The notes under the pieces are model-generated. The model worked only from the letters and a program-made list of their open reading frames with translations. It was not told the origin of the DNA and searched no databases. Shown piece by piece: positions 1-64,000 of a DNA stretch of 64,000 nt; position 1 is the first letter of the stretch; each line of letters starts with the position of its first letter. This stretch comes from Beroe forskalii (Eukaryota > Ctenophora > Nuda > Beroida > Beroidae), in the NCBI GenBank assembly GCA_011033025.1, contig WFMF01000019.1, positions 992,001 through 1,056,000 of the forward strand, given 5' to 3'. A program made the translations under genes and the position numbers.

Positions 1-3000
1 TTAATAAGTTCCTCTGATCCCCGTTTGATAATGGCGATTAACTATGTACTACTCAATATTAACTTTCAAATACCCCGTTATGTTGAGTGTGGTTGAAGAT
101 GATTTTCATTCAAAAATTAAAGTAAAATCAATTGAACTCCAAATTTTGGAAAAAGGCCGGGGATTCCTCATTTAGTCTCTGTCCCGATTGAGGAGAGGAT
201 GAGCAGCCTGGGATAGTGAGTCTGAGTAGTGAGTTGATAGGAAAAATTCCACAATCGCACGCCGTGTTTCTTTTCTTATTTGGCTCTCGCTAGTTATTCA
301 TATCGAGTGCTGCATGTACAACTGATTCCCATATTGTCGCAACCGATGGTTGTTTAGTTGTCAATTATTAAGTGTCAACATATTGCTCACTATGATCCGC
401 GAAATCAAATGTTTTTACCCAGGATCAAGGACCAAGGTCTTCCAAGGATTAAAGGGCTGTTTAAAATGATAAAGTGGTAAAGCATTTATTACTTATCGAC
501 TTATTGGTTCCAGAAACAATGTAACTGATCCGTTTTAATCTAATCCGTTTTAATCTAATCTTTTAATGTAAAAGGCAGGTGGCAAGCCCCTATGGCCTAT
601 ACAAGGTGATTAGTGCTTTTCTTGCCTCCTTACATTGCCGATCAGCAAAAACTTTCAATGAAAGGGCGATTTTTCTTCAACGTATTTTGCCAAAATATCC
701 CAGAAATTTCACTCCATATTTAGGTACTGGAATTTGGAAGGCCTAGGTAGGTATAATTCGATTTGCGTGACTAAAATTCGGTTTTCGTGACTCGATCTCT
801 GAGTTTTGTTATTTTAGTATAACTTAATTCGGCATTCATAAGGCCATTTTACGTAAGCATTATGCAATGATGATTTGATATTGAGTTAGAAATCGACAGA
901 TCGTAGGTCCAGTCCCCGGCCAAATTATTGACATAATAACTTAATTCGATTCGTATTCCGTAGCGTAGATTACTGATGGCCAAATAGTACCTATTCCACT
1001 ACACTACTTGAAAAGGTACGTGAAGTAGAGCATCACTGACGGCCAGAGCGCGAATTTATTAATTAGCCACTCTGCGCATGATTTGGAAGCTCTTGAAAAC
1101 CGGTTAGGCTTCTTCTTATTTCTTATTTGCTAGTTCTGACATAGTTTTCTATGTGGAATTTCGTCAACTTTGACGCTCTACGCACTCAGAAAGCGGGATT
1201 CGTTACAAAAAGCTGACGTGGCCTAGAGAAATGAGAATCATTCTGGAATTTCCAAGTGTCGCGGCACCATGTTCGTACGTGAATATCATGTTGATACAAA
1301 CGGTGGTTGTGTGGAAATTTCGGAACGCGTTCTCAGGCCCGTGACATGTCATTTCAATCATCAGAATTGTTTGGAATATTTTAGATAGTAATAAATGCTT
1401 TTCCTTGATTATTTGCCCATGCACCCGTGATAGTGACTGACCACGTCGCCAAATAAGGTGGTGTGGTGTCACCAAAGGACCACTGTGCTCCATGATAATG
1501 ACGCTGTACCCTACTGCTGTACGCTAGACTTGTGCCATCATCTGTAGAATGGTGTCCGCTAGACTGGAGAATTGTGTCTGGGATTCTAGGGAGCTTTAAA
1601 CGGTGCATGTTGGGAATCCGCCGGCTACATTAGGAAAATAGTCCTCTCCAAATCGCTGATTGCGCACTTTAAGCCCTGATAATGACGTCATTACCTCTCT
1701 CAAGCCTGTTGCTCGTGTGTGACTCACTGAAGTGTTCTTGATGTAATTCCACCTACACTCTCTGTAATTTGTTCGTATTGCTTGATAAGTCCCGGGCCTA
1801 CATCGGAATTATAAGCTTTAGTTTCTTCTTCCGTGTTTCATCTTAATGCTATAATGTGTTTCATCTCAATGCGTGTATTCTTGTATCAACTCTCTTGCAT
1901 ATCATAGCACTGCGTGGGCTTCGATCATCGATATGATTCAATTTGCAAAGGCCTCTGATATGTGATGTCTGATTCCCGGAATTCCCGTGCACCGTTGATT
2001 CAATTTCAGTAAGATGTTTACTTTTATAATTTTGGTAGTCTCACTTTTTATGTGATTCCATCGTTTGCTTTTAAGCTGATCTATTTTTTCATCTGAAAAT
2101 AAATAAGACTCAATATCATCCTGGTATATCTTGGCTCTAATTTTTTCTCTATTTTCAGTTCTTATTTTACTCTGCCATGCCCAGTACACAACTCTTGTGA
2201 TGATGTTATCGAGTTAAGAGAGGTCCGATAATTTAGCATTAATGCTGCGCTTGTTTTATCAAAAATATGATTGAAACCATTTAAATCATCAAATCATCTG
2301 TGGTATTATATATGTGAACCAATGTTAGGCACACACTTGCTCGCGCTTACTTTTTTGCGCGGACGTCTTCGTAAAAGTGTGTTGTGCGCGTTTTCATTTG
2401 ATCAGTTCATTTGATCGACGCGAAACGATGAAACCACCTAAAATTTCTGTTTTTACATGACAATCAAAGGAGCTGAATAGGGGACTGACGGGATCAATCA
2501 GCTCTGTATCTTCAATTCCATATATCACTCTTGAATCTTGGCACCTGTTATTGCTTTCCTCATCCGTCCAATATGGCCATTATCAAAGAGTGTTTCCTCG
2601 TTGGAACTGGAACCGCCAATCACACCATGCAGCTCGATTTAATCTGACTTTTACCACCTCTATTTAATGTGGCTTCTAAATAATGCTTGCTCTGTAAAAG
2701 CTCTTTAGCACACTCAGCTCTTGCCATCAAGGTGTCTTCACTTCTTGATCAGCTATGAAGAAAGCTTTACAGCTTCTGAATGCCGCTTTACTTATTCCAC
2801 GAAATGCTAGTTAGAAGAGAATTGCTGGCATGCTGATTAGAAGAAAGCTGCCACTCAGTGATCACGTGATAGGGACTCAGAGAACACGTGACTGGGCCTC
2901 TGCACTAAAAAGTGCGTCAGGAATATTGGCAGTGCTTGACGGCAAGTCCAGTTTGATAAACATGGTGGATTTGGATAAAGATCTCACTCATCAAGTTCTG

Positions 3001-3240
3001 TTTTGCGTGTAAACATTTAGCGTTTAAATGAGCTTTCATTCCTACCGCACGTCTTCATTTTTGATCTTAAAAATTCAAAAATAGTTGCACTGTTTGTGAA
3101 GTTTTGAAATTTCAATGCATAAGGAAAGTTTCTCCATTTTTGACGCTTTTGAACGCATTCAAATCAAATTTCAGTCTGTTTTGAACTCCCTTTGACTCGA
3201 TCCCTTATTATCAGAATTTTCAGAAAGCAATCCACCTGAC
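1..3240. other. Intergenic DNA, no gene recognised
   Basis: I see no convincing exon here; the short open frames lack homology, signal peptides or splice partners. Two stretches, near 1491 and 1677-1696, carry TGATAATGACG-type sequence belonging to the dispersed CRE-like repeat described further on. The sequence directly before 3245 ends in TTTTCAG, so a 5' untranslated exon of the next gene could lie in this region. Confidence 0.5.
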
Positions 3241-3244
3241 GGCA

Positions 3245-3667
3245 ATGATCCTCCTCCTTTTGACCCTCTCCACTCTCCTTCTCCACCTCTCTCACTCCGG
3301 AACATTCCAGATCATCGCCTGCTTTGACACAAAGTGCCCTGTTTCATCCGAGGATCTGCAGACTATAGTCAGATACGAGGACTGTGAGCGATCCATGTCT
3401 CGTGCAGTGTTTTGTGATAAAGACACGGAACTCTGTGTCCACAACCCCATGACAGGACAAGCATCGTGTGTCCTGAGAGCTGTCCCTACTGAGTCTTCTG
3501 TCCGGGGACGGGAGGAGGAGCTGTCCATCCTGTCCATTGTCATGCCCCTCGCTATCGTCCTGCTTCTGCTGTGTTCGGTGTTGTTGTGGCGCTATGGGGG
3601 TCATGTGACTTACTGGTATCACCTGAGTTCAAGCCGTGTCAGCCCCTTATTCACTCCCACTACTTAG
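3245..3667 (+). CDS. Six-cysteine type I membrane protein, paralogue 1 (short tail)
   Basis: A 140-residue single-exon protein of no known family. Residues 1-19 are a strongly hydrophobic signal peptide. Residues 26-75 hold six cysteines (26, 31, 47, 57, 64, 75) spaced C-x4-C-x15-C-x9-C-x6-C-x10-C. A membrane helix spans about 93-116, followed by a tail of only about 24 residues. The motifs CFDTKC, IVRY and CVHNPM are shared with the genes at 4756 and 6747, so the three form a tandem family on one strand. The start is the first ATG and opens the signal peptide. The likely role is a small cell-surface receptor or ligand-binding protein; this is inferred from topology only. An AATAAA follows about 130 bases after the stop. 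Confidence 0.75.
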   Translation: MILLLLTLSTLLLHLSHSGTFQIIACFDTKCPVSSEDLQTIVRYEDCERSMSRAVFCDKDTELCVHNPMTGQASCVLRAVPTESSVRGREEELSILSIVMPLAIVLLLLCSVLLWRYGGHVTYWYHLSSSRVSPLFTPTT

Positions 3668-3797
3668 CATGGATTATCATGTACTTTCTTATTCTAATCT
3701 AGTAGTGGTTAATCTAGAAACTGAACTGAAAAGAGTGGTGCGATTCGATTCTTTCATGATACTGTGTTATAGATCTAGACGATATATTGAAAGACAA

Positions 3798-3803
3798 AAT
3801 AAA
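3798..3803 (+). promoter_or_regulatory. Polyadenylation signal AATAAA
   Basis: A canonical AATAAA lies about 130 bases beyond the stop of the first six-cysteine gene, a normal distance for a short 3' untranslated region. Confidence 0.4.
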
Positions 3804-4755
3804 TTATTTTCCGTCCTGACAATTTTATGCCCTGACATTTGACAATCTCTCAAGTAGAACATGCAAGCACCTGTAGTAATCCCCAGTACATATCACATTA
3901 TGAATATTATTCCGTTCTCGATGAGAACGGAATGCAAGATTTTCCTGCAACATCATGATATTCCACGAATTCAGTATAAAGAATTCGATATGAAATTGAT
4001 AAGGAAATCGTATTTGCATAAATTTCTGCTGAATCCGTCGCATAAAAGCGGATAAATTTGTTTGATAGAATTATTAGTGTAAATATTCCCAAATATCCTC
4101 ATCTCGTCGGACCTCGCAAGTATTTGTGACACCGATGCTATTGAAAGCAGTCTTCAATTTTAGTTTTTGGTCATGCTTAAATCATTAAATGGCTCAAAGT
4201 AAAATAATTACTTCATAGACATTTATTTGACAATGAAGCGCGTAAGATATCTATTTTATTTATTTTTAGAAAAAGTCGAAACAGCCGCAACCCCGTCCAA
4301 AAACCTCTCTTAAAATAGCGAATCAACCCGGATTGATTCATCCAATTCGGGGCCAAGATTCTCTCTCGTTCAAACGTTATAACATCATCTCACACTTTGA
4401 GAGCTATGCAAACGCCCTCGCTTAACTCTGACATTATCAGCAGAGCTCTCAAATTCCTTTGAATAAAAGCATAACCATAAAAGCATAACCATGGTTGCGT
4501 TTAACATTTGTTTAAACATTTATTTGCATTAAATATTCTTCAGTCACTCTGAAACCATTCAGTCCTCCGTATTGTTATGTTGCCATGGCCTTTAGCTGTG
4601 ATCATCAGACATTTTTGAATTTCATGCTTCATTTCTTAGCCGCGATATAAAACCTTGACTCTTAAGAGTCCTAAGATCCTTGATATTATGATAATTTGTT
4701 TCAGTTTATTAAACCAATGACTGAAAAGGATGTTTCACAAGTTTGTTCTTTGGTG
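3804..4755. other. Spacer between paralogues 1 and 2
   Basis: AT-rich spacer with no supported gene. It contains a short palindromic stretch around 3913-3935 (CCGTTCTCGATGAGAACGG). An open frame reaches back from paralogue 2 to 4696, but the signal peptide begins at the methionine at 4756. Confidence 0.4.
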
Positions 4756-5349
4756 ATGGGTCTCTTGAAACAGTTTATCATCACCTCCCTCCTCCTCCCC
4801 TGCGTCTCTGGGAGACGCTTCAGTTCCATCCTGTGTTTTGACACGAAATGTGAGGTTATCTCCGATGATCATGAGCACATAGTCCGGTACGTAGCCTGCG
4901 ATCCCTCCATGGAAAGGGTCGTGTTCTGCAACGAGGAAACAGAGACCTGCGTCCATAACCCCATGACAGGAAAAGGGATCTGTCAGCCGATCCCTACCAA
5001 CCCTCCCACAGAAGCTGCATCTCTTCTGACAGAGAAACAGGAACTGATCCTGATGATAACCCTCCCCCTCGCTCTGATAATCCTCATCCTCCTCATCATC
5101 ATCTGTTGGTGTGCTGTGAAGAACGTAGCCTGTTTCCGGAAGAAGAGGAGGAAGTTCCTGCCCAGTTTCATTGAGGTGGACACGGTTATCCGGAACATCT
5201 GCGTGAGGACGCCCCCGCCGGCCTGGGTTTCTAACTTCGCTAATTTCTACGAGCTTGAGGACAGAACACCCGTTTCTTCAGGGGGCAAGATGTACGATTC
5301 CGGCTCGAGTTTTGGGAGTGTGATTGAGAACCCTTATGTGAGTTGCTGA
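4756..5349 (+). CDS. Six-cysteine type I membrane protein, paralogue 2 (medium tail)
   Basis: A 197-residue protein from the chosen start at 4756. A longer frame begins at 4696, but only the methionine at 4756 gives a normal signal peptide (residues 1-19, MGLLKQFIITSLLLPC...). The ectodomain has the same six cysteines (27, 32, 48, 58, 65, 76) in the same spacing as its neighbours. The membrane helix is about residues 97-121. The tail is about 75 residues: first basic (FRKKRRKF), then with a tyrosine in an NFYELED context and a C-terminal NPYVSC. The ectodomain is closer to paralogue 3 than to paralogue 1. No introns are seen in the coding part. Function is unknown; the conserved outside and diverging inside suggest a shared ligand type with separate intracellular outputs. 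Confidence 0.75.
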   Translation: MGLLKQFIITSLLLPCVSGRRFSSILCFDTKCEVISDDHEHIVRYVACDPSMERVVFCNEETETCVHNPMTGKGICQPIPTNPPTEAASLLTEKQELILMITLPLALIILILLIIICWCAVKNVACFRKKRRKFLPSFIEVDTVIRNICVRTPPPAWVSNFANFYELEDRTPVSSGGKMYDSGSSFGSVIENPYVSC

Positions 5350-6746
5350 AGTCTGAACGATGAATAAGGCAGGTCAGAAAGCTTAGCTGAGTCAAGCTGA
5401 CAAGTGAGTTAAGGATGCTAATCAGAGTAACATTCAGAGAGGCGAAAAGCGTGAGGTAAACTGTAAGATATGACAATGGAACTAAATGAACAGTCCTTCT
5501 TTGAAGATCTCATGACAATTTGCAGCAACTGCTGTTCTATAGCCAATGGTGGTGGGTAATTGGCAGACACTGATAGACGATAGTATGGGCAGGGAACTGT
5601 GTCATCAACTTATACATTTCACAGTGTACAGTGTACACTACTACAATTTACACTGACAAAACTACAATGTAGACGTGACAGTGTTCATTTCCTACAAAGC
5701 ATGAATTTCATCGAATTTTAGCATCCACCGGTCGAGTACTGGTGTTCAGATTTTGGGGCGTTCCTGCTTTCGAAAAACCAACCATATACACGTTTTAATT
5801 CTCAGTTTCTTGCATGCATTTTAACTATAAATTGACATCTTAAGCCATTCTTTTAATTCTTCATAACATTGCATTAAATCTTCTTTCCAACCTTTTTAAA
5901 GACATTGAGCATGATTTGATGGATTTCTCCCATCCCTGCGCGCAACACTCGGAAGTTTGGAGGGTCGTGTTGCGGAAAACGATGTGTGCGCGGCGGAGGG
6001 TTGGGTAACATCCTACAAGAGCATGATATATTACCACTGTATAATCGCCACTTTCACATAAATGGCACGATAACTTCATACAATTTTTATTTGTCGAATT
6101 CTGTCCAAGAATTTTATGAATATTTTCCTCTCCTAATCCTATTCCTTTTCTTCGTGATTCCATAGGGGACCATACACACATGTGACGTGTGTGTCATATC
6201 TATTTGTTCTAGAATTCCAATAAATGGCGAATTAGATATGGTCTTACGTCATAGCAGATTTTTTAATAGTATTATTCGACGTCATACGTTGATATATTGA
6301 CTGTGTTATCACATTATTAGATTATCTACACAGAATTGAATCAGATTTTGCTGTTTCCTTGAAGTAATGATTAAACATATCCGCATTCTAAAGGCTCCTG
6401 ATAGGTAGTTAAGAGTGACGTCATTATCAGGGCTCAAAATGGTGAATTGATGATGTCAAACGGCCTTTTTGAATTTCAAATGCGCAAAAGCCAAAATGTA
6501 TGTTGGAATACCAATGCACTTCATAGGGACGTTTATTGTTTGTTTAACGCACAATCCTTTTCCAAGCATTACAGTGCCCAATCAAATTTAATTTTCATCA
6601 ATATTCTACCCATTATGCAGAATTTCGAAGCATAATTGTCAATTGGGACCTCGAGTAAATTCCTGGAATTGTTGAGTGAGAGTCTGGCTGCGGTGAATGA
6701 AAAATCACGATCCTTTTGTTTTATTTTATAGCCCATATCTCTGTAA
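5350..6746. other. Spacer between paralogues 2 and 3, with a CRE-repeat fragment
   Basis: No gene is supported. At about 6406-6460 there is a fragment of the dispersed repeat in reverse orientation, containing GAGTGACGTCATTATCA. The rest looks like ordinary AT-rich intergenic DNA. Confidence 0.4.
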
Positions 6747-7712
6747 ATGTGGATAGGGAGCCTTGTTTTCGTTTTCGAAGCACTGTTGTTTGAGACTCTG
6801 TCTAAAAATCAGCAAGCTACTCTGTGTTTTGACACAAAATGCGAGGTTACATCAGATGTTCACGAGGACATTGTCCGGTATGTAGACTGTGAACCATCCA
6901 TGAACCGCGTGGTTTTCTGTAACTCTGAGACGCAGGTCTGCGTCCACAATCCAATGTCAGGAAAAGGAATCTGCCAGGCAATTTCAACAGATCAGCCACC
7001 GACTGAAGCTTCAGATAGTTTGACCGGGAGACAAAAACTTATCCTTGTAATAGCCATCCCTCTCCTTTTCATTATCGCTGTATTATCTTCCTGCGCGTTT
7101 TGGTTGTGTCGGAAATCTTCCAAATGGTGTTTCCAAGTTGAGTTGTACGAGAAGGAAAAGGAAGGTGAATGCAATGTTTACCAAGACCCCCCACCCGCCC
7201 AGCCCCCACTGCCCCCCACTTCAGTTTGTAGTCCAGGTGAACAGTCACTTTCTGACACCGAATCCGCTGAGAATATATACGAAAATATCTACGATAGTTT
7301 GGAGGACATGGTTAATGATATTTTCGGAGACTTTCACTTGCAGCAAGAAGTTGAAGTTGACAGTGGTGTAACTCTAAGTCAACATGGTCATGTTTATCAT
7401 TCCAATAGTGATACTCACTCTGATGTTTATCCCGCCAACAGTGATAATCACTCAGTTAGTTTTAGTGGTGATCATACTCATAGTAGCATTGAACTTGAAG
7501 TTGAACTTGAACAAGAAGATAGAGTAGAGCCCAGTTCTGCTCCAAGACATGTTGGTTCAGGCACATCAGGTCGTTGTTTTTCCGATGGGAGTAAAACGTC
7601 TGATAGTTTTACTTTTACCAAGTACCGCAGGGCAGGGTCAGTGATCATGATGAATCCCCGGGCTGGGAGTAGAAGTGAGGAAACGGTTAAAAAGTTCTTG
7701 GGTAATTTCTGA
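6747..7712 (+). CDS. Six-cysteine type I membrane protein, paralogue 3 (long tail with tyrosine motifs)
   Basis: A 321-residue single-exon protein. A hydrophobic N-terminus (about 1-16) acts as signal peptide or anchor. The six cysteines (27, 32, 48, 58, 65, 76) keep the exact family spacing, and a membrane helix lies at about 97-121. The cytoplasmic tail, about 200 residues, is far longer than in the two paralogues. It holds a proline-rich run (DPPPAQPPLPP, about 147-157) that could bind SH3 domains. Two tyrosine motifs, YENI and YDSL (Y178 and Y182), lie directly next to each other. A His/Ser/Asn-rich stretch with repeated NSD-H-S elements and an acidic segment follow. YENI fits the GRB2-type pY-x-N SH2 ligand and both fit the YxxΦ sorting motif. 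A signalling receptor role is inferred; no family name is known to me. Confidence 0.75.
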   Translation: MWIGSLVFVFEALLFETLSKNQQATLCFDTKCEVTSDVHEDIVRYVDCEPSMNRVVFCNSETQVCVHNPMSGKGICQAISTDQPPTEASDSLTGRQKLILVIAIPLLFIIAVLSSCAFWLCRKSSKWCFQVELYEKEKEGECNVYQDPPPAQPPLPPTSVCSPGEQSLSDTESAENIYENIYDSLEDMVNDIFGDFHLQQEVEVDSGVTLSQHGHVYHSNSDTHSDVYPANSDNHSVSFSGDHTHSSIELEVELEQEDRVEPSSAPRHVGSGTSGRCFSDGSKTSDSFTFTKYRRAGSVIMMNPRAGSRSEETVKKFLGNF

Positions 7713-7982
7713 ATTAACAAATTATGATAGGAGCAGTATCTTTGCCATGTTATTATAAATAATCGTGGGGGGTCGGGGAACTCAAATACAAATATGACTG
7801 TTAAACTGTTAAATTTGTTATTGTTCATTAAATGTTCTTAGAATTAACCTTCGTGTTTTGTTTGACAATACTGGATACCATTAAATTTCCCGTTAAACAA
7901 TTTCCCGTGAGAATAGCGTAAGTCGATCACTAAGTCGTGTTTCCTTTTGGAACCATGAAAATTAAAATTTGGTGGTTGAGTG

Positions 7983-8756
7983 GTGCTTTCTAATGGAAAG
8001 AGCGCGCGCGTCGTGCTTTCCTTGGAAAGTGCGCGCGCGTCGTGCGTTCCTTGGAAAGTGCGCGCGCGTCGTGCGTTCCTTGCGCGCGCGTCGTGCTTTC
8101 CTTGTGCGCGCGTCGTGCTTTCCTTGGAAAGTGCGGCCGCGTCGTGCTTTCCTTGGAAAGTGCGCGCGCGTCGTGCTTTCCTTGGAAAGCTAAAGTGCGC
8201 GCGCGTCGTGCTTTCCTTGGAAAGTGCGTGCGCGTCGTGCTTGCCTTGGAAAGGGCGCGCGCGTCGTGCTTGCTTTGGAAGGGGCGCGCGCGTCGTGCTT
8301 GCCTTGGAAAGGGCGCGCGCGTCGTGCTTTCCTTGGAAAGTGCGCGCGCGTCGTGCTTTCCTTGGAAAGTGCGCGCGCGTCGTGCTTTCCTTGGAAAGTG
8401 CGCGCGCGTCGTGCTTTCCTTGGAAAGTGCGCACGCGTCGTGCTTTCCTTGGAAAGTGCGCGCGCGTCGTGCTTTCCTTGGAAAGTACGCGCGCGTCGTG
8501 CTTTCCTTGGAAAGTACGCGCGCGTCGTGCTTTCCTTGGAAAGTACGCGCGCGTCGTGCTTTCCTTGGAAAGTGCACGCGCGTCGTGCTTTCCTTGGAAA
8601 GTGCGCGCGCGTCGTGCTTTCCTTGGAAAGTGCACGCGCGTCGTGCTTTCCTTGGAAAGTGCGCGCGCGTCGTGCTTTCCTTGGAAAGTGCGCGCGCGTC
8701 GTGCTTTTCTTGGAATGTGCGCGCGCGTGGTGCTTCCCTTGGAAAGTGCGCGCGAG
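7983..8756. repeat. GC-rich 29-bp minisatellite, about 26 units
   Basis: The period is exactly 29 bases (for example unit starts at 8341 and 8370). Each unit joins an alternating GCGCGCGCG tract to TCGTG and then CTTTCC-TT-GGAAAG, an inverted repeat with a two-base loop. Early units are variable and some truncated; units from about 8320 on are nearly identical. Because 29 is not a multiple of 3 and the unit has no stop in most frames, long open frames appear in several frames on both strands. These are artefacts, not genes. The block is far richer in GC than its surroundings. Confidence 0.9.
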
Positions 8757-8847
8757 ATTTGAATTCGAGATTTGAATTTTGATTTCCAGTAGCGCCGCGC
8801 ACTCCCACGTCCCGGTCTTCTTTTATTGTGATAAGAACTGTGCAGCG

Positions 8848-9190
8848 GAAATTTTAATTTATGAAATAATTAATTATTAAATTTGATGAAATATCAGAAT
8901 ATTTTATGATATAGAAGATTTGAAATCTGTGTCATTATGTTTTTGGTAATATCATTCATTAAATTTCAAAGCCTGTTATACAATCGAATTTGAGGTTGAT
9001 GACAGAGTAGAATTCCGAAATTTTCTTGATAAATTTTTTGAATTAAAAATTTTAATTTATGAAATAATTAATTATTAAATTTGATAAAATATCAGAATAT
9101 TTTATGATATAGAAGATTTGAAATCTGAATAATTGTGTCATTATATTTTTGGGAATATGATTTATTAAATTTCAAAGCCTGTTATACAAA
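8848..9190. repeat. Direct duplication, about 140 bp, two copies
   Basis: The segment at about 8848-8983 recurs at about 9046-9189 with few changes (shared AATTTATGAAATAATTAATT and TATAGAAGATTTGAAATCTG). The interval between copies includes TAGAATTCCGAAA, which reappears near 32686 beside another shared stretch (ACTATAATCATCATTAATCA at 9450 and at 32770). This whole area is therefore a dispersed repeat. Confidence 0.7.
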
Positions 9191-12100
9191 ATTTTCCGGA
9201 TCAGAATCATTTATCGAAATCAGGTTCGCCTGAATGAAACTGATATAATGTTTTTTAATGATATTAAATGGGCACCTGCGTTCAAAGGTGCGTAAAGAAT
9301 GTAAGCAAACATGTTTGATATATTGTCTTTGTGAGCAGTGATGGTTAAATACCATAACTCTTAAACTTAAACTAAACTAAACTATGAAAGGAAGCGTGAT
9401 GGTTTAACACCATCAATTTTTCTATTTCTATTTATTTTGTCACATATACTATAATCATCATTAATCAGTATCAGTATGGGACTAATAAACAGTGATCCGA
9501 TCATTCAGTTTTTAATACAGAAATAGTTTTAAGAAAAGTTGAAGATATTTGAGTTCTGAGAACAGTGTTGATGTATTTATCAAAATTCTTTATTTTTTTT
9601 AAGGAAACAGTTATCTAATCTCTAAATAATATTGTTACAACTATGTCTTCTGTCTTCCAAACTTCTAACTTCCATTTGTAAGACTGATGTTGCTCTAACC
9701 AGATCCCTGGTTTTATGTGTGTGTAGCCCCTTGCAGTCAGATAATAATCAGATATCTATTTTAAAATTCTGTATATTCTACCCAACGTTTTTCAAAGAAC
9801 AAAAGTCGAAATGCAAAGAGTAATTTTATTCATGAATATGATGCAATAGGATATCCATATCAGAGTTTTCTAATTTGTTTTAATGAAACCCTTATCTTAA
9901 AAAAGCTTGAAATGTCTTTATTATAGAAAAATACTGTTTTCTTCATTTAGAAAAAAACATACAGTCTTCTTTGTAGAACAAATGCAGTCTTCGTTGTTGA
10001 ACAAATACAGTCAAAAATTTTTTAGAAAGTTTGCCAAAAAGTTATAACCCGAGTTATTACCTCCTAAAATAATTTGAAATAATAAAATAAATTTTCTAGG
10101 GCTATAACTCAACATATCACCTTTTGGTAAAAAATAAAACAGTCCAAAATTCCGAAAAAAAGTTATAACTCCAGTTATAACCCTATTTTTGAAAGATTGT
10201 TTGCTTTTTTCTATTAATTTTCAGGTTATAACTTGAGTTATAACCAAGTTTGAAAGAAATTTTTCACATATTTAGGGTTCTCAATTTGAGAAATAAGAAA
10301 TTGTAAGAATGTTTTATTAAGTACTATATAATGGGCCTCTGTTGTATCAAAGAGTTGTCTAGGAAATCTAAAAATACCTATGATAGTAATTTCATAGTAG
10401 GTACCAACAGTATATGGAAGTTTTTATTGACATGCTTTTCGTGAGCATTGACCAGCAATAATATACAGAAGTATCGGAGGTGAAACATTACTTTTCAGTG
10501 CCAACAGTTCATTTTGACAAATTGGTGTATGACATAGTTATGCAATTCCCAAATTATTTCCATTATTGTGTCACCATCTGTTTTAAATTGAGTACCTGTG
10601 AACAATGTAGTGATTGATGATTAGGGTACTATTGCTCTAACCTCTATTACTCAAATATTTTTTGCCTTATTTGGAATCTGCAAGTTAGGAAATTACTAAA
10701 TTACTAATAGGAAATTCAAGAAGCAACGATTTCATTTCTAGGATGAATGGATGATTAGCTGATTTGGAGGATTCTTTTTCTGATTTAATCAATTGGAATG
10801 GCATATAGGTTGTAATAATAAGATGACCACAGTGGTATCATAAAGCGTGGATTTGATGAGGAGCAATAAGTATTTCAGTAATCAAGTCTGAGATCATTTT
10901 TGAATTTCTTCATCATCATGTATCACAAAAATGTAAAATATTAATAGACTTTGCATTAATCAAAAATCTAACAACGGGGCCAACTTCGGCCAAAATCTAA
11001 TTGACACCATTGGATGGTATACAGGTCATTTATTAACCATGATAAGAACCACATATCTGACCGAAAACATACGATTTTATGCCTATGGTTGTCAGTTTGT
11101 TAAATAAAAAATTGTCTTAATTTCTGGCCATTCTTCACAAAACAAAGTAATGAGTAAAACTGGTAGATGTAAATTGTAAAGTGGTATTTTTGTGACTGAT
11201 AAAAGGACTGTGTTAATCCTCAATGAAGCACGGAGTTTGCTCAAGACATGATGATATTGTTGATTTAAATGGTGTTTAGTGTTTCTACTTCCATACTTTC
11301 TGAATAGTTTGCAATTTTAAGCAGACATGTCAATGCTTTATGCTAGTATGGTACATAGTACTACTGAAAAGTAGTTTGATGAACTCACACAAATAGCTAG
11401 ATAGCAGCCACAATTTGATTTGAAACTTAAACTTTTAGGGTGCAAAATAGTTGTGAACAGTATCATAAAAAGAGGCTAAATGATAATAGAGCTTGATTTT
11501 GTTTCCTTATTAAAATCACTACAGAGGCTAAAAATCGTGAAATTTCAATGATGTCATTAAATTTCATGAAACTTATAATTTTATTGTTTTTGAAAATAAA
11601 ATAAGAACCGAAGAGAATAAAAAGGATGGCGTCTTCAAATATCAGTTTTGAAATAATTCAAGAAACATTTTGATATCTTGAAATGGAATTTAAGGCAATA
11701 AGGTGATAACTCAATGTAATTTATGATAATACTGCTGTTTTTAGTAGGAAAAAAGTAATTCAAAGGTTATAATTAGAGATATCACCTCTTCAAATTATTT
11801 TTGTAAATTAAAGTTTCGACCAAAGGTGATAACTGTCAATTTTTCAGGTAATTAATTAATTGTAATTAATTAGGTGGACATCGGGAGGAGTGAAAAACAT
11901 TATCTGATCATACTACATTATTTCATACTATTTAGGAAACCAAAACTTGAGAAAATTTGACCATTAGTTTTGAAGAAAATCAGTTTTTTTCGATTATCTC
12001 AAAACTATACTTTTCAAGTTATCACCTTTTGATTTGAAGGTGACGATATGTAGTCTTTGATGGGATCCATGTGAAGAAGCCTTCAGAGATCTAGGTAGAT

Positions 12101-12283
12101 CCAAACAAGTCATATTATGAAAAAGTCAAGCCACAAAGTCAAGCCTTGGATATCATCATGAAATTTGTCTGCTCAAAAATCCACATCACTTTACCAAAGC
12201 AAGTTGTTGTCATAATAATTGATAAGAATTATGAAGGCTATCTTTAGATATTCATCATCTTTGACTATATCAAATTTGAGATA
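9191..12283. other. AT-rich intergenic DNA with recurring GTTATAACT motifs
   Basis: No gene is supported. Between about 10030 and 12045 the motif GTTATAACT or its GGTGATAACT/AGTTATCACC variants recur, several times paired as inverted repeats about 22 bases long (for example 10160-10182, 10224-10245 and 11765-11786). The 5' end of the next gene, at 12284, must have its promoter in this stretch, but I could not identify it. Confidence 0.4.
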
Positions 12284-15200
12284 ATGGTTTTAGAGAGGTT
12301 TCTACTGCTCCTGTGTGCTATTGAACTTGTTATAGCTGATGGAGCTCTTCAGACAATTCATCATCTAATAAGGAAGCGAAGTCCTTATGACATGGTTGAT
12401 TTTACACCAGAGGTGAGAACAATGTTTAAGTTTAGTAATGTATTATATACCATATACATACACACCAATCATACCTGCTTGGTATTCATTCTCTTTGTTT
12501 AATAATGAATGGATTAGAATTCAGACGCCAAAATGGGAACATGCTTTGCTCATTTTGATTCATTAACATACCCCCTTTCAGTGTACTCAAGAGTTGGGGA
12601 CCATTAATACCAAGTGCTTGTCTAACATTAATTCCTTCTATGAAACTTATTCTGTGAGTTATTATTCATTTATTTGTCTTTCTACATAATATGTTGTAAT
12701 AAACATATGCTATTAGCATAATTGTCTCATACATCACACAAATTGTATTTCAATCCAGAGTATGAACTCCATCTGTTAGCAATGACTTGAATTGATTTCA
12801 AACTGTATGTACTACACATTATTGAGCCTTACATTAGAATATTCTATCAGGAACTAGAACGTGCAGCTGTTGATGAATGGGAGTCACAGTGCTTGAATAA
12901 TATGTATGATTGTTTATCTAGTCCTGACCCCCATATGAAAGAGGTTAGGATATATTTCTGCAGCTTATAATTTGATGATATTCAATTCAATATTGATATG
13001 GTATGAAGAGACTTGTGAAGAATGGATCAGATGATAGACTTTGATTTAGAGTTATTGAGTTTTTGGGGGTAAATCACTAATGTGGGGAAATTCATCTAAG
13101 CAATTAAATCCTAACTAAATGGTTACTTGATGATCAACATTTCAGGTTATAAAGTATTATGAAATTCTGTTGCCAAGAGTTAAAGCCCTGTGCTCAGATG
13201 GTTGTATGCTCCCTATCATCAATATTATTCATGCATGTTTGAAGCAGGTAATGTTGTTTTAGACACCTGACAAATTTTGTCATCATTATTTATTTCATTT
13301 ATGTTATACATATATCAAAGGGTTTTGCTGGACATATTATATTAATTATCAAGTAAACCCGATTTAAGTTGTCATTGATTTTAACTTTCGTCTATTATCT
13401 AATTATAGGTTTACTTTATAATGGCTATGTTCTATTTCAGTCCTTCCTAGAAAGCATATCAATAAGCCGATCAGAGATGGAATCAATATTCGATCTTTTA
13501 TGCATTCAAGAAGGTAATTCAATATCCATAATTCAATTTCCCAATTACTTTCTATATAACCATGCAAAAAGAGATTATTTCTTTAATTCGCTACGCTCAA
13601 ATGCTAGTTAGAAGAAAGTGGTATGCCAGTAATTGTACAAGTCTGGTTTCGGTGAGTGGCCGTATATTATATCCACGTCATATGACTAGTAACCACGGCA
13701 AATTGCTGGATATATGATATCCAGCAGCCCTTCTCTGCTACTGCTATACGAATTGTGAATATATGAACATGTTTTTATTCTGTGAAATGAACCCTTGATA
13801 ACCCTCAAGTCCTTATAAGAACCTTTAAAACTCAGGTCCAAAGGAGAATGGTGATGAGGGGGAGTATTGCATCATCAAAGCCATGTCCACTGCAACTTAC
13901 CTCCTTGAGGCTAACAGAATACAGGTTAGTTAAATTCAATTACAGTTTGTTGATTAGTTCTAATATGATTTTAAAATTATATTTGCAGTTTGTTAATTAG
14001 TTTTAATGGTTTAAGGATCATATATTGCAGTGCACGCACTTGTGATGAAACATGAGCTGTTGTCCATGCTCATCATTTATAACTCCTAAACAATTGAATA
14101 TTTATCCACATATTTATCATTATTTAATTCTCATTTCTCAAAAGATCATATGATCATATTTTCAACACACAGATCATTGCAGTCAGCTATTTTTTCTTTT
14201 GCTCTTCAAACAAAGCCCTTGAATTTGTAACTTAATCCTCACTCTCACTCAAACTCGTGTATCATGTGTGAATATTCTAAAATTATGCTATGCAACTTAT
14301 AAAATGTACATCCGAGTTTTGGAAGATTAAAATGTGAGGTATTTGTAGAGGAAGGGGGAATAATGCTGGAATTCAAGATATTCTGTAGAATTATATTATT
14401 ATTGTGTGCTGCGTATGTTTGAGGTATTAGCCTGTCACAGAATAAGTTACAAGAATACAATCTGGGTTTGTGTTGAGTTACAAGTTGTGAGGTACATGTT
14501 TCTTGTGTCTTTGCATTGATAGGTCCACTGGCTAGCAACACTCAACAGTTAACACAATTTGATGATTGTTGGATGTGAGAGTTTTAAGAGCACGTGTGTT
14601 TGAGCGATGGCAGCTGATTTTCTGTCACTTCAGCCTGTTTAATGAAATGTACAAATCATTATTATGTAAGTCAAGTAAGTAAAGTAAGACATTAATTTAA
14701 TGAGGGACCCTACAAGTGGATCATGCGTGGTAAATGTTGGGTGGTAAAATACTGTGTGGTGAATTTCCAATTTTATTTGAAATATAAAATGTGGATTTTA
14801 TTTCTTTCACCTTATAAAACTCACAGTTGACGACCAAATACACGATTTAATTTTGATTTACTTATTCAGAGTCCGCAGTAAGTTTCCCAATTATTAAAAC
14901 ACACTCCGATTTGACTTTTCACACCCCTCGGCCTCAATATTGCAATTTGGACGGTATAGACTGACTTTTCCCTCAGTATTGCAACCTGGACGGTATATTT
15001 ACTAACTTCTCCCTCAGTATTGCAACCTGGACGGTATATTTACTAACTTCTCCCTCAGTATTGCAACCTGGACGGTATATTTACTAACTTCTCTCTCAGT
15101 ATTGCAACTTGGACGGTATATTCACTAACTTCTCTCTCAGTATTGCAACCTGGACGGAATATTCACTAACTTCTCTCTCAGTATTGCAACCTGGACGGAA

Positions 15201-18200
15201 TATTCACTAACTTCTCTCTCAGTATTGCAATCTTGACGGTATATTCACTAACTTCTCCCTCAGTATTGCAACTTGGACGGTATATTCACTAACTTCTCTC
15301 TCAGTATTGCAACCTGGACGGAATATTCACTAACTTCTCTCTCAGTATTGCAATCTTGACGGTATATTCACTAACTTCTCCCTCAGTATTGCAACTTGGA
15401 CGGTATATTTACTAACTTCTCCCTCAGTATTGCAACTTGGACGGTATATTTACTAACGTCTCCCTCAGTATTGCAACTTGGACGGTATATTTACTAACTT
15501 CTCCCTCAGTTTTGCAACTTGGACGGTATATTCACTAACTTCTCCCTCATTATTGCAACTTGGACGGTATATTCACTAACTTCTCCCTCAGTATTGCAAC
15601 TTGGACAGAGTATATTTACTAAATTCTCCCTCAGTATTGGAATTTGGACGGTTTATTTACTAACTTCTCTCAGTATTGCAACTTGGACGGTATTGACTTA
15701 ACAGCCTGCGATGGGACGCCGGATAACCCTTTGTGTACTTGTGACAAGAACTGCACTATGGTAGGTGCCCATGTACTTCTGTGAAAATGCGTTTGGTTTT
15801 GAGTTTGGGCTGAAAATTCTAAAATTGATTTCGAATATTACATTGCCCTAAATTCTATTCATCGTGTTTTTATGGAATCCTATTTTTCAGCAAATCTATC
15901 AATAATTAATGGTTTTCTCAATTCTCTGCATGAGATGTTACATGTGATAAGATTTGTCATCGTAATTGTAACTACTTGGCACAATATATTGGAATTCATA
16001 TCTGTCATATTTCGTTGATTAACTTTTATCAAGCATCAATGAAATGACAGCATTATAACTTGTATGATTAGATTAGAAGTAAGATTATCTGTGATAATAG
16101 AAGCTATAATTCTATTCAGAGTATTAGATTGAAATGTAAATTTATATGTTACGGTTCGGGGTACATATGGAATGGTTTCACCTTCTATATGTGCGGCCTC
16201 CGGGGTGTAGGTTTCTTGGGCTTGGAGGCCGAAAAATCGTGTGTGGTACACTTTGTATTGCACAATCACCCTTGCCCAACTGATGACCCATGATAGCCCT
16301 TGAGCACTAACTTTCACTTTCAGGCCTTAAATTATTATTAAAATTCATATAATACTTTTAAGCAAGTTTTACTGGAATGATTTTACATAAATACATATTA
16401 ATTGATCTTGCATATTTACGTAGTATATGAATGCACGATGCATATGAATGCACATATAATGGTTCATATTATGTTGCCCTTTACTAACCCTGAGATATGG
16501 ACTGATCGGACTACAGCACTTCTGTACTGTAGTTCATAGATTAAAATATGTAGATTGTCGTAAATGTATACTTGTATGCGGGGGTCAATGTATACAACGC
16601 ATACATTATACTGTGCATACAATCTGGGTTTGTGTTAAGAAATGTATAAGGTATAAGATTGAAGCTGATCAAAACACTTGTAAAAAGCGCCTTTCTTTCA
16701 GTTAATGAAGACAGCTAACGCTCTCATGGGATGCTGTATGGGCACACTGCTGGAGATAGAAAACAGACTCAAGTAAGTCAGGGTTACCAGGTTACAAGGT
16801 AACAGTTACCAGGTTACCAGGTAACAGTTACTTCAGATCGCTCGAGACCAAAATTGCTGCGTTCTCATGACTCAAATCCATCCGAGCACAATGCTTTCCT
16901 GAGTTCGCACGGCGACCTGAACACAATTCTTTCCCTCTTGCGTTTCCCCACAATATAGCAATTGCTATAAATCATGTCGTACCTCCATTGTACTTTTTAA
17001 TGTCAGCACCCTCCAAATCATGTTGCGACTCTTTTGTTGTGCCCGTTAGAGCTCTCTTTAGAGTAATATTTTAGCATACAGCTGTGTAGTGTATACAGTG
17101 TACGCAATCTCTTCTGTTTGGAGGACAAAAGAATAATCAGTGAGAGTAGAAATAGAAATTATCCCGCAGCTGCGAATGATCTGTGCCAACATTTGTAAAG
17201 AGGGCATATTGATTGAACTTTGTGTCCTCAGAACTGCAATCAGAGAAGTTCGCATCGCGAAATACATTCAAGCCCTGGGGGTCCTTTCCGAAATATAACA
17301 AAAAATCTCTTTTTTGATAAAAACCATTCCCAAACTCCGCTCAAGTTCCCCAACTAATACGATCCTGTTTCAATATGTCACATCCAGATCAATCTGACCT
17401 GCTGAGTCCAGGAAACAAGCTCTTTACTTTGTGCGATGTCGCACCTGGCGAATCCTGTAAGGTATGTACAGAATATCCGTGTAGAGCTTTATTTCATTTC
17501 GTAATGTAGAGCTTTATTTCATTTCATTTTATTTTGTAATGTCGAATTAAATTTCATTTTGTATAGTAGTTGAATTTTGTCAACTGAATAATACAACAAC
17601 ATAATTCTGCGAACAGTGTAATTTTGTATATTTCTGCATTGTTCAATGAATACTCACAATGCGTGTACTGTTGTTAAATTTATTCAATTATTTACGTGAA
17701 CAGGACAAAATTGCATATTTTTCTCGAAATGGACCCCTGTAATTTTTGTAGCGAACTTTAGGTTGTTTGGAATTATAATTTTAACAGGTAATCTTAAGCG
17801 ACAATTTGAGAATTTGGTCTCAAATGAATTGCAGTTCCTTGTACTCTGTGGTATGCAGAATACTTCTGGTATTTGACGCTAAATCGCCATTTTTGTTTCA
17901 GTCCTCTGCGGAAGTGATCGCCACGCAGGAGCAGCAATATGCGAACTGTTACAGCGCCCTCAGAGCAAACTCCGAGTCTGAGTGTATTGCTCTAGAGGAC
18001 GAAGTTCATGTGAGTTGCGATATTATGTAGTCGTACTTACCTTAGGAGGTTTACTTATAAAGGACAAAGGTTGTATTTTGGGGATTTTTCAGAAAAATCC
18101 CCATTTTATCACCCACCATGACATTTCGAAATGACGTCATTATCATTTGTTAATAACAAGAGTAATAACTTGAAAAATCCCCATATTTTCAACTTACCAA

Positions 18201-21200
18201 AATTTGAAACACCGAAATTTTATCCCACATAAATACACCTCCTAAGGTAGCCCTACTTATAAAACTTATCAAACTTCTGCGTTGTACAATATCTATCTTT
18301 TGTTCATCACTCTTAACAATAATTTGGTCTTGTATATTGTACTGTCCCATACCCCCATCCCTCCTTTGAGTAATGGGTGACGATGCTTTCAATAGTTTTT
18401 TTTTACAATAGTTTGGACTTTTTCCATCCGTTTCCGGTCTGGTTTTTCTTTTGCATTTGATTTTTGCAGTTCATAATTCCTAAATGAGTAAATATCTAAA
18501 TCAAATCAATGAGATAACGGAAAGAAACCTCAGCAGATGTGGTTACTGGGGTGTACAGCCTACAGGATTTTATTGGCCATTTGGTCCATTTTATCTGCAA
18601 ACCACCGTCAGTAACATTTCAGCAAAATCTAGAAAATATCATACTGTTTTTAGATTCATAAACGAATATAATGAATGCAGGGGAGAACAAATGTCCCGTA
18701 ACACCGGCAACGTGTGTGTTGTAATCCGATTACACAGCCAGGAAACACACAAAACACTGTACACGAGAAATAGGCGGTTCAGCGTCATCAACTCACTACA
18801 TCATGATGTGATAATGACGTCATCCTACCCGCCTATTCCTCGCGCGCGGCTGCATAATATGTGCTTATGTGCCATCCCGTGTGCAATATTCGATTATCCA
18901 CCACACACCCGCGGCACACGTTGCAAAAGGCGGTTGAGAGTGACGTAATTATCATAGCGCAAAGTGGTGCGTTGATGACAGAGAACTGCAAGCAGTCACG
19001 GATGTGACTTTGGGAATGAGAGATATCTGATATTTCTCATCCCAAAGTCACATCCGTGTATAAGATGTAACGTTATTACGTCATATCTCCAAACAATGTC
19101 TGATACACGTGAACCAATGGGGCAACGTGCAATGTCAAATACACAATTATAAGAAGTGCGATGGATGAACTGTCCAGAAATTAGTGGATTAGTCATCAAC
19201 ATACCACATTATGCTCTGATAATGATGTCACCCTCATCCACCCATTACTGTATTCTGTATTCTCATTCACCAATTACAAGGAACAAAGTGTTTAGGATTT
19301 GATCTAAGTTCCTTGTGCTGTGTACACTGTACATTTGATACTGTGCTACATTATACCTGCCCTGATATCCATAGTAACGCGTGTGAGTGTGGGTGTGTGT
19401 TTGTGTGAGTGTGTGGGCGTGTGATTTGTGTGTATTAAATGTACACTAATCTGAGTGCTGGAATGCGGGGTGAGTGGTGCACTACTAAATCTGTGAGGGT
19501 GCTGGGGAAAAAAGCTTCTATATCGAATGTGTGGTCACATTATGTGGATTGAGGATAGTTGGCAGCAAGGCCATTTTAATAGAGAGTGAAACGTACAGAC
19601 GTTGAAATGTATTCTACTATTCTGTGTGTACTCTGCTAAATAAACAAACTCGCCTCTTCACTATTTAGTTTGAAGTAATACACCCTGTCTTCTGTGCGTG
19701 ATCTCTTGAAAGTAGGAAGTAAAAAAGGAGAGTGGTGAGTGATGTAAGACCCGGACTATGATTTATTCACTGCTGTATAATAAGACCTCAGAATCTTTTG
19801 CCCCCAAAATTGACTTTTTAAGAGGCTTTAAATCTTGAAATTGGCCACGACCCAAAATTCTGAAAGCAACATTTCCTTATTTAGATTAAACTGTAATGAC
19901 ATGCAAAGTTTCATGAGTAACTTGTAAAAAAGTCTGGACGACCACATTGACATCCTGGCTAGATTCAGAAAATTGGGGAAAATCTTTGTATAACTGTTTA
20001 TTGTCAAAGAATGGTTAAACTAATTTATCTTTGCGGGTAAGGCAGTTTAATTCGATTGATGTATGAAATTTTAGTCGCATTCACGTCACGAAAACGCCTT
20101 TTTATCACAAGACCCCTGTAAAAAGCCTGTGAAAACTTTAAACACTGCTTTATACTAAGTATCAAATTTGAGATGAATGATTATGTATTGACAGGTATTG
20201 ACAGTGCTTGTGATTAAAAATTATAATAAAAAAAACTCGCTTTTCACTGCACAAGAGCTCTGTTTAACATCCATTATGTTTGTCACAAGACCCCCACTAA
20301 ATAATGCGACCTTTACATTATAAAACATCCCCAGGATGTAATTTATATGAATATTCAAGTTGAGTACTCACCACTCAAGATTATTATTGGAAGCTCCTCG
20401 TCATCAACTCACTATTTCGCACCATGATAATGACGTCACTCTAACATAACTATTATGATTGTACGCAGCTTCAGTCGGTGACCAATGTTAAGCTGATGCT
20501 GCTTCAGCGCTGTTGGCTCTCTGCCAAACGTATACAGGATGTGTAATGTTCAGCTGCACCATATGCCACACATTCGTGGATTATATTAAATAGGTGGTTC
20601 AACGTCATCAACTTACTACATTACGCTATGATAATGACGTCATCTTAGCTGCATATTTCTCGTGAGGGCAAATGTTGGCAATACCAATGTTGAGATTCAT
20701 GTTCCACCTTACACCATATGAAGCACTCGCGTGTATTAAATGTGGTGTTTATGATTCGTAAATTACATATTTCATTTGTGTATGTGATAAGGAAGTTATA
20801 ATCAGCATTCCGCACACCATAAGAAGTCGGTATTTTGTCTACAACGCTCTGTTCTAATCTATGATAATGACGTCATTAACAGCAGTAAACTTTCCATTAT
20901 TTGTACGAATGAGAAGAAAATGAATAATTTTATCGGGTAATATGCCTCCCTGCTAAAAATACGTAATTTAATTAAAGTTTCTGCCAGGTATTCATTCTGT
21001 TAATTATTTACCCTGCGTCTCACCATGCCTTGAAAGCGAAAGTATGTGATAAGAAACGACACCAGAATTAAACTTGATAGGATAGGGTGGCGATAGGGAG
21101 CCCGGAAACGTTTTGAGAACCACCTGCCCTATGGAAACCGAATAATATCGCCCTCACATCCTTGGAAAATTATCTAGTGAAGTTATAGTACAGATTTTTT

Positions 21201-24200
21201 GAGTTACAGCATTGAAATACAGTAGTTATTAATGACGACATCAGCTAATGGACTTAACCCGGAAATCTTGTGAGCACTTACTAAAAGAAGAGCTTTTGAC
21301 TTTTGAGTCTGTGTGTCTGTGTGTGAGTGTGTCTGTGTGTCTGTGTGCGAGTGTGAGTACAGTTAAATGGAGTGTATTGTAATCGAAAGGTTTTACACAT
21401 AAACATAAGAGAGACGCTATAATAGGACAGGGTAGATATTATGCAGGTTGGACCCATTTAACTGAATAATGCGGTGCGTTATAGCTTTATTTATTCCGTC
21501 TTCATACAATGTGTGTTATGTGGTTTGTCAAATGCATAAAATGCATGTTATACATTTCATGCATTTGACATGTTATATGACCAGTTAACTTATCAATATT
21601 CAATACCTGTCACACAACTTCGCTATCATGACAAAGCCTCCGCGCTATTCCATGAGGAAATCTCCATAATAATTGGTATTTCTTTCAAAGCCCTTAGTGG
21701 TACCCCAGCGTGGGTTTCAATCATCGGTATAAATAACAATGTTGCTGAAAGGTAGAGATTTACAATGGACCCCTCAATATAAATGGGAAAGATTTGAGGA
21801 TTATATTGATGTTTTATAATGGAGTTCAGCCCAATTATATTGTCGGTTCAGACAACGCATTTAACAAGAGGGTCTACATGAATAATAGCCCTTCGAAGTC
21901 ATCACATGACCGCTTAAAACCTTTGATAATGACGTCACTGTAAATTGCTTGCTTACTGCTTTCAAATGTATTGAACGGTCACTAAGCAATTATAGGTGGA
22001 ATGTCAATTGGCTGTTCAATTATCTCGTCATGGAGCTAGATGTATACGCATATTGTTGTAATAGCTGTACATTGCCCACGTAATTGCTTGACAGTTGATA
22101 ACGGATGTGTTTGTTTTTATAATACACTGTTCCATTGAAGGATAATATGTCATATGATGACAATGTTTCACTCTTTATACGATATGCAAAAAGTTTACAT
22201 TGAAGTACATCTAAGAGTACTTTGTACTTTTATACTGTGATAAAGTCTATATAGATCATTTATAGTGAAACTGTATCATCACTCATACCGGTATTTTTAT
22301 CGATGATTCCTTGTGAACAGATAATTTGAATTTTTCGCATTTCTTTGAAGTGTTACAAGTATACGAAGGATTTGATGACAACTTATGCCTTGAAAGTAAA
22401 ATGTTTGTTCAACGGTCTAGATGTTGAAATTGCCACGTAATCTTTCTAAAATCATCCTATAAGTAATTAGAGTACTTTGGTCCTGCAGATGATTCTGTCT
22501 TTGGATGTTTTAGTTTCGTCTTTAGACATTTCTTTCCACCGGAAACATCAGTTCCCTGTCAATCCTCAGGACAATTTAGAATTACTCGTAGAAAATTTCT
22601 GGAATATTTTGGAGCGCGCGGAAGAAATTGAGATAGACTTCCCGCGCAATTCTCACGTGATTTTTCGCGCGCGCGTCGCTCAAATTTTATAAAATTTGAG
22701 TGTTTAATTTACGACGTTCGTTCGTCGTTGGCTGAATATAACGGATCCGTTTTTGATCCACCTTCCCACTTTTCAGACGAAGTATATTGCCGAGATGCAG
22801 AGAATTGATAAAAATTGTGAAGAGTTCAAAAACGTGGGCCTCTGCAAAGATCCCGCTGCCAAAATACAAGTCAGCAATGACCTCCAGTAAGCTAAAAAGT
22901 TTTCCTTGGTATTCGAACTGGGCTGTTTCTTGAATTTTGTTGACAGTTCTCTAGTTTAAATTCCCTCCATATCAACTTGTAACTTCTGAAATCATTCGAT
23001 TATTCAACTGAAAGTTGATTCAACTATTTACACCTTCTCCATCCCGGATTACCCGATCAGTAATTATCCCCCTGACCCATCTGTACTTCCTAGGGAGGTC
23101 CTAACTCGACTAAACAACCACTGTACGGACTGTGGGGCCGAGTTGGCCGGAATCAGAGAGAACTGCACTGTCTTCCTGCCCAATGAAGGTGAGATTTACC
23201 CTTGGAGGAAGTAGAACTTGATCTAAATAATGTATCAAATGGTTTTTACGATGAATCGTTTTTGCACTGCACCAATCAAAAACACTCACCTTGTTCCATC
23301 TTTCTAACAACCGCACTCCTCACCACTCAGCAAGGATGGTGTTCCAAATGATGTGTCTCCGTAACACGGATATGGAGCATTGTGGCCCAAAGATCATTCA
23401 ATATGAGGCGGAGAGGGAGAGAGCAGACCTCAATTCAAACCCTTGCTTCAAAGGATACGTAAGTTAGGTCCTTTTATAGTTTTCCTCGATTGTTTTCTTT
23501 TCTTACTTTCTTTCAGCTCTACCATTATTTTTCTTATACTGTTTGCCTTTTTTCTATTCTTTTCCTTCCTTCTTCCCCTTGAGTGTGTCAATCTCCCCAG
23601 ATGTCGACTATACAGCATCAATGTAGCGCGGAGTGTAGTGAAGAGGTTGCCATGATGAACAAATACAACGTTCTTAATTGCTTCGGTTTGCAGCACTTTT
23701 AGTGATTTTTCTTTACTTCCCTTCTCTCAATTAATCATTTAACTTGAAAAAGCATGAAAATTGATAAATACATTTCACTCCGTGATTCACAGATGTTTCG
23801 CATCATGAATGAATGAATCTCAAATTTCCACACGAGCACTCACTGCTCAGTGCAATTCGTACGTACTTGATACTGATTCGACAATATACTGACGTTCGTA
23901 CACAGCAATTTCGAAATTTCAGACCTTTTTCGTTTCCTATACAGTGACAGCTAACCCCACCTTATTTCAGATGCCCTGGTTGAGTTCATGCCGGCACCCC
24001 TCACAGAGTGGCAGGTTTGGCACAAGAACTGTATTCACGGAGCTGGAGTGGAGGTCAAGAATAGTAAGTACTTCATAACACCTCTCCATACTTCAATCTC
24101 AGCTGACGACGATAATCACAAGATTTTAGATGATTAAACACTCTCGTATCAGTTTTATATTAATATTCAACCTCTTGATTTCATAACACAGGTGCCGCGA

Positions 24201-24959
24201 CATCCGACATAATGTTGTTGGTTTCATCGTCGCCACCTCGAGAAATGAAGTACAGGAGTACAGAATTTTGAGACTCTTAAACTAATCATCATTTCAGAGA
24301 TCAACATAATCATAACGCAAGCCTCATACGATGCCGCTAAGTCCAGTAAGAGACTAAATTTTATAAACTTTTTCTGTTTGGAATTTCTTCTTTTGAATCA
24401 AAATCATTGCAATAATTTCTCAATTTCTCCATCGTTTTGTAATCGTTTTCGTGTATTTCTTAAACCCTCATTCTTCCCTCAGAAAAGTCAGACACCAGCT
24501 CCACAATTAAAGTCGTAGCCTTCACCTTCGTAGCGACTGTGGGAATAGCCCTGGTTGTAACTGCTATCTTAGTGATCGTCTACAAGCGACAAACGGTGGG
24601 TTGGCAACATATTGGCAAATCAAGTACTTAAGTAGCAACATAATGTTCTATTGGTCGACTTCACTTGGGTGTCAAATCGTTATATTCACCATAGATGGTT
24701 TTGAGATTGAGGCCTACACCATGATTGCATCTATGTAACTTTCCCTTTTCACTCCATTTATATAATTATACTTCTGTTCGTGAGTTAGTAAGCACTTTTA
24801 ACCACACTTATTTATATTTTACTGTTTCCCCTTCAGATAGCGAACATGTTCGGGTACAATAAGTTCCACGACGGACGAGACAACCTTATCACGGATGTCC
24901 ACATGGAGGACACGATGGCAGATGAGTATGAGGATAGGGGAGAAAACTACTACGATTAG
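12284..24959 (+). CDS. 557-residue cysteine-rich type I membrane protein, 18 exons
   Basis: Exons: 12284-12412, 12582-12653, 12851-12943, 13146-13247, 13441-13513, 13836-13924, 15674-15760, 16702-16772, 17407-17461, 17902-18009, 22777-22886, 23094-23188, 23331-23458, 23601-23685, 23971-24063, 24298-24345, 24483-24595, 24837-24959. Phases agree throughout and the total is 1674 bases. Weak points are the acceptor at 17407 and the GTTTGC donor after 23685. The protein has a signal peptide (LLLLCAIELVIA), a long helical cysteine-rich ectodomain, one membrane helix (VVAFTFVATVGIALVVTAIL) and a 45-residue acidic tail ending ENYYD. The ectodomain appears built from several related modules: a C-x2-3-C near a helix start, then a cysteine, then a hydrophobic-F-x-x-LC or MC element followed by another cysteine (FDLLC, LFTLC, FQMMC). 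I do not recognise the family. A surface receptor or adhesion role is inferred. Confidence 0.75.
14927..15693 (+). repeat. 41-bp tandem repeat made of a 3' splice site, about 19 copies
   Basis: The unit reads TATTGCAACTTGGACGG then TATATTTACTAACTTC and a final TCCCTCAG. It therefore carries a branch-point match (TACTAAC or CACTAAC), a pyrimidine tract, an acceptor AG and the first bases of exon 7 of the gene that starts at 12284. The last copy, with AG ending at 15673, is the only one that continues into the open exon. One copy (around 15549) has CAT instead of CAG. Two consecutive three-unit blocks repeat the same variant order. Most copies also hold G-GTATAT, a donor-like sequence, 16 bases after the AG. 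Confidence 0.9.
18771..18982. mobile_element. MITE-like pair of CRE-type repeat arms in inverted orientation
   Basis: The arm at 18771-18835 (AGGCGGTTCAGCGTCATCAA...TGATAATGACGTCAT) is matched in reverse complement by 18925-18982 (AGGCGGTTGAGAGTGACG...GCGTTGATGACA). About 90 bases lie between them. This is the arrangement of a small non-autonomous DNA element; no transposase is present. Single arms occur elsewhere in the window. Confidence 0.5.
18997..19059. repeat. Near-perfect inverted repeat, 24-25 bp arms
   Basis: CACGGATGTGACTTTGGGAA at 18997 pairs with its complement ending at 19059, with one base unpaired and a loop of about 14 bases. It sits directly after the CRE-repeat pair. Confidence 0.7.
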
Positions 24960-25170
24960 ATACACCTTTCCGTGGGACATGCTGCCTTCCTCATGTGGCA
25001 TCAGATGATGCCTTCCTGTGTGGCATGGAGTTTGCCATCAGATTTGAAATATCTGCCATTGAGTTATGCTGACTTTCCATGCGGTCACACATATCTTCCT
25101 CAGATTTATACGTTGCTTATGGTATACCGATTTAGTTTCATACGAGTGAATTACTGCAGCAGTCCTACAT

Positions 25171-25326
25171 GATCGTTCACATATTACGTAATCACCTCGG
25201 GGAGGGGGTGTTTCCGAATGATAAAGTTGCATGTTATTGAAACAACTACAACTTCTGTAAACTTGATTACGAGGGGTAGAGGGTTGAAATCGGTCAAAAA
25301 TTAATTACGTAATATGTGAACGATCC
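25171..25326. mobile_element. MITE-like element with 22-bp terminal inverted repeats
   Basis: The left end GATCGTTCACATATTACGTA is mirrored exactly at the right end, TACGTAATATGTGAACGATC. The element is 156 bases long and non-coding. A clear target duplication is not visible, so the superfamily is not assigned. Confidence 0.75.
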
Positions 25327-25981
25327 CCTATAGTGCCCCAGGACGACCGCAGCAATTTGCTCGTACCCGACTTAGTAAAGCGCTGTCTTCAGAATCTTTT
25401 TTATCCAGATAGAATTTTACTATTTATTATTATTCATGTTAATAATAATAATAATGAAAACTGAGTAATAGACTCTTCAGAAGTATTTTTTATTCAATCA
25501 GAATTTCTCTATTTATCGGTTATCCAAGTCTGTGATATAAGCTGTTGATTAAAGTTGCGAAAATGTTATCAATTTATATCGCATATGTATGTACTCATAC
25601 TGTACACTACAATAGTCTATTAGATTAAACGGGGGATCGACAAAGATGTACGATTCTAGAATGCCGAAACTTTGCGCATAGACTTTCAACGAAATTATTT
25701 TCAATAAAGTGGAATCACGCAAAATGCCAGATTTACAATCGAATGTCGATCTTTCCTTCAATCGAATGATCATGATGTGAACAGAAGTATGCTTTATAGC
25801 TATAACAGAACATAGTTATACATATAATTAAGTTAATTGAAGTTAATTATTAATTTCAAGTTCGGACAGCCAAATTATCCTGACAATATTTCTATAAGGG
25901 GACTAGCTTTAGTTAAAGACCGTTTTTTACTTTCTTGATTTTGTTTTAACTTCTAGCTCGTTTTGATATTAAACTGTAACA

Positions 25982-26102
25982 GTGGCGTGTCGAACTCACA
26001 ACTCATGTTTGCGCTGCCAACTGCCTGTTGTGACAGGCAGTGAGCCGCGCACGATTAAACCGCGCATGGAAAAGCCGCGCACACATGAGTTCGACACGCC
26101 AC
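25982..26102. mobile_element. Short MITE-like element with 17-bp terminal inverted repeats
   Basis: GTGGCGTGTCGAACTCA at the left is repeated as the exact complement TGAGTTCGACACGCCAC at the right, 121 bases overall. Inside is a smaller palindrome (CTGCCTGTTGTGACAGGCAG) and several CCGCGCA repeats. Confidence 0.7.
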
Positions 26103-26699
26103 CGTAATGAAGTTGAACTGTGGAGTCTCGACCGCAATATGCCGCGCATATGACTATGAGATGTGCTTTTTGCGCGTGTAAATGTCCTTTTTATAGAAAA
26201 CAGCAAAGTGGATTTGATTTTGTGTCTTTATTGAAAGGGTCGGGATACCACAATGTTACAGTTAGACGCATTTTACAGTTCAAAATTTTAATTCAATATT
26301 ACTTTGTGAATGATCAGTAAAATTTCCTTTTAGAATTTAAATTGGGTCAGTAGTGTGACGTAGAGCTTTGCTACCGTATATCACTATAGTTAATGATATC
26401 GATATTATTTTTCATAATAATTTATATCATTTTCAATTGCTTGATCAGTTCCATAATAGTCACTGTCAGTTATGAAGTGATACTGATAGCTTAAAGTTTA
26501 TTGCCGGTGGGCGTAGATCAAAATGAACCGACCTTAAAGTGAAGGTATGTAATTGTATGTCTCCCAAGTCAATTTAAAATAGTGTATATACAATTTAACG
26601 GAACTGTATGATGTTGAATATACATATCAGTTGAGATTAGAACGAAATCGTTTCATTTAGTTCGTACTTGCTATCGATCAAAATAGGAGACAACCTTGT

Positions 26700-26912
26700 C
26701 ACGTTTTAGGGCACTGAGGCACTACGTTAGGGCAGTGGGCACTCAGGGCACTACGTTAGGGAACTTAGGGCACTCAAGGGCAATATTGCAATAAGCGTAC
26801 GTCAGGCCACTCAAGGGCACTACGTCAGGGTACTGGGGCACTACGTCAGGGCACTGGGGCACTACGTCAGGACACTGGGGCACTACGAGTACGTCAAGGC
26901 ACTGGGGCACCT
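26700..26912. repeat. Degenerate minisatellite of about 21 bp
   Basis: The unit GGGCACTACGTCAGGGCACTG recurs with variation and partial units. The minus-strand frame reading repeated PQCPDVV across it is an artefact. Confidence 0.75.
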
Positions 26913-27991
26913 CATCATTGCAGAAGTCCTTTATGGATGGCCCCTCATCGAATGAACACGGGTACAATAACGAACACATTGAAATCAGCTCATTGTAATT
27001 ACAAATGTACATTTGTAATTGTAAACAAGTATGTCATGTGACTGCGCCTCTCAATACAGGTGTCAGGCATAGAATGGAATATGGCTACTATACATATCTG
27101 AGAGTTATTGTAACAGGCCATGTACACTGTACACCGTTCTCCATTCACTCATTTAATTTTATATTGTTTGCATTTTGTATGGTCGGTCGTTCAGTGTTCA
27201 CAGAGTACAACAAGTGAACGTTTTGATGGAATCTTTGTTGATTGTTGCTTTTGAGTAAGCTTTAAGTTCAAAGTCAAGATAGATAATTCAATTTCATAAG
27301 GTGTGCAGCTGGGTTCTACTTGTATTTTGTGTCACAGAGACACCATTCCTTTCTGTTTGCTGAACCAGTGATATATTATCTGACGTTGCCAAACCCCCTT
27401 CTCGTAAGACAAATAGAAATAGTATCATCCTCACGTAAATTTCAAAATAATAAACAATAAACATCATGATAAATCTAATTCAACACTTAAAGATAACGTC
27501 ATAAAAAAATAAAATTCACAGTGAATGATGTAAGGATATTATAATTCAACAATTTAGCGCGCATATTATGCAACACTGAACACAAATATTGCAAGCACAA
27601 AATTAAATTCAAAGCTCACTTGAATAATTCATTATTTTGTTGCATTGAACAGAACTCTTCAGAATTCTTTCAATTTCAAGTTGCATTGCTTATAGTGATC
27701 TCTTGCTCCCCTTGGGGATATTAAGGCCTTGTGATATTGAAAATGAATTGGAAAATCACGGCCGCTTTAAACTCACTGAATCATTTTTAATCATCATATA
27801 TAATAAATTAGTAAATCAAGTCTCAAAACTTCGCTCAAATGAACCAAACATAAGTTGTTATTATCATACATTTCAAAGTAATTTCATCAATCACATAAAT
27901 CGATCTACAGCGTTTCACAGACATATAGCTACACTGATAAATGTCACGTTTAAAACTAGTACAATCATCCTTTGAGGAAGGCGATAAATCG

Positions 27992-30900
27992 TTACTTTTC
28001 CTTGAGGAACGCTTTGTCGATGTACTTCTTGTTGATAAAAACACTCCTCTCCTCCCTTGAAATTGAGATGGAAATCAGTAAATTTCAACTTTCAAGTGTC
28101 GAGGGTGTAGATGAGGGTGTTGGTAAGGGTGTAAGGAGGTTTTTACTTTTTAGTCAAACAAAAGAATATTGATTAACGTTAAAAATGACACTAGCGGTAA
28201 ATTATTTAATGATACCACTCAACTTTCGAAACGAAAATTTTGTTTAAGATTCAAAATTATTGAACAACCCTTTTCCCACAGTTTATTCTACTAAAAATGA
28301 CAAACTCTCATATCTACGAGAACCCTTGTCTAACGCAAGACCAGAACACCCCACAGTCTCCAAGTCGGGGAACCAGCTATCAAGGAAACCAACCCTGAAA
28401 CTACACCAAATTACGGCACTTTGCTCAGACTTGGCACTTTGCCCGACCCTGAGACTTTGCCCAAACCTCTGCCACAGATAGCACTGTCGGAAGACACAAA
28501 CGCTTGCTTTGAAAACGGAATCAAGAACTGCAGTTTCACCTTCTTCCTTGTTACCCTCGCTGTGTCACTCGGCGGAGCACTCCAGTTTGGTTTTGCTCTG
28601 GGTACCATGACCAACACATTCTCCATAATACAGCAGTCATTGCGAGTCTCGGACACAGTCATGAGTTGTGTGGTGGCAGCCAACCCGGTGGGGGGTTTAG
28701 TGGGTGTCGTGATAGCTGGAACCATGACAGAAACACTGGGTCGGAGAGCTACTATTATCCTAAACGCTGTTCCTTATCTCCTGGGCTGTTTTCTCGTGGC
28801 CCAAGCCTCGCATTACGCGATGCTGATAGCTGGTAGGATTATTATCGGGGTTGGGGTCGGGATAGGATCCATCACCACTACCGTGATTCTGCCGGAACTG
28901 TCCCCAGTCTCCATCAGAGGCGGGGTCGGGGCTCTCTGGGGCTTCATTTTGTCCGTGGGAACGTTGGTAGCGTTTGCCCTCAGCATTCCCGAAGTGATCG
29001 GGGAGGGTGACACTGGTTGGCGACTGTTCATGGCTTTCCCTATTCTGCCAGCCCTGTTTCAGAGCGTGATCCTGTTTTTCTGCCCTGAATCGCCTCCTTT
29101 CATTGCTCATAAAAGCAATGACTCAGAAAAAGCAGCAAGAGCACTAGCTTTTTACAGAAAGCACCTTCTGAAAACAGAGCTTGATTCGTTAGACGAACAG
29201 GCGCGTGGGGCTAATGTCATTCCATTATCTTACAAGCATATTCTAACCGACCCCGGCCTGAGGCTGATCCTAATGGTGGGGTCTGGGTTGATGGTGGCAC
29301 AACAGTTATCCGGAATCAATGGCATCTTGGTGTACAGCAACGAAATCTACACACAGGCTGGTGTAAGTAATCCGATGATGGCTGTTACGGTTTCCGGCGG
29401 AGTTCGGTTAATTGGCACTGTCGTAGCCATATGGCTCAATGACAAAATAGGACGGAAGATTCTGATGTGGGTTGGAATGTTCGGCATTTCGCTAAGCTGC
29501 CTCATGATAGCTGTGTCGCAGATTTGTGCTGGTGGAGTTTGGAGCTGCCAAGCGGACTGGAATGGGATAGTTGGCCTCACATTCCTCCTCACCTACGCCA
29601 CCTTCTTCGGTCTCAGTGCTTCAGCAATTCCTAACATATTCGTGGGGGAAGCCTTCCCTGTTGACGCTAAAGGAAAAGGCTGCAGTATGTGTGTAACCTT
29701 CCAATGGGTTTTACACATTATCATCCTGATTTCATTTGATTCTATCGACAGAGCCTTGGCTCCTTACACATTCTTTCTCTTCACGGGCATTACATTCATC
29801 TCTGCCGTGGCCGTTATTCTGTTCATGCCTGAGACACGACTTAAAACTAGTGAACAGATTGCAAGGGAAGTAGATCTGCAGGCTCGAAAGGCGATACCAA
29901 CTGTGTTTTGATTTTAAAAGCGTGTTCTGAAAGTAAATTGTCGTACGTTGTATGACCCGCTGACGCCAGCCGAGAAGCGGCTGGCGCTGATTCTCACGAA
30001 GGTCCTTCAACGGCCGACAGGAAGTAAATATTTACGAATATTAGCAGTTTATCGTAAAAATGGATTTACTGGCTGAATATTTGCGAAAATTCACTCTCTT
30101 GACTCTTCCTAGTGTTCTACCGTGAACTGTCCACGAAATGAAGTCGAAATTATGTCGATAAGGTATATACTGTTAACTCTAGTCTCTAACCAGCAACTCT
30201 CCAAGTTGATATCGCTTTGTTGCACACCACTTTAAACACTCCATATCAGTTTATATTGTGAATAATGAATTTTCATTGCAAATTTTATGATATTTTGATT
30301 GATTCCAATTGTGTCATACCTGAATGAAGTCGAAATCCGGATGATGTGCGGCGAATTTATTGCGCAGCGCGCGCGTTTAATTAAATAATTGCCCAATATG
30401 CGCTGTGAAACTCTACAAATGGTTTTCGCGTATTCCATTAATTCCAAATATAAAATGTGCCATTGTGCCACAAAGTGATGGGGTAAGAATGACACGGAAT
30501 CGAAGACCTTAAACATGATTGTCATACTTTAATTCAACCCAATATTATTCATTTAAGATTCTTCATCCTTGTAGGCGATAAATGCTCAACTGCTGTAGCC
30601 AGACGGAAAGCTCTTGATCGAGTGGAGAGATTTCCATTCTTAACTCACTAATTTCATAGCTAATATTGTGAGACTCTAGCTGATTCTACAATTCAAACAT
30701 CCTTCAGGATGGATCCAGAAAGTAAACGATCTTAACTACCTTTTAATACTTGGCATTTAATAGCATATTCAACTTTTATATGACTTAAAAAAGTCAAAAT
30801 GGTGCAGGTATGCATATGTCAGTATGTCATATGCAAAAGATAACCCTTATAACGATATGTAGGACAAACCTTGAGGAGGAAGGGTTGATTTTGTCTGATA

Positions 30901-33900
30901 CTTGAGACTCGTACACTTCATTAAACTTGCTGTTTCCTTTCTCCTCCATCGACTGCAATGAAAACAGACAATATTATGAATATTCAGTATAAAACCAGCT
31001 CTAATCGATGTAACATTAGCCTGGCGTTCTGTGGAATTGTGGTGCTGAGTTTCAAGATGCGTTTCCTTTGGAGAGGAGTGTGCACATAACACTTCATTTA
31101 GAATTCTGAATCAAGGTCAATAACAGAAGTTAATTGAACTTCAAAGCTGGGAACAAGTATAACAAGTATTAAATGCCTGCTGGTAGTTTGACTATGAATT
31201 TCCAAATATGAGAAATTTCAAGAAATGAAGAGGCTTGACGACACGTGGTATCTATACACGATTTAACAACACGGTATCTAAACGCGTTATCAAAACAGTA
31301 AACACGGTATCTAAACCGCAATCAAAACAGTAAACACGGTATCTAAACACGATTTTAAACAGCAAACACGGTGTACCGTAAGTAAACACGGTATCTAAAC
31401 ATTTATGTAAACATTTAAACAGTTAAACCCAGTATGGATACACGACCCCAACCTGCAAGACTTCCTCCGGCCAGTTATCCAGCAGAAGACTCCTCACTTT
31501 GCTGTAGCTGACCCCCATGCTCCTGTGGACCCCCGAGCACATGATGCAGATGGTAAGGCCGTGGTCGAGGGAGGCCCACTCGGGACTGGGGGCCCCGCAG
31601 TCGGCACAATGCTCGTTACCAGGGATAGAGTAAACGCGGGTCAGCAGCTCCTCTGAAGGAAAAAGGGATATTAATAAGGACTTAAAACGTTCGATTAAGA
31701 AAGAATGGAGGTCAATTTGAATTTCAATAGTGGACATTTTGTTTACCTGGTTCTTAACGGGCACAAAAACAACGTGTCGGTTTAATCATTAACTTTGCGT
31801 TAACTGAAGGAAAAAGGTAATTGAGATTACAAGTTAACAAGGGTCAAGGGGCAAAAAACATTCGACTTAGAAGGAATGGAGGTGAATTTGAATTTCAGAA
31901 ATAGTGGAAAAAATCGCAGATTTGTAATTTGATGAAAGCATCTTATCGGGACATTGATTTTACTTTATCTTCCCTTCTAAATCAGCGATATTAACTGTTT
32001 TATATCATCTTTTTCCAGATAATGTCCTACCCTGTGTGGTGCTGTTTGACCGCTGCAGAGCATGTATGCTCCCCTGGGTAAGACTGTACATCCACTTCCT
32101 CCTGTCTAACTCAGTGAGGGCCTGGTAACACCGCGTTCCTTTGGGGGAGACCAGGTAGAAACACGAGTTACGATCAACCTGAAGGTGGGGAAATCTTGAA
32201 GAAGCAGTTACTAAACGGACTTAAGTCAAAAAGAACGGACCTTAGTCAAGAAACGGACTTAAGTCACAAAACTTGCAATGATCTTTTATCTAAGCATTAT
32301 ATTTTTAAGGAATGAGTATGTTTTCACACTGGGTTCGACCTCAGTTTCCTTCGGTCCCCCATCAAATATTAAATTTATTAAATTATAGATAAACAACTTT
32401 GTCGTACTTGTTCCATAATAAATTCATGGCAATAAATTCATATTTAAATTATATCCTTGTGTTTGATATATGGTATGATGTTTTTGGTATGATGTTTTTT
32501 ACAATGATGAAGATAAACATCCCCTATTTTCACGGTTAAATCAGAAACTGTTTGGCAATAACATTGGGAAAACTAATTTTCGGTGAGCTGATAAGAAAAT
32601 TTCTCATGGGTGGAGCACCTCCTTACGAACGTACACAACATTGAAAGTGTGTGGGTATTTATATTTTATAGGTTGATGGCGGAGTAGAATTCCGAAAATA
32701 TTCCCGATGTCAGTTTATTAAAATCAGATTTATTTATTAAAAATCAGCTTCTTTCATTTTGTCGCAGAGACTATAATCATCATTAATCAGTGTGTGGGTA
32801 TTAGTTGGTTACACCTGCTGAGTTCTTCTACACTGGGTTAGACCTCACGGTCACCCATCAAATATTAGAAGGGTGTTTCACAATACCCTTCATGTTTTAT
32901 GATTAAGGATGACATAATAAGTTCATGTAAATGAATTCACATTTAAATTATATCCCTTGTGTTTGAATGTATGGTATGATATTTTCTACAATGATGAAGG
33001 TATACTTTCCCATTTACTTGGTCGAATCATAAATTATTCCGCAAATCAACATTCGGTGAGATATCGTGATGTCGCAGAGTGGTAATAATCATATTATGAA
33101 AAAAACAAACAAAAAAAACTTAAATGAAATAATATGAAGTTGAATTCCCCAATCTCGTACACATTTCAACAATTCTCTGCAACAATCCTCTAACTCTCTA
33201 GGAGTTATAAAATCTGATGATACCCTCAACTTCTCGATTTTTCAACCAAATATCAAGGCTTCCTTGGTTCAATGCGAAACTTCCCCAACCTGTCTAGCAT
33301 AGTGAGGAAGAAGTACCTCGTGTAATCCTCAGGTAATATTGTTATCTACTGTTATTACACAATTGAGGTGAGTATTTAGGAATATTCCTCGAGGAGAAGC
33401 CGAGTGGAATAAGGAAAATCCATACCGAAATAGTTTGTAGTATCAGTATTACTTAACGATCTAATGGAAAGATAGGAAGCCGTTCCGAAAACTGGAAGGG
33501 CCCGTTAACTGGATTAACAGGCCGTGAGTTTAATAATTATTCTTTTTCCAAACGCTGGGTATTGACTTCAACGTCTATCAGTCACCCATCAAATATTGCA
33601 ATTTCACTAGAGTTAAAAACTCGAAGTGAACCACTTGAGCCTGGAAGATTATTCAAGTGAATAGATTCATGCTTAAATTATATCCTTGTGTTTGAATATG
33701 TGGTATGATATTTCTTACAATGATGAGGATATTCTTTGCCATTTACTTGGTTGAACCAGAAACTATTGTGCAAATTAACTCGGTGAGATGATTACAAAAG
33801 TTGACGATGTTTTGAATTTGAGGGCCGATGAATTTAACAAAATGAGGCAAGATGACACATACTATAGGTCAAAATGCGTAATTTGGAAAATACCTGATGT

Positions 33901-36900
33901 GAAAATGGAAGGAACGAAAATTGATATGCTCGAACGCGGCAAAGCTGCCAGAGCATCACGAAATTAATTCACGAAATTAATTTATGAGAGGGGCCAAGTA
34001 ACCATCAGGTTAAACGGGATTTAGTATGAAATATAAACACTCAAGATGGCTCCAATCTTCATAGAAACTAATGTGTTTTCGATAAATAATTCAAAACCCT
34101 CATGGTTAAGACATAAAGATGGATTTTGACCATTTAGTTCAAACCATGAAACTCCGGTCTCCGAATCAAACATAAAAATTTTATGTTTGATTCGGAGACC
34201 GGAGTTTCATGATTTGAACTAAATGGTTAAAATCCATAATCGATCTGTAGAGACTGACGCCTTATTCGAGGACCTCGTACAACTTATTATGAGATGCTGA
34301 GAGTGTGAACAGTTCTGCAATTCGGAAAAGATAGCAACCTAAGTTTTAAATGTTGGCACGTTCACCCCTTTTAAGAGTGACGATTTCCCCGAGTATCGAA
34401 CTGCCGATCTCTCGCTAAATCATGTTGGCAGCAGATACCATTCCACCAAGCTACTACTACTAAAAGGGGGATGGGCCTGCGAGGGCCCAGGCGGCGCCCA
34501 GGACAGGAAGCTGCTGGCCGAGGCAAGCGCTTTCGTGTTCCTGGGTGCCCGGATGGGACGAGAGTTCCGTACCTCCCCGGTGTTCACCCTACCTGCGCAG
34601 GATGGCGATTCCACCAAGCAGTAGGTTCACTAATTTATTATGGGTGGTCGAGACCACCACTCTAAATATTGATTAAAATCGAGCGCTGATCTTCGCAGAA
34701 CAGCGATTGCCTCCTCGGAGTGTAGCATCAAATTGTATACTTCGAGGCAAAACCTTGTGTTTGAAGTTTTGCAGCAATTAAGGGGTTGAAATGATTCATT
34801 GAGTAGGTTTAAATTCGTTATTAGACCAATGAAAGTTTCCATTTATAATGGAATGCTTGTGATTACAGTTTAAATCGAATATCAAAGAAGTGCTGCCGTA
34901 TTACACAAAATGGGTGGTTGAAACCACCGTTACAAATATTAATTTGAAAAAATTATCATACGGCGTGAAGACCGGATATCTACTTCGGAGTGCAGCTTCA
35001 AATTAGATCGTTCGAGACAAAAACTTGTGTTTGAAATGCTGGTAGCATAATTTAGGAGATAATATCAAAATGTTTTAGATAAGATCAATAAGTTTTGTTG
35101 AGATGTGATTAAGTGATTTTAAGCGAACTGGATGTTTCGAAATAAAAAGGTACTCTCTTAAAATATTATTCTATGAAGGCTTTGAGAGTGCGTGAGGAAA
35201 AAGTGGTTATATTCTTGTTGTATCGCACAGGGAACTATGTTCTTGACGCAATTTTGAGCTAGACACTTCAAATTTTTGGTACACAACTTTATGACCTAGT
35301 TCTAAATCATCCAAAATTTCATCCAAAAACTCCGATCACAAGTTATCATGTGATAACGCACAATACCCAACACTCAGTACTTCAGTAGTACGTTATAAAA
35401 TGCGAGTAGAAACACGGCTTTATACAATTTATAGTACTACCCTCTAAATCGTTCTAAACCTGTCGTGAGACTACTAATTAGGTATCTAAAAAGCCTCATG
35501 ACTGAGACATCTGAAGTCCCTAAGGTAATACAAACTAGATTCCCACCAAACAGTTTGAACCATCGTTAATACCACTCAACCAAGGCTTATTATGGGCGGT
35601 CGAGACCACCGCTCTAAATATTGATTAAAATCGAGCGCTGATTTACTCAGCAATTGCCAGCCCCAGAGTGTAGCAGGAAATTGTATACTTCAAAGCAAAA
35701 CCTTGTGTTTGAAATTTTGACAGCAATTAAGGGACTAAAATGTTTCATTGGGTAGGTTTAGATTGATTATTAGACCAATGAAAGTTTCGAAGTAATTCGT
35801 GTGATTACAATTTGAATCAAAGAAGTGTTTGAATCAAAGTGTTTTCGGTTGTCGAAATGGGTGGTAGGAACCACCGTTTCAAATATTTTAATTTCATATG
35901 AAGTACCAAGAGGTTGTAAACCTCTTCGGATATCAAAATCAGAGTGCAGCTTCAAACTAGATCGTTCCCGACAAAAACTTGTGTTTGAAATATTTTTGAC
36001 CTTAGAGCCAGTTAAAAAAGGTCAGTTTAGGAAAGGCCGGCTATATGACGTCCATTGATAAATTATATAAATTTCGTCATTTAATGCAAAATGGGTGGTT
36101 TGAACCACCGGTACAAATATTGATTTGTCAAAATTCACATTCGGTGAGAAAAAAAAGAAGACCCTTTACGATATCTAGTTCGGGGTTCAAATTTAATCGT
36201 TTCAGACAAAAACTTGCGTTTGAAATACTGGTAGCATGATTCAGGAGTTAAGAGTGCAAAATGTTTAAGATAAGATCAATAAGTTTTATAGGGATGTGAG
36301 TAAGTGATTTTAAGCGAACTGGACGTTGCGAAATGAATAGGTTCTCTCTTTAAGTATTATTTTGTGTAGACTTTTAGAGATTTGGAGGAAGAAGTGCCTT
36401 GTTGTATCGCACATTATAGATCTATGATCTCCACGCATTGGAATATTCAAATGAAAATAAGCCTATTCAGGGGCGTAAGGTACGAGGTACAACATGCCCG
36501 TCAAGGAACAACTACGACATCTACTTAAGTCGAGGATAAATTTCTTCTAGAAATTGGGGTGGATTAACCACCTCTGTAAAGATTTTGTATGACACGTCGA
36601 GCTGAGCTTGAGCTGCGTATTTGGTTTGTGCAGACGCCGAGTAGAGTGAGATTCATATAGGAAAATCCACGACGAAAACTTGGGTTTGAAAAAATGGTAT
36701 CATTTACGAGTTAAAATGGTGGCATTATATTTTTTAATCATCATTATTCATGTTTTACGTTATGCGAAAAGAGATATGAGCTCAGAAGTCTATTTGAAGT
36801 TATCGGTTTGGGGTGACGGACATTTCGCGCGTTACGTAAAGTAGGTTTGGGGTGGCGCCCCCGAGCCGAGGCCCGAGAACGGCCACTCCGACAGGTTTGA

Positions 36901-39900
36901 CGGTTGTGACACTAAGTACTAATCATGATTTATATTATCCCCTCACCTCGACCCCCACAGGTTTGACGGTTGTGGTTGGCAGGTGTTCTATCTCGAGGAG
37001 CTCGTCATCGGACACAAGGCACTTCAACCACTCCCCTTCTATCACACAGTACATGAGGATCCACTTGTGTCCCAGCGCAGACTTCTGCCGCACGTACAAG
37101 TACCTAGAAAGTGATACAGAATTAGTTTCAGAATTGTTACCAGTATCCGTGTAAAAGATTCTTATTAAGTTAAATTCAATTTCTGACAAAGTTGATCAAA
37201 GAAATAGTTGATCATTTACGGATCTATATAGGGCTGATCATGATAGATCTCTATGAATCATACTTCGATACAATTCTACTGTCCAAAAATCATTGATTGT
37301 ATCAAGAGGCGTACACATTTGCAAAGTACAGGATGCAGCTTGATTCATAATCAACTTTCATTTAATAACAGATAAAAAGGTAATACTATGTAGATAAAAA
37401 TACTATAGCAGATAAGTTCTGAGATAACAGCTCATCCAGCCATCAGGGACTCTGTTTTGTTACAACTTTGTCTCATCTAGTTTAGTGCTTCAAAACTTAA
37501 TGAGTTTATGATAGTGAATTCATAAAGAGGAAGTCAAGAAAGTAACCTGGAATTCTTCAATATTTATTCTTTAATCTTAGTGCGTTTTGATTTGTGATTC
37601 GTTATTCGTTTCAGACTTTCAGATTTTCCATTCCTCTTTGGCTGTACAGGTAAATATCTAACCCCCACTCCCCATCCCAATTCCCCATGACCTCCCTACG
37701 TACACTACATTACTCCTTTAATTACTACCATTATCCCATTACTGATACCTACATAATACCATTACTGCCATCCTAGCTACAGTACACTCAGTTTTTTTTA
37801 TAAGAAACTGTCTATAAGAAACTTAGCCTAGGATTTCCGAAAATTTAAGAAACTTAGCCTAGAATTTCGGAAAAATTAAGAAACTTCACTGATTTAAAAT
37901 TAAGAAATTAAGAAACTTCTAGCCTAGAATTTTGAAATTTGTGTATAAAATCCTATTGCAACTGAAACTCTTTTAACACGATACGTCTGGCTTCTGGGGG
38001 CTGCGCCCCCAGACCCCCACTTTTTGCTTTTTTGATTGTGAACATTCCGAAGCTAATCTAGTACTTGTATTGGACTTCTATTACAGTATTACACTGGATA
38101 TGTGATAATGATCATATTATGGAATAGAAATTTAGAAAATGAATCTTCCATGATTTTTCGGTTTAAACTAACATGTCAGATACTAAAGCACAAAACAGAA
38201 ATTTAGAAATTGTTGTTGCGACAGGACACTCTTACAGTTCCATATCTATTTCCAAAAGTTCCAAGCACTAAGCTCGGCTAGGTAAATCTTTATAGGATTT
38301 AGATATTATCTAAATTTCAAAATTCGCGAACTTTTTTGGAAGAACATTTGATGAAGATCCCTGAACATTATTGTATACAGTTGCACAAATCTTTTAATAT
38401 AGGTACATGCTTAAAAGTGTCTAATTTACCAGAAAATATCAGAAGGTTCGATTCTAATCCTCAACTACAGTCTACACACTAGGTTCCTATGTTGGAAATT
38501 TGGTAAACATTTTGCTGTACGGTATGTCGGTATGTAGAATTAAGAAACCGATTAAGAAACTTTTAGGCTCAAAATCGTGAAAAAATAAGAAACTTGTAGC
38601 CTAGGATTTCAATAAGTTTCTTATAAACAAAACTGAGTGTATACACACACTATCTGTGTCCTCAAATGAAATCACGAAATACCGTTAGGCTAACGATCCG
38701 ACAGGGCCCTTACATTATACATAGTATCTCACAGCGATTTCAATGGAGGAGGATAAATTAGATCGATGGTAATCATCCAATCAGCAACGAGTATGAGATG
38801 GTAATGATCCAATCAGCAACGAGTATGAGTGTTGACATCCAATCGCTGGCCTCTACGTGTAGTCTCTGTATGTGGGGACACGTATGCTTTGTATGATACT
38901 CATTATGTTTTACTCTGAATTAGACCCGTGTAGACCTGTTCTCTTTGGTTTTGTGATTAAACATGATCGTCCCTTTTGTCCAGTTGGCCCAGACAATATA
39001 ATCTATGAATAATAAATATTGACATGTCAATTCATCAATTCGATGAGATGAATATGTTTGAATATACATATGATTATTATTATGCATGTTTCGGAAGCAA
39101 ACGTAATCTTTCTTTCTGTTTTTGTTTGCGTTTCGATTCAAACATTTCCTACTCACAATCCACTTAGTACTGCGTTTACTGTGTATGATTGTATGATTGT
39201 ATGAACTGTGTGTAGTTTGATCTATCAATACCAGGAAATATTACATTCAGCTCTGCTAGAAGCAGTGAGCTATTCTAATCGTTGTCTGTAATTCGCTGTG
39301 ACATTACTAACTTATTTCATGCTATCACATGCCCTGTTGTCACATGCCCTGTTGTCACATGCCCTGTTGTCACATGACATGTTCTCACATGCCTTGTTGT
39401 CGAATGCCCTGTTGGCATGCTGGGCTGTGTAAAAATTACTGTATAGCAAAAAAAAGAGGATGCAAGTATCAGCCATCAAAATTCCATAAAGATAGAATAT
39501 AATTATTTCACTCAAACCTTCATCAACATCCCCTCCCCTCTAGAGTCTAGCCCTTCCTCCACAATATGAAGTTCCTCCTCTCCCTCCTCTTCCTCGTAAC
39601 CCTAGCTGCTTCTGAGAAGTGTCGAGTTTGTGTAGACTTTCAGTCAGATAACGAGTTCCTCTCAGCCCTCCTCGGACCTCTCTCCACTTCCTGCTCCCCA
39701 AGCACACCCGAGGTATAATACAGCTATTCAGTGGAAATACTTGGTTTTCTTGCTCCTTACAGCATTATTTGACAACGCTTATCGATATTTTTGATTTACT
39801 AAATCGTAAAGTACTTGACAGTGCTCGACTATTTTCCGAGGAAGCAAAGACCAAATACTACTAGAAAATATTGTTGATTAATGTATAATATATTACATCA

Positions 39901-42900
39901 AGATAAGAAACATATGGATTGCAGAGTAACTCCTGTACGTAACCCATCTTTTTCAATTTTTATCAATTTTCTCATCGTCTAACCCCTCTCTTTTCCCGTC
40001 AGGTGGAGTGCGAGGGTTCCACCCCGCACTGTGTGACAGTAAACCCTCTCTTTTCAGGTGGAGTGCACGGGTTCTACCCCACACTGTGTGACAGTAAACC
40101 CTCTCTTTTCAGGTGGAGTGCGAGGGTTCCACCCCGCATTGTGTGACAGCAGAGTTCACTGCTGAAGACAGCACACTACAGGTGGAGGTGACTGTCAGGA
40201 TGGCCAAGTGCGCCCACAAACCCACCTGGGACGGTAAGTTAACACCCCAAACAATGAACACAAACCCACCTGGGACGGTAAGTTCTACTAGACCTCCGCC
40301 TGGGAGGGTATGTGGGGGATTTCTGAAGAAAAGTTAAGACATAATGGAGACTTCTGCCTATTTCTGCCTCAAATTTTTATCAAAATCTTGGGAATTTAAT
40401 TCTTCTCTGAAGTGTGAATTATGAATTAATTGAAGGTAAGTTAACACGGAGAACCCATCCCAAAGTACTAGACAGTAAAATTCAAACTTCATTCTATGTA
40501 TCCTCTTTACTAGGACATAGGGTTTTCAACATTCAAATTCATATCTTTTAATTCTATCTAATTCGATTCTTCGAGTTCTACGGGACCCCTACTATAGACG
40601 TATAATTTCTACTTCTAGTTCTACCCTTGCATAATTCTACTCCCTACATTCTACCCCCCTGCATATATTCTACCCTAGTATCTAATTCCAGGTGTGTTTG
40701 ACATGTTGGAGAAGACCCCTGGAGTCGGACTAGCTAACTTCCTGGTGAGGGGGGCTTCAGATGTCAATGTCTGGAAGAAGGGCAGGAAGACTCACGACGA
40801 GATGTAGAGGGGAGGAAAAGACGGGAGTGACATTGATACAGTATTACGGGTTAAGACCGTCTATTGACACTTGACATGTGATAATCAGTCTATTGATGAT
40901 ATCATATTGCTCGTTTTCTACTAACCACATAGGGGAAATGACTCATCAATATTCAATGATTGATAGTAATTTAGTAGGAATTTATGTTAGGTTTATTCTG
41001 AGAATTTATAGGAGTGTTGGGTTTTTGAAATTTATATTTATACACACATTATACTTTCCTCGTAAGTCAACTATTGTCAGATGCATTCATTATCCTATTG
41101 ACATTACTACAATTTATATTTCCTCGTTCATGTTTCATAGCAACAGTTGTGTTATTTTGAAATAGCTTGGTTATGAAAATACTAACTAAATCATGGAATG
41201 ATATCATGAAAAGTGCTTACCCTGAAGTTTTGACCTTATTTCTGAGCTTTTGGAGAGAATCCACCTTCGTAAGCTTCCCACGTACCTTACTTCGGGACTT
41301 TATGACCGGCGACCTGTCAAACCGATGTGGAAACTTAGTCATTGATAAATGAGAAAATGTACCTCATTTCCTCGAGAAAGCGGTAGAAAAGGTTAAGCTG
41401 GAAAATATGTGAATAACAGTTAAATGGAGACAATTGGAATGTTAAGGTATTCGTTAAGGTATTCGTCCTAATGTGATCAACATTCAACCGAGGGCAGATT
41501 TTGTTTTGATATTCTCTACATTCTGATATTCTCTACATTCTGATATTCTCAGATACTCTGCCTACCTTTCATCAGTCTCCTTCCTCGTTTCTGGTATGCT
41601 CAGATTATCTGTACTTCCACCACTATTCGTACTACTGGGAACTTCTGTTTCACTGGAGTTATCTGGGTTGCTAGGTATGTTGCTTAGGTTGTCTTCGTTG
41701 CAAGGTGTGTTGCTTAGGTTGTCTTCGTTGCTAGGAGAGTTGCTAGGGTTGTCTTCGTTGCTAGGATTGTTGCTATGTGATGCTGTATCATACCCTTCGG
41801 AGTCCTGGGGTAGTTCTTCAGCTTCAACTTGATTTTCAAGTTCCGCAATGTTGGCAACCTCTACAGTTACATCTGTTATTGCTCCTGCAGATTAAATTAA
41901 ATAAAAGTCTATCAACACAATGAAGCAGATTGCTTTATGTGAATCTAGATAACCCTACGTAGGCACGTGATCTCATTTCAGCAATACGTGGTTGTAAAAC
42001 CTATGGTGGGGCACCACTAGAGACTTCATAAAAATTCTTAATGACACACAATTTGAAGAGAATTTTCAACCTTCTGAAATAGGCCGGTCGTCATGGACCT
42101 CCGCCGACTGGTGATTGAACGGGTTCCGTCTTTCCTTGGGTTCGGGGGAAGGAACATACGTCTCAGTTTCCTCGGCCATGGGTTTGGGTTCGGGCTTAGG
42201 GGATCCTGACAGGACTAGGATGAGGGGGCAAGTTAGACAGAAACGTTGGGTATTGCGTGAGAATAATGACGGACTAGAAGTAAGAAATCTTAAAAAAGAT
42301 TTGAGGACTGACGGCCGCGCACTAAACTTGAACAATAAATTGTTGTCAATAAATGAATTTCCCAGAAGTTTTAGTTTGTTCTGGGATGCGATGAACAGAT
42401 GAACAAAGATTCAACAAAGATCCTATAGATTATGTCACGGCAAAAGGTCGAAAAATCTAATTCCTTTAGTGCACAATGCGCAGAGAAAGAGAATATATTA
42501 TTGCAATATATGGGTGGAAAACAAAACCATCCGAAAGCATGAATAATGTAATCCGGCTGCTGCCTGTATGCTTTTGCTGGCCTCCTTCAATCACCATATT
42601 ATAATGCCTAGTATAATATACAGTGTACTAAATTAAGCTCAGGCATATACAAATGTGCATTAAGGTCCTTGGATGGCTGCTAAAAGCAGGGCAGATCGTT
42701 TAAATTTGGTCGGTACGAGATTAATATCATATGTCCTGAGGTTAATCTTGACAATTGGCATTGAGTCAGTGAGTCATTGACCTTGTATTACGAATAATAT
42801 ACTGGGTAAGACTACTGAATTAAGTGCTGACGTTGGCTCACATGAAGTTTGACTGCAATACAACGAGAATGTCTGAACTTATTATGAGTTATACATTCTT

Positions 42901-45900
42901 AAATCAACCACAACGTCGTAGAATTAGAAATTGGCAAATTTCCCTGACGGAGCTTGCGACATTCAACACAGAAATGAGAAGTTTGAAACGGGTAAGAAAT
43001 TATATAAATCGTTTAATTGCAGCAAGAGAATGTTCTGAACAATAAGGATTCAAGCTATATTGCTTTGAGTCATGTGGCTGGCTACCTAGGCGGCTGAGTG
43101 CTGGATTATACATGAAAAGTAACAAAATACACGGCGCTTGAAGTTCGAACCTCATCACACTACTGCTACGAATAATGATTATTATAATGATGCCTTACCG
43201 ATTCAAGTAGCCTGACATATATGAATATATAACCCTGTAATGTAAGGTATTACAAAGAAAACGGTTGAATGGAGCGTATGATTAGGATTAGATTAGATGA
43301 ACGGAGGGTGCGAGATTTCCATGATAATGTGATACACTAACTGTGCGTTTCATTAATATGGTGTACAGCACCGATTACGCTATAAGACCCACCCAGTGAT
43401 TGGACAGTGGATTAGTACTTCAGTAGTCCTCGAATTTGAAGGAAATACAGGGAATGCAATGATGTGGTCAGGGTGGTGAGGTTTGGTTTTAGGGGAATTG
43501 GTTACGACGCACAGGTTTCAGGAAACGGGAACCACAATTTTAAGTCTCTAAGTGCAGTAAAATCGGAAAATCGTGAATATTTTAGGATAACGCAGTTTAT
43601 AGTGAACGGTGAAGTTTATGTAAGAAATCAACTTGGCTCAAGGCAACAACTGGTATCAGTGACTCACAATACAAGCATCATCTCTAGTTTCATAACAAGT
43701 ATACACTGCACCTATTGTAATTGGAACTTTGGTAACAAGCCAGACCCCCTCTTTGAATTTAACCGGTGACAGTACATATTCAATTGTCAAGTTATTGCAA
43801 AGTAGCCTGACATACCATCTGTTTACGACGTGAGATATTAACTGAGAGTAACACTATCATCGTGGTTTAACATGGAGAATTTACGACGTCTTCATTTGAA
43901 AGGCGACAAAGAAAGTCCAATTCTATATGCTAATTAACAAAGAAATTCATATTCTACACGTCATCATCACACTTTGATATGAAGGTGACGTCACCCCTCA
44001 TATTTCCCACTAGACTGCTATCTTAAACCCACCTGGCTGGCTGGTATCGTTTGAGAGGTAGCTGAAGAAAGAACTCCTCTTATTGGCAAGGTAGTTCCCT
44101 GTCTTCACACCAGCTGGATGGAAGAACCAATATTAACAACATATTTGCTAGATCAAAGCTTAAAGCAGTCGAATAAATTTCAGACTTTTTCACCCCTTCA
44201 GTAAAATGATTGTCAATAGTCATATGCATCCCATAATGACAGCGGTCGAAACGTCAAAACGTCAACTTTCCAAAAATTTTCTCTTTTGATTACACCAAGA
44301 CTTACCAGGGACAGCGAATGATAAAAGTGTCTTGAAAGCGTTACTCTTGACTTCCTCATCAGCATCAGGACTGAAACAGCGTTAATACTCAGCACAATTT
44401 AATGGCATTTGAAAGATAGTCATTAGTTATTTGGATCGTTAATAAGCAATGTTAATAAACTGTCACTCTGAATACAAATAAGCTTTGTATGGTTTTCTTG
44501 AGTTGAGGACAGAAGAAGGGGGATGATGTGATGGACGTTGGGGGAGAAAAATGCTAAGGATATTTGAGATCAAAACTTACTAGACTTCCTTCATGACTTC
44601 TATCTGTTCGTTATACATGGTGTGGATCTCCTCTTTTTCCCTGTCCAGAACTGAGTAAGACTGTTACAAAAATTATTTTAAATATTGGCGAGTAAATTAT
44701 CCAATCATATCAAAACTCTGGTTTTTGGACAGCAGACCTTAAAAATTGAAATTGTCAAATAGCTTGATTTAATAATAACCAATTGATAAAAGTAAAATTT
44801 TGTATCATTTTCTTGTTTTCCTCACAGTACCCACCTATATTGTCCTGTTCTTGCTGGGATTCTGATTCTTTCAGGAGTGACTGCAGCTCATTGAAGAGTT
44901 CTGAGAGATAGGGCTCCATCTCTGACATTACAGTGTGTGCAAAGTTAGCATAGGAAAACTGAGCCAGCATTTGCTCCATCATCTTGTGAACAAACTTCAG
45001 CTGTGGCAAGAAATGATGGAATATCAGTGAGGTTATTATGACATCTTTGCTCTTTTCTTGCATTGATTACTTGTCCACTCCTATCATTTTGTGCAGCTAC
45101 CAACAGCATAATACAGAATCTTAAACCCTGAAAATGTACAAACCTGGCAGGTCCTATGACAATGCCGAAGTTGTGCTACATATTCCAGCTTTTCAATACA
45201 GTGCTGTTCCTTCAGTCGAAGTGTGTCAACACAGCTCTTCTGATAGGTTTCAACAGTCTGAAAGTTATTATAGAAATCAATTAACTTTGCAGCCACTAAA
45301 CCTAGTATAAAAATTTAGAATAGGTGAGGCCAAGATGGAATTGACCTTCTGCTCAATCGAAATGTATATGGAATGAATAAACATATTTTCATCCCTTTAC
45401 TTACATTGTTTTCATCTTGATCAGTGCACTTGGTAGAGCAGTATCTTTCTGTACACTGTAAGAGAGCTTCATCTCCTTCTACAACACGACTTGATATGTC
45501 CTGAGCACATCTGATCAGTAATGATTAGAAGTAGGAATATGAGCAATTATCCCAAGAGCAATTCTTTCAAATTAGTTCTTTATCATATCATTTAAATGAC
45601 CAAACCTGTAGTTGCTGAAGTTGTATCTTAATGCTTTGCAATGGCTCCAGAGTTAGTATTTCAGTTTGTGTTAAAAGCATTTCCCGGTAGGTTTCAATCC
45701 GAGCAAGTCCTGTGCTAAACTGAAAAGATAGTTGGTCAATTCCTAATACAAGGGTGAAGCAGTGTCAAATTCAGTGACCACCTCCCTGAATAAAACAGAA
45801 TCTAGAAGTCTCTACTCTAATAATTAAGAAATAAAGTAACACATTATAACATAGTATAAAGATAATATCATTGAGGATTGACTACTTGCTGAGATGATTG

Positions 45901-46191
45901 ACATTTTTATCTAGTTGTGAATATATTTGCTTCGCCTTGAACTTGTATCACCTTTTCTAGAGCATGAGCATGATCTGGAATAATTATGGAGGCAGATTCC
46001 AAGATTTCACTAAGTCTGTTCACTTCAGTATTATATATCTTTCCTTTTTCGACTATTTCTCTCACAGTACCTTCAGTGTCAGCAATGCATTTGTACAGTT
46101 GGTCTGATTGCACTTGATACTTGCTTATATGCTTGTTCAGGAATGGGTCATCACAAACAACATCTTCAAGGCTAGGAAGTTCATATACCAT
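27992..46191 (-). CDS. ACAP-like Arf GTPase-activating protein (BAR-PH-ArfGAP), no ankyrin repeats
   Basis: Exons from 5' to 3' on the minus strand: 46191-45952, 45719-45606, 45500-45405, 45257-45144, 45000-44835, 44650-44581, 44370-44306, 44113-44033, 42205-42071, 41884-41566, 37103-36947, 32178-32031, 31652-31453, 30952-30870, 28055-27992. Total 2052 bases, 683 residues, all phases consistent. Residues about 1-266 form a BAR domain beginning [12 protein letters not shown]. An acidic Ser/Asn-rich linker (about 316-466) follows, with four 10-residue repeats of the SNxPSNEDN type. Next come a PH domain (about 467-568) and an ArfGAP domain with the C-x2-C-x16-C-x2-C zinc finger and catalytic arginine in CSGVHRSMG. 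Family members sense curved membranes and speed GTP hydrolysis on Arf6. The protein ends just after [10 protein letters not shown]; the usual ankyrin repeats are missing. A donor-like GTAACG overlaps the stop, so an alternative continuation is possible but no exon was found. Confidence 0.85.
28334..29911 (+). CDS. Sugar-transporter-like MFS protein (SLC2/GLUT type), nested in an ArfGAP intron
   Basis: An uninterrupted frame encodes a 12-helix MFS transporter of about 490-525 residues. Family signatures are ETLGRR after helix 2, PESPPF after helix 6, [17 protein letters not shown] in helix 7, NDKIGRK between helices 8 and 9, and MPETRL at the end. A role in facilitated hexose transport across the plasma membrane is inferred; the usual PESPRY arginine is replaced by proline. 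The frame is open from 28334, but no in-frame ATG precedes helix 1. Either an upstream exon joins an acceptor such as CCCCACAG at 28356, or a one-base shift separates it from the ATG frame at 28297 ([12 protein letters not shown]...). The gene lies on the strand opposite to, and inside, the intron between the last two ArfGAP exons (28056-30869). Confidence 0.8.
   Translation, partial: RKTRTPHSLQVGEPAIKETNPETTPNYGTLLRLGTLPDPETLPKPLPQIALSEDTNACFENGIKNCSFTFFLVTLAVSLGGALQFGFALGTMTNTFSIIQQSLRVSDTVMSCVVAANPVGGLVGVVIAGTMTETLGRRATIILNAVPYLLGCFLVAQASHYAMLIAGRIIIGVGVGIGSITTTVILPELSPVSIRGGVGALWGFILSVGTLVAFALSIPEVIGEGDTGWRLFMAFPILPALFQSVILFFCPESPPFIAHKSNDSEKAARALAFYRKHLLKTELDSLDEQARGANVIPLSYKHILTDPGLRLILMVGSGLMVAQQLSGINGILVYSNEIYTQAGVSNPMMAVTVSGGVRLIGTVVAIWLNDKIGRKILMWVGMFGISLSCLMIAVSQICAGGVWSCQADWNGIVGLTFLLTYATFFGLSASAIPNIFVGEAFPVDAKGKGCSMCVTFQWVLHIIILISFDSIDRALAPYTFFLFTGITFISAVAVILFMPETRLKTSEQIAREVDLQARKAIPTVF
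29957..29990. repeat. GC-rich hairpin after the MFS gene
   Basis: CGCCAGCCG-AGAAG-CGGCTGGCG is a perfect 9-bp stem 50 bases beyond the stop. A homologous hairpin with the same flanks (GTCCCGCTGACGCCA, TTCTCACGA) is found at 60917-60951, so this is a dispersed element and not a gene-specific signal. Confidence 0.6.
29991..31230. other. Intron sequence of the ArfGAP gene
   Basis: Apart from the ArfGAP exon at 30870-30952, no coding feature is supported here. Confidence 0.35.
31231..31430. repeat. Degenerate tandem repeat with ACACGGTATCTAAAC units
   Basis: About six copies of ACACGGTATCTAAAC occur at intervals of roughly 30-40 bases, just before the ArfGAP exon that ends at 31453. Confidence 0.6.
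34119..34236. repeat. Long near-perfect palindrome, arms about 57 bp
   Basis: ATGGATTTTGACCATTTAGT at the left is matched by the complement ACTAAATGGTTAAAATCCAT at the right, with a minimal AATTTT centre and only a few mismatches. It is recent or under constraint, since arms this long normally drift apart. Confidence 0.85.
34385..34470 (-). mobile_element. tRNA-derived SINE-like fragment
   Basis: On the minus strand it reads GCTTGGTGGAATGGT, like a box A, then CTGCCAACATGAT, GCGAGAGATCGG and CAGTTCGATACTC, like a box B. The same order of motifs occurs on the + strand at 52560-52665. Two dispersed copies with pol III-type boxes suggest a SINE and not a functional tRNA. Confidence 0.5.
37785..38639. 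mobile_element. Mariner/Tc1-type non-autonomous element, 855 bp
   Basis: Terminal inverted repeats CACTCAGTTTT...TATAAGAAAC and GTTTCTTATA...AAAACTGAGTG are flanked on both sides by TA, the mariner/Tc1 target site. Subterminal copies of AAGAAACTTAGCCTAGGATTTC lie at both ends. There is no transposase frame, so it is a deletion derivative. It sits in the ArfGAP intron, upstream of the nested secreted-protein gene. Confidence 0.65.
39325..39415. repeat. 15-bp minisatellite TCACATGCCCTGTTG, about six copies
   Basis: TCACATGCCCTGTTG is repeated about six times with small changes, 150 bases upstream of the nested secreted-protein gene. Confidence 0.8.
39566..40807 (+). CDS. Small secreted cysteine-containing protein, nested in an ArfGAP intron
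   Basis: Three exons: 39566-39712, 40113-40233, 40692-40807; 384 bases, 127 residues, phases 0 and 1 agree. A signal peptide ([16 protein letters not shown]) is followed by KCRVC and four more cysteines (TSC, VEC, PHC, AKC), then a basic C-terminus ([11 protein letters not shown]). The CxxC start and spacing are loosely like a Ly6 three-finger fold, but the typical terminal CN is missing, so this is a guess. There is no membrane helix or clear GPI signal. The gene is on the opposite strand inside the intron between ArfGAP exons at 41566 and 37103. Exon 2 has a triplicated acceptor and a duplicated donor; the innermost copies give the longest continuous open exon. Confidence 0.75.
39985..40167 (+). 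repeat. Triplicated 3' splice junction, 55-bp unit
   Basis: Acceptor AGs precede 40003, 40058 and 40113, exactly 55 bases apart. Each is followed by GTGGAGTGC and a further 27 near-identical exon bases. The first two copies then read GTAAACCCTCTCTTTTCAG, which at once looks like a donor and a new acceptor. The bounded segment is 36 bases, a whole number of codons. Confidence 0.9.
40214..40312 (+). repeat. Duplicated 5' splice junction, 44-bp unit
   Basis: CAAACCCACCTGGGACG-GTAAGTT occurs at 40215 and again 44 bases later at 40259. A weaker third version, CCTGGGAGG-GTATGT, ends near 40312. The first is the donor that fits the reading phase of exon 3. Confidence 0.85.
40808..41565. other. Intron sequence, nothing recognised
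   Basis: AT-rich ArfGAP intron downstream of the nested secreted-protein gene. No feature is supported apart from small direct repeats of TCTACATTCTGATATTC near 41512-41555. Confidence 0.35.
42206..44032. other. ArfGAP intron with two unexplained open frames
   Basis: Open frames at 42824-43045 and 43464-43769 (+) encode basic, polar peptides with no motif I know and no clear splice partners. They may be relics of a mobile element. Confidence 0.25.
43075..43200 (+). mobile_element. tRNA-like SINE candidate
   Basis: TAGGCGGCTGAGTGCTGG resembles a box A of Leu/Ser type and AAGTTCGAACCTC resembles a box B about 45 bases later. The segment ends in an AT-rich ATGATTATTATAATGATG tail. A folded tRNA acceptor stem is not evident, so a tRNA-derived SINE is preferred. 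Confidence 0.35.
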
Positions 46192-46413
46192 TCCTGTTAG
46201 GACATAGATAATGTAAGTTTAGAAACTTAAATTAAACCACATATTCAAAAATATTCAAACTTGCCTGATGAACAGCAATTATAAAGCTCCTGATCCATTT
46301 CACAATTCAGTTAGAAGATGTAGAACAGGGATCCTCACACACCACAACTTCAAATCTCAACAACATAGTTTGATTCTGGAAGGCTACGGGGGAAAGATAC
46401 ACATACTAAAATT

Positions 46414-46713
46414 TTAGAATAGAGGAAAAATTTTAATCACTTCTAACTTTAAGCTAAAATGGAGCAATTGGTAAACTGAACTATGCTGCTCTGGTACCCT
46501 TTCGATTACTTGAGTCATTTTACCATCAAGTTCCTCCCACAGAATGTCAAAGATAAATAAATTTAGAGAAAGAAATATATCTTTATCAACATTTGTTAAA
46601 ATACCATTAGAAATATTATTGCTCTTGTCATCAACACGTGGAATATTTGAGTAATAAAAACTGTTATTGCCAAGTTCCACAACACGAATATCCACAACGA
46701 GCTGACTTTTTAA
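46414..46713 (-). other. Possible exon upstream of the ArfGAP gene
   Basis: A minus-strand frame begins just after an acceptor-like TTTTTAATAG and runs about 99 codons (VLKSQLVVDIRVVELGNN...) to a stop at 46414. It could be the last exon of an unrelated upstream gene. I do not recognise the protein, and no partner exon was found. Confidence 0.3.
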
Positions 46714-46919
46714 TACCTATTAAAAATGAAAATTTACCAGTTAGCATGTAAAGTTGAAAACCTTATATACAAATATCATGAATAAAATAGAAATTTAAAA
46801 CCATGAGTGATTAAAAACCTAGTGATGATAGGTTAATGGCTTAATTAATTAAATTGGATGAGAAAATGGTAAGCAATTTTTGAAAAATGAAATTTTTTGT
46901 TTTCCTTATATGTGTTTAC

Positions 46920-47085
46920 GCTCCACGCGCTTCCCTGAGGAAGCGCGCCGCGCAACGCAAACAGGAATGTACGTGTTTAGCAATGATATGTTGTCTGACG
47001 TCGTCACGTCAGAGAACATATCAAGTTACTAAGCTAAACACGTATATTCCTGTATGCGTTGCGCGGCCGGCGCAACGCCTATGTG
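46920..47085. mobile_element. GC-rich foldback element
   Basis: The left arm (AAGCGCGCCGCGCAACGCAA, then CAGGAATGTACGTGTTTAGC) pairs with the right arm (GCTAAACACGTATATTCCTG, then TGCGTTGCGCGGC). The centre is also palindromic (GATATGTTGTCTGACGTCGT and its partner). A further single arm lies at 47466-47520. The element is strikingly GC-rich against an AT-rich background. Confidence 0.65.
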
Positions 47086-47670
47086 CGAGTCGTGGCGCGC
47101 GCGCTTTGCAAGCGAGAGGGTGTCAGGCAACGCCTGACAAGCGAAATGCGCGGCGTGTTTAGCAACTGTTAAATTTTGTGGGTTTAGTTTATATATTGTT
47201 ATAAAATGAAATTATAATATAGTCTCATTGTAATATTGCATTGTTTTCTTTTCTTTCCTGGAGAAATTTTTTATGATTTCTAAAATTATCTCAGTTCATG
47301 GTTTTACATTAGAGAAATTACAAAATTTAGAGAAACAAAATTTATTTTTTATCAACATTTTCAATACATAATAAAAATCAAATCAAATCAATTCCTTTCC
47401 TTATCCCAATAAATCACCCAATTTTTAAACATAGCCCAGGTGCGCCGACCTCCCAGGCGCCGCGCTAAACACGTATATCCCTGTCTGCGTTGCGCGGCGC
47501 GCTTCCCCAGAAGCGCGCTTCCCGTAGGGAAGCGCCGCGCGCGTACACACACCTATGCGGGCTTAGGAAGGTTTTACAATGTAAGGATGTGGAGATCATG
47601 GTATTTCAATTGTACATGCCAAATAATTTGATCAGTATCTCATCATAAATTACATTTAATGTAATGTCCA

Positions 47671-48800
47671 TTGCCAGCTGAAATTAAGAGCAAAATCAAA
47701 CTGTTTGCAGATGATCTCAAACTTATAGGAAATGCAAATAGGTGTGAAGACATTAGACATGATTTAGAACAATTAGAAAAATGGGAAGAAATTTGGTTAC
47801 TCAAGTTTAATACAAGTAAATGTAAAGTAGTACACATCAAACATAACAGAAACCCAATGAATGAATATAAGCTTAATGATAATATTTTGGAAGAATCTGA
47901 GCAAGAAAAAGATCTGGGTATTATCATCTCAGATACTCTTCTTTGGAATGACCAGATTAAGCAATGTGTAACAAAGTCAAACCAAATGATTTGTTGGATA
48001 CTTAGAAACTATACCTTAAGGGAAAAGTCGGTTATGTTAAGAGTATATAAAGCTTTGATAAGGCCACACTTAGAATATGGAGTTCAGCTGTGGAATCCAT
48101 CTCCAGAGCATGGGAATTGGTCTCTAATTCTTAGTTTAGAAAGTGTCCAAAGGCGCTTTTACTCGTATGATTGATGGGATGGGCCAACTTCCGTACTCTG
48201 AGAGATTGAGATGCCTGCAGCTTACAACATTGGCTGAAAGACGTTACCGTGGTGACCTTATCGAAACTTTTAAAGCTTTTAAAGATATCAATGGGTTAAA
48301 TCATATCTTCAATTTTAGTAAAAATAGGCATAATTTGATTTCCAGTCTTAAAATTAAGAACAGTATTCCTAAAAGTATTCAGAGGCTGCATAGAGGGTTT
48401 ATTACTGAACGTGTTAGAGGATTATGGAATAAACTGCCAATTTCAGTGAAAGAATCTTGTTCAGTAGATGAATTTAAATGTAGATTAGAGTCTTTTAAGA
48501 ATGATTGTATCAAATGTGGGCAAAAAAGTATCTACTACTACTGGAACATTTCAGACGTTGTACTCTCTAAGATAGAGACTGTTAGTTACCTAGAGAATAG
48601 ACAACAGCAAGTGGATTATCTTAAGACAAGACCATTCCTTTCTAAGAAGAGGTTCTTCAACTTAAGATATTAATTCTTATCATTCTTTTTATACTTCATT
48701 ACATTTCGTCATTTTTATGATCTATCTCTTTATATATGGGAAGCTAATTTGTAATCAGCCTCAGCTGACTAATTACTTTAATGTAATTAAATCTAAGTTA
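47671..48800 (+). mobile_element. 5'-truncated non-LTR retrotransposon (reverse transcriptase C-terminus), frameshifted
   Basis: The frame from about 47671 starts at the catalytic FADD box (KLFADDLKL) and continues through the typical thumb and C-terminal motifs WLLKFNTSKCKV, DLGIII and LIRPHLEYGVQLWNP. At about 48158 an extra T shifts the frame; the second frame (to 48673) carries on with RMIDGMG, YSERLRCLQL and RRYRGDLIETFKAFK. The polymerase N-terminus and the endonuclease are missing. It is a dead copy of a CR1/RTE-like LINE. The element-like 3' tail runs to about 48800. Confidence 0.85.
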
Positions 48801-49554
48801 TTTTATTCAGTGTATTTTTTTTAATTTATCTAAATTATTTGAAGCATTCGAAATTCATGTTTCCCAGTTGTTAATTAATGCTCTGGTTAACACTCCTTTT
48901 TATTATTGCAGGTTTTGTTTTCTAGATATAATTTTAATATTCAATATCTCATTAGTGGCTGGAAGATCCAGTTAAAGTGGAAGTTTGAAGATAGTTTTTA
49001 TGAAAACAGTGTTGATGTGCTTATCAAAACCATTTATTTTATTTTATTTTATTGTGAAAGAAATGAATGTGGGTAACTTGACCTTAAAAGGTACTTCATG
49101 TCAGTGATACAACTTTTCTCGAGATTGGTTTGAATAATCAAGCTGATATCATGTCAAAATTATCATATTCTATTGTTTTCTATAAACATTAATCCTATCC
49201 AACATGCAACTATTCTAGTAACATGGTGGCAATGCATTTTTGTTTCATTCTGAAACTTTTGTTTCATTCTTTTGCTTGTGTGTTTCACACTGATGATTGC
49301 TTGTGTTTGCTTGTTGTGCCTTTGTATTTATAATCATCTAGAATTAATTTCTAGAGTTAATTTCTCAGACTCTACAGTGTGGGAAATAATTCTAAATAAA
49401 GATTGACAAAAATGCAATCTTTCTTTTTCACTTGTCTCAACATCAATTTTCAAAAAACTAATTAATCTCCATTTGAGGAATCAAACAAGAAGAAAGGAGA
49501 GAGGGAGAGAAGTTCGTCCATACTCCTGTTTTATTGTTTCTGAATTAGCCAAAA
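48801..49554. other. Intergenic DNA with a dispersed-repeat fragment
   Basis: AACAGTGTTGATGTGCTTATC near 49008-49028 also occurs near 9560-9581 with its flanking sequence, so part of this spacer is a dispersed repeat. The promoter of the next gene should lie in the last few hundred bases. Confidence 0.35.
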
Positions 49555-51216
49555 ATGGCTATGACAAGTTCCTTTTTTGTGACTTACTTTTTGATAATCA
49601 CATGTGCTACTCAGAGTGACTCAGAGAACTTTTGTTCAAATGACAACTGTGGCATCTTTGCATCATTCTCAGATGATCCTAAGGAATGGATTGCTCCAAA
49701 TGCATTATTTGAATCAAACCAAGAAGAAGTATCTGATGTGAAACTTGAGGTTAAATATGGTCAAATCCCAAACTGGCTGGATGGATCTCTTTATCGTGTT
49801 GGCCCAGGAATATTTGAATATGGAAATAGAAAGGTTAATACAATGGTTGATGCACTGAGCAAGGTTCATAAATGGACATTCAATGATAAAGGTGCTTTTT
49901 TCTCAGCCTCACTTCTTAAAAGCAGTGTCTATAATAGGACTATCAGTAGTGGTAATTTTGTTCCTATACCACATCTTGGTCAAATTGAACCCCCCCTTTC
50001 TAGTTTTGAACAATTCAAAATTCTTTTTTATGATGATAAACCTGACAACAACAACATAGCTCCCTGGAACTTACGAAAATCAAGTGTTACTATCACTGCT
50101 GAAAGTCCTTTATATATAGATATTGATCATCAGACTCTCAATTTCTTAGATAAATATACAGTGAAATCTGATAACACAGGATTCTTTGAAAAGGAAATAT
50201 TATCAGCTAGTCATTTTTGGAGACATCCATCATCAGGTGATAGTATCAATTATAAAATTGTCATACCTTATGACAGGGGTCTTTTGAGTGGAAATGAAGG
50301 TCCAGCGTATCATTTATATCGGTACAGAGAGAATGATGATGGCCAAATGATGGCTAAATTCATTGGGAAAGTTCCAATTAAGAACAATGATATAAGAGTT
50401 GTACATACTCTTGGTGCAACTGAGAATTATGTTGTGTTACCAAGATTTAGTTTATTTGTTGAACTTAATCATCCTGTGGACATATCCCAGAATATAAAAA
50501 TGAAGCCCCTAAGATCCACCACCTTTGATGTTGTATCTTTAAAGGATGGGGAATGGAAATCATTTGTATTTGGTGCTTATTCAGCCCAGCACATTTTCAA
50601 TTCTTATGAGAGGTATAATGAAAATAATGAATTAGAAATAGTGGTAGATTACCCAACAATGGAAGACATCACACATTTCCCTGATAAGAATATCTTTGAA
50701 ATTCTCAACATTAAGAATCTTAAAGATCCAGATTACAGCTATCTGGAAAATTGGGGAGATTTTTCAAAGTTCAGAATTCGGAGATTTATCCTCAACATGG
50801 ATACTGGTGAAGGAAAAATATATGAGTACCCAATCATGTGGTCACCTCAAGATCTAGAAGTTGAATTCCCATGTATTAATGATGCTTACAAGGGTCTACC
50901 ATACTGTTTTGTTTATTTACAAACCTGGAATCATGATGCAAATAATTCTATGGGTCTCATGAAAGTAGATATGTGTTCTGAAAGTAGCATTGGTTGGCAG
51001 GAAAAAAATAAATTTCCTGTTGAGCCTATTTTTGCTGCAAGACCTGGTGCTTCTGATGAAGATGATGGTGTGATTCTCTCACCTGTTCTTGACTCTACTG
51101 ATAATTCAACATCCCTCTATATTTGGAATGCAAAAAATCTGGAAGTTATCACTATTATTAGTACTCCAATCACAGTTCCCTATAGTCTCCATGGCATTTG
51201 GATTAATGGTGTTTAA
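49555..51216 (+). CDS. Carotenoid oxygenase (BCO/RPE65 family) with signal peptide, intronless
   Basis: 553 residues, full length for this family of iron-dependent carotenoid cleavage or retinoid isomerising enzymes. The seven-bladed propeller iron ligands can be placed: a first histidine in SHFWRHP (H220 or H224), H284 in VVHTLGATENY, H346 in AQHIFNSYE and H546 in SLHGIW. The family motifs GSLYRVGPG (about 77-85) and PIFAARPGASDEDDG (about 491-505) are present. The N-terminus is a hydrophobic signal-like segment (residues 1-20) followed by three cysteines, unusual because family members are normally cytosolic or membrane-attached from the cytosolic side. There is no intron, and codon use is AT-rich compared with the MFS and ArfGAP genes. 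The substrate cannot be read from the sequence. Confidence 0.85.
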   Translation: MAMTSSFFVTYFLIITCATQSDSENFCSNDNCGIFASFSDDPKEWIAPNALFESNQEEVSDVKLEVKYGQIPNWLDGSLYRVGPGIFEYGNRKVNTMVDALSKVHKWTFNDKGAFFSASLLKSSVYNRTISSGNFVPIPHLGQIEPPLSSFEQFKILFYDDKPDNNNIAPWNLRKSSVTITAESPLYIDIDHQTLNFLDKYTVKSDNTGFFEKEILSASHFWRHPSSGDSINYKIVIPYDRGLLSGNEGPAYHLYRYRENDDGQMMAKFIGKVPIKNNDIRVVHTLGATENYVVLPRFSLFVELNHPVDISQNIKMKPLRSTTFDVVSLKDGEWKSFVFGAYSAQHIFNSYERYNENNELEIVVDYPTMEDITHFPDKNIFEILNIKNLKDPDYSYLENWGDFSKFRIRRFILNMDTGEGKIYEYPIMWSPQDLEVEFPCINDAYKGLPYCFVYLQTWNHDANNSMGLMKVDMCSESSIGWQEKNKFPVEPIFAARPGASDEDDGVILSPVLDSTDNSTSLYIWNAKNLEVITIISTPITVPYSLHGIWINGV

Positions 51217-51635
51217 CGAAACCAATGCCTACTGCAGACTTTGGTAAAATTTTTGGTTTTATAAATCTGTATAAACTGGAATATGTTCGTTTGTTCTAAA
51301 TTATCTGGTGATTATAGTCAATCATTTTCAACATGTTGAAATCTGTTCTAGAAATCTGTTCTTTTGTTTCCTTGATTTCAGATAATATATTATCAGCATC
51401 TTTTGTCATAAACAAGTAAACAACACACTGCTACTGTACACTACTACTGAGTTAGAAGCTAAACTTTGTAGTCTGTCCTGTGCAAGTTAATGCTCTAAAA
51501 TTTCTCTGTTCATTCAGGCAGCATAGTTCCAGGTCGATCATTCTTTTAATTGCATTGCTACAATACCTCTAGTATAGGTATTATTAATTGGTTCTTATTC
51601 AATATCATATCTGTGTAACACTTTGTATTCAAGGC

Positions 51636-52409
51636 ATGGATGATTGGAGAATTGTTAAGAAGGTAGCAGAAGTTGCTTATAGAGAATCAAAGCTTTCTGT
51701 GGCACTACGAAAGTATGAAGAGTCATATAGATTGTTAGCTGCCATTACAAAAACTGACGATGCTGCATTGCACTGTGAAGGTGCTAAACTTTTATGCAAT
51801 GCTTCATTAATGAATATCAAACTTTTTGAAACCTCAGATTGTGGCGAAGTTGCAGTTTTAGACCATGCAGAGCAATTAGCAAACGAATCTCTTCAAAAAG
51901 ACCCAGATTGGTCTAAAGCTCATCTGAGACTGTCACAAATTTATTTTCACCAAAAATCAGAATCTAGAGCAGTTTCCTCCATGATGGATTTTATGAGCTC
52001 TCTATCAAACACTGAAAAAAGCATGGAAGTTTTGACTCACTTAGCCAGATTGCACTATTTCACACACAAGACTGTTATGAAAAAGTCACCCAGCTGGAAT
52101 ATGATTAAATTTCCTGATAATGTTTACTCTATTGATTGTAATGGTGCTGGTCACTTCAAAAATTTCAATCAACTTCTTGCTTCGTTAAGAATGGGCTTTG
52201 GAATTCAGCAGAAAGAGGGCATTTCAGTTCTAATACAGCCAGGTATTTACTATGGAATCCATTACATTGTAGGCTCTACTATTGATATTGTTGGAGATTG
52301 CACCACTGAAATAGACAAAAGTACTGGTGCAATAGTAGAAGAACCTCCTATCATATTCCAAAATGTTGAAAATCAAAATGATAATCTAATCTTATGTTCT
52401 TCTTTATAA
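51636..52409 (+). CDS. TPR protein with truncated beta-helix-like C-terminus
   Basis: 257 residues from the ATG at 51636 (MDDWRIVKK), in one exon. Residues about 1-150 are helical pairs of tetratricopeptide type (ALRKYEESYRLL, DPDWSKAHLRLSQIYFHQ). After about 170 comes a segment rich in G and I (VLIQPGIYYGIHYIVGSTIDIVGD). It resembles the first coils of a pectate-lyase-like beta-helix, as in SHCBP1-type proteins, but the frame stops after about two coils. It may be a truncated retrocopy or a short real gene. It lies 420 bases after the carotenoid oxygenase on the same strand, and both lack introns and share AT-rich codon use. Confidence 0.6.
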   Translation: MDDWRIVKKVAEVAYRESKLSVALRKYEESYRLLAAITKTDDAALHCEGAKLLCNASLMNIKLFETSDCGEVAVLDHAEQLANESLQKDPDWSKAHLRLSQIYFHQKSESRAVSSMMDFMSSLSNTEKSMEVLTHLARLHYFTHKTVMKKSPSWNMIKFPDNVYSIDCNGAGHFKNFNQLLASLRMGFGIQQKEGISVLIQPGIYYGIHYIVGSTIDIVGDCTTEIDKSTGAIVEEPPIIFQNVENQNDNLILCSSL

Positions 52410-52554
52410 AAACACACGTTGGAATATGGAGGAATTCGTGATACGCATAGCATAACATGTGTTACATATAATAGGCAATAGCATAATGTGTAAACAGTGT
52501 ACTATTCGAGTGATCACGACAGATATAAATAGCCTTGTTAATCCGTGTAAATTT

Positions 52555-52670
52555 GGTGAATTGGGCGTACTGGCTACTGCTTGGTGAAGTCGCATCGGCT
52601 GCCAACATGATCTAGCGCTCACCGCTTATGCGAGAGATCGGCAATTCGACGCTCAGTGAAATTCTCACGC
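52555..52670 (+). mobile_element. tRNA-derived SINE-like fragment, second copy
   Basis: GCTTGGTGAAGTCGCATCGG, CTGCCAACATGATCTAGCG, GCGAGAGATCGG and CAATTCGACGCTC occur in the same order as in the reverse-oriented copy at 34385-34470. Confidence 0.5.
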
Positions 52671-52907
52671 ATAAAATGGGTAAACGTCCAAGCCTGACCT
52701 AGAGTAGCTCACTTTTCCGAATTGCAGAACTGTGTGTATCACAGCCTGATAGCGTGTATTCTAGTGCACTGCATGAGTTCTACCGTACACCCCCTCAGCA
52801 TCTCCGGAACTAATGAAATTTTCTTGCTTTACACTTTTACAGAACTAGACGATGGACCCTTGAAACTACCTCTTTAATCTAACTCGTTTATTTGGCACCA
52901 ATTCTCA

Positions 52908-52995
52908 ATGACAGGTGACACCATTTCTCAATGACACCATTTCTCCGTGACACCATTTCTCCGTGACACCATTTCTCCTCTTTCCCATTTCCTTA
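52908..52995. repeat. 16-bp minisatellite GTGACACCATTTCTCC
   Basis: About five copies of GTGACACCATTTCTCC, the outer ones altered to CAATGACACC. Confidence 0.75.
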
Positions 52996-53279
52996 TGACA
53001 CCGCATGCGGCACGCTCTTGTCCAACTGCACATTCATCTGCACACCTGTTCAACAATCAAGTACAGACGTCAGACAGGTAAAAGATCCAACTCATCTAAC
53101 TACTAAAATAGTCTGCACTTCAACAGTTGTGGAAAAGAGCCGTGAAGTACAAAGTATTTAAGTGTTGACAGTAATTGCTATACTCTCATAATGTACGTAT
53201 GATATCCACAATGTATGCCCTAAGCCCTTAAGGAGCCTCTTTCCACGTTGATAACCCTGTCAAGGTATTCGTTCTTCTT

Positions 53280-53627
53280 CTACCTCTCGTGTTGCTCGTA
53301 TACCTTGACAGGGTCAGTGTCCTTGAAGGTAGTGCAGTTGGGGTAGAAACCCCACACGTCTGCGAACATCCTTTCCGATGGTCTCCAAAATCCAACCGCT
53401 GACACATCCAGCCTTGCACCGTCAGCCTGGTTCCCACGAACAGCTTCACCAGTAAGCGGCTGTGGTATACATAGGTTCCTTTTGGACTGAAGTTCATACC
53501 TCGTCTTGAGCATCTCAGCCTCTAAATCCCTGATTTCATTGTGTCTCTTCATGACAAACCCGCCTCTTGGGCAAATGAGAGAAAGATTCATTGTGTTTAT
53601 CGACCCGAAAACACAAACTGCAGTCAT
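53280..53627 (-). mobile_element. Fragment of a mobile-element-associated ORF
   Basis: The minus frame contains CPRGGFVMKRHNEIRDLEAEML, split here as CPRGGF and RHNEIRDLEAEML, then LTGE, ADGARLDVSAVGFW and FADVWGF. I recall this series (CP.GG...RHNE.RD...DGARLDV...GFW...FFDVR.F) from repeat-borne ORFs of cnidarian and sponge genomes; the element class is not certain. The copy is broken at both ends. Confidence 0.5.
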
Positions 53628-53942
53628 GTTAGAAATTCTCAGGCCATACTTGTATATTTTTTGCTGTATACCTCATAGATTTATGTTGACAGCTAAGGTT
53701 TCAACTGCCCCTTTACAAAATTTTTTCCCGCGTCACTTTACAGTGCCTTTTAAAGGGGTGATATATCGATAATTATCACATCCGAACTATAACCACGGGA
53801 GGGTGATAACGCCTTTTTGTAAAACAAAAAGGCGATTTGGGGCGAGGAAAACTCATACCTAGGATTATAGTCCCCTGAGTAACTGAGACTGCATGCAATA
53901 TTTAAATATTTCAGCTTTTCAGTTATGGCCGGGAATTGAATA

Positions 53943-56900
53943 ATGCTCACATTATGGACATACCAGGTGCCCGACGAAGTTGAGTCTACAGCTGCTCGGT
54001 TCAACAAACACCTGGAGCGGGGTGAGTCGGTGGAGGAAATACCGGTAGAGATAGAATCGCGTTGTGTCAAGATGGAAGGGAGTCTGCACAAGGACGTTGT
54101 GACCAGTGAGACGAAGTACCAGCTCCTGGAACTCTACCGGGTACGTGTTGGGAGCCATGATGCAAGTTCTCACTTGGGCAACTCAAAATTACAAATACTT
54201 CTAGCAAATATACAAAATATATTTGCGATTTGTTAAATTGGACTATTGATGATCCGATGGTGATTACTGTTATGATTTCCCTCTATTTCAGAATTTCCAA
54301 AGCATGCCAGAAGGAAAAGACAAGGATACTAGGCTCAAAAAGGTGATAAAATTCTATGAAAATAATTGATGTAGGTATTAATGTGATAAAATTTTTGATA
54401 GATTATAAAATTTTTGATAGATAAGAAACTTTGATAAACAAGAAGTGACGAAAAGGTGTAACTTCGTTATAACACTGTGCTGTGACGAACAGGTGTTAGT
54501 TGGTCATAATACTATGATGTGATGAACAATTTTCAGTTTGTGCTGAGGCAAAGAGGTTTCAGTTTGTCATAGAGTTGTGCTGTTACAAACCGGTGTTAGT
54601 TCGTCATAACACTGTGCTGTTGTAATTGTCAGTTTTTCATAGAGTCTTAATAACAAAGTGCTGTGACGAACAGGTTTCAGTTTGTCGTGCCCCCTTAAAC
54701 CGGACATGATCTTTTATGTATATTGTAATCTATAAAACACAGTACAAAGTTGCAGCGAATAGACCATGTCATGTCTTGGGGTTTAAAGTAAATATGATTT
54801 ATTGATTTAAAGTAAATATGATTTTACTAAAGTAAATATGAAAGTAAATATGAAAGTAAATATGAAAGTAAATATGAAAGTAAATATGAAAGTAAATATG
54901 AAAGTAAATATGATTAAAGTAAATATGATTAAAGTAAATATGATTAAAGTAAATATGATTAAAGTAAATATGATTAAAGTAAATATGATTAAAGTAAATA
55001 TGATTAAAGTAAATATGATTAAAGTAAATATGATTAAAGTAAATATGATTAAATATGATTAAATATGAAAGTAAATATGAAAATAAATATGAAAGTAAAT
55101 ATGAAAGTAAATATGAAAGTAAATATGAAAGTAAATATGAAAGTAAATATGAAAGTAAATATGAAAGTAAATATGAAAGTAAATATGAAAGTAAATATGA
55201 AAGTAAATATGAAAGTAAATATGAAAGTAAATATGAAAGTAAATATGAAAGTAAATATGAAAGTAAATATGAAAGTAAATATGATTAAAGTAAATATGAT
55301 TAAAGTAAATATGATTAAAGTTATTATGTTATTGTCTTACAAACGTAAAAAAAATATGATTAAAGTAAATATGATTAAAGTAAATATGATTAAATATGAT
55401 TAAATATGATTAAAGTAAATATGATTAAAGTAAATATGATTAAAATAAATACCTTACCTTAGAGTACCTTAGAGTCCGTTTAGCCGGGATCACAGATGGG
55501 CGACGTCAACATGCGAGTCTTCCAAGCCTGCCATTCTGGAACATCTCTGAAGATTCCATTCAAGAAGGCTGTTGCTGTTTACAGCAGTGTATCCTGTTGT
55601 TGGAGGTGTGTCGGGAAAGCTCTCAAGAAATCTTCCCAGAGCCACTTTGAATGAGTCAAGTGTGGACTGTTCGTTTACAGATTTGGGAAGAAGGTTCAGA
55701 GAAGGCTGCTTTCACTCCAAGGAGTTGTGGTAGTGGGTTGCTACGGATCTTTGGGCTTTAGAGTTGAGGCTGGGGACAGCTACCTTCAGGCCTAGCCTTA
55801 GATTCTTCTTGAAGCTCATGCCAATGTCGTTTGGAGCAGCTCCAGTAGCTATTTTCCATGTGTGGATAATAGTGTATCGCTCCTTTACAGCTACTGATTT
55901 TCCTTGTGAAGTTTCGCTGGATGTTTTCGATATCTCTGATATCTTCAACTTTCGCTGGGTTCCAAACAGGGCAGCAGTACTCCAATTTACTCCTCACCAT
56001 TGTCTTGTACAAGGTAATCATGAGTGTGGGGAGTTCTTGTACGGAATACACTGAGGACCCAGGCAGCAACTTTCCTTGTTGATATCAGCATCTTCTGGAT
56101 GTGTGGAGTCCATGAGCAGTCATTTGAGAGCAAAACACCCAGGTCTCTTACAGTTTTGCTGGGCTCAATGGTTGTGCCGTCTGACAAGGTGTAACTGAGA
56201 ACTCTTGGGTAAAAGGCAGGTTCCTTAGAAGCTTAGACTTATTCAAGGAATAGTTCAACAGCTCAAACTTGTTGCCATTCAACTGCATGTTGTTCCACCC
56301 AGTGACCATGCTACAATGTTGTTGAGATCGTCTTGCAGAAGCATGTGGAGATTATGTCACGGATCATGCAGGTAAGTTTTTGTGTCATCGGCGAATATCT
56401 TCCCATCAGCAGCCTTGAGAACATTGATCTGGTCATTAATGTACATGATGAAGAAGATGGGTTAGCACAGTTCCTTGGGGTACTCCACTAATTACTAGCT
56501 GGAATGACGACTTTTCACCTTCAACTACAACAGTTTGGAATCTGATAAGGAGGAACTGGCGTATCCATTGAAGCATCTTGCCACGTATACCGTATCGTTG
56601 AAGTTTTTTGAGGAGGGTTTGAAGATCCACTTTGTCGAAGGCCTTAGCGTAATCGAGATAGATTGTGTCAACCTCCTCACCACTGTTGAGCGATATGATT
56701 TTCGTTTCAATACTGTTGAGCGATATGATTTTCGTTTCAATACCTCATTTTCCAGTATTCTGTTTTTCATGCCCAATTACTACGGCACCACGAATCAATC
56801 CCTCCTCACCCCTCTTTAACTTTCAGTTCGAGAAAGAGTACCCTCACTACATCATGGAGCTAAAGAACCTGAGTCACTCCCCCATGATTCGAACTAAGAG

Positions 56901-58855
56901 CAAGCGGAAGAACTTTGGCACCAGCATCTCAAAACTTCTCTCGGTAAGGAAATGCATATACTTTTTTTTAAACAATTATTGTACGCCATTTTCGATGCTT
57001 AATATTTTAAGACTCTCATACTCTAAGATCACGCTTAGGTAGACTGTAAACTGTAAACACCAAATACCAACGTAGTTCGAATGAACTTGACTGTGAAAAC
57101 TTCAGTAAAACCAAATCTATAGTACTCAGTCGTATATCAGAATTTCGGATACCGTATATTTTTACAATCCTCTAAGGTATTAAAACCCTAAAAGGTGTGA
57201 CTGAAATGTACCTGAAATGCCTAAGCTCTTGTAACATGGAAGCCACAGAACTTATACCAGTATAGTAATTTCTAGGACTCATATAGTTGATGTTATGTAA
57301 TATGTTTTCTCATGTTTGATCATTATTTATTAAATGCCTAATAAAGAGGAAATGCATTGAAAAATTTGAATTGAGATTTAAATTTTGAGGGATCTACCAT
57401 AGATCACTGTCAAACTGACACATTGAAGGTTTAATAAACTTTGAGAAAAAATGAGGACGCTAAACGACCAGAAGGTCAAAGGTAGCACTATCTTAATATA
57501 TGTTTCCGACATGAAGTTCATGGATTGCATCTAGAAATGGAATTTTATGATTTCTTTGTGTAAGTTTCGAACAGGTAAGGTCGCATAAAGTCGCAGTCGA
57601 TTGCGCGCTATCGCCATGCGACATCGCTGTGATGAGAACCGCGCTACGATTCAAGTAAACAATTTTTCCCGCGAAAGAATATAATCGCGCGCGATCGAAG
57701 GAATTGAAATACACCACCCCTCAACTTGAACCTTCTCCACCCCCTGTCCCCCTCCTCCCCTGCTGGGGATCATCTGGACCGCTTGAGAACAGAGATCAGG
57801 TAAAAAGTGGTGTGCACCGCCGATCATGGGCTCAAAATGAATCACCTCGGTGGTTCACTACAATCTTATCGATGATTGAGGCCACTATTATTGTTTCCTG
57901 GAAAGTATGCGCTTTTTAAGTATCACAACAGAAATAAACACTTCAGATGAAGACCTCATCTACGATGAAGATGTCGGATTCGGCATCTTTCGACGTTTCC
58001 ACGTTCGGTAATTCGCCCCAGGAGACCAGCACTCCGACCAAAAGCCAGATGGAGTGTTCAGTAGGGAGCAAGAGGAAAGTTGGGGAAATGCTGCACACCA
58101 GCCCGGCCAAATACACATCCCTTTCCAGCTTTATCGGTGAGCGGCTGAGCATTCATTTTAGAGATTTGGAGTAAAAACGTAACAATTAGTCACCTTTCCC
58201 TTGATGAATACTGAAAGCCCCATAATCATTCACAACATATGAAATACACGTCAGGGAACTTAGCTGGGAAACGTAGGAAATTAAAGCTCGATAAGGATTC
58301 CACAACTGCAAGCACAGATGACCATGAAACCACTCATTCACAACATCAAATAACAGTTTTAGAAAGTGAGAAAGACTAGTTTAGTCAATAGGTAGTTAAT
58401 CTGTTGTGAATCCCATATTCGAGTATGTTTATCACAATCAAATTTGAGGATGGAATTCTAAGGATGTTTTACACGAAAATATCAAGTTTCAGTCAATAAC
58501 TGTTTGTCTTATTTGCTGTCCAACAAAAATAAAATGTTTATTACTAACTCTGTTTTCTTCAAACAGTGCAATGACAGTGCAATATGTATAATCATGCAAC
58601 TTTCTTCCCCACTTGTATCTGTGAATCACAACAATTTGATCTGATATATCCCCAGATCCTGTTGCCATGGAAACTGATCCTCACGACGCACCTCGTATCG
58701 TGAGACGTCGCCTGCAGGATCACCTCTCCGACATGTCCAATGTGTGTGATGAGGACAAGCTCCCTGGCGCCCGAGGCTCGGTTAGTTCCGATGAGGAAGA
58801 AGAGACCATGGACTTCCGTCAGATCGGGGAGACCTACCGAGAGTACTTCGTATAG
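53943..58855 (+). CDS. Five-exon gene, 251-residue protein of unknown function
   Basis: Exons 53943-54140, 54292-54342, 56827-56943, 57947-58136, 58656-58855; 756 bases, every phase agrees. No signal peptide or membrane helix. The N-terminal half is charged and helical (EYPHYIMELKNL). The middle has a basic stretch (RTKSKRK) and Ser/Thr-Pro sites (NSPQETSTPTKS, TSPAKY), and the C-terminus is acidic (VSSDEEEETMDF) ending TYREYFV. A nuclear, phosphorylation-regulated protein is plausible but inferred. An upstream exon may exist. A proline-rich open stretch at about 57706-57798 ending in CAG-GTAAAA could be an extra exon (phase 0) but lacks a good acceptor. The intron after exon 2 holds a tandem repeat and a LINE relic. 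Confidence 0.6.
54780..55445. repeat. Tandem repeat alternating between 12-bp and 15-bp units
   Basis: The 12-bp unit AAAGTAAATATG and the 15-bp unit ATTAAAGTAAATATG come in homogeneous blocks: 12-mers, then about ten 15-mers, then about seventeen 12-mers, then 15-mers again. Open frames across it are artefacts. Confidence 0.9.
55480..56780 (-). mobile_element. Degenerate non-LTR retrotransposon, reverse orientation
   Basis: Minus-strand fragments in different frames give reverse-transcriptase motifs in order: QRYGIRGKMLQWIRQFL and VISGVPQGTVL (56436-56630), then VRDLGVLLSNDCSW (55987-56187), then MVRSKLEYCCPVWNP (55758-56069), then a C-terminal stretch to about 55712. Several frameshifts and stops, and a duplicated 28-base piece at 56685-56742, show it is dead. 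It lies in an intron of the unknown gene on the opposite strand. Confidence 0.8.
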
Positions 58856-61351
58856 ATGGAATCCTCTCAAGTATATACGAGACATTGTCTAACATGACAC
58901 CTTGAGAAGGCATTGTAAACTGTATACCATTGAAATCTATTTCCTTTCTATTAAGTACAAAGATGGAGGATTGGAGGGAATGGACTTAAGAGCTTGTGGT
59001 AAGCTGAAACAATTTTGTATTTGAAATCTCCAATTAGCATCTGGCGATGGTGCCACAATGGTTCCAAGTGAATAACGGCCATTTTTTGCTGATTTGAATT
59101 TGATCCGAATGAAATCATTTCAATTTCCTCTGAAATCATGTTAGCAAAACTTCGAGAATCAATATCGAGAATGCAGATAAAATCTTTACATTCACTCCTT
59201 GAAAAACTCTCCAGTCTTCGTATATTTGGAAAGATTTTACCCTGCCCACTACTCCTGAACACCCACAACGAAATCACCCCAGATTCTCCAGTTTCTTCCG
59301 TGTAGAGAGTCGCTAAGTCGAAGAGAAATCCAGCGATTTTTATACCCTTCGGGGTTATTTCTCGTATAAAAGTATTTGATAAGTTATATTTACTTGTAAA
59401 TACTTTCTTGTTATTCCATTGTTGCTATTATAAACTATATTGAGACTTACATTGATTGTATTCGAATGCTACATAATTTGGAATAAAGTTTTATTTATAT
59501 GACGTAAGCACGTATTTGGTTATCCTCCTAGTAATTATCGTTCGCTTGATAATACTTAACACAGGTGTCGTGACATCTTCGCTCTGAGAAAGATTATGAA
59601 ATTTTCCCGGAAACGCCATTTGTAATTTACTAATTTTACGTAGTTGGTGCTGATTCCACGGTTTAATCACGCACGTAAATGGCGTTGCCCGACAGAAACT
59701 TTCTGTTTTCATTTCTCGATGTTGCAACACCTCATTAATTCGATTGCACACCTTGAAAATCAGACAATTCTAAGATGCGTTTGCCCTTACAACGACGACA
59801 TATAGTTTGCCTACAGTATTTCATGACTCCACCCAGCAAGCGTTGGGTTTTCAATCCCCCATCTTATGTGGGTACAACTATATGCCGTCGGGATGTTTTA
59901 TTCAATTATAATTATCATCAAACTTCCATACATTATGTAGTGATTATTGAGGCACTATGGTTGGTTAAAGTCGATGGCACTATTATCCAGGAAGACTATG
60001 ATCATTTCACAGCCACTGAATTCCCGCGGTGGAATTTTACCGTTGAATGTTTGTGCTTCTTGGATACTGATTAATGTTAGAATAAAGTGGTATTATTTTG
60101 ATGATGATAGATATTGAAGTTGTATTTATACGGTTTTAACTGGATTCAGTTGGAATCATAATATTATTATGATAAATATTATTTAAATATTGTGATATAT
60201 TTATGTGGAATTGCAAATATATTTTGATATAAATAAAAGTTTTCTCACTTGTTTTGGTTTTTAAACTATTTTCTGATTACGTATATAATGATGATATTAT
60301 AAATATTGTTGAACTTGCAGTAGCCAGTAATTTCTATTTTCAAAGTTTACCAAATTGCACGCAGAATTTATTTGAATCAGGTAAAGATTTGTTTCCAATT
60401 TTTCATGCTCCCACCCTTTCTAGATAGAAAATGGCAATGGAATACTGCAACATTACCGTGAACCTAACAGAGGGTCCTGGTATCTCTTTTGAGGTGACAA
60501 TAAATAGATAGTCTTGGTATCTCTGACTGTGTGAAGAGAATTTAGAAATGAAAGAATTGAAAGAAGCCACCTGGAATCTCAACATGAAATAAGGTATAGT
60601 TACACTCATTTCTTTAAATCTTTTAATAATTTGTTACCATGTATGATAATAATTTTAAACTGCAATCACAAAGGATGGTTAACATATTATTACGAAATCA
60701 GCCAGTGGGAAGGAAGGGATTTTCAAATGATTACGCTGCTTGGTCTTGTGACAAAATCTTGATTATTGGAACAAATACAAAAACAATAAATTGGTCCTCA
60801 AATATCTCATTTACCAGTTACCGCTTGTATTGAGGAAATAACTGTACAAAATGATCAAATGTCAATACATATGTCATACTCGACGCATTTAAATAAAGTG
60901 CTACGAGTACGAGTCCCGCTGACGCCAACCGTGATGGGGCTGGCGTCAGCGCGTCATTCTCACGAGGGACTATCAAAGATAGTCAAAATAGTGCCGGCTT
61001 GGTCACGTGACCCAAAACTTTGAGCCTGGGCAGTTGCTGAAACACGAATTGACTTGAAACACTTAGTACACGGAGTGTCGCCTCCAAATTGTATGAACTG
61101 GAAGTTTCATGTCAATAGGTGCTTCAGTTTCTGCCCCAGGGCAGTTCAAAGTTGTGAGTTACGTGACCAAACCGGCACTATTCAAATGCGTCGAGTTTGA
61201 GTTCAAACAAATTCAATGAAAGGTGTGGTTTGTTATGTCCTGTATTAGAAAATGATTTGGTTTGAATTGTGGTTCCTACATCTACTGTTCCTTCGTAGTT
61301 CATAATAATGCCTCATCCAGCTTCTTTCTGTTTTTTGGCTCCTTTAGTCCT
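58856..61351. other. Intergenic DNA, one weak ORF
   Basis: No gene is well supported. An open frame at 59775-60074 (99 codons) is followed at once by AATAAAG, which makes it slightly more credible, but it has no recognisable motif. The GC hairpin at 60917-60951 matches the one after the MFS gene. Confidence 0.35.
60917..60951. repeat. GC-rich hairpin, second copy
   Basis: CGCTGACGCCAACC and GGCTGGCGTCAGCG pair with one mismatch around a short loop. Flanking bases (GTCC before; TTCTCACGA after) are shared with 29957-29990. Confidence 0.6.
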
Positions 61352-62524
61352 TTATAAAAGCGGCGTATTTTCTCCAGCTTCTCCAGCGTCCAGCTCCTCT
61401 CTCCTCCGATCTTGTTCCTGTCTTCTCCTCCTCCGAAAGAAAGCCCTGACTCTCTCCCGACTGCTGTAAAGAAGAACGAAGTTGTTTCCCAGACTTTGCT
61501 GCAGAGTCAGGAACTCCCCGATGAGGTGCAACCCTTTCTCCGTGCAAATCAGCTCCTTCCACCACGGCCAAGTCGTTTCTTGTCCCTTGCACATGCTGCT
61601 TTGCCCCGATACCAACATGTAAACGTGGTACATGAAACTTGCCATGTAGAATGTGTAGCAGCAGAGGAAGTTCAGGGAGAGGATTAAGGCTATCCGGGCT
61701 GCAGTTTGGAAGGCTGGATTCTGGGTACTGGCTCTACGCAGCACCGCCCAAACGTACAGGTTCATGATGCAGGTACTTGCAACAACAGCCGTTACTGTGG
61801 CCTCCTTAGCAACGATGTCTCTCAGTGTAGGACCGAAGTTTATGTAGTTGTGTAGGATGGTTATTATGACACCAATCTTCCAGGATAGAAACACGATGAG
61901 CTTCGCTGTCTTGAATCCCTGCCGTAGCCACGTGGTAGCTTCCACTTTGTAAGCTACAATCCTGATTATTGCCATGCCGAGCAGTAAACCCAGGGTGGCG
62001 TAGAAGGAGAGCCAGAGCATGTTGTTAAAGCACCGAACAGCATAACTATCATCAGTTTCAAAGTAGACTACCAGGCTGATTCCTCCGATTGCTGCTGCAA
62101 TGTCTGCGATGAGTAAGCTGATGTAAAGCCGGATTGAGGGTGCAGTGAGGGCTTCCAATGGTTGCTGGCTCAGGAGAAGGTAGATGTTGAGGGAGGATAG
62201 GAGGAGGACCAAGGAACAGAGAGGTGGAAAGATGAACTGGAGGCCACGAGGCAACTCACCTGCTTGGGAATCAGGAGTTGGGTACTCAGATATTATGGAG
62301 TCAATCATGAAGGGGTGGAAGTTAGTAGATGTTTGTTGGTTAGGGAGCTTTGAGTTGGTTTTAGAGTTGATTTGGGTTGCTCTTTCTTCGTTAGCTCTGG
62401 GATGCTTTAGAACGTCGCTGCCAGGGATAGTTACCAAATCATAGCCTTTTGAAGCGTCTTTTGATTGGAGTCCTTCTAGTGATAACAGAGTTGAAACGAG
62501 GATCACTATTGATGCCAGATACAT
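61352..62524 (-). CDS. Intronless seven-helix receptor, rhodopsin-like but atypical
   Basis: 390 residues: signal peptide (about 1-18), a 75-residue extracellular N-terminus, then seven hydrophobic helices at about 95-119, 130-155, 168-192, 205-230, 242-263, 275-302 and 330-353. Class A landmarks are N113 in helix 1, D141 in LLIADIAA of helix 2 and W215 in helix 4. The DRY motif is replaced by IIRIVAY and NPxxY by NNFVLLY. After helix 7 comes a very basic run (RRRRRQEQDRRR) and an acidic dileucine end (ENTPLL), a likely endocytosis or lysosome sorting signal. Ligand and G-protein coupling are unknown; loss of DRY suggests unusual coupling. The start is the first ATG and opens the signal peptide. 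Confidence 0.7.
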   Translation of the reverse strand: MYLASIVILVSTLLSLEGLQSKDASKGYDLVTIPGSDVLKHPRANEERATQINSKTNSKLPNQQTSTNFHPFMIDSIISEYPTPDSQAGELPRGLQFIFPPLCSLVLLLSSLNIYLLLSQQPLEALTAPSIRLYISLLIADIAAAIGGISLVVYFETDDSYAVRCFNNMLWLSFYATLGLLLGMAIIRIVAYKVEATTWLRQGFKTAKLIVFLSWKIGVIITILHNYINFGPTLRDIVAKEATVTAVVASTCIMNLYVWAVLRRASTQNPAFQTAARIALILSLNFLCCYTFYMASFMYHVYMLVSGQSSMCKGQETTWPWWKELICTEKGLHLIGEFLTLQQSLGNNFVLLYSSRERVRAFFRRRRRQEQDRRREELDAGEAGENTPLL

Positions 62525-63394
62525 ATTACTTTATTCTTTTATTGCGTTGTAACTGAAACCAAACTAAGGATAAAAAACTATAACCTACCTGCTAGAATCG
62601 GTTGTTCACCTTTATACTCGACAACTCATTTCACACTTTACCACGATGTTTGAAAATCTTCTTCCTTACTCTTCTTCCTTACTCTTCTCCCTTAGTTCCT
62701 TACTCAACCACATATTTGCCGCATGTTGCAGTCTAATATCAATGAAATATATTTCATATCAGGTGCTCCTAAACCGTGACTGAATTTGGACTACGACGCT
62801 GGAACGCAAAAATTGGTGTAAATTTTGTCTTTCGGTAAGTTCTTTCCTTCGTTCAAAATCCATCATATATTCCATATTCTACTGAGAACAATCACATCAT
62901 ATTTTGGATTTTGGATGTAGGTTTTTCGACGCCTGAGTTCAGTCAGCAATATTTTCCCATAGACGTGTTGCAATCCTGTTGTTGAGTAGTATGTGTATCT
63001 GAGCAGTGTGGAACTATATAAGAATATTTACTCCAGGAAGTATTCCATGCTGGTCATCTCTTCTTCTTTATTGTGAAGAAGGCCATGACCTTCATTTAGA
63101 GAAAATAGCACTTTCGTGTTTCACATTTTTTCGATGTGATCTTTGCAGGTAATTTACTGCCATATTGAGGGACTGCAAATCTATGAAAAATACATATAAT
63201 TCAAAAAGAGTTTGCACTTCAATTTGAAAGATGACTGTAGTACTCAGGAATTTCAATAATTTGCTAGACAGTATCTCATTATTTGAATTTTCTGGTTTAA
63301 CTTTTTAACAGTTAAAAGCACTCATTTTAAACAATATTAATAAAACAATAATCTGGTTTAAAAACTAATATAAAAGTAAAACGAATAGATCGAA
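62525..63394. other. Spacer between receptor gene and next minus-strand gene
   Basis: AT-rich DNA without supported exons. It should hold the promoter of the receptor gene and the 3' untranslated region of the next gene. Confidence 0.35.
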
Positions 63395-64000
63395 TCAAGG
63401 GTCGCCAGCTGTTTCCCTGAGAATGAACTCCAGTAACTGTGGGTCCTGCACTATCTCCGGTCCCAACACCGTATCAAGGAGACTGAGGAACTCGGGGCTG
63501 AATGTTCCGGACTTTTCAGCTGCAACATTAGACTCGGAATGTCTGACACGCTTCAAATGGCACAGGAACAACTTCCCTACCTTAGCATGTTGTTGTATGA
63601 GGTGGGGACGTGTCTGCAGGCTGACCTTGTTACTGGACCTGGTAATCAGATTGTTGATGTTTATTAACGAGGCATGACTTGAAATACTAGCCGTGATCCC
63701 GGCTGTGTCAGGATCTCCTCTATGCGATACTTCACATCCCTCTGAGCTTCTCTGGTCAGGAAATACTTGCTTGGGCACCAAATGGTCCATCTCCTCCTTA
63801 ATTGTAATGTCAGTGGCTATTTCTTCAGATGTGTTATCTACTGTTTTCTCTGGTTTTAGCGGTGATAAGGGTTCCTGTTTCACGGAAACAGCTGGGTTAT
63901 CAGCGGGAGTTGGTGGTTCCTGTTTCACTGTATCGTTCTCCGGGGAGTTGCTGTGTTGCCTCACTGGCGGATGTGTGCAGGCATTTCCCTTGCTTTGGTA
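63395..64000 (-). CDS. Last exon of a gene with SUMO-type motifs (partial)
   Basis: The minus frame is open from the window edge to the stop at 63395, about 201 codons, so the 5' part of the gene is outside. It has two VKQEP motifs and one IKEE, all matching the ψ-K-x-E SUMO acceptor consensus, plus SP and TP sites (NSPENDT, PPTPAD, PLSPLKP). The C-terminal 70 residues are helical and hydrophobic (HLIQQHAKVGKLFLCHLKRV, PEFLSLLDTVLG, DPQLLEFILRE) and look like a conserved interaction domain. A nuclear or chromatin factor is inferred; I do not recognise the family. Confidence 0.6.
   Translation of the reverse strand, partial: YQSKGNACTHPPVRQHSNSPENDTVKQEPPTPADNPAVSVKQEPLSPLKPEKTVDNTSEEIATDITIKEEMDHLVPKQVFPDQRSSEGCEVSHRGDPDTAGITASISSHASLININNLITRSSNKVSLQTRPHLIQQHAKVGKLFLCHLKRVRHSESNVAAEKSGTFSPEFLSLLDTVLGPEIVQDPQLLEFILRETAGDP

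Follow-up and report, generated by a model that had tools for sequence, protein, structure and literature searches.

A tandem array in which most units carry a 3' splice site and the first bases of an exon lies at the end of an intron in the genome of the ctenophore Beroe forskalii, within a stretch of 64,000 nucleotides (hereafter, the window). It raises the question of whether such an array serves splicing or is a neutral minisatellite born at an exon-intron junction. We addressed it through the structure of the array, the reading frame behind each copy, a search for similar arrays at other junctions and a comparison with known systems.

Structure of the host gene and the array

The host gene lies on the forward strand. 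Its exon 1 (12284..12412) was placed by an ab initio model and from the sequence; it is an open frame with a hydrophobic N-terminus that looks by eye like a signal peptide, and ends at the donor GTGAGA. Exons 2 (12582..12653) and 3 (12851..12943), both in phase 0, were placed by eye with the help of an acceptor score and of splice-site scores, respectively. Exon 4 (13146..13247; also in the ab initio model), exon 5 (13441..13513), exon 6 (13836..13924; donor GTTAGT, phase 0 at its end), exon 7 (15674..15760; YCNLDGIDLTACDGTPDNPLCTCDKNCTM; donor GTAGGT) and exon 8 (16702..16772; donor GTAAGT) join in phase through GT-AG introns into a single open frame, and the gene finder extends the gene downstream as far as a hydrophobic segment. 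A Pfam search with 140 residues gave no match and a search for paralogues of the gene found none (a sixth match, E 3.16, was set aside), so support for the exons comes from their splice signals and the continuous frame.

The array, assigned by TRF to positions 14932-15693 with a 41-bp unit, 18.6 copies and 92% matches, forms the 3' part of the 1749-nt intron 6 (13925..15673). Splitting it gave 19 unit starts, the first at 14938 and the last at 15674, in agreement with an earlier note on this DNA, which had described about 19 copies of a 41-bp unit. Unit 1 (14938..14976) is a diverged copy of 39 bp with CAA before its start and thus without an acceptor AG. Units 2-15 (14977..15550) are fourteen 41-bp copies, each made of 16 exon-derived bases, GTATAT or GAATAT, TACTAAC or CACTAAC, a pyrimidine tract and CAG, except that the last ends in CAT, which stands in front of unit 16 (15551..15591; 41 bp). 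Unit 17 (15592..15634) has 43 bp and the branch motif CTAAA, unit 18 (15635..15673) has 39 bp, and unit 19 is the first 16 bases of exon 7 itself. The repeated YCNLDG codons and the open exon 7 were found as the earlier note described them, and its view that a 3' splice site was amplified along with the first part of its exon is supported. The CAG acceptor which that note placed in the unit is less uniform: AG precedes 17 of the 19 unit starts, the exceptions being unit 1 at 14938 (AA) and unit 16 at 15551 (AT). Likewise, the GTATAT which it saw in most units holds in so far as GT directly follows the sixteenth exon-derived base in 15 of 19 units, with GA in its place in units 6, 7 and 10 and a shift through an insertion in unit 17. 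The spacers between the 16-base parts measure 23-27 nt, and ACTAAC occurs 16 times inside the array.

Minisatellites consist of head-to-tail units of roughly 10-100 bp, in many copies and with high identity. All of these features are found here; in addition, the unit extends across a splice junction and an open exon adjoins the outermost copy. A DNA search of the 216-Mb genome (very common words skipped) placed the array at a single site, and its 17-nt core with at most one mismatch gave 26 matches, 19 of them in the array and seven as singles elsewhere, compared to three for the reversed control. An origin of the array by chance is excluded, and the copies elsewhere that would mark a transposon or dispersed repeat were not found apart from the seven core singles. 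A coding array was rejected as well, since the array cannot be read through (the longest open frame overlapping it has 67 codons and lies at its 3' end). Recursive splice sites consist of AG directly followed by GT, that is, a zero-length exon; here 16 bases separate AG from GT. No RNA structure stood out in a 215-nt piece (z -0.49), and no Rfam family reached its gathering score within the window.

Reading frame and strength of the acceptors

Only the acceptors of units 18 and 19 keep the host frame open. Use of the former would add 13 in-frame codons to exon 7 (YWNLDGLFTNFSQ), contrary to the earlier claim that the last copy alone leads into the open exon. Behind the remaining 15 AG acceptors (units 2-15 and 17), a stop follows 23-63 codons in. 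With scores from a generic matrix, the last acceptor is the lowest of the 17 (4.1), and the 16 upstream AG copies reach 4.2-8.2; a model in which strength decides would thus not pick the last acceptor. We infer from the reading frame that splicing uses the exon-proximal copy. A full set of acceptor signals is present in most upstream copies, which makes them potential decoys; their use would, unit 18 excepted, lead to premature stops.

Similar arrays at other splice junctions

Searching for a strict branch-point/pyrimidine/CAG pattern in tandem (CTAACNNYYYYYYCAG) gave 46 matches on 10 contigs and none with the reversed control. On 7 of the 9 contigs examined for an exon behind the last copy (the window included, the C866 arrays left out), an open exon follows that copy; one such exon encodes Argonaute (PF08699, E 6.5e-15; PDB Argonautes). 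Array L021 leads into a LIM exon, and further acceptor arrays were found at L037, L040, L043, L044 and L045, L044 being the single place read among eight loci retrieved with CACTAACN8CAG. Donor-site arrays were found at L038/L039, L041 and L027; the screen of array ends for donors ran without a random control. Two chaperonin paralogues with near-identical exons have four acceptor copies versus one at the same junction; at a second junction, the paralogue with one acceptor copy has three donor copies and the other has one. Copy numbers in the other arrays range from 4 to roughly 100, and for many other array-linked exons Pfam support is weak or absent. At the level of sequence, arrays of this kind therefore recur at unrelated junctions of the genome. 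Because they are found at other acceptors and at donors, the intron 6 array is one of a class, for which no special function is needed. Several candidates were not accepted, namely L046 (telomere-like), L042 (230-bp units), L052 and L054 (no resolvable exon within the retrieved piece), L016:6836, two arrays in L029 and L030:8738 (no exon seen), and L030:3462 (by script reading only).

Whether junctions are preferred over other places was examined by several counts. About 11 of 245 acceptor-like sites stand in tandem, against 0 of 77 reversed sites (one-sided p 0.047, rising to 0.062 when one locus is removed), where 245 is an estimate from counts among the matches listed and 11 counts two C866 clusters apart; this tandem rate resembles the tandem-repeat cover of the sample. 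There, 19 tandem arrays with at least five copies in 223,671 bp occupy 5.4% of bases (2.7% without locus L031). The pattern CACTAACN8CAG shows little (400 matches, control 324). For CTAACN8CAG in tandem, the 642 matches versus 89 are dominated by a few long arrays among the matches listed, and at least one of these, C161:23k, is a donor array on the opposite strand. An exon scoring at least 20 follows 4 of 64 array ends (two of the four being the same L021 array), compared to 2.3% of 1500 random places, and this screen gave the 14932-15693 array a low score of 11.8. Ab initio gene prediction across 224 kb gave too much noise for junction counts. The first of these counts leaves room for a bias of tandem amplification towards junctions, and a preference is not proven. 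It is doubtful that junctions are a preferred substrate of amplification in this lineage, that a rule favouring the exon-proximal copy tolerates tens of strong near-identical acceptors or donors, and that copy number provides tunable decoys which set the share of transcripts lost to NMD in many genes.

Origin of the array

The array is probably a minisatellite that arose when the junction of intron 6 and exon 7 was duplicated in tandem. Of the readings in the earlier note, that of a neutral minisatellite arising at a junction fits best, given the tandem-repeat cover, the arrays at other junctions, the copy-number differences between the chaperonin paralogues and the even variation of units. 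The acceptor and the first exon bases may have been copied by slippage or unequal exchange, for which the TTGACTT of intron 6 (14911..14917) and that of exon 7 (15693-15699) are possible partners. Each copying would have left the exon junction intact, and the protein would have remained unchanged as long as the exon-proximal copy was spliced. Further unequal exchange may then have enlarged the array to the 19 copies now seen in the intron. The intronic TTGACTT is 27 nt upstream of the junction of unit 1, and the exonic one follows 3 nt after the 16 repeated bases. Within a 30 x 12 frame, which was set after TTGACTT had been found, 16 of 2000 random pairs shared a 7-mer; within the 60 x 40 frame actually searched, 215 of 2000 shared a 7-mer or longer. 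The birth point proposed at 14911..14917 is therefore tentative. Adjacent units resemble each other more closely than random pairs do (2.14 vs 2.80 differences, permutation p 0.025), and units 9, 10 and 11 match units 5, 6 (or 7) and 8 exactly. In small numbers, the splice signals of the array show no visibly better conservation than the 16 bases from the exon.

Alternative explanations

An alternative is that the array acts as a splicing rheostat, in which upstream acceptors used in some transcripts would bring a stop into exon 7 and lead to NMD, so that copy number would set the protein level. The stops behind 15 of the 17 AG acceptors and the higher scores of the upstream copies are in its favour, as is the human ABCA7 VNTR: its length correlates with the skipping of exons and with reduced expression, and RNA shows a single unit retained (PMC5954066). 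However, the stops are expected by chance, since 41 is not divisible by 3 and CTAAC contains TAA in one frame, and variable sites hit the exon part and the splice signals alike. Moreover, the added length modulo 3 is 0, 1 and 2 in three cases each among the 9 of 14 arrays in which a script detected a close copy upstream (the present array is one of the five without a match at its threshold). We therefore regard a rheostat as unlikely. There is only a slight chance that STAR proteins bind the bipartite ACTAAC elements and thereby affect exon 7 splicing. The array holds 16 such elements, compared to six in the next densest 762-nt stretch of the sample on either strand, and competition at two ACUAAC elements has been shown for RAI14 (PMC13004596). 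Nevertheless, the 16 copies count as one event, because a motif in one unit was carried to all, and L021 has CTGAC and L037 has CTAAC without ACTAAC, although L040 and L043 do have CACTAAC. Neither this genome nor the control genomes yielded the STAR dimer domain PF16544.

It is hardly credible that the units serve as genuine 16-nt microexons, which the earlier note had found them to resemble, or that partial retention adds repeats to the protein. In most units the 16 bases are indeed flanked by AG and GT, and some units were predicted as exons by a simple gene finder. Against this, the spacers are far shorter than the 11 accepted introns of conserved genes (129-614 nt), the donor-like GTATAT scores 3.7 versus 5.9-10.8 for these introns (11 of 20 joins were accepted, and they were chosen with the same matrix that scored them, which favours high scores), 16 is not divisible by 3, and extensions meet stops. 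It is also very unlikely that the gene model is wrong or the gene dead and the array unlinked to a working exon: the lack of a Pfam match and of a paralogue and the near-zero coding score of exon 7 (0.5) would fit, but exons 4-8 form one open GT-AG-joined frame that the gene finder continues downstream, and the same kind of array stands at Argonaute, LIM and chaperonin exons. Nothing observed here speaks for a timing role in splicing or for functional acceptor choice, both raised in the earlier note, although neither is contradicted.

Comparison with known systems

Minisatellites at junctions are already known in humans, and we propose "splice-junction minisatellite" as a name for the class. 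Human segmental duplications contain minisatellites with units of about 30 bp, some at exon-intron boundaries, that change intron structure; these internal tandem repeats have on average 4 units and were sought among recent paralogues (PMC2812944), compared to 19 copies here. In a published intron-making duplication, the copied piece combines the 3' side of an intron, which includes a putative branch site, a pyrimidine tract and AG, with the 5' side of the next exon, and a cryptic GT of the exon became the donor of a new spliced intron. The unit in B. forskalii likewise combines acceptor signals with an exon start, whereas it is present in 19 copies instead of a single duplication, seemingly kept within the old intron, and its would-be donor is weak. 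Also cited there are fission-yeast genes in which introns span two or four duplicates of an exonic segment of 24 bp. The VNTR near an exon in intron 18 of ABCA7 has a 25-bp unit that starts with a splice donor, and unit retention leads to a premature stop; a donor is present in each unit (PMC5954066), while in our array most units have an acceptor. In RAI14, SF1 and Quaking compete at tandem ACUAAC branch sites, and more than one such site before the exon is a feature shared with the array; there are two in RAI14 (PMC13004596), compared to 16 here as motifs, which sit in units that mostly have their own AG. In NAGNAG tandem acceptors, several sites also compete before one exon, at a distance of 3 nt (PMC3250501); the array does not belong to this type, its acceptors being 39-43 nt apart and each accompanied by a branch motif.

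Implications

How the spliceosome chooses between near-identical sites, by position, exon definition or the order of transcription, is usually studied with two-site constructs. In the genome of B. forskalii, natural ladders stand beside coding exons, with 4 to roughly 100 acceptors or donors that are nearly identical, and the reading frame in such ladders shows which copy must be used. The near-identical gene pair with unequal copy numbers offers a further natural comparison. The arrays show intron growth and potential new splice sites through duplication of a junction, with the exon left intact. Most simply, they would be harmless minisatellites, and they provide a natural test of the choice among near-identical splice sites.

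Structure of the array and its host gene

At 14932-15693 of the window, TRF located a tandem array of 41-bp units in 18.6 copies, which unit splitting divides into 19 unit starts. Each unit carries, in order, 16 bases that correspond, apart from a few changes, to the first bases of exon 7 (TATTGCAAYYTKGACG), mostly GTATAT, TAC/CACTAAC, a short pyrimidine tract and CAG. Of the 19 units, 17 are preceded by AG (the exceptions being unit 1 with AA and unit 16 with AT), and ACTAAC occurs 16 times within the array. A DNA search of the 216-Mb genome placed the array at a single location, and 19 of the 26 genomic matches to its 17-nt core fall inside it.

The array lies in the 3' part of intron 6 of a predicted plus-strand gene, whose exons 4-8, joined at GT-AG ends, stay in phase and would form a 140-residue open frame; predicted exon 7 (15674-15760, plus strand) starts in phase 0. 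Exons 1-3 were placed from ab initio gene finding and sequence (exons 2 and 3 by eye), and the gene structure is a model. The predicted protein is Cys-rich, a simple gene finder would extend it to a hydrophobic segment followed by a short tail, and a putative signal peptide and membrane segment were assigned by eye. A Pfam search with the 140 residues returned no match, and the sole match elsewhere in the genome had an E value of 3.16.

Several other features were observed in the window. Related Cys-rich open frames at 3185-3664, 4684-5346 and 6747-7712, as well as at L024:7658-8137 in another locus, resemble membrane proteins that bear tyrosine motifs; Pfam gave no match for the first two and a SCIMP match under the cut-off for 6747-7712. 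Long open frames correspond to a sugar-transporter gene (28334-29908) and an RPE65-family gene (49549-51213). Two further arrays are a 29-bp x 26.5 array at 7994-8754 (TGGAAAG..CTTTCCT), whose units look near-palindromic and in which several frames are open on both strands, and an AT-rich array of AAAGTAAATATG units at 54829-55451 (12 bp x 38), in which a higher order of 60 bp is seen.

Acceptor choice among the copies

An upstream acceptor, if used, would lengthen exon 7. For 15 of the 17 AG units (2-15 and 17), an in-frame stop is computed after 23-63 codons; the acceptor of unit 18 would add 13 codons and keep the frame, and that of unit 19 gives plain exon 7. The earlier note, which described a 19-copy 3' splice site array with only the last copy leading into open exon 7, holds overall, except that the penultimate copy also leads into an open frame.

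The reading frame suggests that the last copy is used. Under a generic and crude consensus splice-site matrix, this acceptor scores 4.1, a value that 8.2% of all AGs in the sample reach (n = 25,395; the sample is the window plus loci L016-L031). Scores for the 16 AG copies upstream of it range from 4.2 (unit 2) to 8.2, with 4.8 for unit 18 and at least 6.2 for all others. If the last copy is indeed used, strength alone does not account for the choice; with so crude a matrix, this is a pointer and not an established result.

Most units also carry a donor-like GTATAT, so that each might be read as a microexon. This GTATAT scores 3.7 versus 5.9-10.8 for the donors of 11 chaperonin introns, which were accepted from 20 attempted joins picked with the same matrix. 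Since the spacers between units are only 23-27 nt, far below the 129-614 nt of these introns, a microexon role of single units is unlikely. In one native chaperonin acceptor (CCCCACTAACTCCCTTTCATCAG) the distance from CTAAC to AG is similarly short, and in this respect the array units match the genome's own style.

Recurrence of junction arrays

Minisatellites in the 223,671-bp sample were scored for acceptors, by script and in a few cases also by eye. Excluding the window array, 2 of 18 arrays with at least 5 copies were accepted as junction arrays. L021, located some 50 kb upstream of the window, is built of units that contain CTGAC plus a short tract and mostly measure 33 bp, and its last unit leads into a LIM exon (PF00412, E 1.3e-6); because CAG is present in just 3 of 10 upstream copies, it is mainly a branch-point/tract array. 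In L027, a 34-codon open frame is followed by what looks like a donor array.

Across the genome, the tandem pattern CTAACN8CAG gave 642 matches versus 89 for the reversed control. Eight loci were read, comprising four contigs among the listed CTAACN8CAG matches and four clusters of at least 3 among the listed CACTAACN8CAG matches. Among the matches listed, six of the eight proved on sequence reading to be junction arrays, with acceptor arrays at L037, L040, L043 and L045 and donor arrays at L038/L039 and L041. L046 was not accepted on reading; L042, also outside the six, contains ~230-bp repeats (300-2030), each of which includes a possible exon of 31 nt flanked by AG and GTGAGA. L038/L039 consists of roughly 100 units of 30 bp over ~3.3 kb, of which the middle is represented only by pattern-match positions. 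In the donor arrays (L038, L039, L041 and L027), many copies of the exon end plus GTTAG or GTGAGG follow the exon, and the L039 exon has a branch-point-like array at its acceptor side as well. A single CACTAACN8CAG match pointed to a further acceptor array of 5 copies at L044. Both the RanBP-type finger in L044 and the LDLa match in L045 fall under Pfam cut-offs, and no Pfam support worth counting was found for L037, L040 and L043.

A stricter tandem pattern, CTAACNNYYYYYYCAG, gave 46 matches on 10 contigs and none for the reversed control. Nine contigs, including the window's, were examined (all but C866), and an open exon follows the last copy on seven: the window, L050, L051, L053, L055, L056 and L057 (L052 and L054 being the other two). 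The L050 exon encodes Argonaute (PF08699, E 6.5e-15, plus PDB Argonautes), the L051 and L053 exons have weak C2H2 zinc-finger and Cep192-like matches, respectively, and those of L055, L056 and L057 have no useful Pfam match; the L057 exon was read as a GPCR segment.

We also analyzed five chaperonin genes chosen for their introns, not for arrays. One of them, L033, has a 31-bp acceptor array of 3.7 copies (TRF; four acceptor copies by eye), and L049 is a second, inverted copy of this gene on the same contig. Although the exons of the pair are nearly identical, alignments read by eye give one copy of the array acceptor in L049, and three copies of a donor unit in L049 versus one in L033. This difference argues that junction arrays come and go between genes with unchanged exons, and the pair is our nearest substitute for a species comparison. 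Both genes also contain an intron-like insert flanked by an ~18-base direct repeat, AGCTTGGGGACTAAATTC, possibly another duplication-born intron.

Origin and base rate

TTGACTT occurs both in the intron, 27 nt before the unit-1 junction, and in exon 7, three bases past the repeated 16. Slippage between these sites would copy the acceptor together with the exon 7 start, and would also create the donor-like fusion of GGTA and intron. A shared 7-mer arose in 215 of 2000 random pairs in the 60 x 40 frame actually searched, and in 16 of 2000 in a narrower frame (30 x 12) chosen post hoc; therefore, the pair is only suggestive as the birth point. Adjacent units resemble one another more than random pairs do (permutation p 0.025), and the sequences of units 5, 6 (or 7) and 8 reappear unchanged in units 9, 10 and 11, as expected under unequal exchange. 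Among units 2-16, variable sites number 4/16 in the exon part, 1/4 in GTAT, 0/3 in the spacer, 1/7 in the branch motif, 2/8 in the pyrimidine tract and 1/3 in CAG; in these small numbers, no better preservation of splice signals than of the rest of the unit is apparent.

The share of the sample occupied by arrays of at least 5 copies (15-120 bp) is 5.4%, falling to 2.7% when L031 is set aside. In L031, a 21-bp minisatellite of about 256 copies extends over 5.4 kb (4291-9656). A tandem copy is present at ~11 of some 245 distinct acceptor-like sites (~4.5%) versus 0 of 77 reversed sites, a borderline excess (p 0.047; dropping one locus gives 0.062). Since ~4.5% resembles the array cover of the sample, a neutral origin at the genome's own array rate is enough. 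The three junction arrays in the sample, including the window's, correspond to 13 per Mb (95% interval 3-39), a rough value biased upward by the choice of window.

Discussion

Related cases are described in several studies: a potato gene that gained a new intron through duplication of a stretch spanning an intron-exon boundary (PMC4974935), minisatellites at exon-intron boundaries in human segmental duplications (PMC2812944), a donor within the unit of the ABCA7 VNTR, whose length correlates with exon skipping (PMC5954066), and competition between SF1 and Quaking at tandem ACUAAC sites (PMC13004596). In the accessible portions of the open-licence literature, we recognized no description of arrays of tens of acceptors or of their recurrence in one genome. 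The window array is real and is best read as a neutral splice-junction minisatellite, an option already raised in the earlier note and now favored by recurrence and base rate. It is likewise best read as one of a class in the Beroe forskalii genome, the value of which lies in its natural ladders of near-identical splice sites.
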